The notes below the pieces were generated by a model that ran no database searches, was not told the origin of the DNA, and saw nothing but the letters and a program-made list of their open reading frames with translations. A stretch of 64,000 bases of DNA from Chondrosia reniformis (taxonomy: Eukaryota; Porifera; Demospongiae; Chondrillida; Chondrillidae), in assembly GCA_947172415.1 (NCBI GenBank), contig OX359198.1:341401-405400 (forward strand). The letters are read 5' to 3'. Below are positions 1 to 64,000 of the stretch, piece after piece (the stretch's first letter is position 1; each line of letters begins with the position of its first letter). Position numbers and translations under genes: made by a program.

Positions 1-33
1 TGTATACTAATATTATTTCAACTTATTTTTTAG

Positions 34-543
34 AGACAAAGATCATCAGTGACTTTTTTATGGTATCAAAAAAATTACAATCAGATGGAAAAGCTATTGT
101 GAAAATGAAGTTGAATATAATTCCAACTGATACTGAACTAGTTTTGAGAATAACAGTTAATGGTTCTAACAGAACACAGAATTTTGATTTTAATATCATA
201 AAACATGAAATGGCTCAGTCAATCACTTTAACAATCAACTCGAAAAGGATGTCAACTACACTGCCACAGCAAGTGTCTTCAATGAAACTTTTTATATAAA
301 CTGGAAGCCAAAGTTCATTTTCAACTAATATTTTCTCCTGGACCAGTTACACCCACTGAAGAACAAAATTATGTGGATTTCACTCTAAATATTGGAGTTA
401 TTTTTTGTATTATTACATCTTTCTTAGTTGGAGTATTCTTTATAACATTACTTATTTGTTTTTGTGTTTGTGTACACGAAAGAAACGTTTCTTCCATCAA
501 TGAAAGAGAGGAAAAAGACAGTGTATATAATGAATCACCATGA
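34..543 (+). pseudogene. Broken NPxY-receptor last exon
   Basis: The exon follows a TTTTTTAG acceptor in the same phase as the intact receptor exon at 20363. Residues such as SDFF, LVLRITVNG and NFDFNI align with SDLQ, LILRIMLKG and NYDLNI there. Near 230 the frame must shift to recover NYTATASVFNET. A 6-base deletion relative to 8515 precedes a further shift, after which the transmembrane frame (NIGVIFCIITSFLVGVFFIT) and a short tail can be read. A deletion removes the end of the tail, ending in TGA. This is therefore a decayed paralog of the type-I membrane protein family, closest to the fragment at 8454-8815. The upstream exons lie outside the window, so intactness there is unknown. Confidence 0.75.
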
Positions 544-599
544 TAACTAATGCTGCCTATGGATATCTACAACAGCAGGACAAGCCTCATCTACATGCA

Positions 600-882
600 C
601 AATCATCCTCATATGAAACTCCTCCTTCTCTCATCCCACCTCCTTAATTTAACATGCACATACTGAATGAATGTCATTTACCACCTGAAATCATCAGACC
701 TCTTATCCATATATGCTAGGTTAAATCTGTTAATAGGTACGTAAGTCACCTGATCACTATGTACAGTAAATACTCTTAAAAAGTACTATATCGTCCTCTG
801 ATATAGAAATGTGGTTACAGATACATTGGGGATGAATCTTTACTTATTCCATTAGCTGTAAAATAAACATGCACATACTCAA
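600..882. other. SerRS intron relic, noncoding
   Basis: No coding potential seen. From about 770 the sequence matches the SerRS intron that lies between the VEQF exon and the motif-2 exon in the intact copies (compare 50600-50680): AAAAAGTACTAT, a degenerate GATATAGAAAT and GGGATGAATCTTTAC. It shows that the transposon to the right landed in SerRS-derived DNA. Confidence 0.6.
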
Positions 883-1280
883 TGAATTCACATGAAATCA
901 GTTGACCTTTCAATCCATGTAGAGTTAAATTATACTTAAGTTTATAATAATCTATAAATAGGCATATACGTAAGTCATCTGAGTGTATTGTTGTTTAATT
1001 ATATAAGCTTGTCTTTTCAGTATGCATATCTTTGACAACTACTATGGTCCTTAAGTACATATGTTTACCAACTCCTACTAACCAATTGCAATAATATAGA
1101 TCTGTTAGCTTGTCTTAGCAAAGTGTTTCAGTATGCATATCTTTGACAACTGCTATGGTCCTTAAGTACATATGTTTACTGACCAATAGTGCAGAGTTGC
1201 TAGCTAATCTTTTCATAAAAAATGCAATTTCTGCACTTAATATGTTTAGTCACATGTATATGTATGTACACATCTATCAG
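883..1280 (+). repeat. Left inverted arm of transposon
   Basis: Its reverse complement is found at 5999-6398. It begins near AATTCACATGAAATCAG and ends near ACATCTATCAG. Inside it, a block beginning CAGTATGCATATCTTTGAC is present twice, about 110 bases apart. Part of each block resembles the SerRS intron just before the motif-2 exon (CCAATAGTGCAGA, TTGACAACT, TTAAGTACA). Confidence 0.8.
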
Positions 1281-1615
1281 ACTATCAGACTGTGAGGTGC
1301 ATCATGTGCATATGTAAATATTCCTCTTCAGAGGTAAATATATGAACTATACAAAAAAGAAATAAGAGGTATTGAACACTGAATAGGTACTGTAAATGTT
1401 GAGAAATGACTGCTTCTACCCCCTTAATATGTTAGATAATAACCATGTCTCTGTCCATCACTTTCCACTGTAAATTGGTAGGCTTCATCAACAGACTTCA
1501 ATATATCATGTACATATATTTTAATAATCAAATATTATTATCATACACCATTATAAAATGTACATTATAGTAGCTGTTCCTATATCTTAATTACTGTATA
1601 TGTAAAGTAAACTCT
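1281..1615. other. 3' flank of transposase gene
   Basis: AT-rich sequence between the left arm and the transposase stop codon; it probably holds the 3' untranslated region. No open frame or structured repeat was seen. Confidence 0.4.
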
Positions 1616-4600
1616 CTAAATTTTTCGTTTGGCTATAAATTTAGCCTTCTTCTCTGCCAACCATACATCATGTGATACTTGCCCTGGGGCATATTGGCAG
1701 TATCGATACCCTCGATACTGTGCATGTCCCTCAGAGGACACAGGTTGATTACATACGCTGCAGCAGTAGATCTTCCTTTTCGAATCCCTGTGATCTTTGC
1801 CTGCCTTTCTGTGTCGCCACTGAGTGACACGGGGTATGGTGGTTCCAGAGGTAGTGGGGATGGCAGCAGGGTCGATCAGTGTGGCAGAGGTGGTTCCAGA
1901 GGTAGCGGGGATGGTAACCGGTGTGGTGGGAGCGATGATCACTTGGGTGGATGATTTATCTCTTAGTCTTGCCAGCCCAGTTTGATCATCAACTTCATGA
2001 AAGATGTGACAGTCTTCTGGAGGCGCAGGTGGGGAAGTGGGAAGTATCTTAGCTGGTAGAAGAGGGTCATTGGTACAAGATTGTGGTTGGGGGAGAGTAA
2101 AACCCTGCATTAATAGCTTGATTTCATCCCTCCTGATGGAATTTTTATACCACCGAAGCAAGGTAAACTCGTTCAGGTTAACCAGCATGAGGTTGGTTCT
2201 CTGCATTAGGATGTCACTGTTGAGAACCCTAGCTCGTATTGAATTGTAAGCTGACAGTACAAGCTTGTAACGGGAGGTGTACTTGTTTTTTCCTCGTTCA
2301 TCAACCTCACGTCTTGGCTGAGTGATGTCCTCCAACAAGTGAATGAGGATGGCTTCTACAATCCTGCTCTTGGACGGTGAACAAGCTGGTGCACCTCCTG
2401 ACAAAAAACATCTGTTAAGTGAAAGCAAAAAGAAAATATATGTATAACTTATCACTTCTAATACATGTACAAATTTCACTGTACCTCTTCATCTTCTCAA
2501 GACTGACGTGGCCCACACGATATTGCCTTATTCGTGCAAACCGTCCATGAAGTGGTTTCTGTTGGAATGTCTGTTGGAATTGTATAGGCTGCTTGTCATA
2601 CTCCAACAGAGCACCATACTGTTGTATGATCGTTTCAGCCTGTGCAGGAGTCACTGATAGTCCTTTTGGTTCAATTAGGGCTACCGCCAAGGCATCAACC
2701 TTATCCCACCCAGGAATGCCACAGCTGTCAGTGACTTCATTGTCCACCTCCATGCCCTCCTGTGTAGATATCAGTACATACGTTTAAAACCATTAGTACA
2801 GAAGGTAAATACATATGTAATTCTCAAAGACTAGAGATAAAAACCTCACCTCTCCCTCTTCATCACTTTCACTGTCACTTTGAGAAGGTGGAGCCACAGT
2901 GAATATATCTTCACCATCCTCAGCATGGATTTGAGACTGCTCCAGAAAATTGTCGTCGTCATCTTTGTAGTCCTCGAATCCCTCATCAATCTTAGCAGCA
3001 ATATCCAAGTCCTTGGTGATGAGCGGCATACCTGACTGCCGATAAAGATACTCAACCCCAAAAAGCTCCCCAGTGTACTGTGCTGGTGGCTGGTAGGATG
3101 GCAGGATCTTCTTCCCATGCACAGTTTCACTTAAGGTATTCACCTGCGCTTGTAGCTGTGAATCAAATATGCGCAAGTCACCTGTAGGGACCGTGATAGC
3201 TGCTTTGGTTCGAGCTGCATTCCACCTAGTGACCCCATCAAGTAGATATGCTTGGAAGTTCACAGCATTGGCTGATGTTCCAGGAATGAACTTCACAAGG
3301 TGGGAATGGAAACTCTCCAGTGACGTGGTCCCCCTGGCACAGCGATAGGTGGGTAGGCTAACTCTTCCCTTCCTGAGACAGCCAGTGATTGTATACAGAG
3401 GGATATCAGGAGGGTCCTGTATACACACGATGTGCTTCTTCTGCTCCATCCAAATCTCTGTGATATTCTCCCTCAGCAAAGGATTACCAAGGGTATCAGT
3501 AGCTGAAGAAAGGGATAGTAGCAACGTTTCCAAGAGATCTGTTGTTTTGTCTGCTCCTCTTGTCCTCCTCCTGCAATGCCTGGCCAATTCTTCACTTGTA
3601 ATAGCCTTCCTCACTGCTGCATTGGATGGGTATTGTACTCCAGCTGCAACTAGCTCTTCCTCCTTAGCTTTCAAGAGTAGTTGGTAGTCCTCAGCATCCC
3701 ACTCGAATATGCAGGTAGACAGTTTGGCCATGAATGTTCTGTATAGTGGATGGGACTCAGAGCTGCATCCTTGACCCATTCTCCGCATGAAATGCCAGAT
3801 GTCAAGGCGAACCAGGAGATTTGGCCATCTGCAAAAAAGCTGCTGAAATTTGGACCTAGTCCTGGTGCTTGCACAGCAATCCCTGTCGGTGTACAAGACC
3901 AGAGGATGTGGCTGCTGATGCCTCTCATATCTCTCCATCAGACCATTGGCTAGTGTCTGGAGAGACTCCAAAGCTTCAGAAGCAGTAAGTACACACTGTA
4001 GGATCTCCCCTCTCTCATTACCCACATTCGTGACCATGTTGGCAGAATTGGCAGCACTACCTTGCAGCTTCTTGCACACCTTGTATGTTGAGTCTATCTT
4101 GATGATGGAGCCATGAATGGATGTAGCTGCTGCAAGAAGTGCAGGTAATCTCTGATATACATCTCGTACATAGGTTGCCAGAAAATACTGTGCTTTGGGG
4201 AATGAAGGGAATGGTGGCACTTCCTCATACTGAGGGTTTGGTTGGATGACTCCATGGAGTCCATTCCGGTGCCGCTGGCAGTCACTGAGATAGCAGACCT
4301 GTTTGCGGAGCCATTCCTCACTGTGTACCTCACACAGGCTGTTCCTCACTGACGTTGGGCTGTTGCCGAGGGTCCTGTTACGCAGCAGTGAGACAACAGC
4401 TACATCACAAGCATACTTGTGTGTGAGGATAACTGGAAATTGAGCCCTGACCCCAGCACTTAATTGATCTAGCATCCTTTTGTCCCATGCAAGGAATGAA
4501 CTTGAGCAAGCCTTGCACTCCATATATTCACATGCAAGGTAATAGTCCTCCTTCACACCTAGCACCTTTCGGCATCTCCTGTACACCCCTTTGGAAGTGA

Positions 4601-5938
4601 GGGATTGCTTGGGCCTACAGTTTGGACACTGGAAGTTGTAAGCCCATAACTTCCTTGGCATCCAGAGAAAGAGTGGCTTTCGGAAATATTCACCAGGGTT
4701 TGGCTTGGCGACAGATGTGATACGTGATGGTGGGTACCACCAAAGTTTGAGGTATTGTGTCAATTTTCCCTTGGAAGCAAATAGGGTGCGGCCGATCCAA
4801 TTTCTATCCTGCTCAGATAAAGTAATCCTCCACCCTTGAGGCAGGCGGAGACTGAAGTCTGTTGGTTGCCTTGGTATATCTGATGCTGCCTGGGTGCTTG
4901 TAACTGGTATAACCAATGCGGATGGAGTCTATGTAAATAAATATACAAACGACATGAATGGACAGTTTATATGCATGCAAATGTGTCATTAGTTGCCTTA
5001 CCTGTGGACTAGAACCTGTTATTAGCTCAGTGAGAGATGCTTGGGGAGTTGCTGTCAGCTCAGTGAGAGATACTTGGGGAATTGCTGTCAGCTCAGTGAG
5101 AGATACTTGGGGAGTTGCTGTCAGCTCAGTGAGAGATGCTTGGGGAGTTGCTGTCAGCTCAGTGAGAGATGCTTGGGGAGTTGCTGTCAGCTCAGTGAGA
5201 GATGCTTGGGGAGTTGCTGTCAGCTCAGTGAGAGATGCTTGGGGAGTTGCTGTCAGCTCAGCGAGAGATGCTTGGGGAGTTGCTGTCAGCTCAGCGAGAG
5301 ATGTTTGGGGAGTTGCTGTCAGCTCAGCGAGAGATGTTTGGGGAGTTGCTGTCAGCTCAGCGAGAGATGTTTGGGGAGTTGCTGTCAGCTCAGTGAGAGA
5401 TGTTTGGGGAGTTGCTGTCAGCTCAGTGAGGGATGCTTGGGGAGTGGCTGTCGTTGTAGTAGGTGTGGAGGGGACCTTTACGTATATATATGTACACATG
5501 CTAAATTAACATTTACCGTATGTACACTGAGTCAAATGACTCTGTAGCAGCCATACCTGGGGTTGAGTAGCAGCTGATATGCTAGTGAGGTGTGCCTGAG
5601 ATGTGGGGCCAGCTAGCGCGGGGCATTTCTAAAGGTCAACATACGTATATATTTCAAGAGAGGTACTCAAATACATACGTAATCCAGGCACTACCTATGT
5701 ATACGAGCAAACTCACTTTTATTTGGGGGTGATAGCGACAGGTACAGGGTATCATTCGCCCAAAGGGATCATAGTTCGCTAGATTGCCCTGCTTTGGACA
5801 TTTTTCGATCTTGTCTATCTCGATAGCCCAGCGAGACTCCTTTGGTGGACGTTCGCCTCTTCCAAAGCTGTATTTACCTCGCGCGTATTGTTTCAGGCGC
5901 TCCACCCACTGCGTATTAGATAGTCCAATCTTTGGCAT
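1616..5938 (-). CDS. Five-exon transposase, DDE/RNase-H type (predicted)
   Basis: Exons in gene order: 5938-5717 (ATG), 5628-5557, 5475-5002, 4928-2850, 2759-2485 and, in phase 2, 2411-1616 (TAG). That is one more segment than the five main blocks and totals about 1,305 aa with all phases agreeing. Exon 4 has a Cys cluster (CPNC, then C..C near its residues 97-140) typical of a zinc-binding DNA-recognition module. It is followed by candidate catalytic acidic residues: Asp in IDSTYK, Asp in YTDRDCC, a WHFMRRM motif recalling MULE-type transposases, and Glu in LESFHSHL. The C-terminus carries another Cys pair module (CSVCNQP, then YCQY). The gene is the only one between the inverted arms, so it probably mobilises them. 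I could not assign a named superfamily from memory. The frame looks intact, which suggests recent activity. The exon 5-6 junction has two possible donors. Confidence 0.7.
5020..5450 (-). repeat. In-frame 33-bp coding minisatellite
   Basis: About 13 copies of an 11-residue unit (TPQASLTELTA and close variants) make up most of transposase exon 3. The period is a multiple of three, so the frame is kept. Variants TPQV and TPQT, and SLT or SLA, differ between copies. The segment is low in complexity and probably a flexible linker between the N-terminal part and the Cys cluster. Confidence 0.9.
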
Positions 5939-5998
5939 GATCTTCAAAGGAGACTCAAAGAAGCAATAATAAATATCTCACGTACGGAGTTATTTAAT

Positions 5999-6398
5999 TC
6001 TGATAGACTTTGGGTATGTGTACATATATATACATGTGACTAAATATATTAAGTGCAGATATTGCATTTTTTATGAAAAGATTAGCTAGCAACTCTGCAC
6101 TATTGGTCGGTAAACATATGTACTTAAGGACCATAGCAGTTGTCAAAGATATGCATACTGAAACACTTTGCTAAGACAAGCCTACAGATCTACATTATTG
6201 GTTAGTAGGAGTTGGTAAACATATGTACTTAAGGACCATAGCAGTTGTCAAAGATATGCATATTGATAAGACAAGCTTATATAATTAAACAGCAATACAC
6301 TCAGGTGACTTACGTATATGCCTATTTATAGATTATTATAAACCTAAGTATTATTTAACCCTACATGGATTGAAAGGTCAACTGATTTCATGTGAATT
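5999..6398 (-). repeat. Right inverted arm of transposon
   Basis: This is the reverse complement of the arm at 883-1280, with the same internal duplicated block. It stops about 10 bases before the SerRS motif-2 exon fragment at 6415. Confidence 0.8.
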
Positions 6399-6414
6399 GC
6401 TTATCTTAGCCAAC

Positions 6415-6636
6415 CTTTTCAAACTGGTGAACTCTGAATATTCCTCTTGTGTCTCTGCCATGTGCTCCCACCTCTTGTCTGAAGCAGGTGGAGAAGCCAG
6501 CGTACCTCTTTGGTAGTTCAGAGGGGTCCATCCAGTCCCCGCGGTGGAAGGCAGCAATTGGCTGCTCACTGGTAGTGATGAGGTACTTCTCCTCATCTCC
6601 TCCCTCTCCCACCACCTCACTGCTCTTACCTATCAC
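6415..6636 (-). pseudogene. Stranded SerRS motif-2 exon
   Basis: A 222-nt open exon with an acceptor at ATGTAG|GTGATAGG and a GTTGGC donor. It encodes the SerRS active-site segment with the TSEQP serine-binding loop and motif 2 ([14 protein letters not shown]). The sequence is intact, but no SerRS exon lies within reach on either side: upstream exons are missing and the downstream side is occupied by the transposon. It is probably a duplicated fragment of the array at 37-64 kb. Confidence 0.85.
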
Positions 6637-7509
6637 CTACATATTATATACAAACATACCAATTGTAACAATATAAATTACATATCACTAATAAGCACAC
6701 AGTGCACATGAGGATTTCCATTACATTGACCACTGGTACATGGTAATTATCATTTCTCAGTTGTCACGATTGTCACAACTGATATACGTAAAGGAAGGTT
6801 GATCTCGAATGAAATGAGTTATTTGAGTGCCTAGTGAATGTTGTGTTGAATCACGAGTACACGCACAGTGATGACATGTTTGTAGGAGAAAGGTTTCCTA
6901 TTGATATGAATAGTTGATGAACTTTCAATTTCACTGTACCAGCATACTATACTAAGTATAGAAGATCTATCTATAATTAACTAGTATTGAGAAATGAAGA
7001 ATATGAAACTGCTATAACATGAAAAATGTGTAAATTAGTAAATGTTGACCTACAAGGTTTCTGTAAAACGTCTTCTTATTTAACTACTGTTGACTTATTT
7101 GCATTGTAAAAGAATGTACAATATCAAGGTGTATTCTGTAACAAAGAGGTGTGTCTCATAGCTAAGGGTGTGTATTCAGCTTTCTATTTCCTACTTCATA
7201 TGTGTGTTTTCCAAGAACCATGTATATATTATAGTTATACTTATACATACAATCCCTACAAATGTATCTACAAATGCACTTTATTACTTTATGTTTGTAG
7301 ATTCTGTGATTCCGCATCTTCTCCAGAGCTCTCCCAACTCTTCCTTCCTTGCAGGCTCCATCTAGTATTATGGTATTATGGTATATATAGAGAGAGATTG
7401 AATGTAATTTGACTTGCTAATACTGTATAGCTTTGTACATAATTATTTTATCTGATGATTTCTGATTCTCAAGATGGTATTCTGTACATTAGTCTCTATA
7501 TCAACACAG
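6637..7509. other. SerRS intron relic and HSD17B12 intron
   Basis: 6640-6760 matches SerRS intron sequence next to the motif-2 exon (compare 39335-39440). From about 6955 the sequence is intron of the HSD17B12-like copy and is repeated at 9437 onward. An open stretch at 7305-7360 is also present in the second copy, but I could not recognise it. No upstream HSD17B12 exon (the TGxxxGIG cofactor motif) was found. Confidence 0.5.
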
Positions 7510-7870
7510 TTAATAATGTGGGGATGTCTGGAGAATTCCCCGACTACTTTGCTGAGAGGACACCAGATGTGAGTGGCAGACATGTTCACTTTGTAGCTGA
7601 CTGTACTAGCTCCCATTCCCATTCCCATTCCAATTTTAGACCATTTGGAATATAATGACATGCAACACTGCTGCCATGACAATGATGTCACGTCTCATTC
7701 TGCCCAAAATGCTTGCAAAGTTAGTGATTGTGCAATATATCAGTTTATAGTGCTAATACACCTTTATACACTGACAGTCTCTTACAGCCAGACCCCCTTG
7801 TTAGGCATGAAAATCTAATACACCATTTTCCTACATGCTATGCCTGTTCTGTAAAAAGCCTATAGGGGAA
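6955..7870 (+). repeat. Direct duplication, copy 1 (HSD17B12 region)
   Basis: Nearly the same sequence recurs at about 9437-10365, about 2.5 kb downstream in the same orientation. It spans intron sequence and two exons of the HSD17B12-like gene. Differences include small indels, such as an extra GTGTGTCCCGTAACTAAG block in the second copy. Confidence 0.85.
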
Positions 7871-8117
7871 CTAAACCTGAAGAGAGCTTTAGATGAAGAT
7901 ACAGGAGTATTTCTTTCTTTCATCTTCTTCTCCACTGGGCCTGGGCATACGTATATGTTATCTTCCCTCCACACTAAAGTTCTCCTTTACATAGCTTTGG
8001 AAAATGGCTCTAAAGGTCTGTCCTCACCAGACCACACTGTCTACTAGTATACCCTTCCCTTCATGCTTCCATCTCTGTCTTCCTTATTAGGAAGAAGGGG
8101 GTGATTGTGAATGTCAG
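7510..8117 (+). pseudogene. HSD17B12: HSD17B12-like copy 1, 5' exons intact
   Basis: Exon 7510-7568 encodes VNNVGMSGEFPDYFAERTPD, the short-chain reductase NNVG segment. Exon 7640-7719 encodes IWNIMTCNTAAMTMMSRLILPKM (given here in part), which aligns with the helix before the catalytic strand. It ends in phase 2, as required by the next exon (AAGAAGGGG). That exon starts at 8091 but is cut off at about 8117 by unrelated repeat sequence, removing the YxxxK active site. The family enzyme is the very-long-chain 3-oxoacyl-CoA reductase of the endoplasmic reticulum. Copy 1 alone cannot encode it, but its exons are in phase with those of copy 2. Confidence 0.7.
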
Positions 8118-8453
8118 GTCTTCTCGGACGCCATTTTTTAATTAAGAGATCATGGTTTTCGGCATATTTCTCTTGTCTAAGACGTTATTTTGAGATCTTC
8201 ACCAAGAAAACTTTCAAATCAATTAAAACAAGTAATATTAAGAGGAAAAAAGGGGGAATACAAGTAAAAAAAAAAACATTTACAAAAATGATGTTAGAAG
8301 TAGTAATGGCAGTGTTCACTATTACATCTGCAAAAAGTATCGAAACAAGACACTGATTATATGATAAGGCTAATCATACAGAAGTTGCATATATGCTGAA
8401 ATTTAAGTAACTTAACCATACACTTCTGTGTTTGGGCGCACCATTCCTACTTG
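8118..8453 (+). repeat. Repeat debris joining two gene relics
   Basis: Starts with CGGACGCCATTTTTTAATT, a motif also present in reverse complement at about 16863 and 17085. From about 8265 it is a diverged arm of the fold-back repeat family (GGCAGTGTTCACTA, CTTCTGTGTTTGGGCGCAC); a close copy lies at 23500-23690. It joins the HSD17B12 copy to the receptor fragment. Confidence 0.6.
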
Positions 8454-8815
8454 AGGTTAGTGCACCCAACAATGACAACTACACTGCCAAAGCAAGTGTC
8501 TTCAATGAAACTATTAACTTTTTATATAAACTGGAAGCTGAAGTTCATTTTCAACTAATATTTTCACCTGGATCAGTTACACCCACTAAAGAACAAAATT
8601 ATACGGATTTCACTCTAAATATTGGAGTTATTATCAGTATCATTGCATTTTTCTTAGTTGGAGTATTCTTTATAACACTTATTTATTTTTGTGTTTGTGT
8701 ACACAAAAGAAACGTTTCTTCCATCAATGAAAAAGAGGAAAAAGATGGTATATATAATGAATCATCAGTGGTTGGGATCACCATGACAACTAATGCTGCC
8801 TATGGATATCTATAA
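8454..8815 (+). pseudogene. NPxY-receptor last-exon fragment
   Basis: An open frame encodes NDNYTAKASVFNET, a juxtamembrane region, a hydrophobic helix (IGVIISIIAFFLVGVFFITL) and a short cytosolic tail ending NAAYGYL. It matches the end of the receptor at 15818-20994 and is close to the relic at 34-543. The upstream half of the exon has been replaced by repeat sequence starting at the GGGCGCAC end, so no signal peptide or ectodomain is attached. The tail has NAAY where the intact paralog has NPAY. Confidence 0.7.
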
Positions 8816-9436
8816 CAGCAGGACAAACCTCATGGTGGTCAAACAGAGTCTAATTAAATCAATTACTTTTGTCCTCATATCAAACTCCTCCTTCTCTCCC
8901 ATATATGCATGCTGTGTACATACAACATACAATATACTCTCTTACAACTTGATGCATGTCCAGATTTTTGATATTATACTGTACATATATTATGTTAATG
9001 ATATTCTCTCATTTCTAAATGTGCATTGAAGCTTTAAAGTTCGTATCCTATTCTGTTTACACTCAGGCTGAGTAAATTTCTTTATAAATTAAAATTTTAA
9101 TCTAAAACGTTATCAATAGCTTATAGTGTATTATGAAAGGTGTTGATTCAAAAGTCATCAATTTCAGGACGGCTTATTGCTGAGCCATGGCAAAAAGGTG
9201 AGGCAAGTAATAGCATAGTATAGCACTAAATTGAATAGTAAACACAACTCATGGTTTCAAACAATTCCAAAACAGTAAACATGAAGTGAATAACAGCGCT
9301 AGTAAAGACCATTTCAGCACATTTCAGCAATTAAGGATATATTTGGAATGCCTTACGCCCGTTGAATCACGTGATCCTTGTATTGCACAACACAGGTGTG
9401 CAATAATATACCATATTAGACCTTCTATATTTAGTA
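8816..9436. other. Noncoding spacer
   Basis: AT-rich spacer after the receptor fragment. I see no coding frame and no clear repeat until the duplicated HSD17B12 intron starts near 9437. Confidence 0.4.
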
Positions 9437-10365
9437 TAGAAGATCTATCTATAATTAACTAGTATTGAGAAATGAAGAATATGAAACTGCTATAACATAA
9501 AAAATGTGTAAATTAGTAAATGTTGACCTACAAGGTTTCTGTAAAACGTCTTCTTATTTAATTACTGTTGACTTACTTGCATTGTAAAAGAATGTACAAT
9601 ATCAAGGTGTATCCTGTAACAAAGAGGTGTGTCCCGTAACTAAGAGGTGTGTCCTGTAACTAAGGGTGTGTATTCAGCTTTCTCTTTCCTACTTCATATG
9701 TGTGTTTTCCAAGAACCATGTATATATTATAGTTATACTTATACATACAATCCCTACAAAAGTATCTACAAATGCACTTTATTACTTTATGTTCGTAGAT
9801 TCTGTGATTCCGCATCTTCTCCAGAGCTCTCCCTACTCTTCCTTCCTTGCAGGCTCCATCTAGTATTATGGTATATAGAGAGAGATTGAATGTAATTTGA
9901 CTTGCATGCTATTACTGTATAGCATTGTACATAATTATTTTATTTGATAATTTCTGATTCTCAAGATGGTATTCCATATGTTTGTCTCTATATTAATACA
10001 GTTATTAATGTGGGGATGTCTGGGGAATTCCCTGACTACTTTGCTGAGATGACACCAGATGTGAGTGGTAGACATGTTCACTTTGTAGCTGACTGTACTA
10101 GTTCCCATTCCCATTCCAATTTTAGACCATTTGGAATATACCATTTGGAATATAATGACATGCAACACTGCTGCCACGACGATGATGTCACGTCTCTTTC
10201 TGCCCAAAATGCTTGCAAAGTTAGTGATTGTGCAATATATCAGTTTATAGCTCTAATACACCTTTATACACTGACAGTCTCTTACAGCCAGACCCTTGTT
10301 AGGCATGAAACTCTATTATACCATTTTTTTACATGCTATGCCTGTTCTGTAAAAAGCCTATAGGG
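9437..10365 (+). repeat. Direct duplication, copy 2 (HSD17B12 region)
   Basis: Second copy of 6955-7870. It carries the damaged NNVG and pre-catalytic exons of copy 2. Confidence 0.85.
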
Positions 10366-12834
10366 GACTAACCTTGAAGAGAGCTTTGGATTAAGATACA
10401 GGAGTCTTTCTTTCTTTTTTTCCTTTCTTTCATCTTCTTCTCCACTGGACCTGGGCCTGGGCATATATGTTATCTTCCCTCCACACTAAAGTCCTCCTTT
10501 ACATAGCTTTGGAAAATGGCTCTAAAGGTCTGTCCTCACCAGACCACAGTGTCCACTAGTATACCCTTCCCTTCACACTTCCATCCCTGTCTTCCTTATT
10601 AGGAAGAAGGGGGTGATTGTGAATGTCAGCTCAGGATTTGGTCGCTTCCCTGGTTCCATGAACATGGTTTACTCAGCCACTAAAGTATACTCTGACTTCT
10701 TCTCCAGAGCTCTGCAACATGAGTACTCTGACAAGGGAATCATTGTGCAGGTAAACATGACAAAAACTGATAGCACTCAGAACTGTATATACCTTAAGTA
10801 GTATACCTAACATTTATCTTTTTCTGTGCTTAAAATACATTACCAAGCTAAGTAGGGAAATGTCTTTATACATATGATGTAATCCATCTTTCTCAGGGGA
10901 AGAATAAATTAATGGAGAGTTATTACTCAATCTATTTTTTCTTCTGTAATCATCATTGAGTGCATTCTACCAGTACATTAAGTATCTATTCTCATAAAGA
11001 ACTATTTTAGCTATTTTTAAACATCTATTCAGTCACAAAATGCCATAAACATTGATTCTGAATGTAATTCATAAATTAAAACAAAAATAGTTATATTCAT
11101 AATAAATATTCATTTTCCTTTTGCTTTCTAAATATTTTGCTTTAAATATTACCCCATGTATAGGTTTCAATTTTTATCACATCTCTATTATTTATATCAC
11201 TCATTCAGTATATCCTTCCACATCTCCACCAATCTCATCTTCATACACCAATACACAGTTCATTCAGGTCCACTCTACATCTCCTCCTTCACAGTTCAAT
11301 CAGGTCCACTCTACATCTCCTCCTCCTTTACAGTTCATTCAGGTTCACTCTACATCTCCTCCTCCTTTACAGTTCATTCAGGTCCACTCTACATCTCCTC
11401 CTTCACGGTTCATTCTGGTTCACTCTACATCTCCTCCTCCTTTACAGTTCATTCAGGTCCACTCTACATCTCCTCCTTCACGGTTCATTCAGGTTCACTC
11501 TACATCTCCTCCTCCTTTACAGTTCATTCAGGTCCACTCTACATCTCCTCCTTCACGGTTCATTCAGGTTCACTCTACATCTCCTCCTTCTTCACAGTTC
11601 ATTCAGGTTCACTCCACATCTCCTCCTCCTTCACAGTTCATTCAGGTTCACTCTACCTCTCCTCCTTCACAGTTCATTCTGGTCCACTCTACATCTCCTC
11701 CTCCTTCATAGTTCATTCAGGTTCACTCTACATCTCCTCCTCCTTCACAGTTTATTCAGGTCCACTCTACATCTCCTCCTTCACAGTTCAATCAGGTCCA
11801 CTCTACATCTCCTCCTCCTTTACAGTTCATTCAGGTTCACTCTACATCTCCTCCTCCTTTACAGTAAATTCAGGTCCACTCTACATCTCCTCCTTCACGG
11901 TTCATTCTGGTTCACTCTACATCTCCTCCTCCTTTACAGTTCATTCAGGTCCACTCTACATCTCCTCCTTCACGGTTCATTCAGGTTCACTCTACATCTC
12001 CTCCTCCTTTACAGTTCATTCAGGTCCACTCTACATCTCCACCTTCACGGTTCATTCAGGTTCACTCTACATCTCCTCCTCCTTTACAGTTCATTCAGGT
12101 TCACTCTACATCTCCTCCTTCACAATTCATTCAGGTTCACTCTACATCTCCTCCTCCTTTACAGTTCATTCAGGTTCACTCTACATCTCCTCCTCCATGC
12201 AGAGTCTGATGCCTAATGTGGTAACTATTAACATGTCCAAAGTGAAGAGAACCAACACTTTCATACCAAATCCTGCTACTTATACAAGGAGTGCTGTGGG
12301 AACCATCGGCATCCTTCAGAGGACCTCGGGATACCTGTCACACTCTGCCATGGTAACCATGGTTACTGACTTGTGTTTGTGTGATAGTATTTTACTTTGT
12401 GACTAGTGTATTATACATACGTATAAGTATAGAATAGCATTTTATATGTATATGATCTGACATACATTTCAGTGCATGAGATGGTTAACTTTGCAATTTA
12501 ATAAGATCTGTCCTTTATATATAGTTCCTTTACTTCCCATCTCATGCAAGTCAGCACACATTTCTAGCCATGCAGGCCAGATAACTAAATTTTTGAGAGT
12601 ATAGTACATTTGTTTTATCATAAATGAGAACTTATTTGATGTGTTACGCCTTTATTGTTACTATATAGTACTTGACATGTGTAATACTGTATATGGCATA
12701 ATAACAGGGTTTCCCCCATGTAGGCGTGGCTAATGGACTATGTGTTACCAGAGTGGCTACTGATGTATAGTAGTTGGGACACTTGTAGGAAACTTAGAGC
12801 TAAAGCCTTGAAGAAGAAGCAGAAAGGACAGTAG
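10002..12834 (+). pseudogene. HSD17B12: HSD17B12-like copy 2, 3' exons intact
   Basis: Exons: 10002-10060 (NNVG segment, here INVG), about 10126-10219, 10603-10750, 12203-12352 and 12724-12834. The second exon has a 14-base tandem duplication (ACCATTTGGAATAT twice) that shifts the frame into a stop. The third holds the reductase active site (VNVSSG, then YSATK, the YxxxK motif). The last two encode the C-terminal region, ending KALKKKQKGQ, whose KxKxx end fits an ER-retrieval signal. The phases of exons 3 to 5 agree and are open. On its own the copy is broken in its 5' exons, but splicing from copy 1 (7719, phase 2) to 10603 would restore a frame. No N-terminal cofactor-binding exons are visible. 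Known family function: reduction of 3-oxoacyl-CoA in very-long-chain fatty acid elongation. Confidence 0.75.
11240..12195 (+). repeat. Minisatellite abutting a 3' splice site
   Basis: About 30 units of 31-34 bases (TTCATTCAGGTYCACTCTAC followed by ATCTCCTCCTCC and TTYACAG). It ends directly at the acceptor of the HSD17B12 exon at 12203. Each unit contains a pyrimidine tract followed by CAG, so it is an array of 3'-splice-site-like sequences. Long open frames through it are a by-product of the repeat. Confidence 0.9.
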
Positions 12835-13196
12835 ACTCTTGTTTACTTAGTTGTATATGTTTCAGTTAGCTACAATAGAAGAGAAACATGTTTAAGGCCA
12901 AAGCTGATTTCAAAGCAGCACATATCCTGCATCCAATGACATAAAGTTCAATCACAGATCATTGTGTACTACAAATGTTGTTTCCGGGACTTTGGAGTCA
13001 TGCATATATATGGTGTATTATTTGTCCTTGTATAACTTCATGCAGAGTTCTAGCATATATATGTACAACTACATAATTAAATATTGAGATTCTCAAGTTT
13101 TATTCCAGTGATAAATTGCAACTCTTTCAGAATGTACATGTATAATATTATACAGCTAGAAAATCACAGTAGAATATATAAAGAACCCTAACAGTT
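12835..13196. other. Intergenic, convergent gene ends
   Basis: Spacer between the HSD17B12 copy (plus) and the receptor-like gene (minus). It probably holds both 3' untranslated regions. No coding frame seen. Confidence 0.4.
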
Positions 13197-14267
13197 TTAA
13201 GTTGTTCCTTTCTTTTTCATCTGTCTATTTAATACGAACATAAAGACTATTACTATAATTACTATTATATATAATAATAAAAATATAACAATTGGAACTA
13301 CTATAGCTGGAACGTTTGTAGCAGGTGATCCTGTTGTTGGATTTGTTGGCATATGAGCTGTTATAAAATTTAAAAGGATTCATTATACATCACAAATACA
13401 AGACAGGTAATATATATGTCTATATGTAACTTGAAAATTTATGTGTTGTAGAAATATTATTTGCATTGTATGGCCATGGCATGTAGCATAAGACATACCT
13501 TGACAAGAAAGAAGTGACTCGAAAATTGAAGGTAAGATATAACTTGGGAATTTCAAGTAATAACTCATATTCTGAGATCCATTGAATCTTAATTGGAATG
13601 CCTTGCATGGCACTTGATAATTTTCACTGCAGCTGTACATCTCATTCATTGCTAATGGCATTAATTCACTTGTATTCTGAATCAATATAACAATAGGAGT
13701 TCCAAGTGCATCATTATAGTTAGATACTTCTGTTTTGATAGTAAACTCTCCCCCTCCCACCTTCATGCAGCTGATCTTTTGGAAATCTACATATATACAT
13801 GTTTTCATATGGAAACGTATATCAAAACAAGAAGAAAGTGATCATACTAACCATCTAGAGATGTACAGAGGATGTGATATATTCACTATTATTATTTCAA
13901 AGCTCCTTATAAGACTTACCAGCATATGAAATGTTCTGTTGTGTGCAGCGACGATTTGGACGAAGCAATCCTTCAACACCAACTCTAACTTCCATATCCA
14001 TTGAAGTAGCATTTAAACCGGGTAAATATAGAGTAGCATTGTTTTTGGAACAGTTCAACACAGGTGCACTTGCTAGACTGCAGTTGTTGCAAACCATATG
14101 ATTGACATTAAAGCAAAAACAACAGCTATTGCCTTGGTTATCAAGTAGTGTATAGCTCACTGAAACATTGAAACTTGTATTTACTGCAATGTCAATTATA
14201 TAATCATTTGGGCAATATAGGTAGTTGAAAGTAACATTTGCAATTGAATTTGAGCATTCTTCTGGAG
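13197..14267 (-). CDS. Type-I membrane protein, receptor family (5' partial)
   Basis: Exons: 14267-13920, 13786-13499 and 13357-13197 (TAA), all joined in phase 1. The first two encode a Cys- and Asn-rich ectodomain (CCFCFNVN, CNNCSLASAP, NATLYLPGLNAT, CTQQNISYAG) with several N-glycosylation sequons. It aligns with the ectodomain of the gene at 30574-32105 (CGCFCTNE, NGSATLYLPSAD, CTRQRILFAG) with the same intron phases. The last exon encodes a single membrane helix (IVVPIVIFLLLYIIVIIVIV) and a short basic tail, RQMKKKGTT, without an NPxY motif. The signal peptide exon was not found upstream, so the 5' end is either missed or lost. Function unknown; cell-surface recognition is a guess from its shape. 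Confidence 0.65.
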
Positions 14268-14641
14268 CTGCATAATATACAGATACAATATTGTACAGTG
14301 CAAGTTACAAAATACCATGTATATACGTACATTCTATCAAACTATATTGATACACTGTATAATAAATATACATATATATATATATATATATTGCTATATA
14401 CGTACGTACACGAGACCCTTCATGCACCTTAATTCTTCAATTAATTAAAGGTTGCATTAGCTATGTATTTGTAAAAATTCTAAATCTCAGCAGCGGTGAT
14501 CAAGATGGCGTTTTGACCCTTGTGAGAATAGATTTTAAGGTGTTGGTGGCTTTATTGATATTCAAGGGACTGCAAATTCTTTGGAGGGTCTCTCTCATAT
14601 TCCTTTGACATAGGGTATGCAAAGGAATTTCTCTTCACTGA

Positions 14642-14862
14642 CACAGGATCAAATATCAGGTTTCAGAAGGCATGAAACTTATTTGAAACTCTATGAACTG
14701 CCAGGTTTCAAAAGGTATGAAAGTATGTATAAAACTCGGAAAGGGGGCTGTTAAAATTTGAAACCAGCGAAATTAATCTGTTAGCGCATTCATGAGCACC
14801 TTTTGAAACCTGGCTGTTCAAATAGATTTCAAACCATATGAAACCTGTAATTTGATCCTGTG
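14642..14862. mobile_element. MITE-like inverted repeat
   Basis: The ends are inverted copies (CACAGGATCAAA ... TTTGATCCTGTG) with further inner inverted matches (CAGGTTTCA / TGAAACCTG). No coding capacity. Length about 221 bases, as for a non-autonomous DNA transposon. No clear target-site duplication. Confidence 0.65.
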
Positions 14863-15817
14863 TGATGGGCTTGTCATCTGCCTTCTTGCTCTTAAATTAT
14901 GTTAACTTATGGCTTCCTGTTCGTAACCTTGTATATACAGTGCAAGTTAGAATATACTAAGGTAATCTAAATAAATAAATAAACATGCAAGTAGTTAGAG
15001 TTTAAAAACTCGTGGGGCTGCCGCCCCCCGAATCAACTCGAACTACTTGGCCGTATCGTTGGCGTTTAATATATATATTCGTAATACTAACGATTGAGGA
15101 CGCTTAAGTGTCCTGAACATTATAAATAGCGACAGAAAAGCTTCGTTAACTAAAGCTTCCTGAACGCCGCCATTTGCAAAACGATGTATTGATGTATATA
15201 AGTTGTGAATAAAAGGGAATGCCTTATATTAGTTAAGCAAAACGTAGCCACTTAGGGATGGTACATGCGCTCTTTTCCGTTCGTTCCAAAATTTAATTAC
15301 ATGCGGTAGGTGACCAGAAACGAGGCTTATATAGGATGGTCTAACCGAAATGTGTGCTGCATATATATAGGTGATACCTTAATCGAATTTCACAAACCAC
15401 CATTAAAAGTGTCTAGTTTGAATAAATAAGGCAGCTTTTATCTAATTTACCATGCACTGTAACCACATGAATAGATAGTCAAAATTTGTACATATAGGTA
15501 TTTATTACCGTATAATGGATCACAGCTGCTATTCCTAGTGAAAGGGTTCGCGAACCCCCCGCAGAAGAAGGCTGTCGTAATAACAAGCAAAATCTGGGCC
15601 ATAACCTGACACAAGTCTTGTTGGAGGTCCCGGTGGCGGTTGCATATGACATATATACGATTTTGATTATTCTATATGCTATGAATATTCTTATAGAATA
15701 ATCGTATATATATATAATATATGCATCCATCCGCCTACTTTGATACGTACAGTGCAAGTTCTAGACGGTCTATATAGAATATCATTATTTTGCATGCAAT
15801 TATAAAGGGATCGAAGG
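14863..15817. other. Divergent intergenic region
   Basis: Lies between the minus-strand gene at 13197 and the plus-strand gene at 15818, so it probably contains the plus gene's promoter and perhaps missing 5' exons of the minus gene. A GC-richer patch around 15005-15060 and another at 15540-15640 stand out from the AT-rich background. I recognise no protein in either. Confidence 0.4.
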
Positions 15818-18800
15818 ATGTGTAGGACTCCCCTCTCCTTACTTGTAATTGTATTTTATTTCTGCTGTAACAGTAAGTATAGCTATAATAGGTAATGAGA
15901 AATATATGACTTGATAAATTAGTGCAAGCATTATGTGACTTCTGTACAATATAGGATCAGAAGCAAGCGTAACGAAACTACATTTTGTGGCAGACATCAG
16001 TTGCTATGGAGAAGCCATCATGAGGTGTTCCACAAACTTCAGCCTTGTCGAGGATATTCTTTTCTACTACGAGCAGCCATCGCTGGTTCCCAAAAGTTAT
16101 TATCCAAATATTTACTATCCGAACAAGTTCAGGGTATCCGAATATCACAGGAGTAATCAGTTTTTATATCAGGATCTTATTATTTTTGATGTTTATGGCC
16201 TAAATGGATCGTTATATAGCTGTCAGCACTATGAAGAAAGTGGTCTCTCTAATATTTTGGAACTGATTTTACCAGGTATGTATTAGTCGATCTTTGAGCG
16301 TCTAAAAACGCAGTTTGTCTTGGCAAATCTTCTGGTCGACGTTTCGAAAGATGTACCATCTTAAAGATATGTTCGACGCAGATCCTTATTCTAAAGTTAA
16401 ATAAAAACATTCAAAAATGAAGTTAAAAGTAGGGATGGCACTATAACAGTGATTGGCACATCTAGAAAAAGTAACGAAACAAGAAAGTGATCATATGGTA
16501 AGGCTAACATTGCAGAAGTGGCATACTGAAACTTAACTATACACATCACTTCTATGTTTGGGCGCATCATGGATATACTAGAAGTAGGGATCGATGCGCC
16601 CAAACATAGAAGTGATGTGTATAGTTAAGTTTCAGTATGCCACTTCTGCAATGTTAGCCTTACCATATGATCACTTTCTTGTTTCGTTACTTTTTCTAGA
16701 TGTGCCAATCACTGTTATAGTGCCATCCCTACTTTTAACTTCATTTTTGAATGTTTTTATTTAACTTGTATTGCTCCTTTTTTCTTGTTAATATTTGTTT
16801 TGAAAGTTTTCTTGGCGAAAACTCGAAATAAAGTAGCAGAATAGACGATATAATAGAGCTCTAAATTAAAAAATGGCGTCCGAAAAGATCCCAAATTTGA
16901 TAAGATGTTTTCTACCGTTCTTTAACATTCAGTTTAGGATATTAAAGGGTCCATAATCGTTAAGAATACGACTGTATATAGGCCCTGCAAAGCGACTAAG
17001 AAATTCGATCGCGGGTAACGGCAGTACCACAAATATTACTCATTCGGGTTACTTATTTTATATACAGAGAATTTGAAACTTAATTAAAAAATGGCGTTCA
17101 AAGAGGCCTTAAATTTGGCACTTTTAAAAGTAACACGCTTCGGTTGGAGCGCGTTGAAATCTAGGGTAGCCTATTCCCTAGTTCGGAAACATTCATGACG
17201 ATTTAGTATTTGTATGTACCTGCGTAAGCTCGCATGTTAGCGCTAGCTCATTTGAAAAAAGAAGAAGAAGAAGAAGAAGAAGAAGAAGAAGAAAAAATGA
17301 GGAATTGCAGAATTTGGCCTATTTCGGTTTAACCACTTTGCGAAGGTTGTAGAGCATCGTAACATGTTTTGGCGTTTAGAAAAGCATGCAAAAACGACTG
17401 CAAACACACGAATGCAACCAAAAATCTGAACGTTGTTGATTTATGAGGTGTTAATTGATAATACATTGAATAGGGCGGCCATGTTTTTTTTCGGCCATCC
17501 CTACTTATAGAGTACTACCGTACTCTATGATTGGGCACTTGCACGTGACGTCACAAAGCGATTGCGAAATCGAACGTGTGGCAAGAAAGTGTGTTACGGT
17601 ATAGGGAAACTGAACGTTTTTTGTTTTATTGCATGCGACGATGGTCCGATCTTGCTCCGCGTTCGGTTGTAGCAACAGAGACACCAAAGAGAGCAGAAGA
17701 AGAGGTTTAAAGTTCTATCGTATTCCGGTAAACGTGGAAAAGAGGCGGTTATGGCTTAGTGCCATTAATAGAAAGGATTTTAATCCACCATCAGATGCTG
17801 CTATTTGTAGTGACCATTTTGTTGGAGGGGTAAAGAGCGATGAGAAAGATTCACCAGCATATGTACCAACACTGTTCTCCTTTACATCCACTTCTAAGAA
17901 GCGCCAAGCAACACAAGGCCTAGAGAGATGGAAGACAGCAAAAAGAAGATCTGAAGAAGCATCCAATAAAGCAGAACTGTCAGGAATATTTGGTGAGGAT
18001 TTGCCATCTTCCCTTGTAGAATCATCAGCCACTGAAGTTTATCCAGATATCGGTAAAGACAACAGTGTAGACATGAGTGTGCAGACAGATACGACTATAG
18101 CAGAACTACATCAGCTGGAGAGTGATAATTATTCCCGACAGGAAGAAATTACCCTACTGAAGGAACAGATTGGTGCTCCATTAGGTTTTCCAACTGAAGA
18201 AAAGTTGAAAGAAGATAGTAAGCTCTTAGGCTTATACACTGGCTTTAGTAATTTTTTAATCCTAAAAGCATTATTTGAGGTAGTAGCTAAGGCTGTTCCT
18301 CATTCAAGGCATTATAAGTTCTCTGCTTTCAGCAGTTTTATATTAACTATGATGAAATTAAGATTAAATACTCCAAATTTGGACTTGGCCTATCGTTTTG
18401 GTATATCCAAGTCTACAGTTGGTAGAATCCTAAAACGGTGGATATATGCTCTGGACTCCAGGATGAGTTCTGCATTGATTAAGTGGCCCAGCCATGAAGC
18501 TTTGAGAAGGACCATGCCCTTTTGTTTTAGGGTACACTATGGGCTTAGAGTGGCAGCAATCATCAACTGTTTTGAAATATTCATTGAGAAGCCATCCAAC
18601 TTACTTGCTAAAGCATCCACTTGGTCACAGTATAAACACTACAATACGGCCAAGTATTTAATCAGTATTACTCCCCAAGGGGTTGTAAATTTTATTTCCA
18701 AAGGCTGGGGTGGACGTGCTTCAGATAGGTATATTGTGGAAAACTCTGGGTTTCTAAACAATATCCTCCCAGGTGATGTAATATTAGCTGGTGTTGGTGC

Positions 18801-20994
18801 AATAGGTGCCTCTCTGCAGATACCTGCCTTTACAAGAGGTAAAATAATTTATTAGTATTAGAATAAAATTATAAGGATGTAGATTAATCTATATAGTTGC
18901 TCTATATGTATATGCAAAATATATATCAAAACTATATAGCTTCATGGTTACAAAGTTCCAAGTTTAACAGACGATGTATAACTGAATAGCGTTTGTTTCA
19001 CGGAGGTGTTATTTCTTACCTAAGAGGTGGCAAAGATGATAAGTCTTCAGTTAAATCGCTATCCTTTAGTGTATATGGGTCCTGACCATCCAGCAGCTTC
19101 ACTTTGGACAAGTATCGTCCCTTCTGTGCCTTGTCTAGCTTGAAATATTCGTCCGATCGTAGTAAATCTTCGGCCATAACGTTTTACGCTATACTATTAC
19201 GAACGTTTTTGCCACACGTGACGTCACGAAGCTGTTACCGCAACGTTCCCGCAAAAAACGTGCAAGTGCCCTATTAACAAAAGTTTTAAATCGTCCTATA
19301 CTTCCCCATGTATTAGATTAAGTATCCTTTTCACAGGAAATTCGATAAGATAAAATGAAGAAAGATATGTGGCGTGCACAGAGTATTTCATTCGTTATGG
19401 CTGCTAAGCACAGAACTTTAACCACTACTATATATAAGCCCAAAAGCATCCAAGTCGAGTGCGGGGGATAGCAGACTTTTTAACATCCTTGTATATTATG
19501 CATCTTCAAATTGTTTTTAATTCTTTAATTAAAACTGTTAATATTTATCATGCCTGCAGATGAAAGGGAATGCAAGAATGTAACCAGTGAGCACATGTAT
19601 ATACATCTGCAAGTTGCTAGAATACATTGCATGCCTTCAACTTAAACAATCTAAAATACCTGCCATTTTCCTACAATATCATACTAGATTATAAAATGAG
19701 GATTACATATGTATAATGTGTGTTTAGGAGTTGAAATCTTAGGAATATTCCCAATGTTGCAAAATGGATCCTTGGTGTATGTTCTGGCATTGAAGGTCAG
19801 CTTCACAAGACTTAGTGATATTTGAATTAATTCCCATCCATGTATTATATAGCTTTCAGGGCCAGACCTTGGTCAATTTTATCAATTGGAGATCATTTTG
19901 TTTGCAAATGAAGATAATTCAATCACAAAATGGCTGCCTTCAGATGCAACATGGTTTGCATTTGAAGAGGCTGATGTTTCAGGTTTAAATGGTGAATCTA
20001 ATATTAGGGTTGAAGTGGCAGTACATAATAAGAAAAATAACAGCATTGTAATTGCAAAAGAATCAGCTAGAGTGAAAATGCCCTTCAGTAAGCAATGCAA
20101 CTGGCATGATAATGTGTATATGCTGCATCCATATTTATGTATCAAAGTGGGATGCACTCCTCACATATATACGCGACAAATTGTATATATAATCCTATAG
20201 GTATAAACACAATATTTCAACACAGAGGTCTTCATCAGCATAATGAGATTACACCTTTAAATATGAGACATGCATGTGTTGAGTAATGATAAAAGAGGCA
20301 GTGAATGATCATGATTAATAATAAATGAGATGAGTAAATGTATACTTTATATACATATACAGATGCAAAAGTAGTGAGTGACTTACAGGTGAAAGCCCAT
20401 TTACAACAAGGTGGAACAGCAACTGTAGAAGTCATTTTGGGAATAATTACAAGTGATATTGACCTAATTCTGAGAATAATGCTAAAAGGTCCTAGTGGAG
20501 TACAGAATTATGACTTAAATATTTCAAGATCTGTTGACATCTACTCTAATCCTGATAAATGGTTATTGAAAAAAACAGTTTACATTACAGATTTAGATAT
20601 CAATGCAAATTATACAGCTGAAACTATTATTTTCAATTCAAACAATGATTTTCTCTATAAACATGAAGCAGTTTCATTACCATTGAAAGATCTTAAAAAG
20701 AAACTAATTCCTAATCAAAGTGAAGAACCTAACACGATACTATTTTTACCTACTGGCTCTGTTATCAGCATTGCTGTGGTAACTGTCATTATTGTGACGG
20801 GAGTTGTAACTATGGCTGTTTTGGGATCCCTTTGTATATTATACAAGCAAAAGAGATACAACACCAACCAAATGAAAGAGAAAGGCATTGAAGATCTACA
20901 GATAAATGCTATAAATATTCAGGCTAATCCTGCTTATGAAGTGGTACATTTTGAATTCAAGAATAGCCAGAATGCAAAGGAATACACCACATAA
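15818..20994 (+). CDS. NPxY-tailed type-I membrane receptor, intact
   Basis: Exons: 15818-15872, 15955-16275, 19860-20087 and 20363-20994; all junctions are phase 1 and the frame is open (411 aa). Exon 1 encodes a hydrophobic signal peptide (MCRTPLSLLVIVFYFC). Exons 2-4 encode an ectodomain of unknown fold with few Cys. Near residue 335 there is one membrane helix (ISIAVVTVIIVTGVVTMAVL). The cytosolic tail contains NPAYEV, an NPxY motif of the kind bound by PTB domains or by endocytic adaptors. The 3.6 kb intron 2 holds a fold-back element and a THAP transposon. Paralogs or fragments lie at 34-543 and 8454-8815, and genes with a related architecture at 13197-14267 and 30574-32105. The product should sit at the cell surface; ligand and role are unknown. 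Confidence 0.8.
16394..16767. repeat. Near-perfect fold-back repeat
   Basis: Two 175-base arms (16394-16568 and 16593-16767) are inverted copies around a 24-base spacer. Inside each arm lies AGTAGGGATGGCAC, which looks like a transposon end. One extra arm occurs at about 30337-30510 and diverged arms at 8265-8453 and 23500-23690. In a transcript of the host gene it would form a long hairpin. Confidence 0.9.
17262..17293 (+). repeat. GAA microsatellite
   Basis: A run of GAA triplets in the receptor intron, ending in an A-rich tail. Confidence 0.9.
17641..18855 (+). pseudogene. THAP-domain DDE_Tnp_4 transposase, damaged
   Basis: The N-terminus is a THAP zinc-finger (Cys in CSAFGCSNRD, then ICSDHF with the closing Cys and His, and a final VPTLF). 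Next come a low-complexity linker, a helix-turn-helix (LDLAYRFGISKSTVGRIL) and a DDE_Tnp_4 core. The core has CFEIFIEKPSNLLAKASTW, then GGRASD, then PGDVILAG. The first catalytic Asp, expected before CFEIF, is Asn (IINCFE). The DRGF block expected after VILA is missing and replaced by GVGAIGAS. The frame then stops soon after IPAFTRGK. It therefore keeps the DNA-binding part but should be catalytically dead. I chose the ATG at 17641, just before the THAP motif. Confidence 0.85.
19020..19177 (-). CDS. Short accessory exon of the THAP transposon
   Basis: An ATG-initiated frame of 52 codons plus two bases (starts MAEDLLRSDEYFKLD) that ends at a good donor (TTAG|GTAAGA). It lies just inside the right end of the element and faces the transposase. 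Charged, with KLDKAQKGRYLSKVKLLDG. It is probably the first exon of the element's second gene, whose remaining exons are lost or unseen. Function unknown. Confidence 0.45.
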
Positions 20995-21693
20995 AGGAAT
21001 ATCACCAAAATGTACTAAGAACAAATACGTACGACAATAACCCTTTGCAAACATGCAACCTGCATGGAACACTGGTTTAATTTTTTTCTTCTTGACTTAT
21101 ATATGTATATTCATTTTATTGTTTCACTATTTATTACTGTATGTAACTGATGTTTTTGTACATACCAATGTATTCATTTTTATTTTATCTGAATAATTAA
21201 AGAACCCAGGACAGCTGGTTATAATCACCAGTGCTCTGCCACTGAGCTACAATTGCCACAACAATATACTCTATCCATTTTCCCCTCTTTACTAAGTAAC
21301 AATCTCTATTGTGCCACATCTTGCATGGGTGAAAAGAATGTGCAGCTGCAGATAATGCTGTCCATCATCCATCATTAAAAGTCCGATTTAACTGTAGATT
21401 TATGTAGCTATTGCCATGGAAACTACACAAAAACACTTTTTTTATTGGGAAATAAACTTCCGGAGTTGTATATAATATATGCAGGGAAACTATATACACA
21501 ACCCAACTTACAAAATTCCCTACTTGTCACAGTACACCAATTACACCACCTGGAAGGATGGACCACCTACACAGTACAGTAAACTATGAATATCTAAAAA
21601 CAGAGTGTTTAGCCAATCATGCAAATTGCAAAGTTTATGCATACATAGTATATAATTTAAATCAGTTTGAGTCTCTTTAATTCAAATAAATAA
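20995..21693. other. 3' flank between convergent genes
   Basis: Contains the receptor 3' untranslated region and a tRNA-like relic at about 21197-21260. The rest is AT-rich with no coding frame recognised. Confidence 0.4.
21197..21260 (-). repeat. tRNA-like relic (possible SINE head)
   Basis: Read on the minus strand it starts GGCAATTGTAGCTCAGTGGC, an A-box, and continues to TCCTGGGTTC, part of a B-box. The 3' acceptor half is missing. A related copy at about 26413-26477 has both GGCAATT ends. It is too short and incomplete for a working tRNA. Confidence 0.5.
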
Positions 21694-21979
21694 TTATTTC
21701 TTCTTCTTCTCTTTCTTGCACTTCTCCTCATCAATAGGAGCTGCTTTCACAAACTTGATAATGTCTCTATATTGAGGAGGCATCCACTGTTTTAGTACAT
21801 CTGGCACTGCCACGCCCTCCTCTGTCTGGTAGTTCTCCAGGATGGCACAGATGGTTCTGGTGGTGGCACACAATGTGGCATTCAACATGTGAACAAACTC
21901 AGTCTGTGGAGAAGAAGATGTCACATGTGAGGCTCAATATATGAATAGCAGTTCCATACACTTTAAAGAATTTCATCTT

Positions 21980-22080
21980 TTAATCTTTTTTGAGCATCTA
22001 AAGATGCATGTTTTTGTTGAAACATCTGACAAGAATTCTGAGAGGCTGTGTAGATGCTCAAAAGAGATTGAAAGATGAAC
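21980..22080. repeat. Small inverted-repeat element
   Basis: Ends are inverted (TTCATCTTTTAATCTTTTTT.. / AAAAGAGATTGAAAGATGAA, with GAGCATCT / AGATGCTC inside). About 100 bases, in a SerRS intron. Probably a short MITE. Confidence 0.55.
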
Positions 22081-22795
22081 CCTTTCAAAGGTAAGTTTGA
22101 CATAGTTAGAGAAGAATCCCGTATTATATATCAATCTTTCACTATTATAGCTGTTAGGTTAGCTATATCTATAGTTGAAGTAACACTCCCATAATTCTAC
22201 TGTACACAAGGATATCTAGCTGTAACATTAGCTACCTCAAGTATTTGACATTGTATTCATATATGTATATGCACATGTAACTAATATTAACCTAAATTCC
22301 AGTGATTGCATGATCATGGTGATATTGGACACTGGGGACTACACACATATCTGCAATATAATCTGCTGAGTGCAGTAAGATCCTCCCACTGCTACATTGT
22401 ACACATCTTATAACAGACCATGTGTTCATGTAATACTAGCGGACCCACCCCTGTGTTCATCTTCTTGGTCTGTCCATATCTAATGTGCAGTCTCCTCGAC
22501 TGATAGTCTGTGCAGTTTGAACAAGAAACTAGTTCTCTAAACACACCAGAATGGGGAAACCATGTTTCCAAATCTGAAGACAAAGAGAGATCAGAAAAAT
22601 ATATCTACAAGCAGGCAGGGAGGGAGTGAAGGAGGTAAGTGTGGGGGGTAGACTGGTGAATTAGAATTCGAGCGGGATACTATCAGAACTGTTTGGCTTA
22701 GTCTCTGAGACTGGTAAATCAAGAGGTAGACGACTGCAGGGCAAATGTCTCCTGATTACTTGCAGACATACCAGGCAGCCAGCTCAAAATACCTA

Positions 22796-23035
22796 AAGGA
22801 CTGGCAGGGAGGGAAGGAGGAGAGGGAAGATAGGTGGGTGGGGCAGGCAGGGAGGGAAGGAGGAGGGGGAAGATAGGTGGGTGGGGCAGGCAGGGAGGGA
22901 AGGAGGAGGGGGAAGATAGGTGGGTGGGGCAGGCAGGGAGGGAAGGAGGAGGGGGAAGATAGGTGGGTGGGGCAGGCAGGGAGGGAAGGAGGTAGGTGGG
23001 TGGGGCAGGCAGGGAGGGAAGGAGGTAGGGCAGGA
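22796..23035. repeat. G/C-asymmetric minisatellite in GC-AG intron
   Basis: Tandem GGAGGGAAGGAGG / TAGGTGGGTGGGGCAGGCAG units, starting a few bases after the GC splice donor on the transcribed strand. The plus strand is G-rich and could form quadruplexes. Confidence 0.9.
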
Positions 23036-23219
23036 AGACATTTTTACTAGACTTGCCAAGTTTCTTAGCTGCAGCATTGTTCAGTTCTCCTGAGACAATA
23101 TTGACTATTCTATAAGGAAGACCTAGTGCCTGATTGAACTTCTCAGCATTGTCAATCATTTCATCAAATAACTTCCAAGACTCTCCTTCATGAGGACTAG
23201 TCAGACAAAACTGTTCAAC

Positions 23220-24050
23220 CTAACCACATCAGATTAGACAATGAGATAGTCATGAGATAAGGGACTGGAATATACAAATAGCAGACAATCTTTACCTATT
23301 CCATTAGCTGTAAAATAATACTTAAGTAGGAACTAAAGAGTATATGATGAGAGGAGACTATTGTCATCCCCAATGTACGTATCTGCAACCACATTTCTAT
23401 AACAGAGGATAGTATAGTACTAAACATGCATATACTCAATGAATGTCATTTACCACCTGAAATCAGTTGACCTTTCAATCCTTATACTTGAAGTAAATAA
23501 AAAACTTTTACAAAAATGATGTTAGAAGTAGTAATGGCAGTGTTCACTAATACATCTGCAAAAAGTATCGAAACAAGACACTGATTATATGATAAGGCTA
23601 ATCATACAGAAGTTGCATATATACTGAAATTTAAGTAACTTAACCATACACTTCTGTGTTTGGGCGCACTAACCTTAAGTAGGAATGGTGGACACTGATT
23701 GTCACAGTCAGTAGGTCGTATATACATATGTAGGTAGATTGCAATCAGTAACTCACGAGTCATGACTATATCATTTGAACAAACTTTCATTAGAATGACG
23801 TCACCATGCATGCGTCGATAACCTTTTACAATTACCGATTGCAATGTCCGGTCTGGACAACCGACCCAAAAAGTAATAAAGACTATGAATTCTCCACTAG
23901 GCCTGGGCATATATATTATCTTACCTCCACACTAAAGTTCTCCTTTACATAGCTTTGGAAAATGGCTCTAAAGGTCTGTCCTCACCAGACCACACTGTCT
24001 ACTAGTATACCCTTCCCTTCATGCTTCCATCTCTCTGTCTTCCTTATTAG
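23220..24050. other. Junction of SerRS intron, repeat and HSD17B12 intron
   Basis: 23220-23495 is SerRS intron. 23500-23690 is an arm of the fold-back family (close to 8265-8453). 23700-23880 includes a CATGCATGCGTCGATAACC block related to sequence at 40320-40400. From about 23890 it is HSD17B12 intron (compare 7930-8090). Confidence 0.6.
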
Positions 24051-24730
24051 GAAGAAGGGGGTGATTGTGAATGTCAGCTCAGGATTGGTCGCTTCCCTGC
24101 TTCCATGAACACAGTCTACTCGGCCACAAAGGTCTACTCTGACTTCTTCTCCAGAGCTCTGCAACACGAGTACTCTGATAAGGGAATCATTGTGCAGGTA
24201 AACATGAGAGAACCGAGAGCACTCAGAACTGTATATACCTTAATTAGAATACCTGCCACACTCTGCCATGGTAACCATGGTTACTGACTTGTGTTTGTGT
24301 GATAATATTTTACTTTGTGACTAGTGTATTACATGTATAAGTATAGAGTAGCTTTCTATATGTATATGGTCAGTGCATTAGATGGTTATATTAACTTTGC
24401 GGGTAGGTCTGTCCTTTATGCTTCCTTTACTTTCCATCTCATGCAAGTCAGCACACATTTCTAGGCATGCAGGCCAGATAACTAAATGTTTGAGAGTATA
24501 GTACGTTTGTTTTATCAAAAATGAGAATCTATTTGATGTTTACGCCTTTATTGTTACTGTATAGTACTTGACATGTGTAAGACTGTATATGGTATAATAA
24601 CAGGGTTTTCCCCATGTAGGCATGGCTAATGGACTATGTGTTACCAGAGTGGCTACTGATGTATGGTAGTTGGGACACTTGTAGGAAACCTAGAGCTAAA
24701 GCCTTGAAGAAGAAGCAGAAAGGACAGTAG
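24051..24730 (+). pseudogene. HSD17B12: HSD17B12-like copy 3, frameshifted
   Basis: Exon 24051-24197 matches the active-site exon at 10603-10750 but lacks one base in the GGATTTGG run (GGATTGG here). This shifts the frame before the YSATK motif. The next exon is almost wholly deleted; only its last 20 bases (near CACACTCTGCCATG) remain at about 24250. The terminal exon 24620-24730 (DYVLPEWLLMY ... KKKQKGQ, TAG) is open. A clear pseudogene. Confidence 0.85.
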
Positions 24731-27700
24731 AATCTTAGTACAAATTACTGCATGTGTTTGCTAAACATGTAAAATGTAAGGAAAGCATGTTTCAGATCCA
24801 AGCTGATTTCGTAGCCAAAAAGAGCCATTCTCCTAAGGATCAACAACAGTAACAGATGTGGGAGGAAGCCAAGACCTTGAGGTTTCATTACAACCCCATA
24901 ACCTCGAAATATAAACTGAGTCAGCTAGCATCCATTAAGTAATTAATAATTGGCAGATGTGACAAACATCTTTTTTCCCCATGACTTAATTATGCAGTAG
25001 AATAAATACCACTGAATTAAGGAAAGTCTATTTTACATAAAACTTTACTTTTATGTCGACAATTCCTTTTTTGTTTTCATATCACGCTGTATATATATTA
25101 TATATTCTCAATATAAATACGTAATACATTTAGTATAGAACTCTATAATATTTTTACTTGAAGTTTGACATAGAAATCTAACTATATTTAAAACTTTCCC
25201 TTAATTCAATACTAAACTGTAGAACCCTCCCAGGGCTCATACATATACGACATTGTTTACTTATAACTTGCACTGCACATGAAAATGATAACTATAATAA
25301 TGATACGGTAATTCTATAATTTGTATTACCATACTTCCATGGTTGTTCAATGCATTTTGAGGTTCGGAGACAGGTTCGATTGGATTGGAAGCACAATCAT
25401 GACTGTGATTTAAAAAGTGTATGTGAGATGATGTGGATTATGTATACAGTAAAAGTTATACGGGGAATTAACATTTAATAGTACATATAATTAAAGGGCA
25501 GGGAGTGATAGGTTATTGTCCCACCATGTTATGTCTTTTCTACATTTTTAATATTATAAAGCCAATTTTGACATCTCTCAGCCAATGTCGCTACCAGCTT
25601 TTCCTTATATATAGTTTACTATCAAATCAGGAAACTCTCTTATAATAATACCCTATATATAAGCAAAATACTTCTTTCATTACTAAAGCCTAAGAATGAA
25701 GTGGCTGCTAACTTCTACTTCCTGTAGTTCACAGTGCTGAGATAGATGCATGTTCACTCCTCTCTAATGTAGCTAGCCCATCTACCCCCTCTTCTATTCT
25801 TAATTTAACTGCACCCCTCTTATCAATTAAGGCTTCTATAACTTCTCTTTTGATATTTTATACTGTAAACTATGTTCACTGGCAGCCATTAGGCTGGTCA
25901 AGTCTTACAGTTTATTCTAGCTATTCTTCCCTTCCATTCACTTTGCAGCTCTCTATTGAGAATACTATTGCTCTAAGCTCATAATTATTGGATAGGGTTT
26001 TACACTCAGTATATGTAGGATCTCCAATAGCTTTAACTTAATGCTTATAATCTCAGAGACCCTTTTTATTAGCTATATAGAATGTAATTATGTAATTTTA
26101 ACAATCATGGAATCTGACCTGATTAAGAGCTTGCACCAGTACAACACTACTTTCATCCTAACCTAATCCTTTCATCTAGCTGGAATCCAATTACTTTCTC
26201 TCTCAAATATGCATATGGTGTATTCTAATAGTATATATACTATCAGTATTATATATATTTGTTCCAGTCCCTATATATACATCGGCCATTTTAAATATTT
26301 AGCATATGGTGTGTTAGATTATATATATGAATATATAATCAAAGTGATAATAAAACCACAAGTAATTATAATCAGTCAAACCATCATAAGGAGGGAAAAA
26401 CAAAAAAGAAGCAATTGCCAGAATTGAACCCAGGACAACCACCAGTTGCTTTGCCACTGAGCTACAATTGCCACACCAATGTCTCCCTAGGCCTCATGCT
26501 TTTCCTCTTAAACTAACTATATACAAGCTAAATAATTAGTTTACATTCACTAAAATATAATTAGTGGTGATTCTCTTATCAGAACAAACTGATAATCTAG
26601 ACCCATGCAGTGCATAAGGTGTTTAGCTATATATATGCAGTAAGATGAGATCTGTTCTGTAACGTATATATATTTAATATTATATATAATAATTAATGCC
26701 ATATTGATATAATAATAGGGTTTCACCCTTGCAGGTGTGGCTATTGACCATATGAAATTTGTAGATAGTAAGAGCTCAGCCTTGAGAAGAAGCAGACCAT
26801 TTTTAGTAGGTACTTGCATGTACATTACTTAACATTAACAAATATGTAAATTAGACAGTAGTAAAACATATACTTTCAAGTATGTATTCTCTGTTTCTCT
26901 GTTTCTTTGAAGGCACCTTTAATTTTTGACTACTTCAGACTATATAACTAATAATACCCATACTTTAGGACATGCACGATTAATTAATTACTCTAGTGTA
27001 GGATCCATCATTTGGGACATATTATAATTTTTGTGAATTACATTCTTAAAGGTATTTTATATAAATATATGTACCTCATATGTCTGATGGCAATTACATA
27101 TATAGTATATTCACCCTTAACTACTGCAGATCAGTGCAAAGTCATAAACCTTTTAGCTTATTTTTCATTCATGTTCCTAATATTTGTATTTTAAATATCA
27201 AATTCTTATTTTTTAATTGGTAGTTTTTTAATCTAAATTTAAGCCATGCAAATCGTTAAGTGAAAGAGAAGCCGAAATACATTTGCAAAAACTGTATACG
27301 TATAGGAGTTATTCATAAATAAGATGTTGCATATAGATCTTCAATGCATTATTGAAGAGAAACTATTGATCATGGGTAGCTACAGTTTCAGTCACTTATA
27401 TATTACATATTTAACTGTACGCACGTATAATTATATAATTTGTACTTTTCCAAATTTGAAGGAGGTACTTATGCTATGTATATGCTTATAAAAACAATTA
27501 TATATAGCAAATATAAATTGCAATATATATTAATCTAGCTTGCTTTATATAGAAGCTGGTGAAGGGAGCCATGGGGTTAGTGTGTATATATATACCAAGC
27601 CGCATGGAAAGCGTTTTTATACCTACAAAAAATCTCTTTCTTCAAATCTAATGCAGTAATTACTTCCATACACTATAGCTTGCATATACAGTTTGTATAT

Positions 27701-28238
27701 ATCAGCCACATATATATATCTCATTACAGAAACCAAAAACATTACGCAATGCAGTGCAAGTGGCTGTTTCTAAAGATCAGAGTGTACCTTTTCATCTGTG
27801 CAGTTATAAGGAATACTAGTGGTCAGGACTGCAGCTTATTAAAAAGTATATCTGATTATAATAAGTATCTTATACTATACATACGTATATTGTATTTCTA
27901 ATTTTAGACCTGGAAAAGAGTATATGCGTTAATGTTATTAAAAGGCTAAATCATACAAATATCTCCATTCAAAACATATTACATGTTTGGTTACACACTA
28001 ACTATTTATTCAAAAATGTGTTTTCCCATTACTTATAATGTGTGGTTAACATAGTAGGGTTGACCGTAGTTAATGGTAGGTCTTAGTAGCTGACCTCGCA
28101 GGCAGTAATTAATTATCTACAGGATGTGACTCTCACCCTGATTAGATATTACGTAGAGCTTAGGCATAACCCATCCGTAAGCTCACAAGTTAGGGCAACA
28201 ACTGCTATTTGTCTTTTTTGTTGACTCTGATATCTTCC
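24731..28238. other. AT-rich noncoding region
   Basis: About 3.5 kb without a recognisable gene. It contains a tRNA-like relic (26413-26477) and, near 26733-26800, a degenerate HSD17B12 terminal exon (GTGTGGCTATTGACCAT ... GAGAAGAAGCAGACC). Short TATATA runs are frequent. No other structure seen. Confidence 0.45.
26413..26477 (-). repeat. tRNA-like relic (possible SINE head)
   Basis: On the minus strand: GGCAATTGTAGCTCAGTGGC at the 5' end, GGTTCAATTC as B-box, and a closing AATTGC. No anticodon arm of normal length can be made, so it is a tRNA-derived repeat rather than a gene. Confidence 0.5.
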
Positions 28239-28743
28239 ATGGCCACTCCCGAATCCTCTTCTTCCCAAGGTAAGCCAACAAACCCTCCACCTTCATGCAC
28301 CTCAACCTAGCAACCAGTCACCAGCCTAATGCTTGCCTTAGGCCTGATCTCTATGAGGCCCTACTAACCCCCAGCACCTCCCACCTAGTTTCCAGGTGCT
28401 TACCCATACCCTCTTGCGGTACCGAGCGGTACTCACATATGCCAAGCTAACTGCCACTGCCTCAACTCTTAACAGGGATGCGTATCCCTCAGCAACTTAC
28501 CCATATACTTGGTACCACCTCCACCACATAGCCAAGAGCTGCTTCTCACACAAATGCTTGGCATGCCAAGCCTCTGGGCACCAGGTGAAAACCTGTTCGC
28601 TGATCTACCCAGCCGGGAAGAGGGGTACTCAGTATTCCTCTGATATCCCCAAAAAAGCATAGCTTGAGTGGCAAAACGCTAAACTATAAAGAGTCTCTGA
28701 TTTGCCATTTTTTTAATTTTTTATTCTTTTAATTTTTATTTTT

Positions 28744-29176
28744 CAGCCCCCACCATCTTCAATGCAATGGCAGAAGCACTCGAGTGGATTCTGAGATCAC
28801 AAGGAGTCGGCTATATCATACACTACCTTGATGATTTTCTGCTACTGGGTCCTCCAAATACTGAGGAATGCCATAGAGTGCTGCAAACAACAATGAACAC
28901 GACGAGCTAGGAATGCCAATTGCAGAGGAGAAAGTCAAGGGGCCAGCTACCAAACTGTCTTTCCTGGGTATTGAGCTCAACTCAAATAAAATGTCCCTAA
29001 TGCTCCCTGCTAACAAAATGTCGTCCCTGAGGGCCATGCTACAGAGACAAACTCACACTAAATGTCTCTGGGATGCTCATCAGCTCCAGTCACTACTTGG
29101 GCACTTGGTACATGCCTGCCACGTACGTACTTCAGTTTGGCAAGGCCTTTCTCAGCAACCTATTCCAGCTGGCTAA
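28744..29176 (+). pseudogene. Reverse transcriptase relic
   Basis: The frame reads TIFNAMAEALEWIL ... IIHYLDDFLLLGPPNT, which contains the YxDD catalytic box (YLDD). After a frameshift near 28900 it continues as AEEKVKGPATKLSFLGIELN and the thumb/connection region. The palm upstream of FNAMAEAL is missing. Confidence 0.75.
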
Positions 29177-29241
29177 TAGAATCAAGCCAGGACAGGTATG
29201 GCACATTAACCAGGTAACCAAGACAAGCATAGCCTGGTGGA

Positions 29242-29568
29242 ATGTCACACAATACACATTGGCCAGGAATTTTGGTCCACCAGCTCCTGCTACTCACAGA
29301 CCCCAAGCACCACATTTACACAGATGCTTCAGGCTCACGGGGTTGCAGTGCATGGACACTTCCTCACTGGTTCCAAATGCCTTGGCCCTCAGCCAACAGC
29401 CTCCACTCCATTGCACTCAAGGAGCTCTTCCCGATTGCCATCGCCTGCGTCCTTTATGGCAAGTCACGGACAGGCTCCTATGTGGTCTGCTACTCTGATA
29501 ACACATCTGCAGTGGCCCATGTCAACAAGCTGCACGCCAGGGACCCAGTGGCCATTCACCTGCTTTGA
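29242..29568 (+). pseudogene. RNase H relic of DIRS-like element
   Basis: An open segment with HIYTDASGSRGCSAW (first catalytic Asp), IALKELFPIAIAC (Glu) and YSDNTSAVAHVNK (Asp). These are the RNase H residues in order. The frame ends at HLL and the continuation is in another frame. Confidence 0.7.
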
Positions 29569-29840
29569 TGCATAGCTTTCCTAATGGCAAAATTTGACTT
29601 CCGCACCAGCGCCATTCACCTGGCAGGCAAACTAAATATAGAGGGGCTGACGACCTATCCCACAAGCAAGCTGCAAGATTCCTCAAGACTCATCCCTCTG
29701 CTCTCCCATTCTTGTCACAGATCAATCCAGAGCTGCTAGAGTTACTCCTCAACACAACATGTAGCTGGATATCCAAACAGTGGAAGCTGTGCTACAACAG
29801 TTTCTGGACAAAGGATTAATTAGCCACCTCAACTCAGAGG

Positions 29841-30338
29841 GTGTACCAGTCAGGCCTAAGACACTACCTATCCTTCACTAGAGCACTCCAGATCTTCCCA
29901 GATCCCATATCCACAGAAAAAGAAACTCTATTTGTAGCCTACCTGGGAGCACAAGGTCCGTCTGTCTCAACCATCCAGTCGTATATGTCTGCACTACGTA
30001 ACACCAGACTTTTGACTGACCCCACCCTAAAGGACCCATCCTTCAACTCACCCTACATGGACATGCTCATCAGAGGTATAAAGCCCCACCACAGCCAAAC
30101 CTCCAGCGGTCCACAAATGATCAGACTTCCCATAACACCATCCATCATGAGAAGAATTAAACAGGCTTTAAGCACACAAAGCAAGAAATATCACAATCTC
30201 CTCATCTGGGCTGCATGCTGCACAGGGTTCTTTGGCTTTTTAAGATGTGGCGAATTTTTAGTTCCTGATGGAACTGAGTTCAACCAAGCTACCCATCTGT
30301 CTCTTGAGGTTATCTCTCTGGCAAAAACCTCCCCCTAA
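29841..30338 (+). pseudogene. Tyrosine recombinase, 3' truncated
   Basis: The N-terminal core-binding part (YLSFTRAL, STIQSYMSALRN) and the start of the catalytic domain (LIWAACCTGFFGFLRCGEF with the first catalytic Arg in FLRCGE) are present. The HxxR and Tyr of the active site are absent because the frame runs into an arm of the fold-back repeat at 30337. Confidence 0.75.
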
Positions 30339-30510
30339 CCCAAACATAGAAGTGATGTGTATATAGTTAAGTTTCAGTATGCCACCTTTACAATGTTAGC
30401 CTTACCATATGATCACTGTCTTGTTTCGTTACTTTTTCTATATAGATGTGCCAATCACTGTTATAGTGCCATCCCTACTTTAAACTTAATTTTTGAATGT
30501 TTTTATTTAA
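30337..30510 (+). repeat. Single arm of the fold-back repeat family
   Basis: Very close to the right arm at 16593-16767 (CCCAAACATAGAAGTGATG ... CCATCCCTACTTT), in the same orientation. It replaces the 3' end of the DIRS-like element. Confidence 0.85.
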
Positions 30511-30573
30511 CTTTATATATTGTGATAAAACAGTTGATGTCTGCTTAATATATTATCTATCTTATTTCTGCAG

Positions 30574-32105
30574 ATCAAATAAAATGCAGTAACACGAACA
30601 CCACATTGAGTTTTTATAATTGCCCAGCTGATGATAGCTATCGTTACATATTAAGGATTATTCCCAGTATAAGTACTCCCTATGCAGACTATCTTCTATT
30701 AGATAGCCTTGGTAGGCCATGTGGCTGCTTTTGTACTAACGAGGAGAGAGTATGTGCTGGTGGCCCATGTGGCTTAACAATTGCCCCTAGGTGGAATTGT
30801 CTAAATGGCAGTGCAACTCTCTATTTACCAAGTGCTGATTCACTTATGGAAATAAAACAAGAAATTCAGGTACAAGTGCATGCAACTCAGGAAGGATCAA
30901 TAACCAGACATGATTGTACAAGACAAAGAATTCTGTTTGCAGGTTAGTTGTACCAATTAATGGTAGCTGGTGCATGTCTCTCCAGGTTTAGTTCCCTATA
31001 GGCTTTTTAATTAGGCATAGCATGTAGGAACATGGTGTATTAGACTATTCATGTGTATTCATTGAAATTTGTAAAGCAGATCCAAAGTGCTAGCTCATAT
31101 ATATCATTTACTATACAGTATTTAATGAAACTTGCTATTTGAGGACAGGAGAGTCAACTTTTAACATTTTCACCAAAGTTTGTCCACAAAGTGACTTTGG
31201 GAACCCTGTCATTACTCTTGGAGATAAAATGAACTACTCAACAGAGTTGACCAAGTGTAGCTATGATGATGACCGTACTTCTCAATGTACTTGCTTTTCA
31301 GCAATGATTAATGCTTCAGAGAATGAACCTTTTACATTGAGATTTCCCCAATACCTATTACCTGTTACTTCAGGAGTACTCACTGAATGTGAATGTCAAG
31401 GTAATACACCTACTATGTATATAATAATTTGCGGGATCTCTGGGGGTTGACGTTTTCTTTCTTCGATTTTGCCTTACTTCCGTTATTCGAAGACGCCATT
31501 TTTGCTACGGAAAAATAAGAATACGCACGTAGCTGAAGTACACGCCCATCGGGCGGGGGCGGGTTCCTTATATCTTCATGTAGGAATATATAACGTTAAT
31601 ATATGTGTTATATTTTTGTGTAGATGGATTAAATCTTTATCTTGGAAGCAACTGCACTTCACGATCAGGCACTCTATATTATGACACTACTGAAACTGTG
31701 ACACCTACTACTACCAACAATTCTAGTGCTAATGTTAGTACTGATCTGGACAATAACAGCACTTCTATGACTCCATGGTCAAATGTGGATAACCAAAATG
31801 TTAATATGTTCATCTTGATTATCAGTATTGCTGTTTCATCTACTGTAACTGTTGTGATTATAGTGTTAGTAGCTGTTGTTTGTTTCTGTATTTGTGCATG
31901 CAAGTGCAAAACATGTTCAAAAAGAAGGCACAAAGAAAAGAAAGGTGAAGAGAATATTCCAGTAATGCCAAATCCGAGCTATGGGATCTTCCATTTTAAT
32001 GCTCTATTCAGTGATGCTAATCACGAAAACCAGTTAAATTTTCACACAAAGCAGAAGAAAAGTAAAGAGGAATTTGAAATGATACCCAATCCCAGTTATC
32101 TTTAA
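30574..32105 (+). CDS. NPxY-tailed membrane protein (5' partial)
   Basis: Exons: 30574-30942, 31119-31400 and 31624-32105 (TAA), joined in phase 1. The first two encode a Cys-rich ectodomain (CGCFCTNEERVC, GGPCGLTIAPRWNC, CYLRTGES, CSYDDDRTSQCTCF, CECQG). The third has a Ser/Thr/Asn-rich stalk, one membrane helix (LIISIAVSSTVTVVIIVLVA) and a Cys/Lys-rich juxtamembrane run. Its tail has two NPSY motifs, one mid-tail (MPNPSYGIF) and one at the very end (IPNPSYL). Such motifs recruit PTB or endocytic adaptors in other receptors. The ectodomain is homologous to the minus-strand gene at 13197-14267. No signal peptide exon was found; upstream sequence is transposon debris, so the 5' end may be lost or lie beyond the DIRS-like element. 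Confidence 0.7.
31440..31620. repeat. Repeat debris in receptor intron
   Basis: GC-richer insert in the last intron with CGAAGACGCCATTTTT, a motif shared with 8130 and (in reverse) 16870. It has no coding potential. Confidence 0.45.
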
Positions 32106-35100
32106 TTTTGTTATGTAATTTATATAGAAAAATAGCTGTAACTCCTGCCTCATTGGAAAATACTTTATATAAGTTTCTTTAAGATTTGATTCTTGAAATT
32201 TGTTGTAAAGCTGATTTAAAACATGTATGTACTTGGAGATGCATTAAATTAATAAATATAGTAATATATATATAGTATAAATGTATGTGTATAATGTTTT
32301 CTGATGCATCTACATTATTAGTATATATATAGTAGACGACAACTCTATATTAATTAACCGAGCAGTCCAGGAGAATGGCGGAAACGAACCCTTACAATTC
32401 AGAAACATGACTACGCTAGCCACTAAGCGATTGCACAATAATGATAAGCAATTGAAAGTCATAAGTCTTGAAAATTAAACTACAATTTTTCGTATTCAGA
32501 ATTAGAGTTTGAACAGTGTGTAGAGCAAGTATGCAATGTTCGGACACACAGCGCTGATTCACCTACATAAACAGTGAGTAGCGTTTCTTATAATGCTAAC
32601 AAGTACCAGTGTAACAACACCAATCTACGAATGTTTCATTTGCAAAGTTCCGATCGTACGTTTTCTGGTGGCTTGCTTCTTTTTGCTAGACCTTTCGGAC
32701 CATCTGTCAACGGGCAGCTTCATCAAACAACGCAGAAACATAGCATTTCAGAATTTTAAACGTTATCTAAAGTTAGGTAACCTACTAACGGCTTTCATCA
32801 CATCTAAGATTAGGGTTTGAACTAAATTTAATCGTTGCGGTATTGCGCAATATTAAATGGCCGACAACTGTCGCAAATTTTGTACCGTCAGATAGCCTAG
32901 GTCTTTACTTTTGAACAAAACGTTTATTTAACAAAACAGTTATTTTGTAACTATTTTTATCCAGTCTGGGACTCTGCTTTACTGCACATGACTGATTGAG
33001 TAATTGGGTGCATTGAATAAACTTTGAACTTTGCACGGTAGACGGCAATTGTGTCACGCGCAACAGTAGAGATTAGCGATTACTTGTGAATAGTCCTTGG
33101 CCTTTTGTCAGCAGTTGGAGATGCCGTCCGCTATTTGATTGTGTTCGGTAAAATATGATTAATTACTCTAGTTAAATATTTTCAAAGCCTCTCCATGTGT
33201 TACCGTATGTCATTATAGCTCAGCAGATTCGGGGAATCTTTATGTATTCCTGAAGTTATATACAATTCAACTGTATCATATAGACTCAATTTAATGGTAA
33301 GTTAACATGTTACAAAGGTTGAGATAATGATTATTTCATTAAGAATGTATGCAAAAACTAAAATATTTGTTGAATGTATTGCTGCATTAGCGTAATTAGA
33401 ATTTAGAAGGCATTCTTTTACATATGACGGTACTATATGGAAGGGGAAGAAGATTCAAGTGATCGATAACAATACAAATATACCCATGCCATTACTAATA
33501 ATTGATACTATATACATTTTGGCATCACACTGTTAAAACATCATGTATATCAATCAATCAATCAATCAATTATTATTAGAGTGCACTGTGCCCATTGGCA
33601 CTAGGGCACGGATTGGCCCCATGCAGTACTTACAACAAGACAAAATAAATAATATGAACATGTTAACTGAACCTTGCATGCCACATACACAAAATAATTG
33701 ACAATTTAAGAGTTCATAGTTGCCTGTATACAGTGCAAGTTACAATATACTAAGGTAATCTAATATAAATAATATAAATAAATAAATAAATAATATAATT
33801 AAATAATTCATATGGCTCCAAGAAAGGATCTAGAAAAAAAATGGCCATATCATCATAAAGTTTAGGGTTTTTAAATTAAGGGATTTCTTATTTAAGCCTC
33901 CGTTTGTTAGAAAACGGAGGACAAAGTCTGTATATAGGACTATAGAAAATCTATGGAAAATTTATATTCAAACCAAGTGTTATATTAATAAAAATTTTCA
34001 ATTCGTCAGATAACTGTGAAACCAACATATATCATGGTACATGTGCATAAGAAATAGTTTTGGTTAATTAAATGAGCAAAATAATCAAGATATAATGAAG
34101 AATTCAAGGTTACGATTGCGCAATCTGGTGATGTATTGTGATGTTTCTCTAGTGCGTCACCAACACCCTCGTATGTCGCTCCTCGTGAATCTTGTGACGT
34201 TGTGAAAACGTCACCGCCTCGTTGCTAAAGAAGATCATCTTTCGAGAACGGCTATGACAAGTTGACGCTCTCCTACGAGAAGGAGCTACCGAATAAGCGA
34301 GTTGTAGCGAAGGTTAGATAAAGTGTTTTTGTATACGTTCATGTTAAGTTTGAGCCAGAATTGCTGCTATATATTGACATAAAAGAAATAAAAGAAATTC
34401 GTTTAGTCGACCGTATTGAAACTTTGGTAATTTAAGCTCTGTCTTCTCTTCTTGTGTTTTCTGTTAATATATATATTATGCATGTTTACTTACAATCAAG
34501 TACTACACAGTGCAAGTTACAAATTTATACACGGATGCAAGTGACTCCCAAGATAATCACACTGAGGTATATAATATAATACGGATGCAAATGACTCCCA
34601 AAATAATCACAATCAGGTATATTAAACGCTACAGGACTTTAGCCACACTGAAATTCTCAACTTCTGCATACAGAGTAGTAGTCTCTACAGATCATATAAG
34701 GTTAAACACATGGCCTTCCAATTACATTTTCACACCTTAGTATAGACTGAAGATGATGCATCTGCATGCCATTATCGGCAAAAATTCCAGTCTCATGCAG
34801 TGGGTCTCAGCCAATAATCACCGCAGATTTGACTTGCCTTGAGTGTGAGCTAGGAGTACCGTCGGTTGCTTGCATGCATTCACATAAACAACAGGGTTAG
34901 ACATGATTTAGTAACTTGCACACAGGGACATTGTTCGTGAAATAAATTAAAGGCCTCAGGGAAAAGGATTCTATTCACTAACCAAACCCATAGGGTATAC
35001 TCTAAGTGGATATACGTATGTACATAAGTATAAGAAAATGGTGAATTTTGAAGAATTACCAAAGGCTATAGCATCAATCTTTGGCAGTACAGCAAGTGGG

Positions 35101-35150
35101 CAATAAAAAGAATGATTACTGGAGTACACAATTAAACTTGTATATAGTAC
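32106..35150. other. Noncoding region with small repeats
   Basis: No gene recognised. It includes the receptor 3' untranslated region, a tRNA-like relic near 32350-32425 (minus strand, TTAGTGGCTAG and GGTTCGTTTCC boxes), a TCAA/ATCA tetranucleotide run at 33551-33570, TAAA repeats at 33770-33800 and a small tandem duplication at 34530-34620. From about 34900 it is SerRS intron (compare 43800). Confidence 0.45.
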
Positions 35151-35221
35151 CTTCTTTTTAGTTCCAATTTCTTTGCTACAAGTGTTCTTCAACTTGTTCC
35201 AATTGTCAACTTGGAATCTCA
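35151..35221 (-). pseudogene. Stranded SerRS exon (NKLKN)
   Basis: A 71-nt open exon identical in layout to 43966-44036: acceptor TAG|TG AGA TTC, then [22 protein letters not shown] and a GTACTA donor. It is flanked by the matching introns on both sides (34920-35470), but no neighbouring SerRS exon remains. Confidence 0.85.
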
Positions 35222-35908
35222 CTAGTGATAGAGGAGGAGAGTATAACATCAAAGGTACATTTCTAATTCTTGAAAACAAAACATTCCAAAATGACTTGAT
35301 CAAAAATACACAATTGACAACCACTTCAATTATTATGCATGTACATAGCGATGTGACAAGCAATGTAAAGAGATGTCGATACATTTTAAAGACTGAAACA
35401 CTCAACTGAACTAGGAGGGATGGAAGGTGGTGGATGAGGCATACAAACACCTCTCTGATTTCAAGACCTTGCTATATTATATAAATAAAACATACACACC
35501 CTAGTAGTACCTCTACCATATATAATGTACAACACTTACAGTATTTTTCCCAAACCTAACCTATTGATGTCAGCCACGGATAGGCTGCTCGTAAGTGCCA
35601 ATAATCAACCTTGTATGATTCTTAGTTATAGCTGATAAGCATGGTCCCAAACTTTTTGCTATTGCTGTCTTTATTTCTGATTGACCGGCGCCCTTGTCCA
35701 AAGGTTTAATCAACTGTAGTTCCTTTAGTTCTATCTTATGCGAGTTAGCACACATTTCTAGCCAGGCCAGATAATAAAATTACTTGTTTTTTTTGGAGAG
35801 GATCTTACATTAATTTGTTTTATCAATAATTTATCTAATGTTTACACCTTTAGTACTTGACACGTGTAAGACTGTATATGGTATAATAACAGGGTTTTCC
35901 CCATGTAG

Positions 35909-36034
35909 GCGTGGCTAATGGACTATGTGTTACCAGAGTGGCTACTGATGTATAGTAGTTGGTATACTTGTAGGAGACTTAGAGCTAAAGCCTTGAAGAA
36001 GAAGCAGAAAGGACAGCAATCTTTTCCCCCATGA
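35909..36034 (+). pseudogene. HSD17B12: HSD17B12-like terminal exon relic
   Basis: Matches the terminal exon at 12724-12834 (DYVLPEWLLMYSSW ... KKKQKGQ). The TAG is altered to CAATC..., so the frame runs a few codons further to TGA at 36032. No other exon of the gene lies nearby on this side. Confidence 0.8.
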
Positions 36035-36738
36035 CTTAATTCTACTGTATAATTAAGTCATGGGTTATGTCGACAATTCCTTTTCTATTTTCATATCAGG
36101 CTATATAAATGTGTAATACAATCTTTTGACTTTTAGAGCCTTGAAGAAAGATGCAGTTTTGTTGTCTCTTCACTCACATTATTCCAAGAGTCATTATCAC
36201 ACTTGTTAACTACTCTTTGTAAGTAACTATCTTGAATGCACCATGCATAATGACTGGTCAAAGCATAGAGAATTCTGTCCAAATATTTCAGTCTGTATAT
36301 GTACACAAACCACTATCACCTTAAGATAGATAGAAGGTGCATGGTCAACCTGCAGAAAACTATGGATATCTTTAACCATGCAGTTCCTGTGGGAGAAATG
36401 GCAGAAATTACTCAACAGCAAGCTATACCTATTTAAGGAAGTGTTTCTTTCAGTCGTTTCAGTTTGTTTTTATACCAGTTGAGAAAGGTCCTCGGATCGA
36501 AACGTCCTGGAAATTAAAAGAATTGTTCATTGTGTATTCCAGTCGCTGTGATTATGCTCAATAGCTATCTGATATAGTAATGTAAGATCCACAACTTGCA
36601 TTATCACTTTGAGAGACTTTACTTACTAATATATCATATACCAAAGAAATCAATTACAAGAGCTTGATGTTTATTTTATGCTAAACCTAAAATGTTTATC
36701 AATTATAACTACATTATTACTGATCAATTGAGCTCTTC
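36035..36738. other. Noncoding, end of the SerRS array
   Basis: No gene recognised. At 36687-36740 the 56-nt-type intron that normally joins the GIY-YIG exon to the first SerRS exon is still present. Only about five bases of that SerRS exon survive before unrelated sequence, so the array has been cut here. Confidence 0.55.
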
Positions 36739-37439
36739 TTACGGGCGAATACCTCCATTCCTCCTTATATTCCATTTGTAGTCATACTTAGCAAGGAGTA
36801 CATTTTCCATCCTTTGAGCCTCCCCTTGCTTCTGGTCCAGAGTAGGAGCACCACACTGGCCTCTCTGTTGGCCTTCCAGATTAACCTTTTTTGTTCTCAC
36901 CCATATTTCATAACCATTTCTTAGGGCCCGATCAATAAGGTCTGCTTTGTGGCTACCATTTCTTGCATACTCCGAGAGACGGTCTGTGAGAGACCTATCA
37001 TTGCGTTGTCGGCAAGTGCAGCCTACATACACCACTTGAGAGTCTTCTATGAAGAGATGAAAGTATTAGTTATCTCCTGAGAACAGTGAAGGACTAGTCA
37101 ATGTGAAATATATGCCGTGTCCATATGCGGTTGATCTTCAACTAATATAATGCGATTGAAGTAATATGTATATGTATACAACCATTGTCACGTTCTTCCT
37201 GACCTCTGTTCCTGAACAATTTTAGTTCGTAGATACCACAGCCATCATCTTCAACAAAGTCTACAGGCTTTCGATAGTATCCCAGTGCATCGTTGTTTCT
37301 AGGTATATATCCATTCTGTTGGTCATTCCTCATCATAATGTGCCACCTAGTCCAGTCATCTCCTCCTAATCCCTTAACATTATTATTAACTGTAGCTGTC
37401 TCTCTGTAGTCTCTAGCTTTCTTCTTCTTTTCTTTCTTA
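36739..37439 (-). other. C-terminally fused GIY-YIG domain
   Basis: Directly after the SerRS KKEKKKK tail the frame continues as [10 protein letters not shown] into a GIY-YIG domain ([10 protein letters not shown], then [30 protein letters not shown]). In the other copies KKKK is followed by TAA and 1-2 kb of spacer. The closing exon ends RNGGIRP and TAA. Confidence 0.8.
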
Positions 37440-40400
37440 CACTTCTCCTCATCAATTGGAGCTGGTTTTACAAATTTGATAATGTCTCTATATTGAGGAG
37501 GCATCCATTGTTTTAGTACATCCGGCACTGCCACGCCCTCCTCTGTCTGGTAGTTCTCCAGGATGGCACAGATGGTTCTGGTGGTGGCACACAATGTGGC
37601 ATTCAACATGTGAACAAATTCAGTCTGTGGAGAAGAAGATGTCACATGTGAGGCGCTCAATGAACTTATAATATTATGTGAAAAGTCAGCTAGAGAGATG
37701 TACGATGTACATAGCAGTGAGGGCTTCAAAGAAGTACATATTTTTAGCCTAATAATACGTACAATAGTTCAAAATGAAACTAATACGTACATATAACTGG
37801 ATTATTAACTGAAATATCAATAGTTCAGTAAGATATAGTAAGATCCTCCCACTGCTACATTGTACACATCTTATAACAGACCCACCCCTGTGTTCTTCTT
37901 CTTGGTCTGTCCATATCTAATGTGCAGTCTCCTTGACTGATAGTCTGTGCAGTTTGAACAAGAAACTAGTTCTCTAAACACACCGGAATGGGGAAACCAC
38001 GCTTCCAAATCTGAAGACATGGAGAGACCAGAAAAATATATCTACAAGCAGGCAGGGAGGGAGGGAAGGAGGTAGGTGGGTGGGGCAGGCAGGGAGGGAA
38101 GGAGGTAGGTGGGTGGGGCAGGCAGGCAGGGAGGGAAGGAGGTAGGTGGGTGGGGCAGGCAGGGAGGGAGGAAAGGAGGTAGGTGGGGCAGGCAGGGAGG
38201 GAAGGAGGTAGGTGGGGCAGGCAGGGAGGGAAGGAGGTAGGTGGGTGGGGCAGGCAGGGAGGGAGGAAAGGAGGTAGGTGGGGCAGGCAGGGAGGGAAGT
38301 AGGTAGGTGGGTGGGGCAGGCAGGGAGGGAGGAAAGGAGGTAGGTGGGGCAGGCAGGGAGGGAAGGAGGTAGGTGGGGCAGGCAGGGAGGGAAGGAGGTA
38401 GGTGGGGCAGGCAGGGAGGGAAGGCAGACGTTTTTACTAGACTTGCCAAGTTTCTTAGCTGCAGCATTGTTCAGTTCTCCTGAGACAATATTGACTATTC
38501 TATAAGGTAGACCGAGTGCCTGATTGAACTTCTCAGCATTGTCAATCATTTCATCAAATAATTTCCAAGACTCTCCATCATGAGGACTAGTTAGACAAAA
38601 CTGTTCAACCTAACCACACCAGATTGGACAATGAGATAGTCATGAGATAAGGTACTGGAATATATAGCAGAGAACCATCACAATCTGACAATAGTCTCCT
38701 CCCATCATATACTCTTTTAAGTTCCTATTTAAAAAGTACTATACAATAGAGAAATGTGGTAGAGTTTCATTGGGGATGAATCTTTACCTATTCCATTAGT
38801 ACTGTCACATTATGTGCATTTCAGACCATTGCAGTCAGTCACATGGGACACTTTCAATTCAGCTGAGACAGACTGGTAAAATATACATGCACATACTCAA
38901 TAAATTTCATTTACCACCTGAAATCAGCTGACCTTTCAAACCTTATAGAGTATAGGTACCAGATATATACTTACGCTTATATGGAAATTGCAAAGCTTGT
39001 CTAAACAAAATTTTAATGATTTCAATTATCATTGACAACTTTAAGTACACAACTCAACTCCTCTCAACCATCTCCTATTAACCAATAGTGCAGAATTGTT
39101 AGCCAACCTTTTCAAACTGGTGAACTCTGAAGATTCCTCTTGTGTCTCTACCATGTGCTCCCACCTCTTGTCTGAAGCAGGTGGAGAAGCCAGCGTACCT
39201 CTTTGGTAGTTCAGAGGGGTCCATCCAGTCCCCGCGGTGGAAGGCAGCTATTGACTGCTCACTGGTAGCGATGAGGTACTTCTCCTCATCTCCTCCCTCC
39301 CCCACCACCTCACTGCTCTTACCTATCACCTACATATTATATACAAACATGCCCATTGTAACAATATAAATTACATATTAGTAATAAGCACACAGTGCGA
39401 ATGAGGATTACCATTACATTGATCATGCACTGGTATAGTACAGCAGGTATACCTGAATAACAATTACTTGTACAGTTTATATAACCCCAAGCTCCAGTTC
39501 AGCTCAGCTCAGCTATTTGGGGAGTGAACATGTCTCCAGGTTCACTCCCCAAATAGCTGAGTTATGGCAATCATGAATTTGATTTAACAAAATATTATTT
39601 CAGGTCCCTTAGATCACAGACTATTAGGAATTGAGTTAAGAGTTCTGGAAAACTGTTCCTTTACTTACTCTTATATACAGCAAGGTCCAAGTACACAGTC
39701 AATTACATATATCAACTCTTACAGAACCATATTCATGAAACCTATACACACTGCCATGCTGTAGTTACCTACATACATGGTTCTCACTCTCACCTGGTTT
39801 AGTTTCCTATAGTATTTCTATTTATTACAGAGTAGGTATAGAGGAAAATGTTATTTGTGAACAAAGGACCAGAAATTTGGGATTTGGTTGCTGTTACAAA
39901 TGTATACACTAAACGATATTCATTATACTGTACTTACACACCTACTAGCTGAGTTAAACTAATCATGAATTTGATTTAACAAAACATTGGAGTGAACAAC
40001 AATGACATCATATATATTACGTACATAGGCTGATGCATAGCAACCAAGGCCTGGGGTGTGGCAGATATTTGCTAGGCCTGTCACACAACAGAAGGATAAT
40101 TAAATGCATGATATTCATTGCTGAATAATTGTATTCACGACAAATGGGCACTTGCAGGATGTACATTGCACAATAGCAAGAAGTACGATAGATATACTGT
40201 ACCTATCTAAAAACAGGTAAAATTGCTGGTCACGCACACGTAAGTGTTGGGCTCGATTAGGCTTGCCCCAATTATTATTCTATGAAGGAAGATATATGTA
40301 TAATACAGTACTTTTTGGGTCGGTTGTCCAGACTGGACATTGCAATCGTATCATAAAAGGTTATCACTGCATGCATGGTGGCATCATTCAAGTGGGAAAG

Positions 40401-43400
40401 TTGTTCAAATGGTAGTTGTAAGTCACTGCCCAGCCTGGACAACTAAACTAAAAATGTATTGTATACAGTATTGTAGGTCCATCAAACCATTAGTCCATTA
40501 GTACAATTAACATGTGTAATATACTGCATATGTTGCTTATGCAAGCTATACATGCCCACTGTAACAGTATAAATTATATGTGAATACTATAAATATAATA
40601 TGTACACATATAATATCTACCATCAACCTCTCTCCTCTACCATCAACCTCTCCCTCTTCTACCATCAACCTCTCTCTACCATCAACCTCTCTCTCTTCTA
40701 CCATCAATCTCTCCCTCTTCTACCATCAACCTCTCCCTCTCCTACCATCAACCTCTCTCTCTCCTACCATCAACCTCTCCCTCTTCTACCATCAACCTCT
40801 CTCTCTCCTACCATCAACCTCTCTCTTCTACCATCAACCTCTCTCTACCATCAACCTCTCTCTCTTCTACCATCAACCTTCTCTCTCTTCTACCATCAAC
40901 CTCTCTCTCTCTTCTACCATCAACCTCTCTCTACCATCAACCTCTCTCTACCATCAACCTCTCTCTTCTACCATCAACCTCTCTCTCTCTTCTACCATCA
41001 ACCTCTCCCTCTTCTACCATCAACCTCTCCCTCTTCTACTATCAACCTCTCCCTCTTCTACCATCAACCTCTCCCTCTTCTACTATCAACCTCTCCCTCT
41101 TCTACCATCAACCTCTCTCTTCTACCATCAACCTCTCTCTCTTCTACCATCAACCTCTCTCTCTCCTACCATCAACCTCTCTCTACCATCAACCTTCTCT
41201 ATTCCATCAACCTCTCTCTTCTACCATCAACCTCTCTCTACCATCAACCTCTCTCTCTTCTACCATCAACCTCTCTCTTCTACCATCAACCTCTCTCTCT
41301 TCTACCATCAACCTCTCTCTACCATCAACCTCTCTCTACCATCAACCTCTCTCTACCATCAACCTCTCTCTTCTACCATCAACCTCTCTCTCTTCTACCA
41401 TCAACCTCTCCCTCTTCTACCATCAACCTCTCCCTCTTCTACTATCAACCTCTCCCTCTTCTACCATCAACCTCTCCCTCTTCTACTATCAACCTCTCCC
41501 TCTTCTACCATCAACCTCTCTCTTCTACCATCAACCTCTCTCTCTTCTACCATCAACCTCTCTCTCTCCTACCATCAACCTCTCTCTACCATCAACCTTC
41601 TCTATTCCATCAACCTCTCTCTTCTACCATCAACCTCTCTCTACCATCAACCTCTCTCTCTTCTACCATCAACCTCTCTCTTCTACCATCAACCTCTCTC
41701 TTCTACCATCAACCTCTCTCTTCCATCAACCTCTCTCTTCTACCATCAACCTCTCTCTCTTCTACCATCAACCTCTCTCTACCATCAACCTCTCTCTACC
41801 ATCAACCTCTCTCTACCATCAACCTCTCTCTTCTACCATCAACCTCTCTCTCTTCTACCATCAACCTCTCTCTTCCATCAACCTCTCCCTCTCTTCTACA
41901 CCATCAACCTCTCTCTCTCTTCTACCATCAACCTCTCTCTTCTACCATCAACCCCTCTCTTCCATCAACCTTCTCTCTCTCCTACCATCAACCCCTCTCT
42001 TCCATCAACCTCTCTCTTCTACCATCAACCTCTCTCTTCTACCATCAACCTATCTCTCCTACCATCAACCCCTCTCTTCCATCAACCTCTCTCTTCTACC
42101 ATCAACCTCTCTCTTCTACCATCAACCTCTCTCTACCATCAACCTTCTCTCTCCTACCATCAACCCCTCTCTTCCATCAACCTCTCTCTTCTACCATCAA
42201 CCTCTCTCTACCATCAACCTTCTCTCTCTCCTACCATCAACCCCTCTCTTCCATCAACCTCTCTCTTCTACCATCAACCTCTCTCTTCTACCATCAACCT
42301 CTCTCTACCATCAACCTCTCTCTTCTACCATCAACCTCTCTCTACCATCAACCTCTCTCTCTTCTACCATCAACCTCTCTCTTCTCCCACTCCTATAATG
42401 GTCCACCTTGTAGAGTTCCTCATCGAACTGACTGAGTTGTGCCACCTCCTGCATCACCTGACATTTGGGGAAAGAAAAGGATTAACCTCATATAGAGCCA
42501 ATTTTGTTAGACTTAATTAGCAGGGTTTACCTCTTTCTTCATAAAGAAGGGAACATAGAGTGGACAGTAATTTCTCTGAGAGAGCAGCTGAAGTCCAAAC
42601 TGAATGAGTGCCATCTCAAGAAACACACAAGGACCTGAGGAGGAGGGGGAGGAGAGGAGATAAGGAGGAGAGGAAGGGAGGCGAGGAGAGGAGAGGAGAG
42701 GAGAGGAGAGGAGGAGAGGAGAGAAGATGAGAGGAGGGGAGAGGAGGAGGGATGGGACATTAAAGGTTAATATGGTAAAAGTTAAGTTAATACCTCATAG
42801 TGGGTGGGTCACATGGACACTCCCCTCACCTTTCAAGTAGTAGCATCTGTTTCCAGCTGTCACTGTTCCTCTGTGCATGTCAGCTCCATCTATCATGACA
42901 ATGAGATCTACATGAGAGTACTTCTTCCTCTCCTTACAAGATCCCCACATTCTCTCTACAATGTTACCAGACACCTTCAGAGGGACACCAGCAAAAGGAT
43001 TAAGTGGTTACCATGGTTACAGGTCAGACCCACCTCATCAATACAGAAGGGCTGGCCTACCCAGACCCACCTCATCAATACTGAAGGGCTGGCCTACCCA
43101 GACTCACCTCATCATTACAGAAGGGCTGGCCTACCCAGACCCACCTCATCATTACAGAAGGGCTGGCCTACCCAGACCCACCTCATCATTACAGAAGGGC
43201 TGGCCTACCCAGACCCACCTCATCATTACAGAAGGGCTGGCCTACCCAGACCCACCTCATCATTACTGATGGGAACGCTGTCGTGAACCAGGTTGCCAAT
43301 CATGACAAGGTTCTTCGTTCTCTCCTCCTCCAGGCTCTTCATCTCAATCTGAGCTCGCTCATTCTCTGACTCAATTAACAACTGAATCTTTTTAATTTGA

Positions 43401-45195
43401 ACAACTGTGAGTGACTGTGGAATGGAAACAGAAGAGAAAGTGTGAGTGACTGTGGAATGGGGAGAGAAGAGAAATTGTGAGTGACTGTGGAATGGAGAGA
43501 GAAGAGAAATTGTGAGTGACTGTGGAATGGAGACAGAAGAGAAATTGTGAGTGACTGTGGAATTGAGACAGATGAGAAAGTAGAGAGAGGAGAACCATAG
43601 AGAGAGATAAAAACTAGATATAAACATATAGAAATTTGTGGTTAACCTTTAAGTCTTCAGGTTTCAAGTTCGCAAGGGTGTCCTGGACTTCTTGGGGAAT
43701 AGTGTCATCTTCTCCATCTGGCTCCTTGTTCTACAAGTACAACACAAACATAATACAGAAGAAAAAGGGAAAAAAGAGAAAAAAAGGGGAAAAAGGGTTC
43801 TATTTCACTAACCAACCTCATATAGTGGATATACATATTGTCAAAGTACTGTATAAGAAAATGGTGAATAATATATTTGAAGAATTGCCATATGCTATGA
43901 CATCAATCTTTGGCAGTACAGTAACTAAGATAGACAGGTGATATTGGAGTACACAATTATAGTACCTTCTTTTTAGTTCCAATTTCTTTGCTACAAGTGT
44001 TCTTCAACTTGTTCCAATTGTCAACTTGGAATCTCACTAGCGATAGAGGAGGAGAGTATTACATCAAAGGTACATTTCCAATTTTTGAAAACAAAATAAA
44101 TTCATCAATAAATACACAATTATGCATGTCACATTTCAATTATTACGACACACAATGTATATGTACTAACAAGATATCATTACATTTTAATCTCAAACAT
44201 ACAACTGAAGTAGGAGTGAGGGACTTGATGTCAGCCATGTTTTTTATAGGAAAATGGCATATAGATTTGTTTATTCATGACACAATAACTACACATGTAT
44301 ATGAGTTGTGTAACTTACACTTTCTCCATTTCGTGTCTGCTTCTACTACTCTGTCAACATAGGACGGATCTTTGAACCGATTTTTTTGGTTCTGTCGAAT
44401 CTTCTCCGGATCGCCTCCCTTGCAGAACAGATCCAACCTAAAATGTTTATCAGTTATAACTACATTGTTACTGATCAATTGAGCTCTTCTTACCGTCGAA
44501 TACCTCCATTCCTCCTTTTATTCCATTTGTAGTCATACTTAGCAAGGAGTACATTTTCCATCCTTTGAGCCTCCCCTTGCTTCTGGTCCAGAGTAGGAGC
44601 ACCACACTGGCCTCTCTGTTGGCCTTCCAGATTAACCTTCTTTGTTCTCACCTTTATTTGATAACCATCTTCTAGGGCCTGATCAATAAGGTCTGCTTTG
44701 TGGCTACCATTTCTTGCATACTCCGAGAGACGGTCTGTGAGAGACCTATCATTGCGTTGTCGGCAAGTGCAGCCTACATACACCACTTGAGAGTCTTCTA
44801 TGAAGAGATGAAAGTATTAGTTATCTCCTGAGAACAGTGAAGGACCAGACAATGTGAAATATATGCCGTGTCCATATGCGGTTGATCTTCAACTAATATA
44901 ATGCGATTGAAGTGATATGTATATATATACAACCATTGTCACGTTCTTCCTGACCTCTGTTCCTGTACAATTTTAGTTCGTAGATACCACAGCCATTCTC
45001 TCCATCTGCAACAAGGTCTTGTCTTCGACGGTATCCCGGTGCACCGTTGAGTCTAGCTTCATACTCTCCATTAGGATCAAGGTCGGGTCTCATTATAATG
45101 CGCCAATCGGTCCAGTCATCTCCTCCTAATCCCTCAACATCATTATTAACTTCATGATCAGCTGTCTCTCTAAATATTCTATTTCCAGCTGCCAT
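36739..45195 (-). CDS. GIY-YIG - seryl-tRNA synthetase - GIY-YIG fusion
   Basis: Exons in gene order: 45195-44934, 44797-44494, 44437-44319, 44036-43966, 43730-43647, 43414-43256, 42974-42830, 42634-42531, 42457-42407, 39329-39108, 38609-38447, 38010-37886, 37624-37183, 37046-36739 (TAA). All phases agree and the sum is 2,559 nt (852 aa). Residues 1-189 form a GIY-YIG domain (GIY at 70-72, YVG at 94-96, Arg110, Glu168, Asn180). Residues from 190 to about 672 are cytosolic SerRS: the tRNA-binding arm, motif 1 ending in FFMKKE, the TSEQ loop, motif 2 ([14 protein letters not shown]) and motif 3 (TTRTICAIL). The last 180 residues are a second GIY-YIG domain. SerRS charges tRNA-Ser; the nuclease-like parts have no known role in it. 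The loop reads TSEQS where the other copies have TSEQP, which may weaken charging. No Met occurs in the first three SerRS exons, so a start upstream is required. Confidence 0.75.
38011..38446 (-). other. GC-AG intron of SerRS
   Basis: The donor is TTG|GCAAGT and the acceptor CTTCAG|AT. Only this joint gives AAKKL-D-LEAWF, matching SerRS of other animals; a GT donor a few bases later would insert extra residues. The same GC donor is kept in the copies at 23051, 50313 and 59046. Confidence 0.8.
38041..38430. repeat. G/C-asymmetric minisatellite in GC-AG intron
   Basis: About a dozen units built from GGCAGGCAGGGAGGGAAGG and AGGTAGGTGGGTGGG, between the GC donor and the next exon. Shorter arrays lie at 50170-50305 and 58908-59038. 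Confidence 0.9.
39330..40609. other. SerRS intron, unique part
   Basis: Intron between the motif-2 exon and the exon at 42407. It contains the hairpin at 39510-39559 and no coding sequence. Copies run at 51208-52610 and 59941-61565. Confidence 0.6.
39510..39559. repeat. Perfect 20-bp stem hairpin
   Basis: CAGCTATTTGGGGAGTGAAC is followed, after a 10-base loop, by its exact reverse complement. A copy lies at 51414-51463 with one change confined to the loop. The third SerRS copy lacks it (junction near 60410). Confidence 0.9.
40610..42395. repeat. Long CTCT(A)CCATCAAC microsatellite
   Basis: About 1.8 kb of variable-length units (CTCTCTCTTCTACCATCAAC and shorter forms), ending 12 bases before the splice donor of the SerRS exon at 42407. 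Several sub-blocks are repeated as larger units of roughly 490 bases. Long open frames here are an artefact. Confidence 0.95.
42635..42755. repeat. GAGGA-rich tract at SerRS 3' splice site
   Basis: A purine-rich tandem tract that reads as a CT-rich tract on the transcribed strand and ends directly at the acceptor CCTCAG|GTCC of exon 42634-42531. Equivalent tracts at 53992-54088 and 62938-63074 differ in length. Confidence 0.85.
43024..43260. repeat. Minisatellite of 5' splice sites, copy 1
   Basis: Seven 37-base units. On the transcribed strand each carries GATGAGGTGGGT or GATGAGGTGAGT, which repeats the exon end and donor of SerRS exon 43414-43256. The first unit is the donor itself. Confidence 0.9.
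43395..43590. repeat. Minisatellite of 3' splice sites, copy 1
   Basis: Five units of about 35 bases. On the transcribed strand each reads as a CT-rich tract followed by CCATTCCACAG|TCACTCACA, i.e. the acceptor of exon 43414-43256 and its first codons. In the copy at about 55217-55320 only three units are present. Confidence 0.85.
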
Positions 45196-45532
45196 TAAAA
45201 GTATGTATATGTACTAACAAGATATCATTACATTTTAATCTGAAACATACAACTGAAGTAGGAGTGAGGGAAGGTGGTGGACGATGCATACAAAACCTCT
45301 GAACTCAGCTATGTTATATAAATAAAACAACATACACACATGTTAGGCTTGGGAAAATACTATAAATGCTGTACATTATATATGGTGGAGGTACTAGAGT
45401 TTGTATGTATTTATATAGTATAGCAGCCTAATACCTACTTGATGTCAGCCATGTTTTTTATAGGAAAATGGCGTTTAGATTTGTTTATTCATGACACAAT
45501 AACTACACATGTATATGAGTTGTGTAACTTAC

Positions 45533-46409
45533 ACTTTCTCCATTTCGTGTCTGCTTCTACTACTCTGTCAACATAGGACGGATCTTTGAACCGATTTTTT
45601 TGGTTCTGTCGAATCTTCTCCGGATCGCCTCCCTTGCAGAACAGATCCAACCTAAAATGTTTATCAGTTATAACTACATTGTTACTGATCAATTGAGCTC
45701 TTCTTACCGTCGAATACCTCCATTCCTCCTTTTATTCCATTTGTAGTCATACTTAGCAAGGAGTACATTTTCCATCCTTTGAGCCTCCCCTTGCTTCTGG
45801 TCCAGAGTAGGAGCACCACACTGGCCTCTCTGTTGGCCTTCCAGATTAACCTTCTTTGTTCTCACCCATATTTGATAACCATTTCTTAGGGCCCGATCAA
45901 TAAGGTCTGCTTTGTGGCTACCATTTCTTGCATACTCCGAGAGACGGTCTGTGAGAGACCTATCATTGCGTTGTCGGCAAGTGCAGCCTACATACACCAC
46001 TTGAGAGTCTTCTATGAAGAGATGAAAGTATTAGTTATCTCCTGAGAACAGTGAAGGACCAGACAATGTGAAATATATGCCGTGTCCATATGCGGTTGAT
46101 CTTCAACTAATATAATGCGATTGAAGTGATATGTATATATATACAACCATTGTCACGTTCTTCCTGACCTCTGTTCCTGTACAATTTTAGTTCGTAGATA
46201 CCACAGCCATTCTCTCCATCTGCAACAAGGTCTTGTCTTCGACGGTATCCCGGTGCACCGTTGAGTCTAGCTTCATACTCTCCATTAGGATCAAGGTCGG
46301 GTCTCATTATAATGCGCCAATCGGTCCAGTCATCTCCTCCTAATCCCTCAACATCATTATTAACTTCACGATCAGCTGTCTCTCTAAATATTCTATTTCC
46401 AGCTGCCAT
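45533..46409 (-). CDS. GIY-YIG + SerRS N-terminal cassette 2
   Basis: Exons: 46409-46148, 46011-45708 and 45651-45533, i.e. a near-exact 1,214-base shift of the first three exons of the fusion gene. It encodes the complete GIY-YIG domain ([36 protein letters not shown]) and then [14 protein letters not shown] of SerRS. The next SerRS exon is not duplicated behind it, so the third exon ends in a phase-1 donor that could splice to 44036, skipping cassette 1. Without that splice, a stop in the 56-nt intron gives a stand-alone 189-aa GIY-YIG protein. It differs from cassette 1 in [10 protein letters not shown] instead of [10 protein letters not shown]. Confidence 0.7.
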
Positions 46410-46747
46410 TAAAAGTATGTATATGTACTAACAAGATATCATTACATTTTAATCTGAAACATACAACTGAAGTAGGAGTGAGGGAAGGTGGTGGACGATG
46501 CATACAAAACCTCTGAACTCAGCTATGTTATATAAATAAAACAACATACACACATGTTAGGCTTGGGAAAATACTATAAATGCTGTACATTATATATGGT
46601 GGAGGTACTAGAGTTTGTATGTATTTATATAGTATAGCAGCCTAATACCTAATATTGATGTCAGCCATGTTTTTTATAGGAAAATGGTGTTTAGATTATT
46701 CGTGGCACAATAACTACGTATGTATGTATATGAGTTGTGTAACTTAC

Positions 46748-47591
46748 ACTTTCTACATTTCGTGTCTGCTTCTACTACTCTGTCAACATAGGACGGATCT
46801 TTGAACCGATTTTTTTGGTTCTGTCGAATCTTCTCCGGATCGCCTCCCTTGCAGAACAGATCCAACCTAAAATGTTTATCAGTTATAACTACATTGTTAC
46901 TGATCAATTGAGCTCTTCTTACCGTCGAATATTTTCATTATTCCTTATATTCCATTTGTAGTCATACTTAGCAAGGAGTACATTTTCCATTCTTTCAGCC
47001 TCCCTTTGGCTCTCTACTCGATTAGGAGCACCACACTGGCCTCTCTGTTGGCCTTCCAGATTAACCTTTTTTGTTCTCACCCATATTTGATAACCATTTC
47101 TTAGGGCCCGATCAATAAGGTCTGCTTTGTGGCTACCATTTCTTGCATACTCCGAGAGACGGTCTGTGAGAGACCTATCATTGCGTTGTCGGCAAGTGCA
47201 GCCTACATACACCACTTGAGAGTCTTCTATGAAGAGATGAAAGTATTAGTTATCTCCTGAGAATAGTGAAGGACCAGACAATGTGAACTATATGCCGTGT
47301 CCATATGCGGTTGATCTTCAACTAATATAATGCGATTGAAGTAATATGTATATGTATACAACCATTGTCACGTTCTTCCTGACCTTGGCTCTTGTACAAT
47401 TTTAGTTCGTAGATACCACAGCCATCATCTTGAACAAAGTCTACGGGATTTCGATAGTATCCCAGTGCATCGTTGTGTCTAGGTATATATCCATCCTGTT
47501 GGTCATTCCTCATCATAATGTGCCACCTAGTCCAGTCATATTCTGCTAATATCTTATCATCACGAACGTCCTCTCTGTTTTCAGCTGCCAT
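46748..47591 (-). CDS. GIY-YIG + SerRS N-terminal cassette 3
   Basis: Exons: 47591-47363, 47226-46923 and 46866-46748, in phase. The start ATG gives [14 protein letters not shown]; an upstream in-frame extension exists but has no ATG near its head. The GIY-YIG domain is of a second sequence type ([35 protein letters not shown]) like that of the copy at 56.4-57.1 kb. The SerRS exon reads TKCRKC where cassettes 1 and 2 read TKWRKC. As in cassette 2, the later SerRS exons are only available by splicing past the downstream cassettes. Confidence 0.7.
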
Positions 47592-48126
47592 TAAAAGATC
47601 AGATGTGTTATTAACAGAAGGTCCTATCACGTGCAGATTTAGCGAATTGTATCGGAAAGCTCACTATAACTCTAGTCACTACCAGTCTGGCAGATCTCCT
47701 TACTGTTTATACTTTCAGTTGGTCCCTAGTCCACAACCCAATATGCTAATCATGAATTTGATTAAAGAAAACATATGAATATGATTACACCAAAGCTCCA
47801 TAGATTTTCCCAAAGGAGCTCAATGAAACAGTGTCTATATATATTTTCCTTGTATATGATTTGGATGCACTATTTACATTATAGCATATAATTTACTGAT
47901 GAGATATCTGAGCTTAAGATCAGCTTTTGATCTATACACAACTGCCACATGTAGTGTAGTTGCATACAATTTATTTGGTAGACAGCTGCAGCTGCAGGTA
48001 TTCAGTGCTAATATTCTGTATGATAGATGTTTCTGTACTAGAAGATATTCAGTATACATGGAAAATGGACACTGTATATAGTATATAATTTAAATCAGTT
48101 GGAGTCTCTTTAATTCAAATAAATAA
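47592..48126. other. Spacer upstream of cassette 3
   Basis: Noncoding and nearly identical to 57082-57600. It probably contains a promoter for cassette 3, but I see no element that proves it. Confidence 0.45.
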
Positions 48127-48336
48127 TTATTTCTTCTTCTTCTCTTTCTTGCACTTCTCCTCATCAATTGGAGCTGGTTTCACAAACTTGATAATGTCTC
48201 TATATTGAGGAGGCATCCATTGTTTTAGTACATCTGGCACTGCCACGCCCTCCTCTGTCTGGTAGTTCTCCAGGATGGCACAGATGGTTCTGGTGGTGGC
48301 ACACAATGTGGCATTCAACATGTGAACAAACTCGGT
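48127..48336 (-). pseudogene. Extra SerRS terminal exon
   Basis: A 210-nt open exon (acceptor [24 protein letters not shown] ... KKEKKKK, TAA), a second copy of the terminal exon 1.4 kb beyond that of the gene at 49542-57081. Its upstream partner exon survives only as a donor fragment near 48575. It could act as an alternative last exon, or be a leftover of unequal exchange. The third gene copy has lost it. Confidence 0.75.
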
Positions 48337-49541
48337 CTACGGAAAAGAAGATGTCACATTGTGAGGAGCTTAAAGAACTTCAATATAATACGTGAACAGT
48401 CAGCTAGTGCTATACAGAGATGTACCATGTAGCAGTGAGGGCTTCAGAGAAGTACATATTTTTAGCCTAACAATTTGTAAAATGTACTAATATGTATATT
48501 AGTACATTATTGACTGCAATACAAACAGTTCAATAAGATCCTCCCACTGCTACACATCTCTGTATAAGACTAGCGGACCCACCCCTGTGTTCGTGTAACA
48601 CTACATATTGCATGGGTGAAAAAATGTGCAGCTCTGCAGAGAATATATGCTGTCCATCATCAAGTCAGACTTAAATTGTAGAGTTATGCAGCTGTTGCCA
48701 TGGAAACGTTTATTTATATATTGGTTTACATAAAGTCAAACTTAATTGCAAAGTTATGCAGTGATGCAACTCACCCTTCACCCTTCCAATTACACCACCC
48801 GGAAGGGTGGACCCACACAGTAAACTATGAATATCTTTAAATATATGTATCTCTTGGGAATTCAAAGAAGGGCAGAAATTATTTAGCACCTTATAGGGCA
48901 TGTCTATTTTTAAGTTATACCTGCAAGCATGATAGTCACCTGTAGTCATGCTCCATGCAAGCATTAAATATCCACTTTCAAGTGACAGAAGGAACATAAA
49001 TATCCGTGGATATATAATAAATATCCTTGGATATATAATAAATATCCTTGGATATATAATAAATATCCTTGGATATATAATAAATATCCACAAAATGCAC
49101 CCACAAATTCATGATCATTTTTTACCCATACGGCACCCCATACATGTCAGCAAGAATGTCCATAATCAGTATACAGCATTTTTCTACTTTCTAAAATTAG
49201 CAAGTGATCTTAATTATAAATGGTTTTTCAAGCTGACCTCAAATTTGCTGTAGTTTTTTCAGAGGATGCTTTACTACAGAGTTAAAGTGTTTAGCCAATC
49301 CAATTGCAGAATTTACATATACCTACAAAACACTAATAACCAAGATGAGCCTCATTAGAACTGCAAATTCAACCATATATATATGTTTATATTTAATTTG
49401 TAGACAGCTGCAGGTATTCAGTGCTATAATTTTGGTTGCTGTTTATGAATCTACTAGAAGATATTCAGTATACATTGTAAATGTACACAGTGTATAGTTT
49501 ACAATTTAAATCAGTTCGAGTCTTTTAATTCAAATAAATAA
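48337..49541. other. Spacer with relics and short minisatellite
   Basis: Noncoding. It has a relic of a SerRS exon end (about 48570-48600), part of the sequence seen at 21300-21600, and a four-copy 21-base minisatellite at 49005-49090 that is expanded at 57600-57830. Confidence 0.5.
49005..49090. repeat. 21-base minisatellite, short allele
   Basis: About four copies of ATATATAATAAATATCCTTGG. The same unit is present about 11 times at 57600-57830. Confidence 0.9.
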
Positions 49542-52500
49542 TTATTTCTTCTTCTTTTCTTTCTTGCACTTCTCCTCATCAATTGGAGCTGGTTTCACAA
49601 ACTTGATAATGTCTCTATATTGAGGAGGCATCCATTGTTTTAGTACATCCGGCACTACCACGCCCTCCTCTGTCTGGTAGTTCTCCAGGATGGCACAGAT
49701 GGTTCTGGTGGTGGCACACAATGTGGCATTCAACATGTGAACAAATTCAGTCTGTGGAGAAGAAGATGTCACATGTGAGGCGCTCAATGAACTTATAATA
49801 TTATGTGAAAAGTCAGCTAGAGAGATGTACAATGTACATAGCAGTGAGGGCTTCGAAGAAGTACATATTTTTAGCCTACATAATATGTACAATAGTTCAA
49901 AATGAAACTAATACATACATATAACTGGATTATTAACTGAAATATCAATAGTTCAGTAAGATATAGTAAGATCCTCCCACTGCTACATTGTACACATCTT
50001 ATAACAGACCCACCCCTGTGTTCTTCTTCTTGGTCTGTCCATATCTAATGTGCAGTCTCCTCGACTGATAGTCTGTGCAGTTTGAACAAGAAACTAGTTC
50101 TCTAAACACACCGGAATGGGGAAACCACGTTTCCAAATCTGAAGACATGGAGAGACCAGAAAAATATATCTACAAGCAGGCAGGCAGGGAGGGAAGGAGG
50201 TAGGTGGGTGGGGCAGGCAGGGAGGAAAGGAGGTAGGTGGGTGGGGCAGGCAGGGAGGAAAGGAGGTAGGTGGGTGGGGCAGACAGGGAGGGAAGGCAGA
50301 CGTTTTTACTAGACTTGCCAAGTTTCTTAGCTGCAGCATTGTTCAGTTCTCCTGAGACAATATTGACTATTCTATAAGGTAGACCGAGTGCCTGATTGAA
50401 CTTCTCAGCATTGTCAATCATTTCATCAAATAACTTCCAAGACTCTCCATCATGAGGACTAGTCAGACAAAACTGTTCTACCTAACCATATCAGATTGGA
50501 CAATGAGATAGTCATGAGATAAGGGACTGGAATATACAAATAGCAGATAACCATCACAATTTGACATTAAGCTCCTCTCATCATATACTCTTTAATTACC
50601 TACTTAAAAAGTACTATACCATCATATGATATAGAAATACAGTTTCATTGGGGATGAATCTTTACCTATTCCATTAGTACTGTCACATTATGTGCATTTC
50701 AGACCATTGCAGTCAGTCACATGGGACACTTTCAATTCAGCTGAGACAGACTGGTAAAATATACATGCACATACTCAATAAATTTCATTTACCACCTGAA
50801 ATCAGCTGACCTTTCAAACCTTATAGAGTATAGGTACCAGATATATACTTACGCTTATATGGAAATTGCAAAGCTTGTCTAAACAAAATTTTAATGATTT
50901 CAATTATCATTGACAACTTTAAGTACACAACTCAACTCCTCTCAACCATCTCCTATTAACCAATAGTGCAGAATTGTTAGCCAACCTTTTCAAACTGGTG
51001 AACTCTGAAGATTCCTCTTGTGTCTCTACCATGTGCTCCCACCTCTTGTCTGAAGCAGGTGGAGAAGCCAGCGTACCTCTTTGGTAGGTCAGAGGGGTCC
51101 ATCCAGTCCCCGCAGTGGAAGGCAGCAATCGGCTGCTCACTGGTAGCAATGAGGTACTCCTCCTCATCTCCTCCCTCCCCCACCACCTCACTGCTCTTAC
51201 CTATCACCTACATATTATATACAAACATGCCCATTGTAAAAATATAAATTACATATTAGTAATAAGCACACAGTGCAAATGCAATGAGGATTTCCATTAC
51301 ATTGACCATTGGTATAGGTACATGAACATGCACTGGTATAGTACAGCAGGTATACCTGAATAACAATTACTTGTACAGTTTATATAACCCCAAGCTCCAT
51401 GTTCAGTTCAGCTCAGCTATTTGGGGAGTGAACATGTCTCCATGTTCACTCCCCAAATAGCTGAGTTATGGCAATCATGAATTTGATTTAACAAAATATT
51501 ATTTCAGGTCCCTTAGATCACAGACTATTAGGAATTGAGTTAAGAGTTCTGGAAAACTGTTCCTTTACTTACTCTTATATACAGCAAGGTCCAAGTACAC
51601 AGTCAATTATATATACCAACTCTTACAGAACCATATTCATGAAACCTATACACACTGCCATGCTGTAGTTACCTACATACATGGTTCTCACTCTCACCTG
51701 GTTTAGTTTCTCACTTGGTTTAGTTTCCTATAGTATTTCTATTTATTACAGAGTAGGTATAGAGTTTAGGAAAATGTTATTTGTGAACAAGGACCAGAAA
51801 TTTGGGATTTGGTTGCTGTTACAAATGTATACACTAAATGATATTCATTATACTGTACTTACACACCTACTAGCTGAGTTAAACTAATCATGAATTTGAT
51901 TAAACAAAATATTATTACAGACATCTAATAGCTGAGTAAAACTAATCATGAATTTGATTTAACAAAACATTGGAGTGAACAACAATGACATCATATATAT
52001 TACGTACATAGGCTGATGCATAGCAACCAAGGCCTGGGGTGTGGCAGATATTTGCTAGGCCTGTCACACAACAGAACAATAGTTAAATGCATGATATTCA
52101 TTGCTGAATAATTGTATTCACGACAAATGGGCACTTGCAGGATGTACATTGCACAATAGCAAGATATAAGATAGATATACTGTACCTATCTAAAAACAGA
52201 TAAAATTGCTGGTCACCCACATAAGTGTTGGGCTCGCTTAGGCTTGCCCCAATTATTATTCTATGAAGGAAGATATACGTATAATGCAGTACTTTTTGGG
52301 TTGGTTGTCCAGACTGGACATTGCAATTGGTATATCATAAAAGGTTATCACAGCATGCATGGTGGCATCATTCCAGTGGGAAAGTTGTTCAAATGGTAGT
52401 TGCAAGTCACTGGCCAGCCTGGACAACTAAACTAAAAAAGTACTGTATACGGTATTGTAGGAACCATTAGTCTATTAGTACAATTTACATGTGTAATATA

Positions 52501-55500
52501 CTGCATATGTTGCTTATGCAAGCTATATACATACATGCTCACTGTAACAATATAAATTATATGTGCACACTATTAATATAATATATAAGAGATGCAACCC
52601 TTACACATGTACATCTACTATCAACCTTCTCTCTTCTACCATCAACCTCTCCCTCTTCTACCATCAACCCCTCTCTCTTTTACCATCAACCTCTCTCTCT
52701 TCTACCATCAACCTCTCTCTCTCCTACCATCAACCTCTCTCTCTTCTATAATCAACCTCTCCCTCTTCTACCATCAACCTCTCTCTTCTACCATCAACCT
52801 TCTCTCTTCTACCATCAACCTCTCCCTCTTCTACCATCAACCCCTCTCTCTTTTACCATCAACCTCTCTCTCTTCTACCATCAACCTCTCTCTCTCCTAC
52901 CATCAACCTCTCTCTCTTCTATAATCAACCTCTCCCTCTTCTACCATCAACCTCTCCCTCTTCTACCATCAACCTCTCTCTTCTACCATCAACCTCTCTC
53001 TCTTCTACCATCAACCTCTCTCTCTTTTACCATCAACCCCTCTCTCTTTTACCATCAACCTCTCTCTCTTCTACCATCAACCTCTCTCTCTTCTACCATC
53101 AACCTCTCTCTCTTCTACCATCAACCTCTCCCTCTTCTACCATCAACCTCTCTCTCTTCTACCATCAACCTCTCTCTCTTCTACCATCAACCTCTCTCTC
53201 TCCTACCATCAACCTCTCTCTCTTCTATAATCAACCTCTCCCTCTTCTACCATCAACCCCTCTCTCTTTTACCATCAACCTCTCTCTCTTCTACCATCAA
53301 CCTCTCTCTCTTCTACCATCAACCTCTCCCTCTTCTACCATCAACCTCTCTCTCTTCCATCAACCTCTCCCTCTTCTACCATCAACCTCTCTCTCTTCTA
53401 CTATCAACCTCTCTCTCTTCTACCATCAACCTCTCTCTCTTCTACCATCAACCTCTCTCTCTTCTACCATCAACCCCTCTCTCTTCTACCATCAACCTCT
53501 CTCTTCTACCATCAACCTCTCTCTCTTCTACCATCAACCTCTCTCTTCTACCATCAACCTCTCTCTCTTCTACCATCAACCTCTCTCTCTCTTCTACCAT
53601 CAACCTCTCTCTCTTCTACCATCAACCTCTCTCTCTTCTACCATCAACCTCTCTCTCTTCTACCATCAACTTCTCTCTCTTCTACCATCAACCTCTCTCT
53701 ACCATCAACCTCTCTCTCTTCTACCATCAACCTCTCTCTTCTCCCACTCCTATAATGGTCCACCTTGTAGAGTTCCTCATCGAACTGACTGAGTTGTGCC
53801 ACCTCCTGCATCACCTGACATTTGGGGGAAGAAAAGGATTAACCTCATATAGAGCCAATTTTGTTAGATTTAATTAGAAGGGTTTACCTCTTTCTTCATA
53901 AAGAAGGGAACATAGAGTGGACAGTAATTTCTCTGAGAGAGCAGCTGAAGTCCAAACTGAATGAGCGCCATCTCAAGAAACACACAAGGACCTGAGAAGG
54001 AGGGGGAGGAGAGGAGATGGAGGAGGAGAGGAGAGAAGGCGAGGGGGAGAAGAGGAGAGAAGATGAGAGGAGAGAAGATGAGAGGAGGGACATTAAAGGT
54101 TAATATGGTAAAAGTTAAGTTAATACCTCATAGTGGGTGGGTCACATGGACCACTCCCCTCACCTTTCAAGTAGTAGCATCTGTTTCCAGCTGTCACTGT
54201 TCCTCTATGCATGTCAGCTCCATCTATCATGACAATGAGATCTACATGAGAGTACTTCTTCCTCTCCTTACAAGATCCCCACATTCTCTCTACAATGTTA
54301 CCAGACACCTTCAGAGGGACACCAGGAGAAGGATTAAGTGGTTACCATGGTTACAGGTCAGACCCACCTCATCAATACAGAAGGGCTGGCCTACCCAGAC
54401 CCACCTCATCATTACAGAAGGGCTGGCCTACCCAGACCCACCTCATCAATACTGAAGGGCTGGCCTACCCAGACCCACCTCATCAATACTGAAGGGCTGG
54501 CCTACCCAGACTCACCTCATCATTACAGAAGGGCTGGCCTACCCAGACCCACCTCATCATTACAGAAGGGCTGGCCTACCCAGACCCACCTCATCATTAC
54601 AGAAGGGCTGGCCTACCCAGACTCACCTCATCATTACAGAAGGGCTGGTCTACCCAGACCCACCTCATCATTACAGAAGGGCTGGCCTACCCAGACCCAC
54701 CTCATCATTACAGAAGGGCTGGCCTACCCAGACCCACCTCATCATTACAGAAGGGCTGGCCTACCCACCCACCTCATCATTACAGAAGGGCTGGCCTACC
54801 CAGACCCACCTCATCATTACAGAAGGGCTGGCCTACCCAGACCCACCTCATCATTACAGAAGGGCTGGCCTACCCACCCACCTCATCATTACAGAAGGGC
54901 TGGCCTACCCAGACCCACCTCATCATTACAGAAGGGCTGGCCTACCCAGACTCACCTCATCATTACAGAAGGGCTGGCCTACCCAGACCCACCTCATCAT
55001 TACAGAAGGGCTGGCCTACCCAGACTCACGTCATCATTACAGAAGGGCTGGCCTACCCAGACTCACCCTATCATTACTGATGGGAACGCTGTCGTGAACC
55101 AGGTTGCCAATCATGTCAAGGTTCTTTGTTCTCTCCTCCTCCAGGCTCTTCATCTCAATCTGAGCTCGCTCGTTCTCTGACTCAATTAACAATTGAATCT
55201 TTTTAATTTGAACAACTGTGAGTGACTGTGGAATGGAGAGAGAAGAGAAAGTGTGAGTGACTGTGGAATGGAGACAGAAGAGAAATTGTGAGTGACTGTG
55301 GAATTGAGACAGATGAGAAAGTAGAGAGAGGAGAACCATAGAGAGAGATAAAAACTAGATATAGACATATAGAAATTTGTGGTTAACCTTTAAATCTTCA
55401 GGTTTCAAGTTCGCAAGGGTGTCCTGGACTTCTTGGGGAATAGTGTCATCTTCTCCATCTGGCTCCTTGTTCTACAAGTACAACACAAACATCATACAGA

Positions 55501-57081
55501 AGAAAAAGGGAAAAAAGAGAAAAAAAGGGGAAAAAGAGAAAAAAAGGGGAAAAAGGGTTCTATTTCACTAACCAACCTCATATAGTGGATATACATATTG
55601 TCAAAGTACTGTATAAGAAAATGGTGAATAATATATTTGAAGAATTGCCATATGCTATGACATCAATCTTTGGCAGTACAGTAACTAAGATAGACAGGTG
55701 ATATTGGAGTACACAATTATAGTACCTTCTTTTTAGTTCCAATTTCTTTGCTACAAGTGTTCTTCAACTTGTTCCAATTGTCAACTTGGAATCTCACTAG
55801 CAATAGAGGAGGAGAGTATTACATCAAAGGTACATTTCCAATTTTTGAAAACAAAATGAATTCATCAATAAATACACATGTCACATTTCAATTATTACGA
55901 CACACAATGTATATGTACTAACAAGATATCATTACATTTTAATCTGAAACATACAACTGAAGTAGGAGTGAGGGAAGGTGGTGGACGATGCATACAAAAC
56001 CTCTGAACTCAGCTATGTTATATAAATAAAACAACATACACACATGTTAGGCTTGGGAAAATACTATAAATGCTGTACATTATATATGGTGGAGGTACTA
56101 GAGTTTGTATGTATTTATATAGTATAGCAGCCTAATACCTAATATTGATGTCAGCCATGTTTTTTATAGGAAAATGGTGTTTAGATTATTCGTGGCACAA
56201 TAACTACGTATGTATGTATATGAGTTGTGTAACTTACACTTTCTACATTTCGTGTCTGCTTCTACTACTCTGTCAACATAGGACGGATCTTTGAACCGAT
56301 TTTTTTGGTTCTGTCGAATCTTCTCCGGATCGCCTCCCTTGCAGAACAGATCCAACCTAAAATGTTTATCAGTTATAACTACATTGTTACTGATCAATTG
56401 AGCTCTTCTTACCGTCGAATATTTTCATTATTCCTTATATTCCATTTGTAGTCATACTTAGCAAGGAGTACATTTTCCATTCTTTCAGCCTCCCTTTGGC
56501 TCTCTACTCGATTAGGAGGACCACACCGGCCATCCTGTTGGCCTTCCAGATTAACCTTCTTTGTTCTCACCTTTATTTGATAACCATCTTCTAGGGCCTG
56601 ATCAATAAGGTCTGCTTTGTGGCTACCATTTCTTGCATACTCCGAGAGACGGTCTGTGAGAGACCTATCATTGCGTTGTCGGCAAGTGCAGCCTACATAC
56701 ACCACTTGAGAGTCTTCTATGAAGAGATGAAAGTATTAGTTATCTCCTGAGAACAGTGAAGGACCAGACAATGTGAAATATATGCCGTGTCCATATGCAG
56801 TTGATCTTCAACTAATATAATGCGATTGAAGTAATATGTATATGTATACAACCATTGTCACGTTCTTCCTGACCTTGGCTCTTGTACAATTTTAGTTCGT
56901 AGATACCACAGCCATCATCTTGAACAAAGTCTACGGGATTTCGATAGTATCCCAGTGCATCGTTGTGTCTAGGTATATATCCATCCTGTTGGTCATTCCT
57001 CATCATAATGTGCCACCTAGTCCAGTCATATCCTCCTAATATCTTATCATCACGAACGTCCTCTCTGTTTTCAGCTGCCAT
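49542..57081 (-). CDS. GIY-YIG - seryl-tRNA synthetase fusion
   Basis: Exons: 57081-56853, 56716-56413, 56356-56238, 55796-55726, 55471-55388, 55225-55067, 54308-54164, 53991-53888, 53814-53764, 51207-50986, 50481-50319, 50138-50014, 49751-49542 (TAA). All phases agree: 1,986 nt, 661 aa. The GIY-YIG part (about 178 aa) is of the second sequence type. The SerRS part is complete, with the TSEQP loop, motif 2 and motif 3. Differences from the first gene: HCGDW for HRGDW and PSDL for PSEL near motif 2, NDR for NDE at the end of the exon at 55067, and TKCRKC in the arm. It should act as a cytosolic SerRS with an N-terminal nuclease-like extension, unless the GIY-YIG exons are used separately. Confidence 0.75.
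50170..50305. repeat. Short G/C-asymmetric minisatellite
   Basis: About four units, the short form of the array at 38041-38430, inside the GC-AG intron. Confidence 0.85.
51414..51463. repeat. Perfect 20-bp stem hairpin, second copy
   Basis: Same stem as 39510-39559. Only the loop differs, by one base. Confidence 0.9.
52612..53745. repeat. CTCT(A)CCATCAAC microsatellite, second copy
   Basis: About 1.1 kb of the same units as at 40610-42395, with its own higher-order repeat. It ends next to the splice donor of the exon at 53764. Confidence 0.95.
54357..55066. repeat. Minisatellite of 5' splice sites, copy 2
   Basis: About 20 units of the 37-base repeat, most with GAGGTGGGT or GAGGTGAGT on the transcribed strand. 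The exon-proximal unit has GATAGG|GTGAGT instead of GATGAG. Confidence 0.9.
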
Positions 57082-58275
57082 TAAAAGATCAGATGTGTTA
57101 TTAACAGAAGGTCCTATCACGTGCAGATTTAGCGAATTGTATCGGAAAGCTCACTATAACTCTAGTCACTACCAGTCTGGCAGATCTCCTTACTGTTTAT
57201 ACTTTCAGTTGGTCCCTAGTCCACAACCCAATATGCTAATCATGAATTTGATTAAAGAAAACATATGAATATGATTACACCAAAGCTCCATAGATTTTCC
57301 CAAAGGAGCTCAATGAAACAGTGTCTATATATATTTTCCTTGTATATGATTTGGATGCACTATTTACATTATAGCATATAATTTACTGATGAGATATCTG
57401 AGCTTAAGATCAGCTTTTGATCTATACACAACTGCCACATGTAGTGTAGTTGCATACAATTTATTTGGTAGACAGCTGCAGCTGCAGGTATTCAGTGCTA
57501 ATATTCTGCATGATAGATGTTTCTGTACTAGAAGGTATTCAGTATACATGGAAAATGGACACTGTATATAGTATATAATTTAAATCAGTTGGAGTCTCTT
57601 TAATATATAATAAATATCCGTGGATATATAATAAATATCCTTGGATATATAATAAATATCCTTGGATATATAATAAATATCCTTGGATATATAATAAATA
57701 TCCTTGGATATATAATAAATATCCTTGGATATATAATAAATATCCTTGGATATATAATAAATATCCTTGGATATATAATAAATATCCTTGGATATATAAT
57801 AAATATCCTTGGATATATAATAAATATCCACAAAATGCACCCACAAATTCATGATCATTTTTTACCCATACGGCACCCCATACATGTCAGCAAGAATGTC
57901 CATAATCAGTATACAGCATTTTTCTACTTTCTAAAATTAGCAAGTGATCTTAATTATAAATGGTTTTTCAAGCGAATTTGCTGTAGTTTTTTCAGAGGAT
58001 GCTTTACTACAGAGTTAAAGTGTTTAGCCAATCCAATTGCAGAATTTACATATACCTACAAAACACTAATAACCAAGATGAGCCTCATTAGAACTGCAAA
58101 TTCAACCATATATATATGTTTATATTTAATTTGTAGACAGCTGCAGGTATTCAGTGCTATAATTTTGGTTGCTGTTTATGAATCTACTAGAAGATATTCA
58201 GTATACATTGTAAATGTACACAGTGTATAGTTTACAATTTAAATCAGTTGGAGTCTCTTTAATTCAAATAAATAA
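57082..58275. other. Intergenic spacer between SerRS genes
   Basis: Lies between the stop of the partial gene at 58276 and the start ATG of the fusion gene at 57081. It is a mosaic of 47592-48120 and 49090-49540 joined by the expanded 21-base minisatellite. A candidate promoter region for the fusion gene, not proven. Confidence 0.5.
57600..57830. repeat. 21-base minisatellite, long allele
   Basis: About 11 copies of ATATATAATAAATATCCTTGG. Long open frames on the minus strand (IYYISKD, GYLLYIQ) come only from the repeat. Confidence 0.95.
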
Positions 58276-61200
58276 TTATTTCTTCTTCTTCTCTTTCTTG
58301 CACTTCTCCTCATCAATTGGAGCTGGTTTCACAAACTTGATAATGTCTCTATATTGAGGAGGCATCCATTGTTTTAGTACATTCGGCACTGCCACGCCCT
58401 CCTCTGTCTGGTAGTTCTCCAGGATGGCACAGATGGTTCTGGTGGTGGCACACAATGTGGCATTCAACATGTGAACAAATTCAGTCTGTGGAGAAGAAGA
58501 TGTCACATGTGAGGCGCTCAATGAACTTATAATATTATGTGAAAGTCAGCTAGAGAGATGTACGATGTACATAGCAGTGAGGGCTTCGAAGAAGTACATA
58601 TTTTTAGCCTACATAATACGTACAATAGTTCAAAATGAAACTAATACATACATATAACTGGATTATTAACTGAAATATCAATAGTTCAGTAAGATATAGT
58701 AAGATCCTCCCACTGCTACATTGTACACATCTTATAACAGACCCACCCCTGTGTTCTTCTTCTTGGTCTGTCCATATCTAATGTGCAGTCTCCTCGACTG
58801 ATAGTCTGTGCAGTTTGAACAAGAAACTAGTTCTCTAAACACACCGGAATGGGGAAACCACGTTTCCAAATCTGAAGACATGGAGAGACCAGAAAAATAT
58901 ATCTACAAGCAGGCAGGCAGGGAGGGAAGGAGGTAGGTGGGTGGGGCAGGCAGGGAGGAAAGGAGGTAGGTGGGTGGGGCAGGCAGGGAGGAAAGGAGGT
59001 AGGTGGGTGGGGCAGACAGGGAGGGAAGGCAGACGTTTTTACTAGACTTGCCAAGTTTCTTAGCTGCAGCATTGTTCAGTTCTCCTGAGACAATATTGAC
59101 TATTCTATAAGGTAGACCGAGTGCCTGATTGAACTTCTCAGCATTGTCAATCATTTCATCAAATAACTTCCAAGACTCTCCATCATGAGGACTAGTCAGA
59201 CAAAACTGTTCTACCTAACCATATCAGATTGGACAATGAGATAGTCATGAGATAAGGGACTGGAATATACAAATAGCAGATAACCATCACAATTTGACAT
59301 TAAGCTCCTCTCATCATATACTCTTTAATTACCTACTTAAAAAGTACTATACCATCATATGATATAGAAATACAGTTTCATTGGGGATGAATCTTTACCT
59401 ATTCCATTAGTACTGTCACATTATGTGCATTTCAGACCATTGCAGTCAGTCACATGGGACACTTTCAATTCAGCTGAGACAGACTGGTAAAATATACATG
59501 CACATACTCAATAAATTTCATTTACCACCTGAAATCAGCTGACCTTTCAAACCTTATAGAGTATAGGTACCAGATATATACTTACGCTTATATGGAAATT
59601 GCAAAGCTTGTCTAAACAAAATTTTAATGATTTCAATTATCATTGACAACTTTAAGTACACAACTCAACTCCTCTCAACCATCTCCTATTAACTAATAGT
59701 GCAGAATTGTTAGCCAACCTTTTCAAACTGGTGAACTCTGAATATTCCTCTTGTGTCTCTGCCATGTGCTCCCACCTCTTGTCTGAAGCAGGTGGAGAAG
59801 CCAGCGTACCTCTTTGGTAGTTCAGAGGGGTCCATCCAGTCCCCACGGTGGAAGGCAGCAATCGGCTGCTCACTGGTGGCAATGAGGTACTTCTCCTCAT
59901 CTCCTCCCTCCCCCACCACCTCACTGCTCTTACCTATCACCTACATATTATATACAAACAAGCCCATAGTAAAAATATAAATTACATATTAGTAATAAGC
60001 ACACAGTACGAATGAGTATTTCTGATACATGTACTGGCATGTTTACTGAATAACAATATAATATAATGCACATGAACAGGTATACCTGAATAACAATTAC
60101 TTGTACAGTTTATATAGGCCTTTTCACACTTGCAACGATAATGCGCATTAATCGGTTTCACACGATAAAATTTCAATGCGCATTCGATTCCTCGATCCGC
60201 CTTAATGCGCATCGACCCAATTCACCTCCAGAGGTGCATTGGGTGCGGTTAAAGGGCATTAAGGAAAACAATTGTATACAGTTAGGCTTGCGGTTAGAGT
60301 AAATGTGAACGGGTCGAAACGCTTTCAAAGCGCATTAAACCGATGCGAATTCGATCCTAATTCAAATGCGCATCGCAATGTGAAAAGGCCTTATAACCCC
60401 AAGCTCCAGTTTATGGCAATCATGAATTTGATTTAACAAAACATTATTTCAGGTCCCTTAGATCACAGACTATTAGGAATTGAGTTAAGAGTTCTGGAAA
60501 ACTGTTCCTTTACTTACTCTTATATACAGCAAGGTCCAAGTACACAGTCAATTACATATATCAACTCTTACAGAACCATATTCATGAAAACTATACACAC
60601 TGCCATGCTGTAGTTACCTACATACATGGTTCTCACTCTCACTTGGTTTAGTTTCTCACCTGGTTTAGTTTCCTATAGTATTTCTATTTATTACAGAGTA
60701 GGTATAGAGTTTAGGAAAATGTTATTTGTGAACAAGGACCAGAAATTTGGGATTTGGTTGCTGTTACAAATGTATACACTAAATGATATTCATTATACTG
60801 TACTTACACACCTACTAGCTGAGTTAAACTAATCTTGAATTTGGTTAAACAAAATATTATTACAGACATCTAATAGCTGAGTAAAACTAATCATGAATTT
60901 GATTTAACAAAACATTGGAGTGAACAACAATGACATCATATATATTACGTACATAGGCTGATGCATAGCAACCAAGGCCTGGGGTGTGGCAGATATTTGC
61001 TAGGCCTGTCACACAACAGAACAATAGTTAAATGCATGATATTCATTGCTGAATAATTGTATTCACGACAAATGGGCACTTGCAGGATGTACATTGCACA
61101 ATAGCAAGATATAAGATAGATATACTGTACCTATCTAAAAACAGATAAAATTGCTGGTCACCCACATAAGTGTTGGGCTCGCTTAGGCTTGCCCCAATTA

Positions 61201-63288
61201 TTATTCTATGAAGGAAGATATACGTATAATGCAGTACTTTTTGGGTTGGTTGTCCAGACTGGACATTGCAATCGTATCATAAAAGGTTATCACAGCATGC
61301 ATGGTGACATCATTCAAGTGGGAAAGTTGTTCAAATGGTAGTTGCAAGTCACTGCCCAGCCTGGACAACTAAACTAAAAATGTATTGTATACGGTATTGT
61401 AGGTCCATCAAACCATTAGTCCATTAGTACAATTAACATGTGTAATATACTGCATATGTTGCTTATGCAAGCTATATACATACATGCCCACTGTAACAAT
61501 ATAAATTATATGTGAATACTATATATATAAATATAATATATAACAGATGCAACCCTTACACATGTACATCTACTATCAACCTTCTCTCTCCTACCATCAA
61601 CCTCTCCCTCTTCTACCATCAACCCCTCTCTCTTCTACCATCAACCTCTCTCTCTTCTACCATCAACCTCTCTCTCTCCTACCATAAACCTCTCTCTCTT
61701 CTACCATCAACCTCTCTCTCTTCTACCATCAACCTCTCTCTACCATCAACCTCTCTTTCTTCTACCATCAACCTCTCTCTTCTACCATCAACCTCTCTCT
61801 CTTCTACCATCAACCTCTCTCTTCTACCATCAACCTCTCTCTCTTCTACCATCAACCTCTCTCTCTCCTACCATCAACCTCTCTCTTCTACCATCAACCT
61901 CTCTCTCTCCTACCATCAACCTCTCTCTCTTCTACCATCAACCTCTCTCTACCATCAACCTCTCTCTTCTACCATCAACCTCTCTCTCTTCTACCATCAA
62001 CCTCTCTCTTCTACCATCAACCTCTCTCTCTTCTACCATCAACCTCTCTCTACCATCAACCTCTCTCTCTTCTACCATCAACCTCTCCCTCTTCTACCAT
62101 CAACCTCTCTCTCTTCTACCATCAACCTCTCTCTTCTACCATCAACCTCTCTCTCTTCTACCATCAACCTCTCTTTACCATCAACCTCTCTCTTCTACCA
62201 TCAACCTCTCTCTACCATCAACCTCTCTCTTCTACCATCAACCTCTCCCTCTTCTACCATCAACCTCTCCCTCTTCTACCATCAACCTCTCCCTCTTCTA
62301 CCATCAACCTCTCTCTCTTCTACCATCAACCTCTCTCTACCATCAACCTCTCTTTCTTCTACCATCAACCTCTCTCTTCTACCATCAACCTCTCTCTCTT
62401 CTACCATCAACCTCTCCCTCTTCTACCATCAACCTCTCTCTCTTCTACCATCAACCTCTCCCTCTTCTACCATCAACTCTCTCTACCATCAACCTCTCTC
62501 TCTTCTACCATCAACCTCTCTCTCTTCTACCATCAACTCTCTCTACCATCAACCTCTCTCTCTTCTACCATCAACCTCTCCCTCTTCTACCATCAACCTC
62601 TCTCTACCATCAACCTCTCTCTCTTCTACCATCAACCTCTCTCTACCATCAACCTCTCTCTCTCTTCTACCATCAACCTCTCTCTTCTCCCACTCCTGTA
62701 ATGGTCCACCTTGTAGAGTTCCTCATCGAACTGACTGAGTTGTGCCACCTCCTGCATCACCTGACATTTGGGGGAAGAAAAGGATTAACCTCATATAGAG
62801 CCAATTTTGTTAGACTTAATTAGCAGGGTTTACCTCTTTCTTCATAAAGAAGGGAACATAGAGTGGACAGTAATTTCTCTGAGAGAGCAGCTGAAGTCCA
62901 AACTGAATGAGTGCCATCTCAAGAAACACACAAGGACCTGAGAAGGAGGGGAGGAGAGGAGAGAAGATGAGAGGAGAGAAGGAGGAGAGGAGAGAAGATG
63001 AGAGGAGGGGAGGCGAGGGGAGAGAAGAAGGAGGGGGAGGAGAGGAGAGAAGATGAGAGGAGGGGAGGGGAGAGACATTAAAGGTTAATATGGTAAAAGT
63101 TAAGTTAATATGGTAGGTGGGTCACATGGACCACTCCCCTCACCTTTCAAGTAGTAGCATCTGTTTCCAGCTGTCACTGTTCCTCTGTGCATGTCAGCTC
63201 CATCTATCATGACAATGAGGTCTACATGAGAGTACTTCTTCCTCTCCTTACAAGATCCCCACATTCTCTCTACAATGTTACCAGACAC
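58276..63288 (-). CDS. Seryl-tRNA synthetase, third copy (5' beyond window)
   Basis: Exons seen: 63288-63144, 62937-62834, 62760-62710, 59940-59719, 59214-59052, 58871-58747, 58485-58276 (TAA). All are open and in phase. They cover SerRS from [10 protein letters not shown] through motif 1, the TSEQP loop, motif 2, motif 3 and the KKEKKKK tail. The four earlier SerRS exons and any GIY-YIG cassette lie to the right, outside the window. The copy is nearly identical to 49542-54308 at a shift of about 8.73 kb. Relative to that copy it has a 276-base MITE at 60116 and lacks the hairpin. Confidence 0.85.
58908..59038. repeat. Short G/C-asymmetric minisatellite
   Basis: Same four-unit form as at 50170-50305. 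Confidence 0.85.
60116..60391. mobile_element. MITE in SerRS intron with visible empty sites
   Basis: Inverted ends AGGCCTTTTCACA ... TGTGAAAAGGCCT, followed inside by several ATGCGCATT blocks. The empty site is seen in the sister introns near 39478 and 51380 (CAGTTTATATAACCCC), so the insertion is recent; the target duplication is 2-4 bases of TA-rich sequence and cannot be fixed exactly. No coding capacity. Confidence 0.9.
61566..62690. repeat. CTCT(A)CCATCAAC microsatellite, third copy
   Basis: About 1.1 kb, as at 52612-53745, next to the donor of the exon at 62710. Confidence 0.95.
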
Positions 63289-63334
63289 CTTCAGAGGGAC
63301 ACCAGCAAAAGGAATAAGTAGTTACATGCCAGAC

Positions 63335-64000
63335 TCACCTCATCATTACAGAAGGGCTGGCCTACCCAGACCCACCTCATCATTATAGAAGGGCTGGCCT
63401 ACCCAGACCCACCTCATCATTACAGAAGGGCTGGCCTACCCAGACCCACCTCATCATTACAGAAGGGCTGGCCTACCCAGACTCACCTCATCATTACAGA
63501 AGGGCTGGCCTACCCAGACTCACCTCATCATTATAGAAGGGCTGGTCTACCCAGACTCACCTCATCATTACAGAAGGGCTGGCCTACCCAGACCCACCTC
63601 ATCATTACAGAAGGGCTGGCCTACCCAGACCCACCTCATCATTACAGAAGGGCTGGCCTACCCAGACTCACCTCATCATTACAGAAGGGCTGGCCTACCC
63701 AGACTCACCTCATCATTACAGAAGGGCTGGCCTACCCAGACTCACCTCATCATTACAGAAGGGCTGGCCTACCCAGACTCACCTCATCATTACAGAAGGG
63801 CTGGCCTACCCAGACTCACCTCATCATTACAAAAGGGCTGGTCTACCCAGACTCACCTCATCATTACAGAAGGGCTGGCCTACCCAGACTCACCTCATCA
63901 TTACAGAAGGGCTGGCCTACCCAGACTCACCTCATCATTACAGAAGGGCTGGCCTACCCAGACTCACCTCATCATTACAGAAGGGCTGGCCTACCCAGAC
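63335..64000. repeat. Minisatellite of 5' splice sites, copy 3
   Basis: At least 18 units of the 37-base repeat up to the window edge. Here most units carry GATGAGGTGAGT, the full GAG|GTGAGT donor consensus. Confidence 0.95.

Follow-up and report, generated by a model that had tools for sequence, protein, structure and literature searches.

GIY-YIG nuclease-type domains probably fused to seryl-tRNA synthetase in a tandem gene array of the sponge Chondrosia reniformis

In the genome of Chondrosia reniformis, two GIY-YIG exons lie directly upstream of exons encoding seryl-tRNA synthetase (SerRS), and the question is whether nuclease-type domain and synthetase form one protein and, if so, at which end they are joined. 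The window studied here is a stretch of 64,000 nucleotides (C10:341401-405400; the assembly comprises 117,379,552 bases in 15 contigs). It carries a minus-strand tandem array of SerRS and GIY-YIG exons, which continues beyond the window. An earlier note on this DNA proposed a fusion of GIY-YIG with SerRS. There is good support for such a fusion, but most of all at the C-terminus, in genes A and D, where one open exon covers the transition; the N-terminal form that the note described hangs on splicing out the TAA of the GIY frame. The model of gene D is as follows (SerRS exons are labelled S1 to S12, in a numbering without S10, and were placed by the exon join).

36739-45195, minus strand: whole model of gene D, 14-exon join, GIY-SerRS-GIY, 852 aa
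44934..45195, minus strand: N-terminal GIY exon a, open frame with its own start, GIY motif, PF19239 match
44494..44797, minus strand: N-terminal GIY exon b (YVG...R...E...N), open frame, PF19239 match
44490..44492, minus strand: TAA closing the GIY frame if unspliced, overlapping the putative donor GTAAGA (from the sequence and the ORF 44490-44816)
44438..44493, minus strand: putative 56-nt intron separating GIY exon b from SerRS S1, GT-AG, phases matching
44319..44437, minus strand: S1, truncated, first residues LDLF
43966..44036, minus strand: S2
43647..43730, minus strand: S3
43256..43414, minus strand: S4
42830..42974, minus strand: S5
42531..42634, minus strand: S6
42407..42457, minus strand: S7
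39108..39329, minus strand: S8, also a PF00587 match
38447..38609, minus strand: S9, with a GC donor
37886..38010, minus strand: S11
37183..37624, minus strand: S12, the last SerRS exon, running in frame and without the SerRS stop into C-terminal GIY exon a (open frame 37142-37768)
36739..37046, minus strand: C-terminal GIY exon b, open frame with the terminal TAA, placed by the exon join

Joined in silico, the 14 exons are open for 852 aa with one stop only, the terminal one, so the recomputed join agrees with the earlier note. The other particulars given there also hold: the two GIY-YIG exons upstream of SerRS are present (45195-44934 and 44797-44494), the translations of the first three SerRS exons contain no Met, the gap is 56 nt long with the letters CG/GTAAGA ... 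TTTTAG/G and a matching codon split, and a second GIY/SerRS junction is found at 56413/56356, in gene C. What had been missed is a second, C-terminal GIY-YIG domain formed by the final two exons of the join, with no intron between it and the synthetase in the sense that the last SerRS exon reads straight into GIY exon a. The 852-aa product matches PF02403 (Seryl_tRNA_N arm) and PF00587 (class II core) above cut-off. The S7-S8 intron of gene D holds a long GGTTGATGGTAGAAGAGAGA-type minisatellite (40620-42406), across which opposite-strand frames are open for up to 651 codons by repetition only. The S9-S11 intron (38011-38446 in gene D) is of the GC-AG type, with a GC donor, in all four SerRS copies (A, B, C, and D).

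The remaining members of the array are the following.

C10:413328-407549, minus strand, just outside the window: gene A, complete SerRS with C-terminal GIY-YIG, 669 aa
58276..63288, minus strand: gene B, window part, S5-S12 with normal stop; S2-S4 lie past the window end
49542..57081, minus strand: gene C, GIY, truncated S1 and SerRS ending in the normal stop (KKEKKKK stop); constraint not significant
48130..48333, minus strand: stray copy of the last SerRS exon, ending in the normal stop
46748..47591, minus strand: extra GIY-S1 unit without its own S2; joins in frame in silico to the gene D body
45533..46409, minus strand: extra GIY-S1 unit without its own S2; joins in frame in silico to the gene D body

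From ATG to stop, the frame of gene A contains Seryl_tRNA_N, tRNA-synt_2b, and PF19239, and its 669-aa product matches PF02403 and PF00587 above cut-off. In the last exon, SerRS passes into GIY-YIG within one open, stop-free exon, and the same is seen in gene D; the Lys-rich stretch KCKKEKKKK precedes the C-terminal GIY part. The canonical start MVLDLDLF, with residues 1-4 kept, occurs in gene A only, that is, in one of five S1 exons that a search scoring best candidates only detected in the 117-Mb assembly. It is absent from the S1 exons of C, D, and the two extra GIY-S1 units. A composite SerRS body (exon 1 of gene A and the exons of gene D, with no GIY part) matched 29 distinct PDB sequences, the best being 8p7b, a cytoplasmic serine--tRNA ligase (E 2.4e-216, residues 1-488), which we take to be the human protein; the match of this GIY-less query ends at residue 487 of the 8p7b chain. 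We consider the C-terminal SerRS-GIY-YIG fusion predicted from these frames very probable.

Genome-wide, six copies of GIY exon b and six of GIY exon a were found by a search scoring best candidates only, all of them inside the array. The SerRS copies are mosaics, gene C resembling D near the 5' end and B at the 3' end. Gene B has S2-S12, and no S1 was found for it. The S8-S12 introns of B and C (58486-59718 and 49752-50985, respectively) show 3 differences in 945 aligned bases, and upstream the two are not alike; the near-identity points to recent conversion or unequal crossing-over. Isolated SerRS exons at 6415-6636 (S8), 21697-23219 (S9, S11, and S12), and 35151-35219 (S2) are duplication leftovers. 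Elsewhere, C11:846335-849093 (S8, S9, and S12) and C10:501703 (S8) hold only SerRS parts in the 20 kb around each, and an exon at C4:629813, judged by eye, is presumably of the threonyl type.

The N-terminal junction involves a stop codon that the earlier note overlooked. In the GIY frame, the donor of gene D, CG/GTAAGA, reads CGG TAA, and the unspliced GIY frame stops there. A TAA stands at this site in all six array copies; in the C-terminal copies, where it closes the protein, the letters are CTG TAA (A) and CCG TAA (D). Among four related proteins described below, the end of P0001 and P0002 coincides with the array TAA, P0003 ends one residue later, and P0004 three residues later. This TAA is the usual stop of the GIY family and, as the donor overlaps it, the N-terminal join needs splicing that takes out a stop. 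Compared with intact gene A, S1 of gene D lacks SerRS residues 1-4 (MVLD) and two further codons. After TTTTAGGTT, the C-terminal copies go on TAGCATAAAATAA, while the four N-terminal copies go on GGATCTGTTC; this differing continuation indicates that a SerRS gene, severed just downstream of its start, was put at this point.

The acceptor of the gap is TTTTAG/G, and the phase of the 56 nt fits. In 2000 dinucleotide shuffles of the spacer, an in-frame join with strict GTRAG...YAG signals arose in 0.5% of cases, and in 24.8% of the same shuffles if any GTR donor was allowed. All four GIY-S1 units (47591, 46409, 45195, and gene C) are open when joined in silico to the body of gene D. The N-terminal fusion is thus supported indirectly, by the phase, by the donor, and by the constraint on start-less gene D described below. 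We regard the N-terminal GIY-SerRS join as plausible and fairly probable; the 56-nt intron would then be spliced.

The two parts of the fusion differ in the way they change. Tree-based omega, approximate here because the copies recombine into mosaics, was 0.128 for SerRS exons S2-S12 among genes A-D (LRT against 1, p 6e-15) and 2.15 for the six GIY copies (LRT p 0.002, with kappa on a grid). Likelihood ratios for GIY subsets yielded p 0.0025 for GIYb, p 0.013 for ungapped GIYa, p 0.20 for GIYa trimmed to 35 codons, and p 0.0004 for all ungapped positions, the direction (omega above 1) being taken from the full GIY estimates and from counts. Tree-free counts for the six GIY copies were 93.8 nonsynonymous vs 14.2 synonymous changes (ratio 1.73, p 0.026), with a ratio of 2.62 in GIYb (p 0.04) and 1.25 in GIYa (p 0.35). 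This nonsynonymous excess is modest, and GIYa exceeds the intron in the density of synonymous changes as well (p 0.009). Between the C-terminal copies of A and D, the GIY part has 36 nonsynonymous and 5 synonymous changes, and the SerRS part 7 and 33, respectively (Fisher p 9e-11). The GIY frames are open in six of six copies; in a neutral simulation of 4000 runs, all six were stop-free in 0.2%.

Constraint on SerRS is specific to the copy. Unique synonymous and nonsynonymous changes number 17 and 4 in A (p 4e-9 against neutral), 10 and 2 in D (p 5e-6), 6 and 4 in B (p 0.007), and 3 and 7 in C (p 0.33, compatible with neutral evolution). The most constrained copies are therefore A and D, the two with a C-terminal GIY, and D, although start-less, is still under purifying selection. 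As D is constrained and lacks its own SerRS start, something upstream should supply one, and the GIY exons are the nearest candidate. Still, constraint does not prove a working start, since C, with the same junction, shows no significant constraint and B, without S1, is somewhat constrained. Moreover, the constraint seen in D could be an effect of gene conversion. Between C and D, 11 of 269 sites in the start-less GIY-S1 unit differ, as do 96 of 2129 in the introns (S7-S8 intron left out). Given this similar divergence, D has been start-less for about as long as it has been constrained.

To place the GIY domain, relatives were sought in a protein collection, in viral and prokaryote contigs, and in PDB, with C. 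reniformis as the sole animal genome. The GIY domain of gene D matches PF19239, which we take to be the ET-type GIY-YIG model (E 6.6e-12, 45.9 bits vs the cut-off of 21.4), and this profile matches six exons genome-wide, all above cut-off. Residues Y84, G86, R100, E152, and N164 (P0003 numbering) are invariant in alignments A1 (7 rows) and A2 (10 rows); Y84, R100, E152, and N164 are presumably the catalytic Tyr, Arg, Glu, and Asn of the GIY-YIG superfamily. The GIY triplet, encoded in the other exon, is kept in the five full-length rows of A1. In a collection of 5.8 billion proteins, four of 43 candidates matched the domain, namely P0001 and P0002, both from one 8.1-Mb contig, and P0003 (174 aa) and P0004 (163 aa), which are stand-alone single open frames matching PF19239 above cut-off. 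P0003 is 42-44% identical to three sponge copies, and P0004 37% to one. Both resemble the sponge copies at the start and end, but lack SerRS. A query of the last SerRS exon plus GIYa found both parts in P0005 only, among 120 of 228 matches listed; the letters of P0005 equal gene D except for the first residue.

Other searches with the GIY part yielded little. None of 161 long protein candidates sharing words with it matched at E <= 1. Scans with short exact patterns, in collections without animals, gave 18 (P0003) and 36 (alignment A1) pattern matches in viral contigs and 16 (A1) in prokaryote genome contigs, none of them confirmed. In PDB, the best sequence match had E 0.8 and the profile had 0 matches; the best PHROGs match (E 0.008) was to a family of unknown function. 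A Penelope-type endonuclease or Penelope-like retroelement was considered and rejected, as only PF19239, and not PF01541, matched up to E 10, products A and D contain no reverse transcriptase, and the six copies are all in the array.

The domain that the sponge product has in common with the plant EFFECTOR OF TRANSCRIPTION proteins (ET1/ET2) is GIY-YIG; the ET paper compares it with E. coli UvrC, reports that the ET2 domain cleaves single strands of DNA, and describes ET genes as found only in plants (PMC6585611). ET proteins have Cys-rich DNA-binding ET repeats and no synthetase, whereas the sponge product ends right after GIY, with no Cys-rich ET repeats by inspection and no further domain above cut-off. 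Vertebrate cytosolic SerRS likewise has a C-terminal addition after a Lys-rich stretch, UNE-S, in which we know of no nuclease motif. UNE-S is described as sending SerRS to the nucleus, as necessary for DNA binding by SerRS, and as disordered in the crystal (PMC4057782). A precedent with a tRNA-acting enzyme is the fusion of GIY-YIG to a TrmH-type tRNA methyltransferase (PMC1564403), but that protein combines a Slx1-like domain with a methyltransferase, not a synthetase.

The explanation we lean towards, on the strength of the DNA itself, is that a stand-alone ET-like GIY-YIG gene was fused in frame behind a cytosolic SerRS gene, at its 3' end, with loss of the SerRS stop and of the GIY start, and that unequal crossing-over then produced the tandem array. 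In gene D, an upstream GIY-YIG would have replaced the lost SerRS start via the 56-nt intron, which removes the GIY stop, to give GIY-SerRS-GIY. The SerRS part would charge tRNA-Ser. The GIY-YIG attached to it, in which the catalytic residues are conserved and the other positions change fast, may nick foreign or damaged nucleic acid, and SerRS, a dimer with a Lys-rich linker, would be its carrier to the nucleus or to tRNA. Because the GIY domain diversifies, its role may lie in an arms race, that is, in conflict or defence. The frames, exons, domains, kept residues, copy number, copy-specific constraint, and contrast in selection are read directly from the letters. A point against this explanation is that the unspliced GIY is a complete protein, the putative donor being the usual stop of its family. 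A more far-reaching idea, which we consider quite unlikely, is that the four GIY-S1 units (47591, 46409, 45195, and gene C), each with its own ATG, are interchangeable first-exon cassettes for one SerRS body ending in GIY-YIG, so that diversifying nuclease heads would be chosen in protocadherin fashion, for use in genetic conflict or defence.

Alternatively, only the C-terminal fusion may be real, the N-terminal GIY units being separate genes that end at the TAA and B, C, and D being decaying, 5'-truncated SerRS duplicates. This has a substantial chance of being correct, although we think it is probably not. It agrees with the TAA in all six copies and the ends of P0001-P0004, and the truncated S1 starts at a duplication breakpoint, TTTTAGGTT being common to the 3' flank of the C-terminal copies; moreover, C looks neutral, B is without S1, and two of the four GIY-S1 units lack their own S2. 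It is at odds with the 10 synonymous vs 2 nonsynonymous unique changes of start-less D, with a breakpoint that lies 3 nt beyond the acceptor in the right phase, and with the rarity of strict in-frame joins in shuffles.

We think it unlikely that a mobile or selfish GIY-YIG domain is hitch-hiking here on an essential gene, its fusions being tolerated by-products with no job for SerRS. The fast protein change and the tandem spread of units speak for this reading, and many GIY-YIG fusions may reflect domain mobility only (PMC1564403). In Ircinia sponges, a GIY-YIG locus, perhaps of the family seen here, is reported to be under balancing selection and is listed among mobile elements (PMC7990798). 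Yet all six GIYb and six GIYa copies found in the genome sit in this one array, the fused products A and D contain no transposase, reverse transcriptase, or integrase, and constraint on SerRS is strongest in the copies with a C-terminal fusion. That the array is an assembly artefact or a haplotype mix-up is highly improbable. Tandem repeats and the long minisatellite in the S7-S8 intron do invite mis-assembly, but the window contains no N, the published QV of the primary assembly is 69.8 (PMC12181767), the array pieces P0005 and P0009 are also listed on a contig of 743,937 bases, a length that no chromosome of this assembly has, and the pooled introns differ by 4.5-22% between copies.

Synthetases often gain extra domains. 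The earlier note knew of no description of this fusion, and we also found none in literature and protein searches (animal genomes: C. reniformis only). A full-text literature search, with most subscription journals outside its scope, returned no paper on GIY-YIG with seryl-tRNA synthetase or SerRS; matches for a fusion of GIY-YIG with an aminoacyl-tRNA synthetase were judged unrelated by title and the opening of the abstract, and among the listed matches for nuclease domains on synthetases only PMC1564403 was useful. If the fusion is real, a nuclease-type domain on SerRS would tie the translation machinery to nucleic-acid cleavage, and an ET-like GIY-YIG, so far described in plant regulators, would be at work in an animal. 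This GIY sits on the sole canonical-start SerRS copy found, and changes fast while the enzyme body stays constant.

The window contains no tRNA genes, and Rfam had no matches over 36000-58500. Outside the array, 29820-30335 is an open frame with weak, below-cut-off resemblance to a phage-integrase SAM-like domain and may be a piece of a retroelement. A 413-codon open frame on the plus strand (17614-18852) encodes a THAP + HTH + DDE transposase, and a 711-codon open frame on the minus strand (2796-4928) matches DUF6729 (E 2.6e-80).
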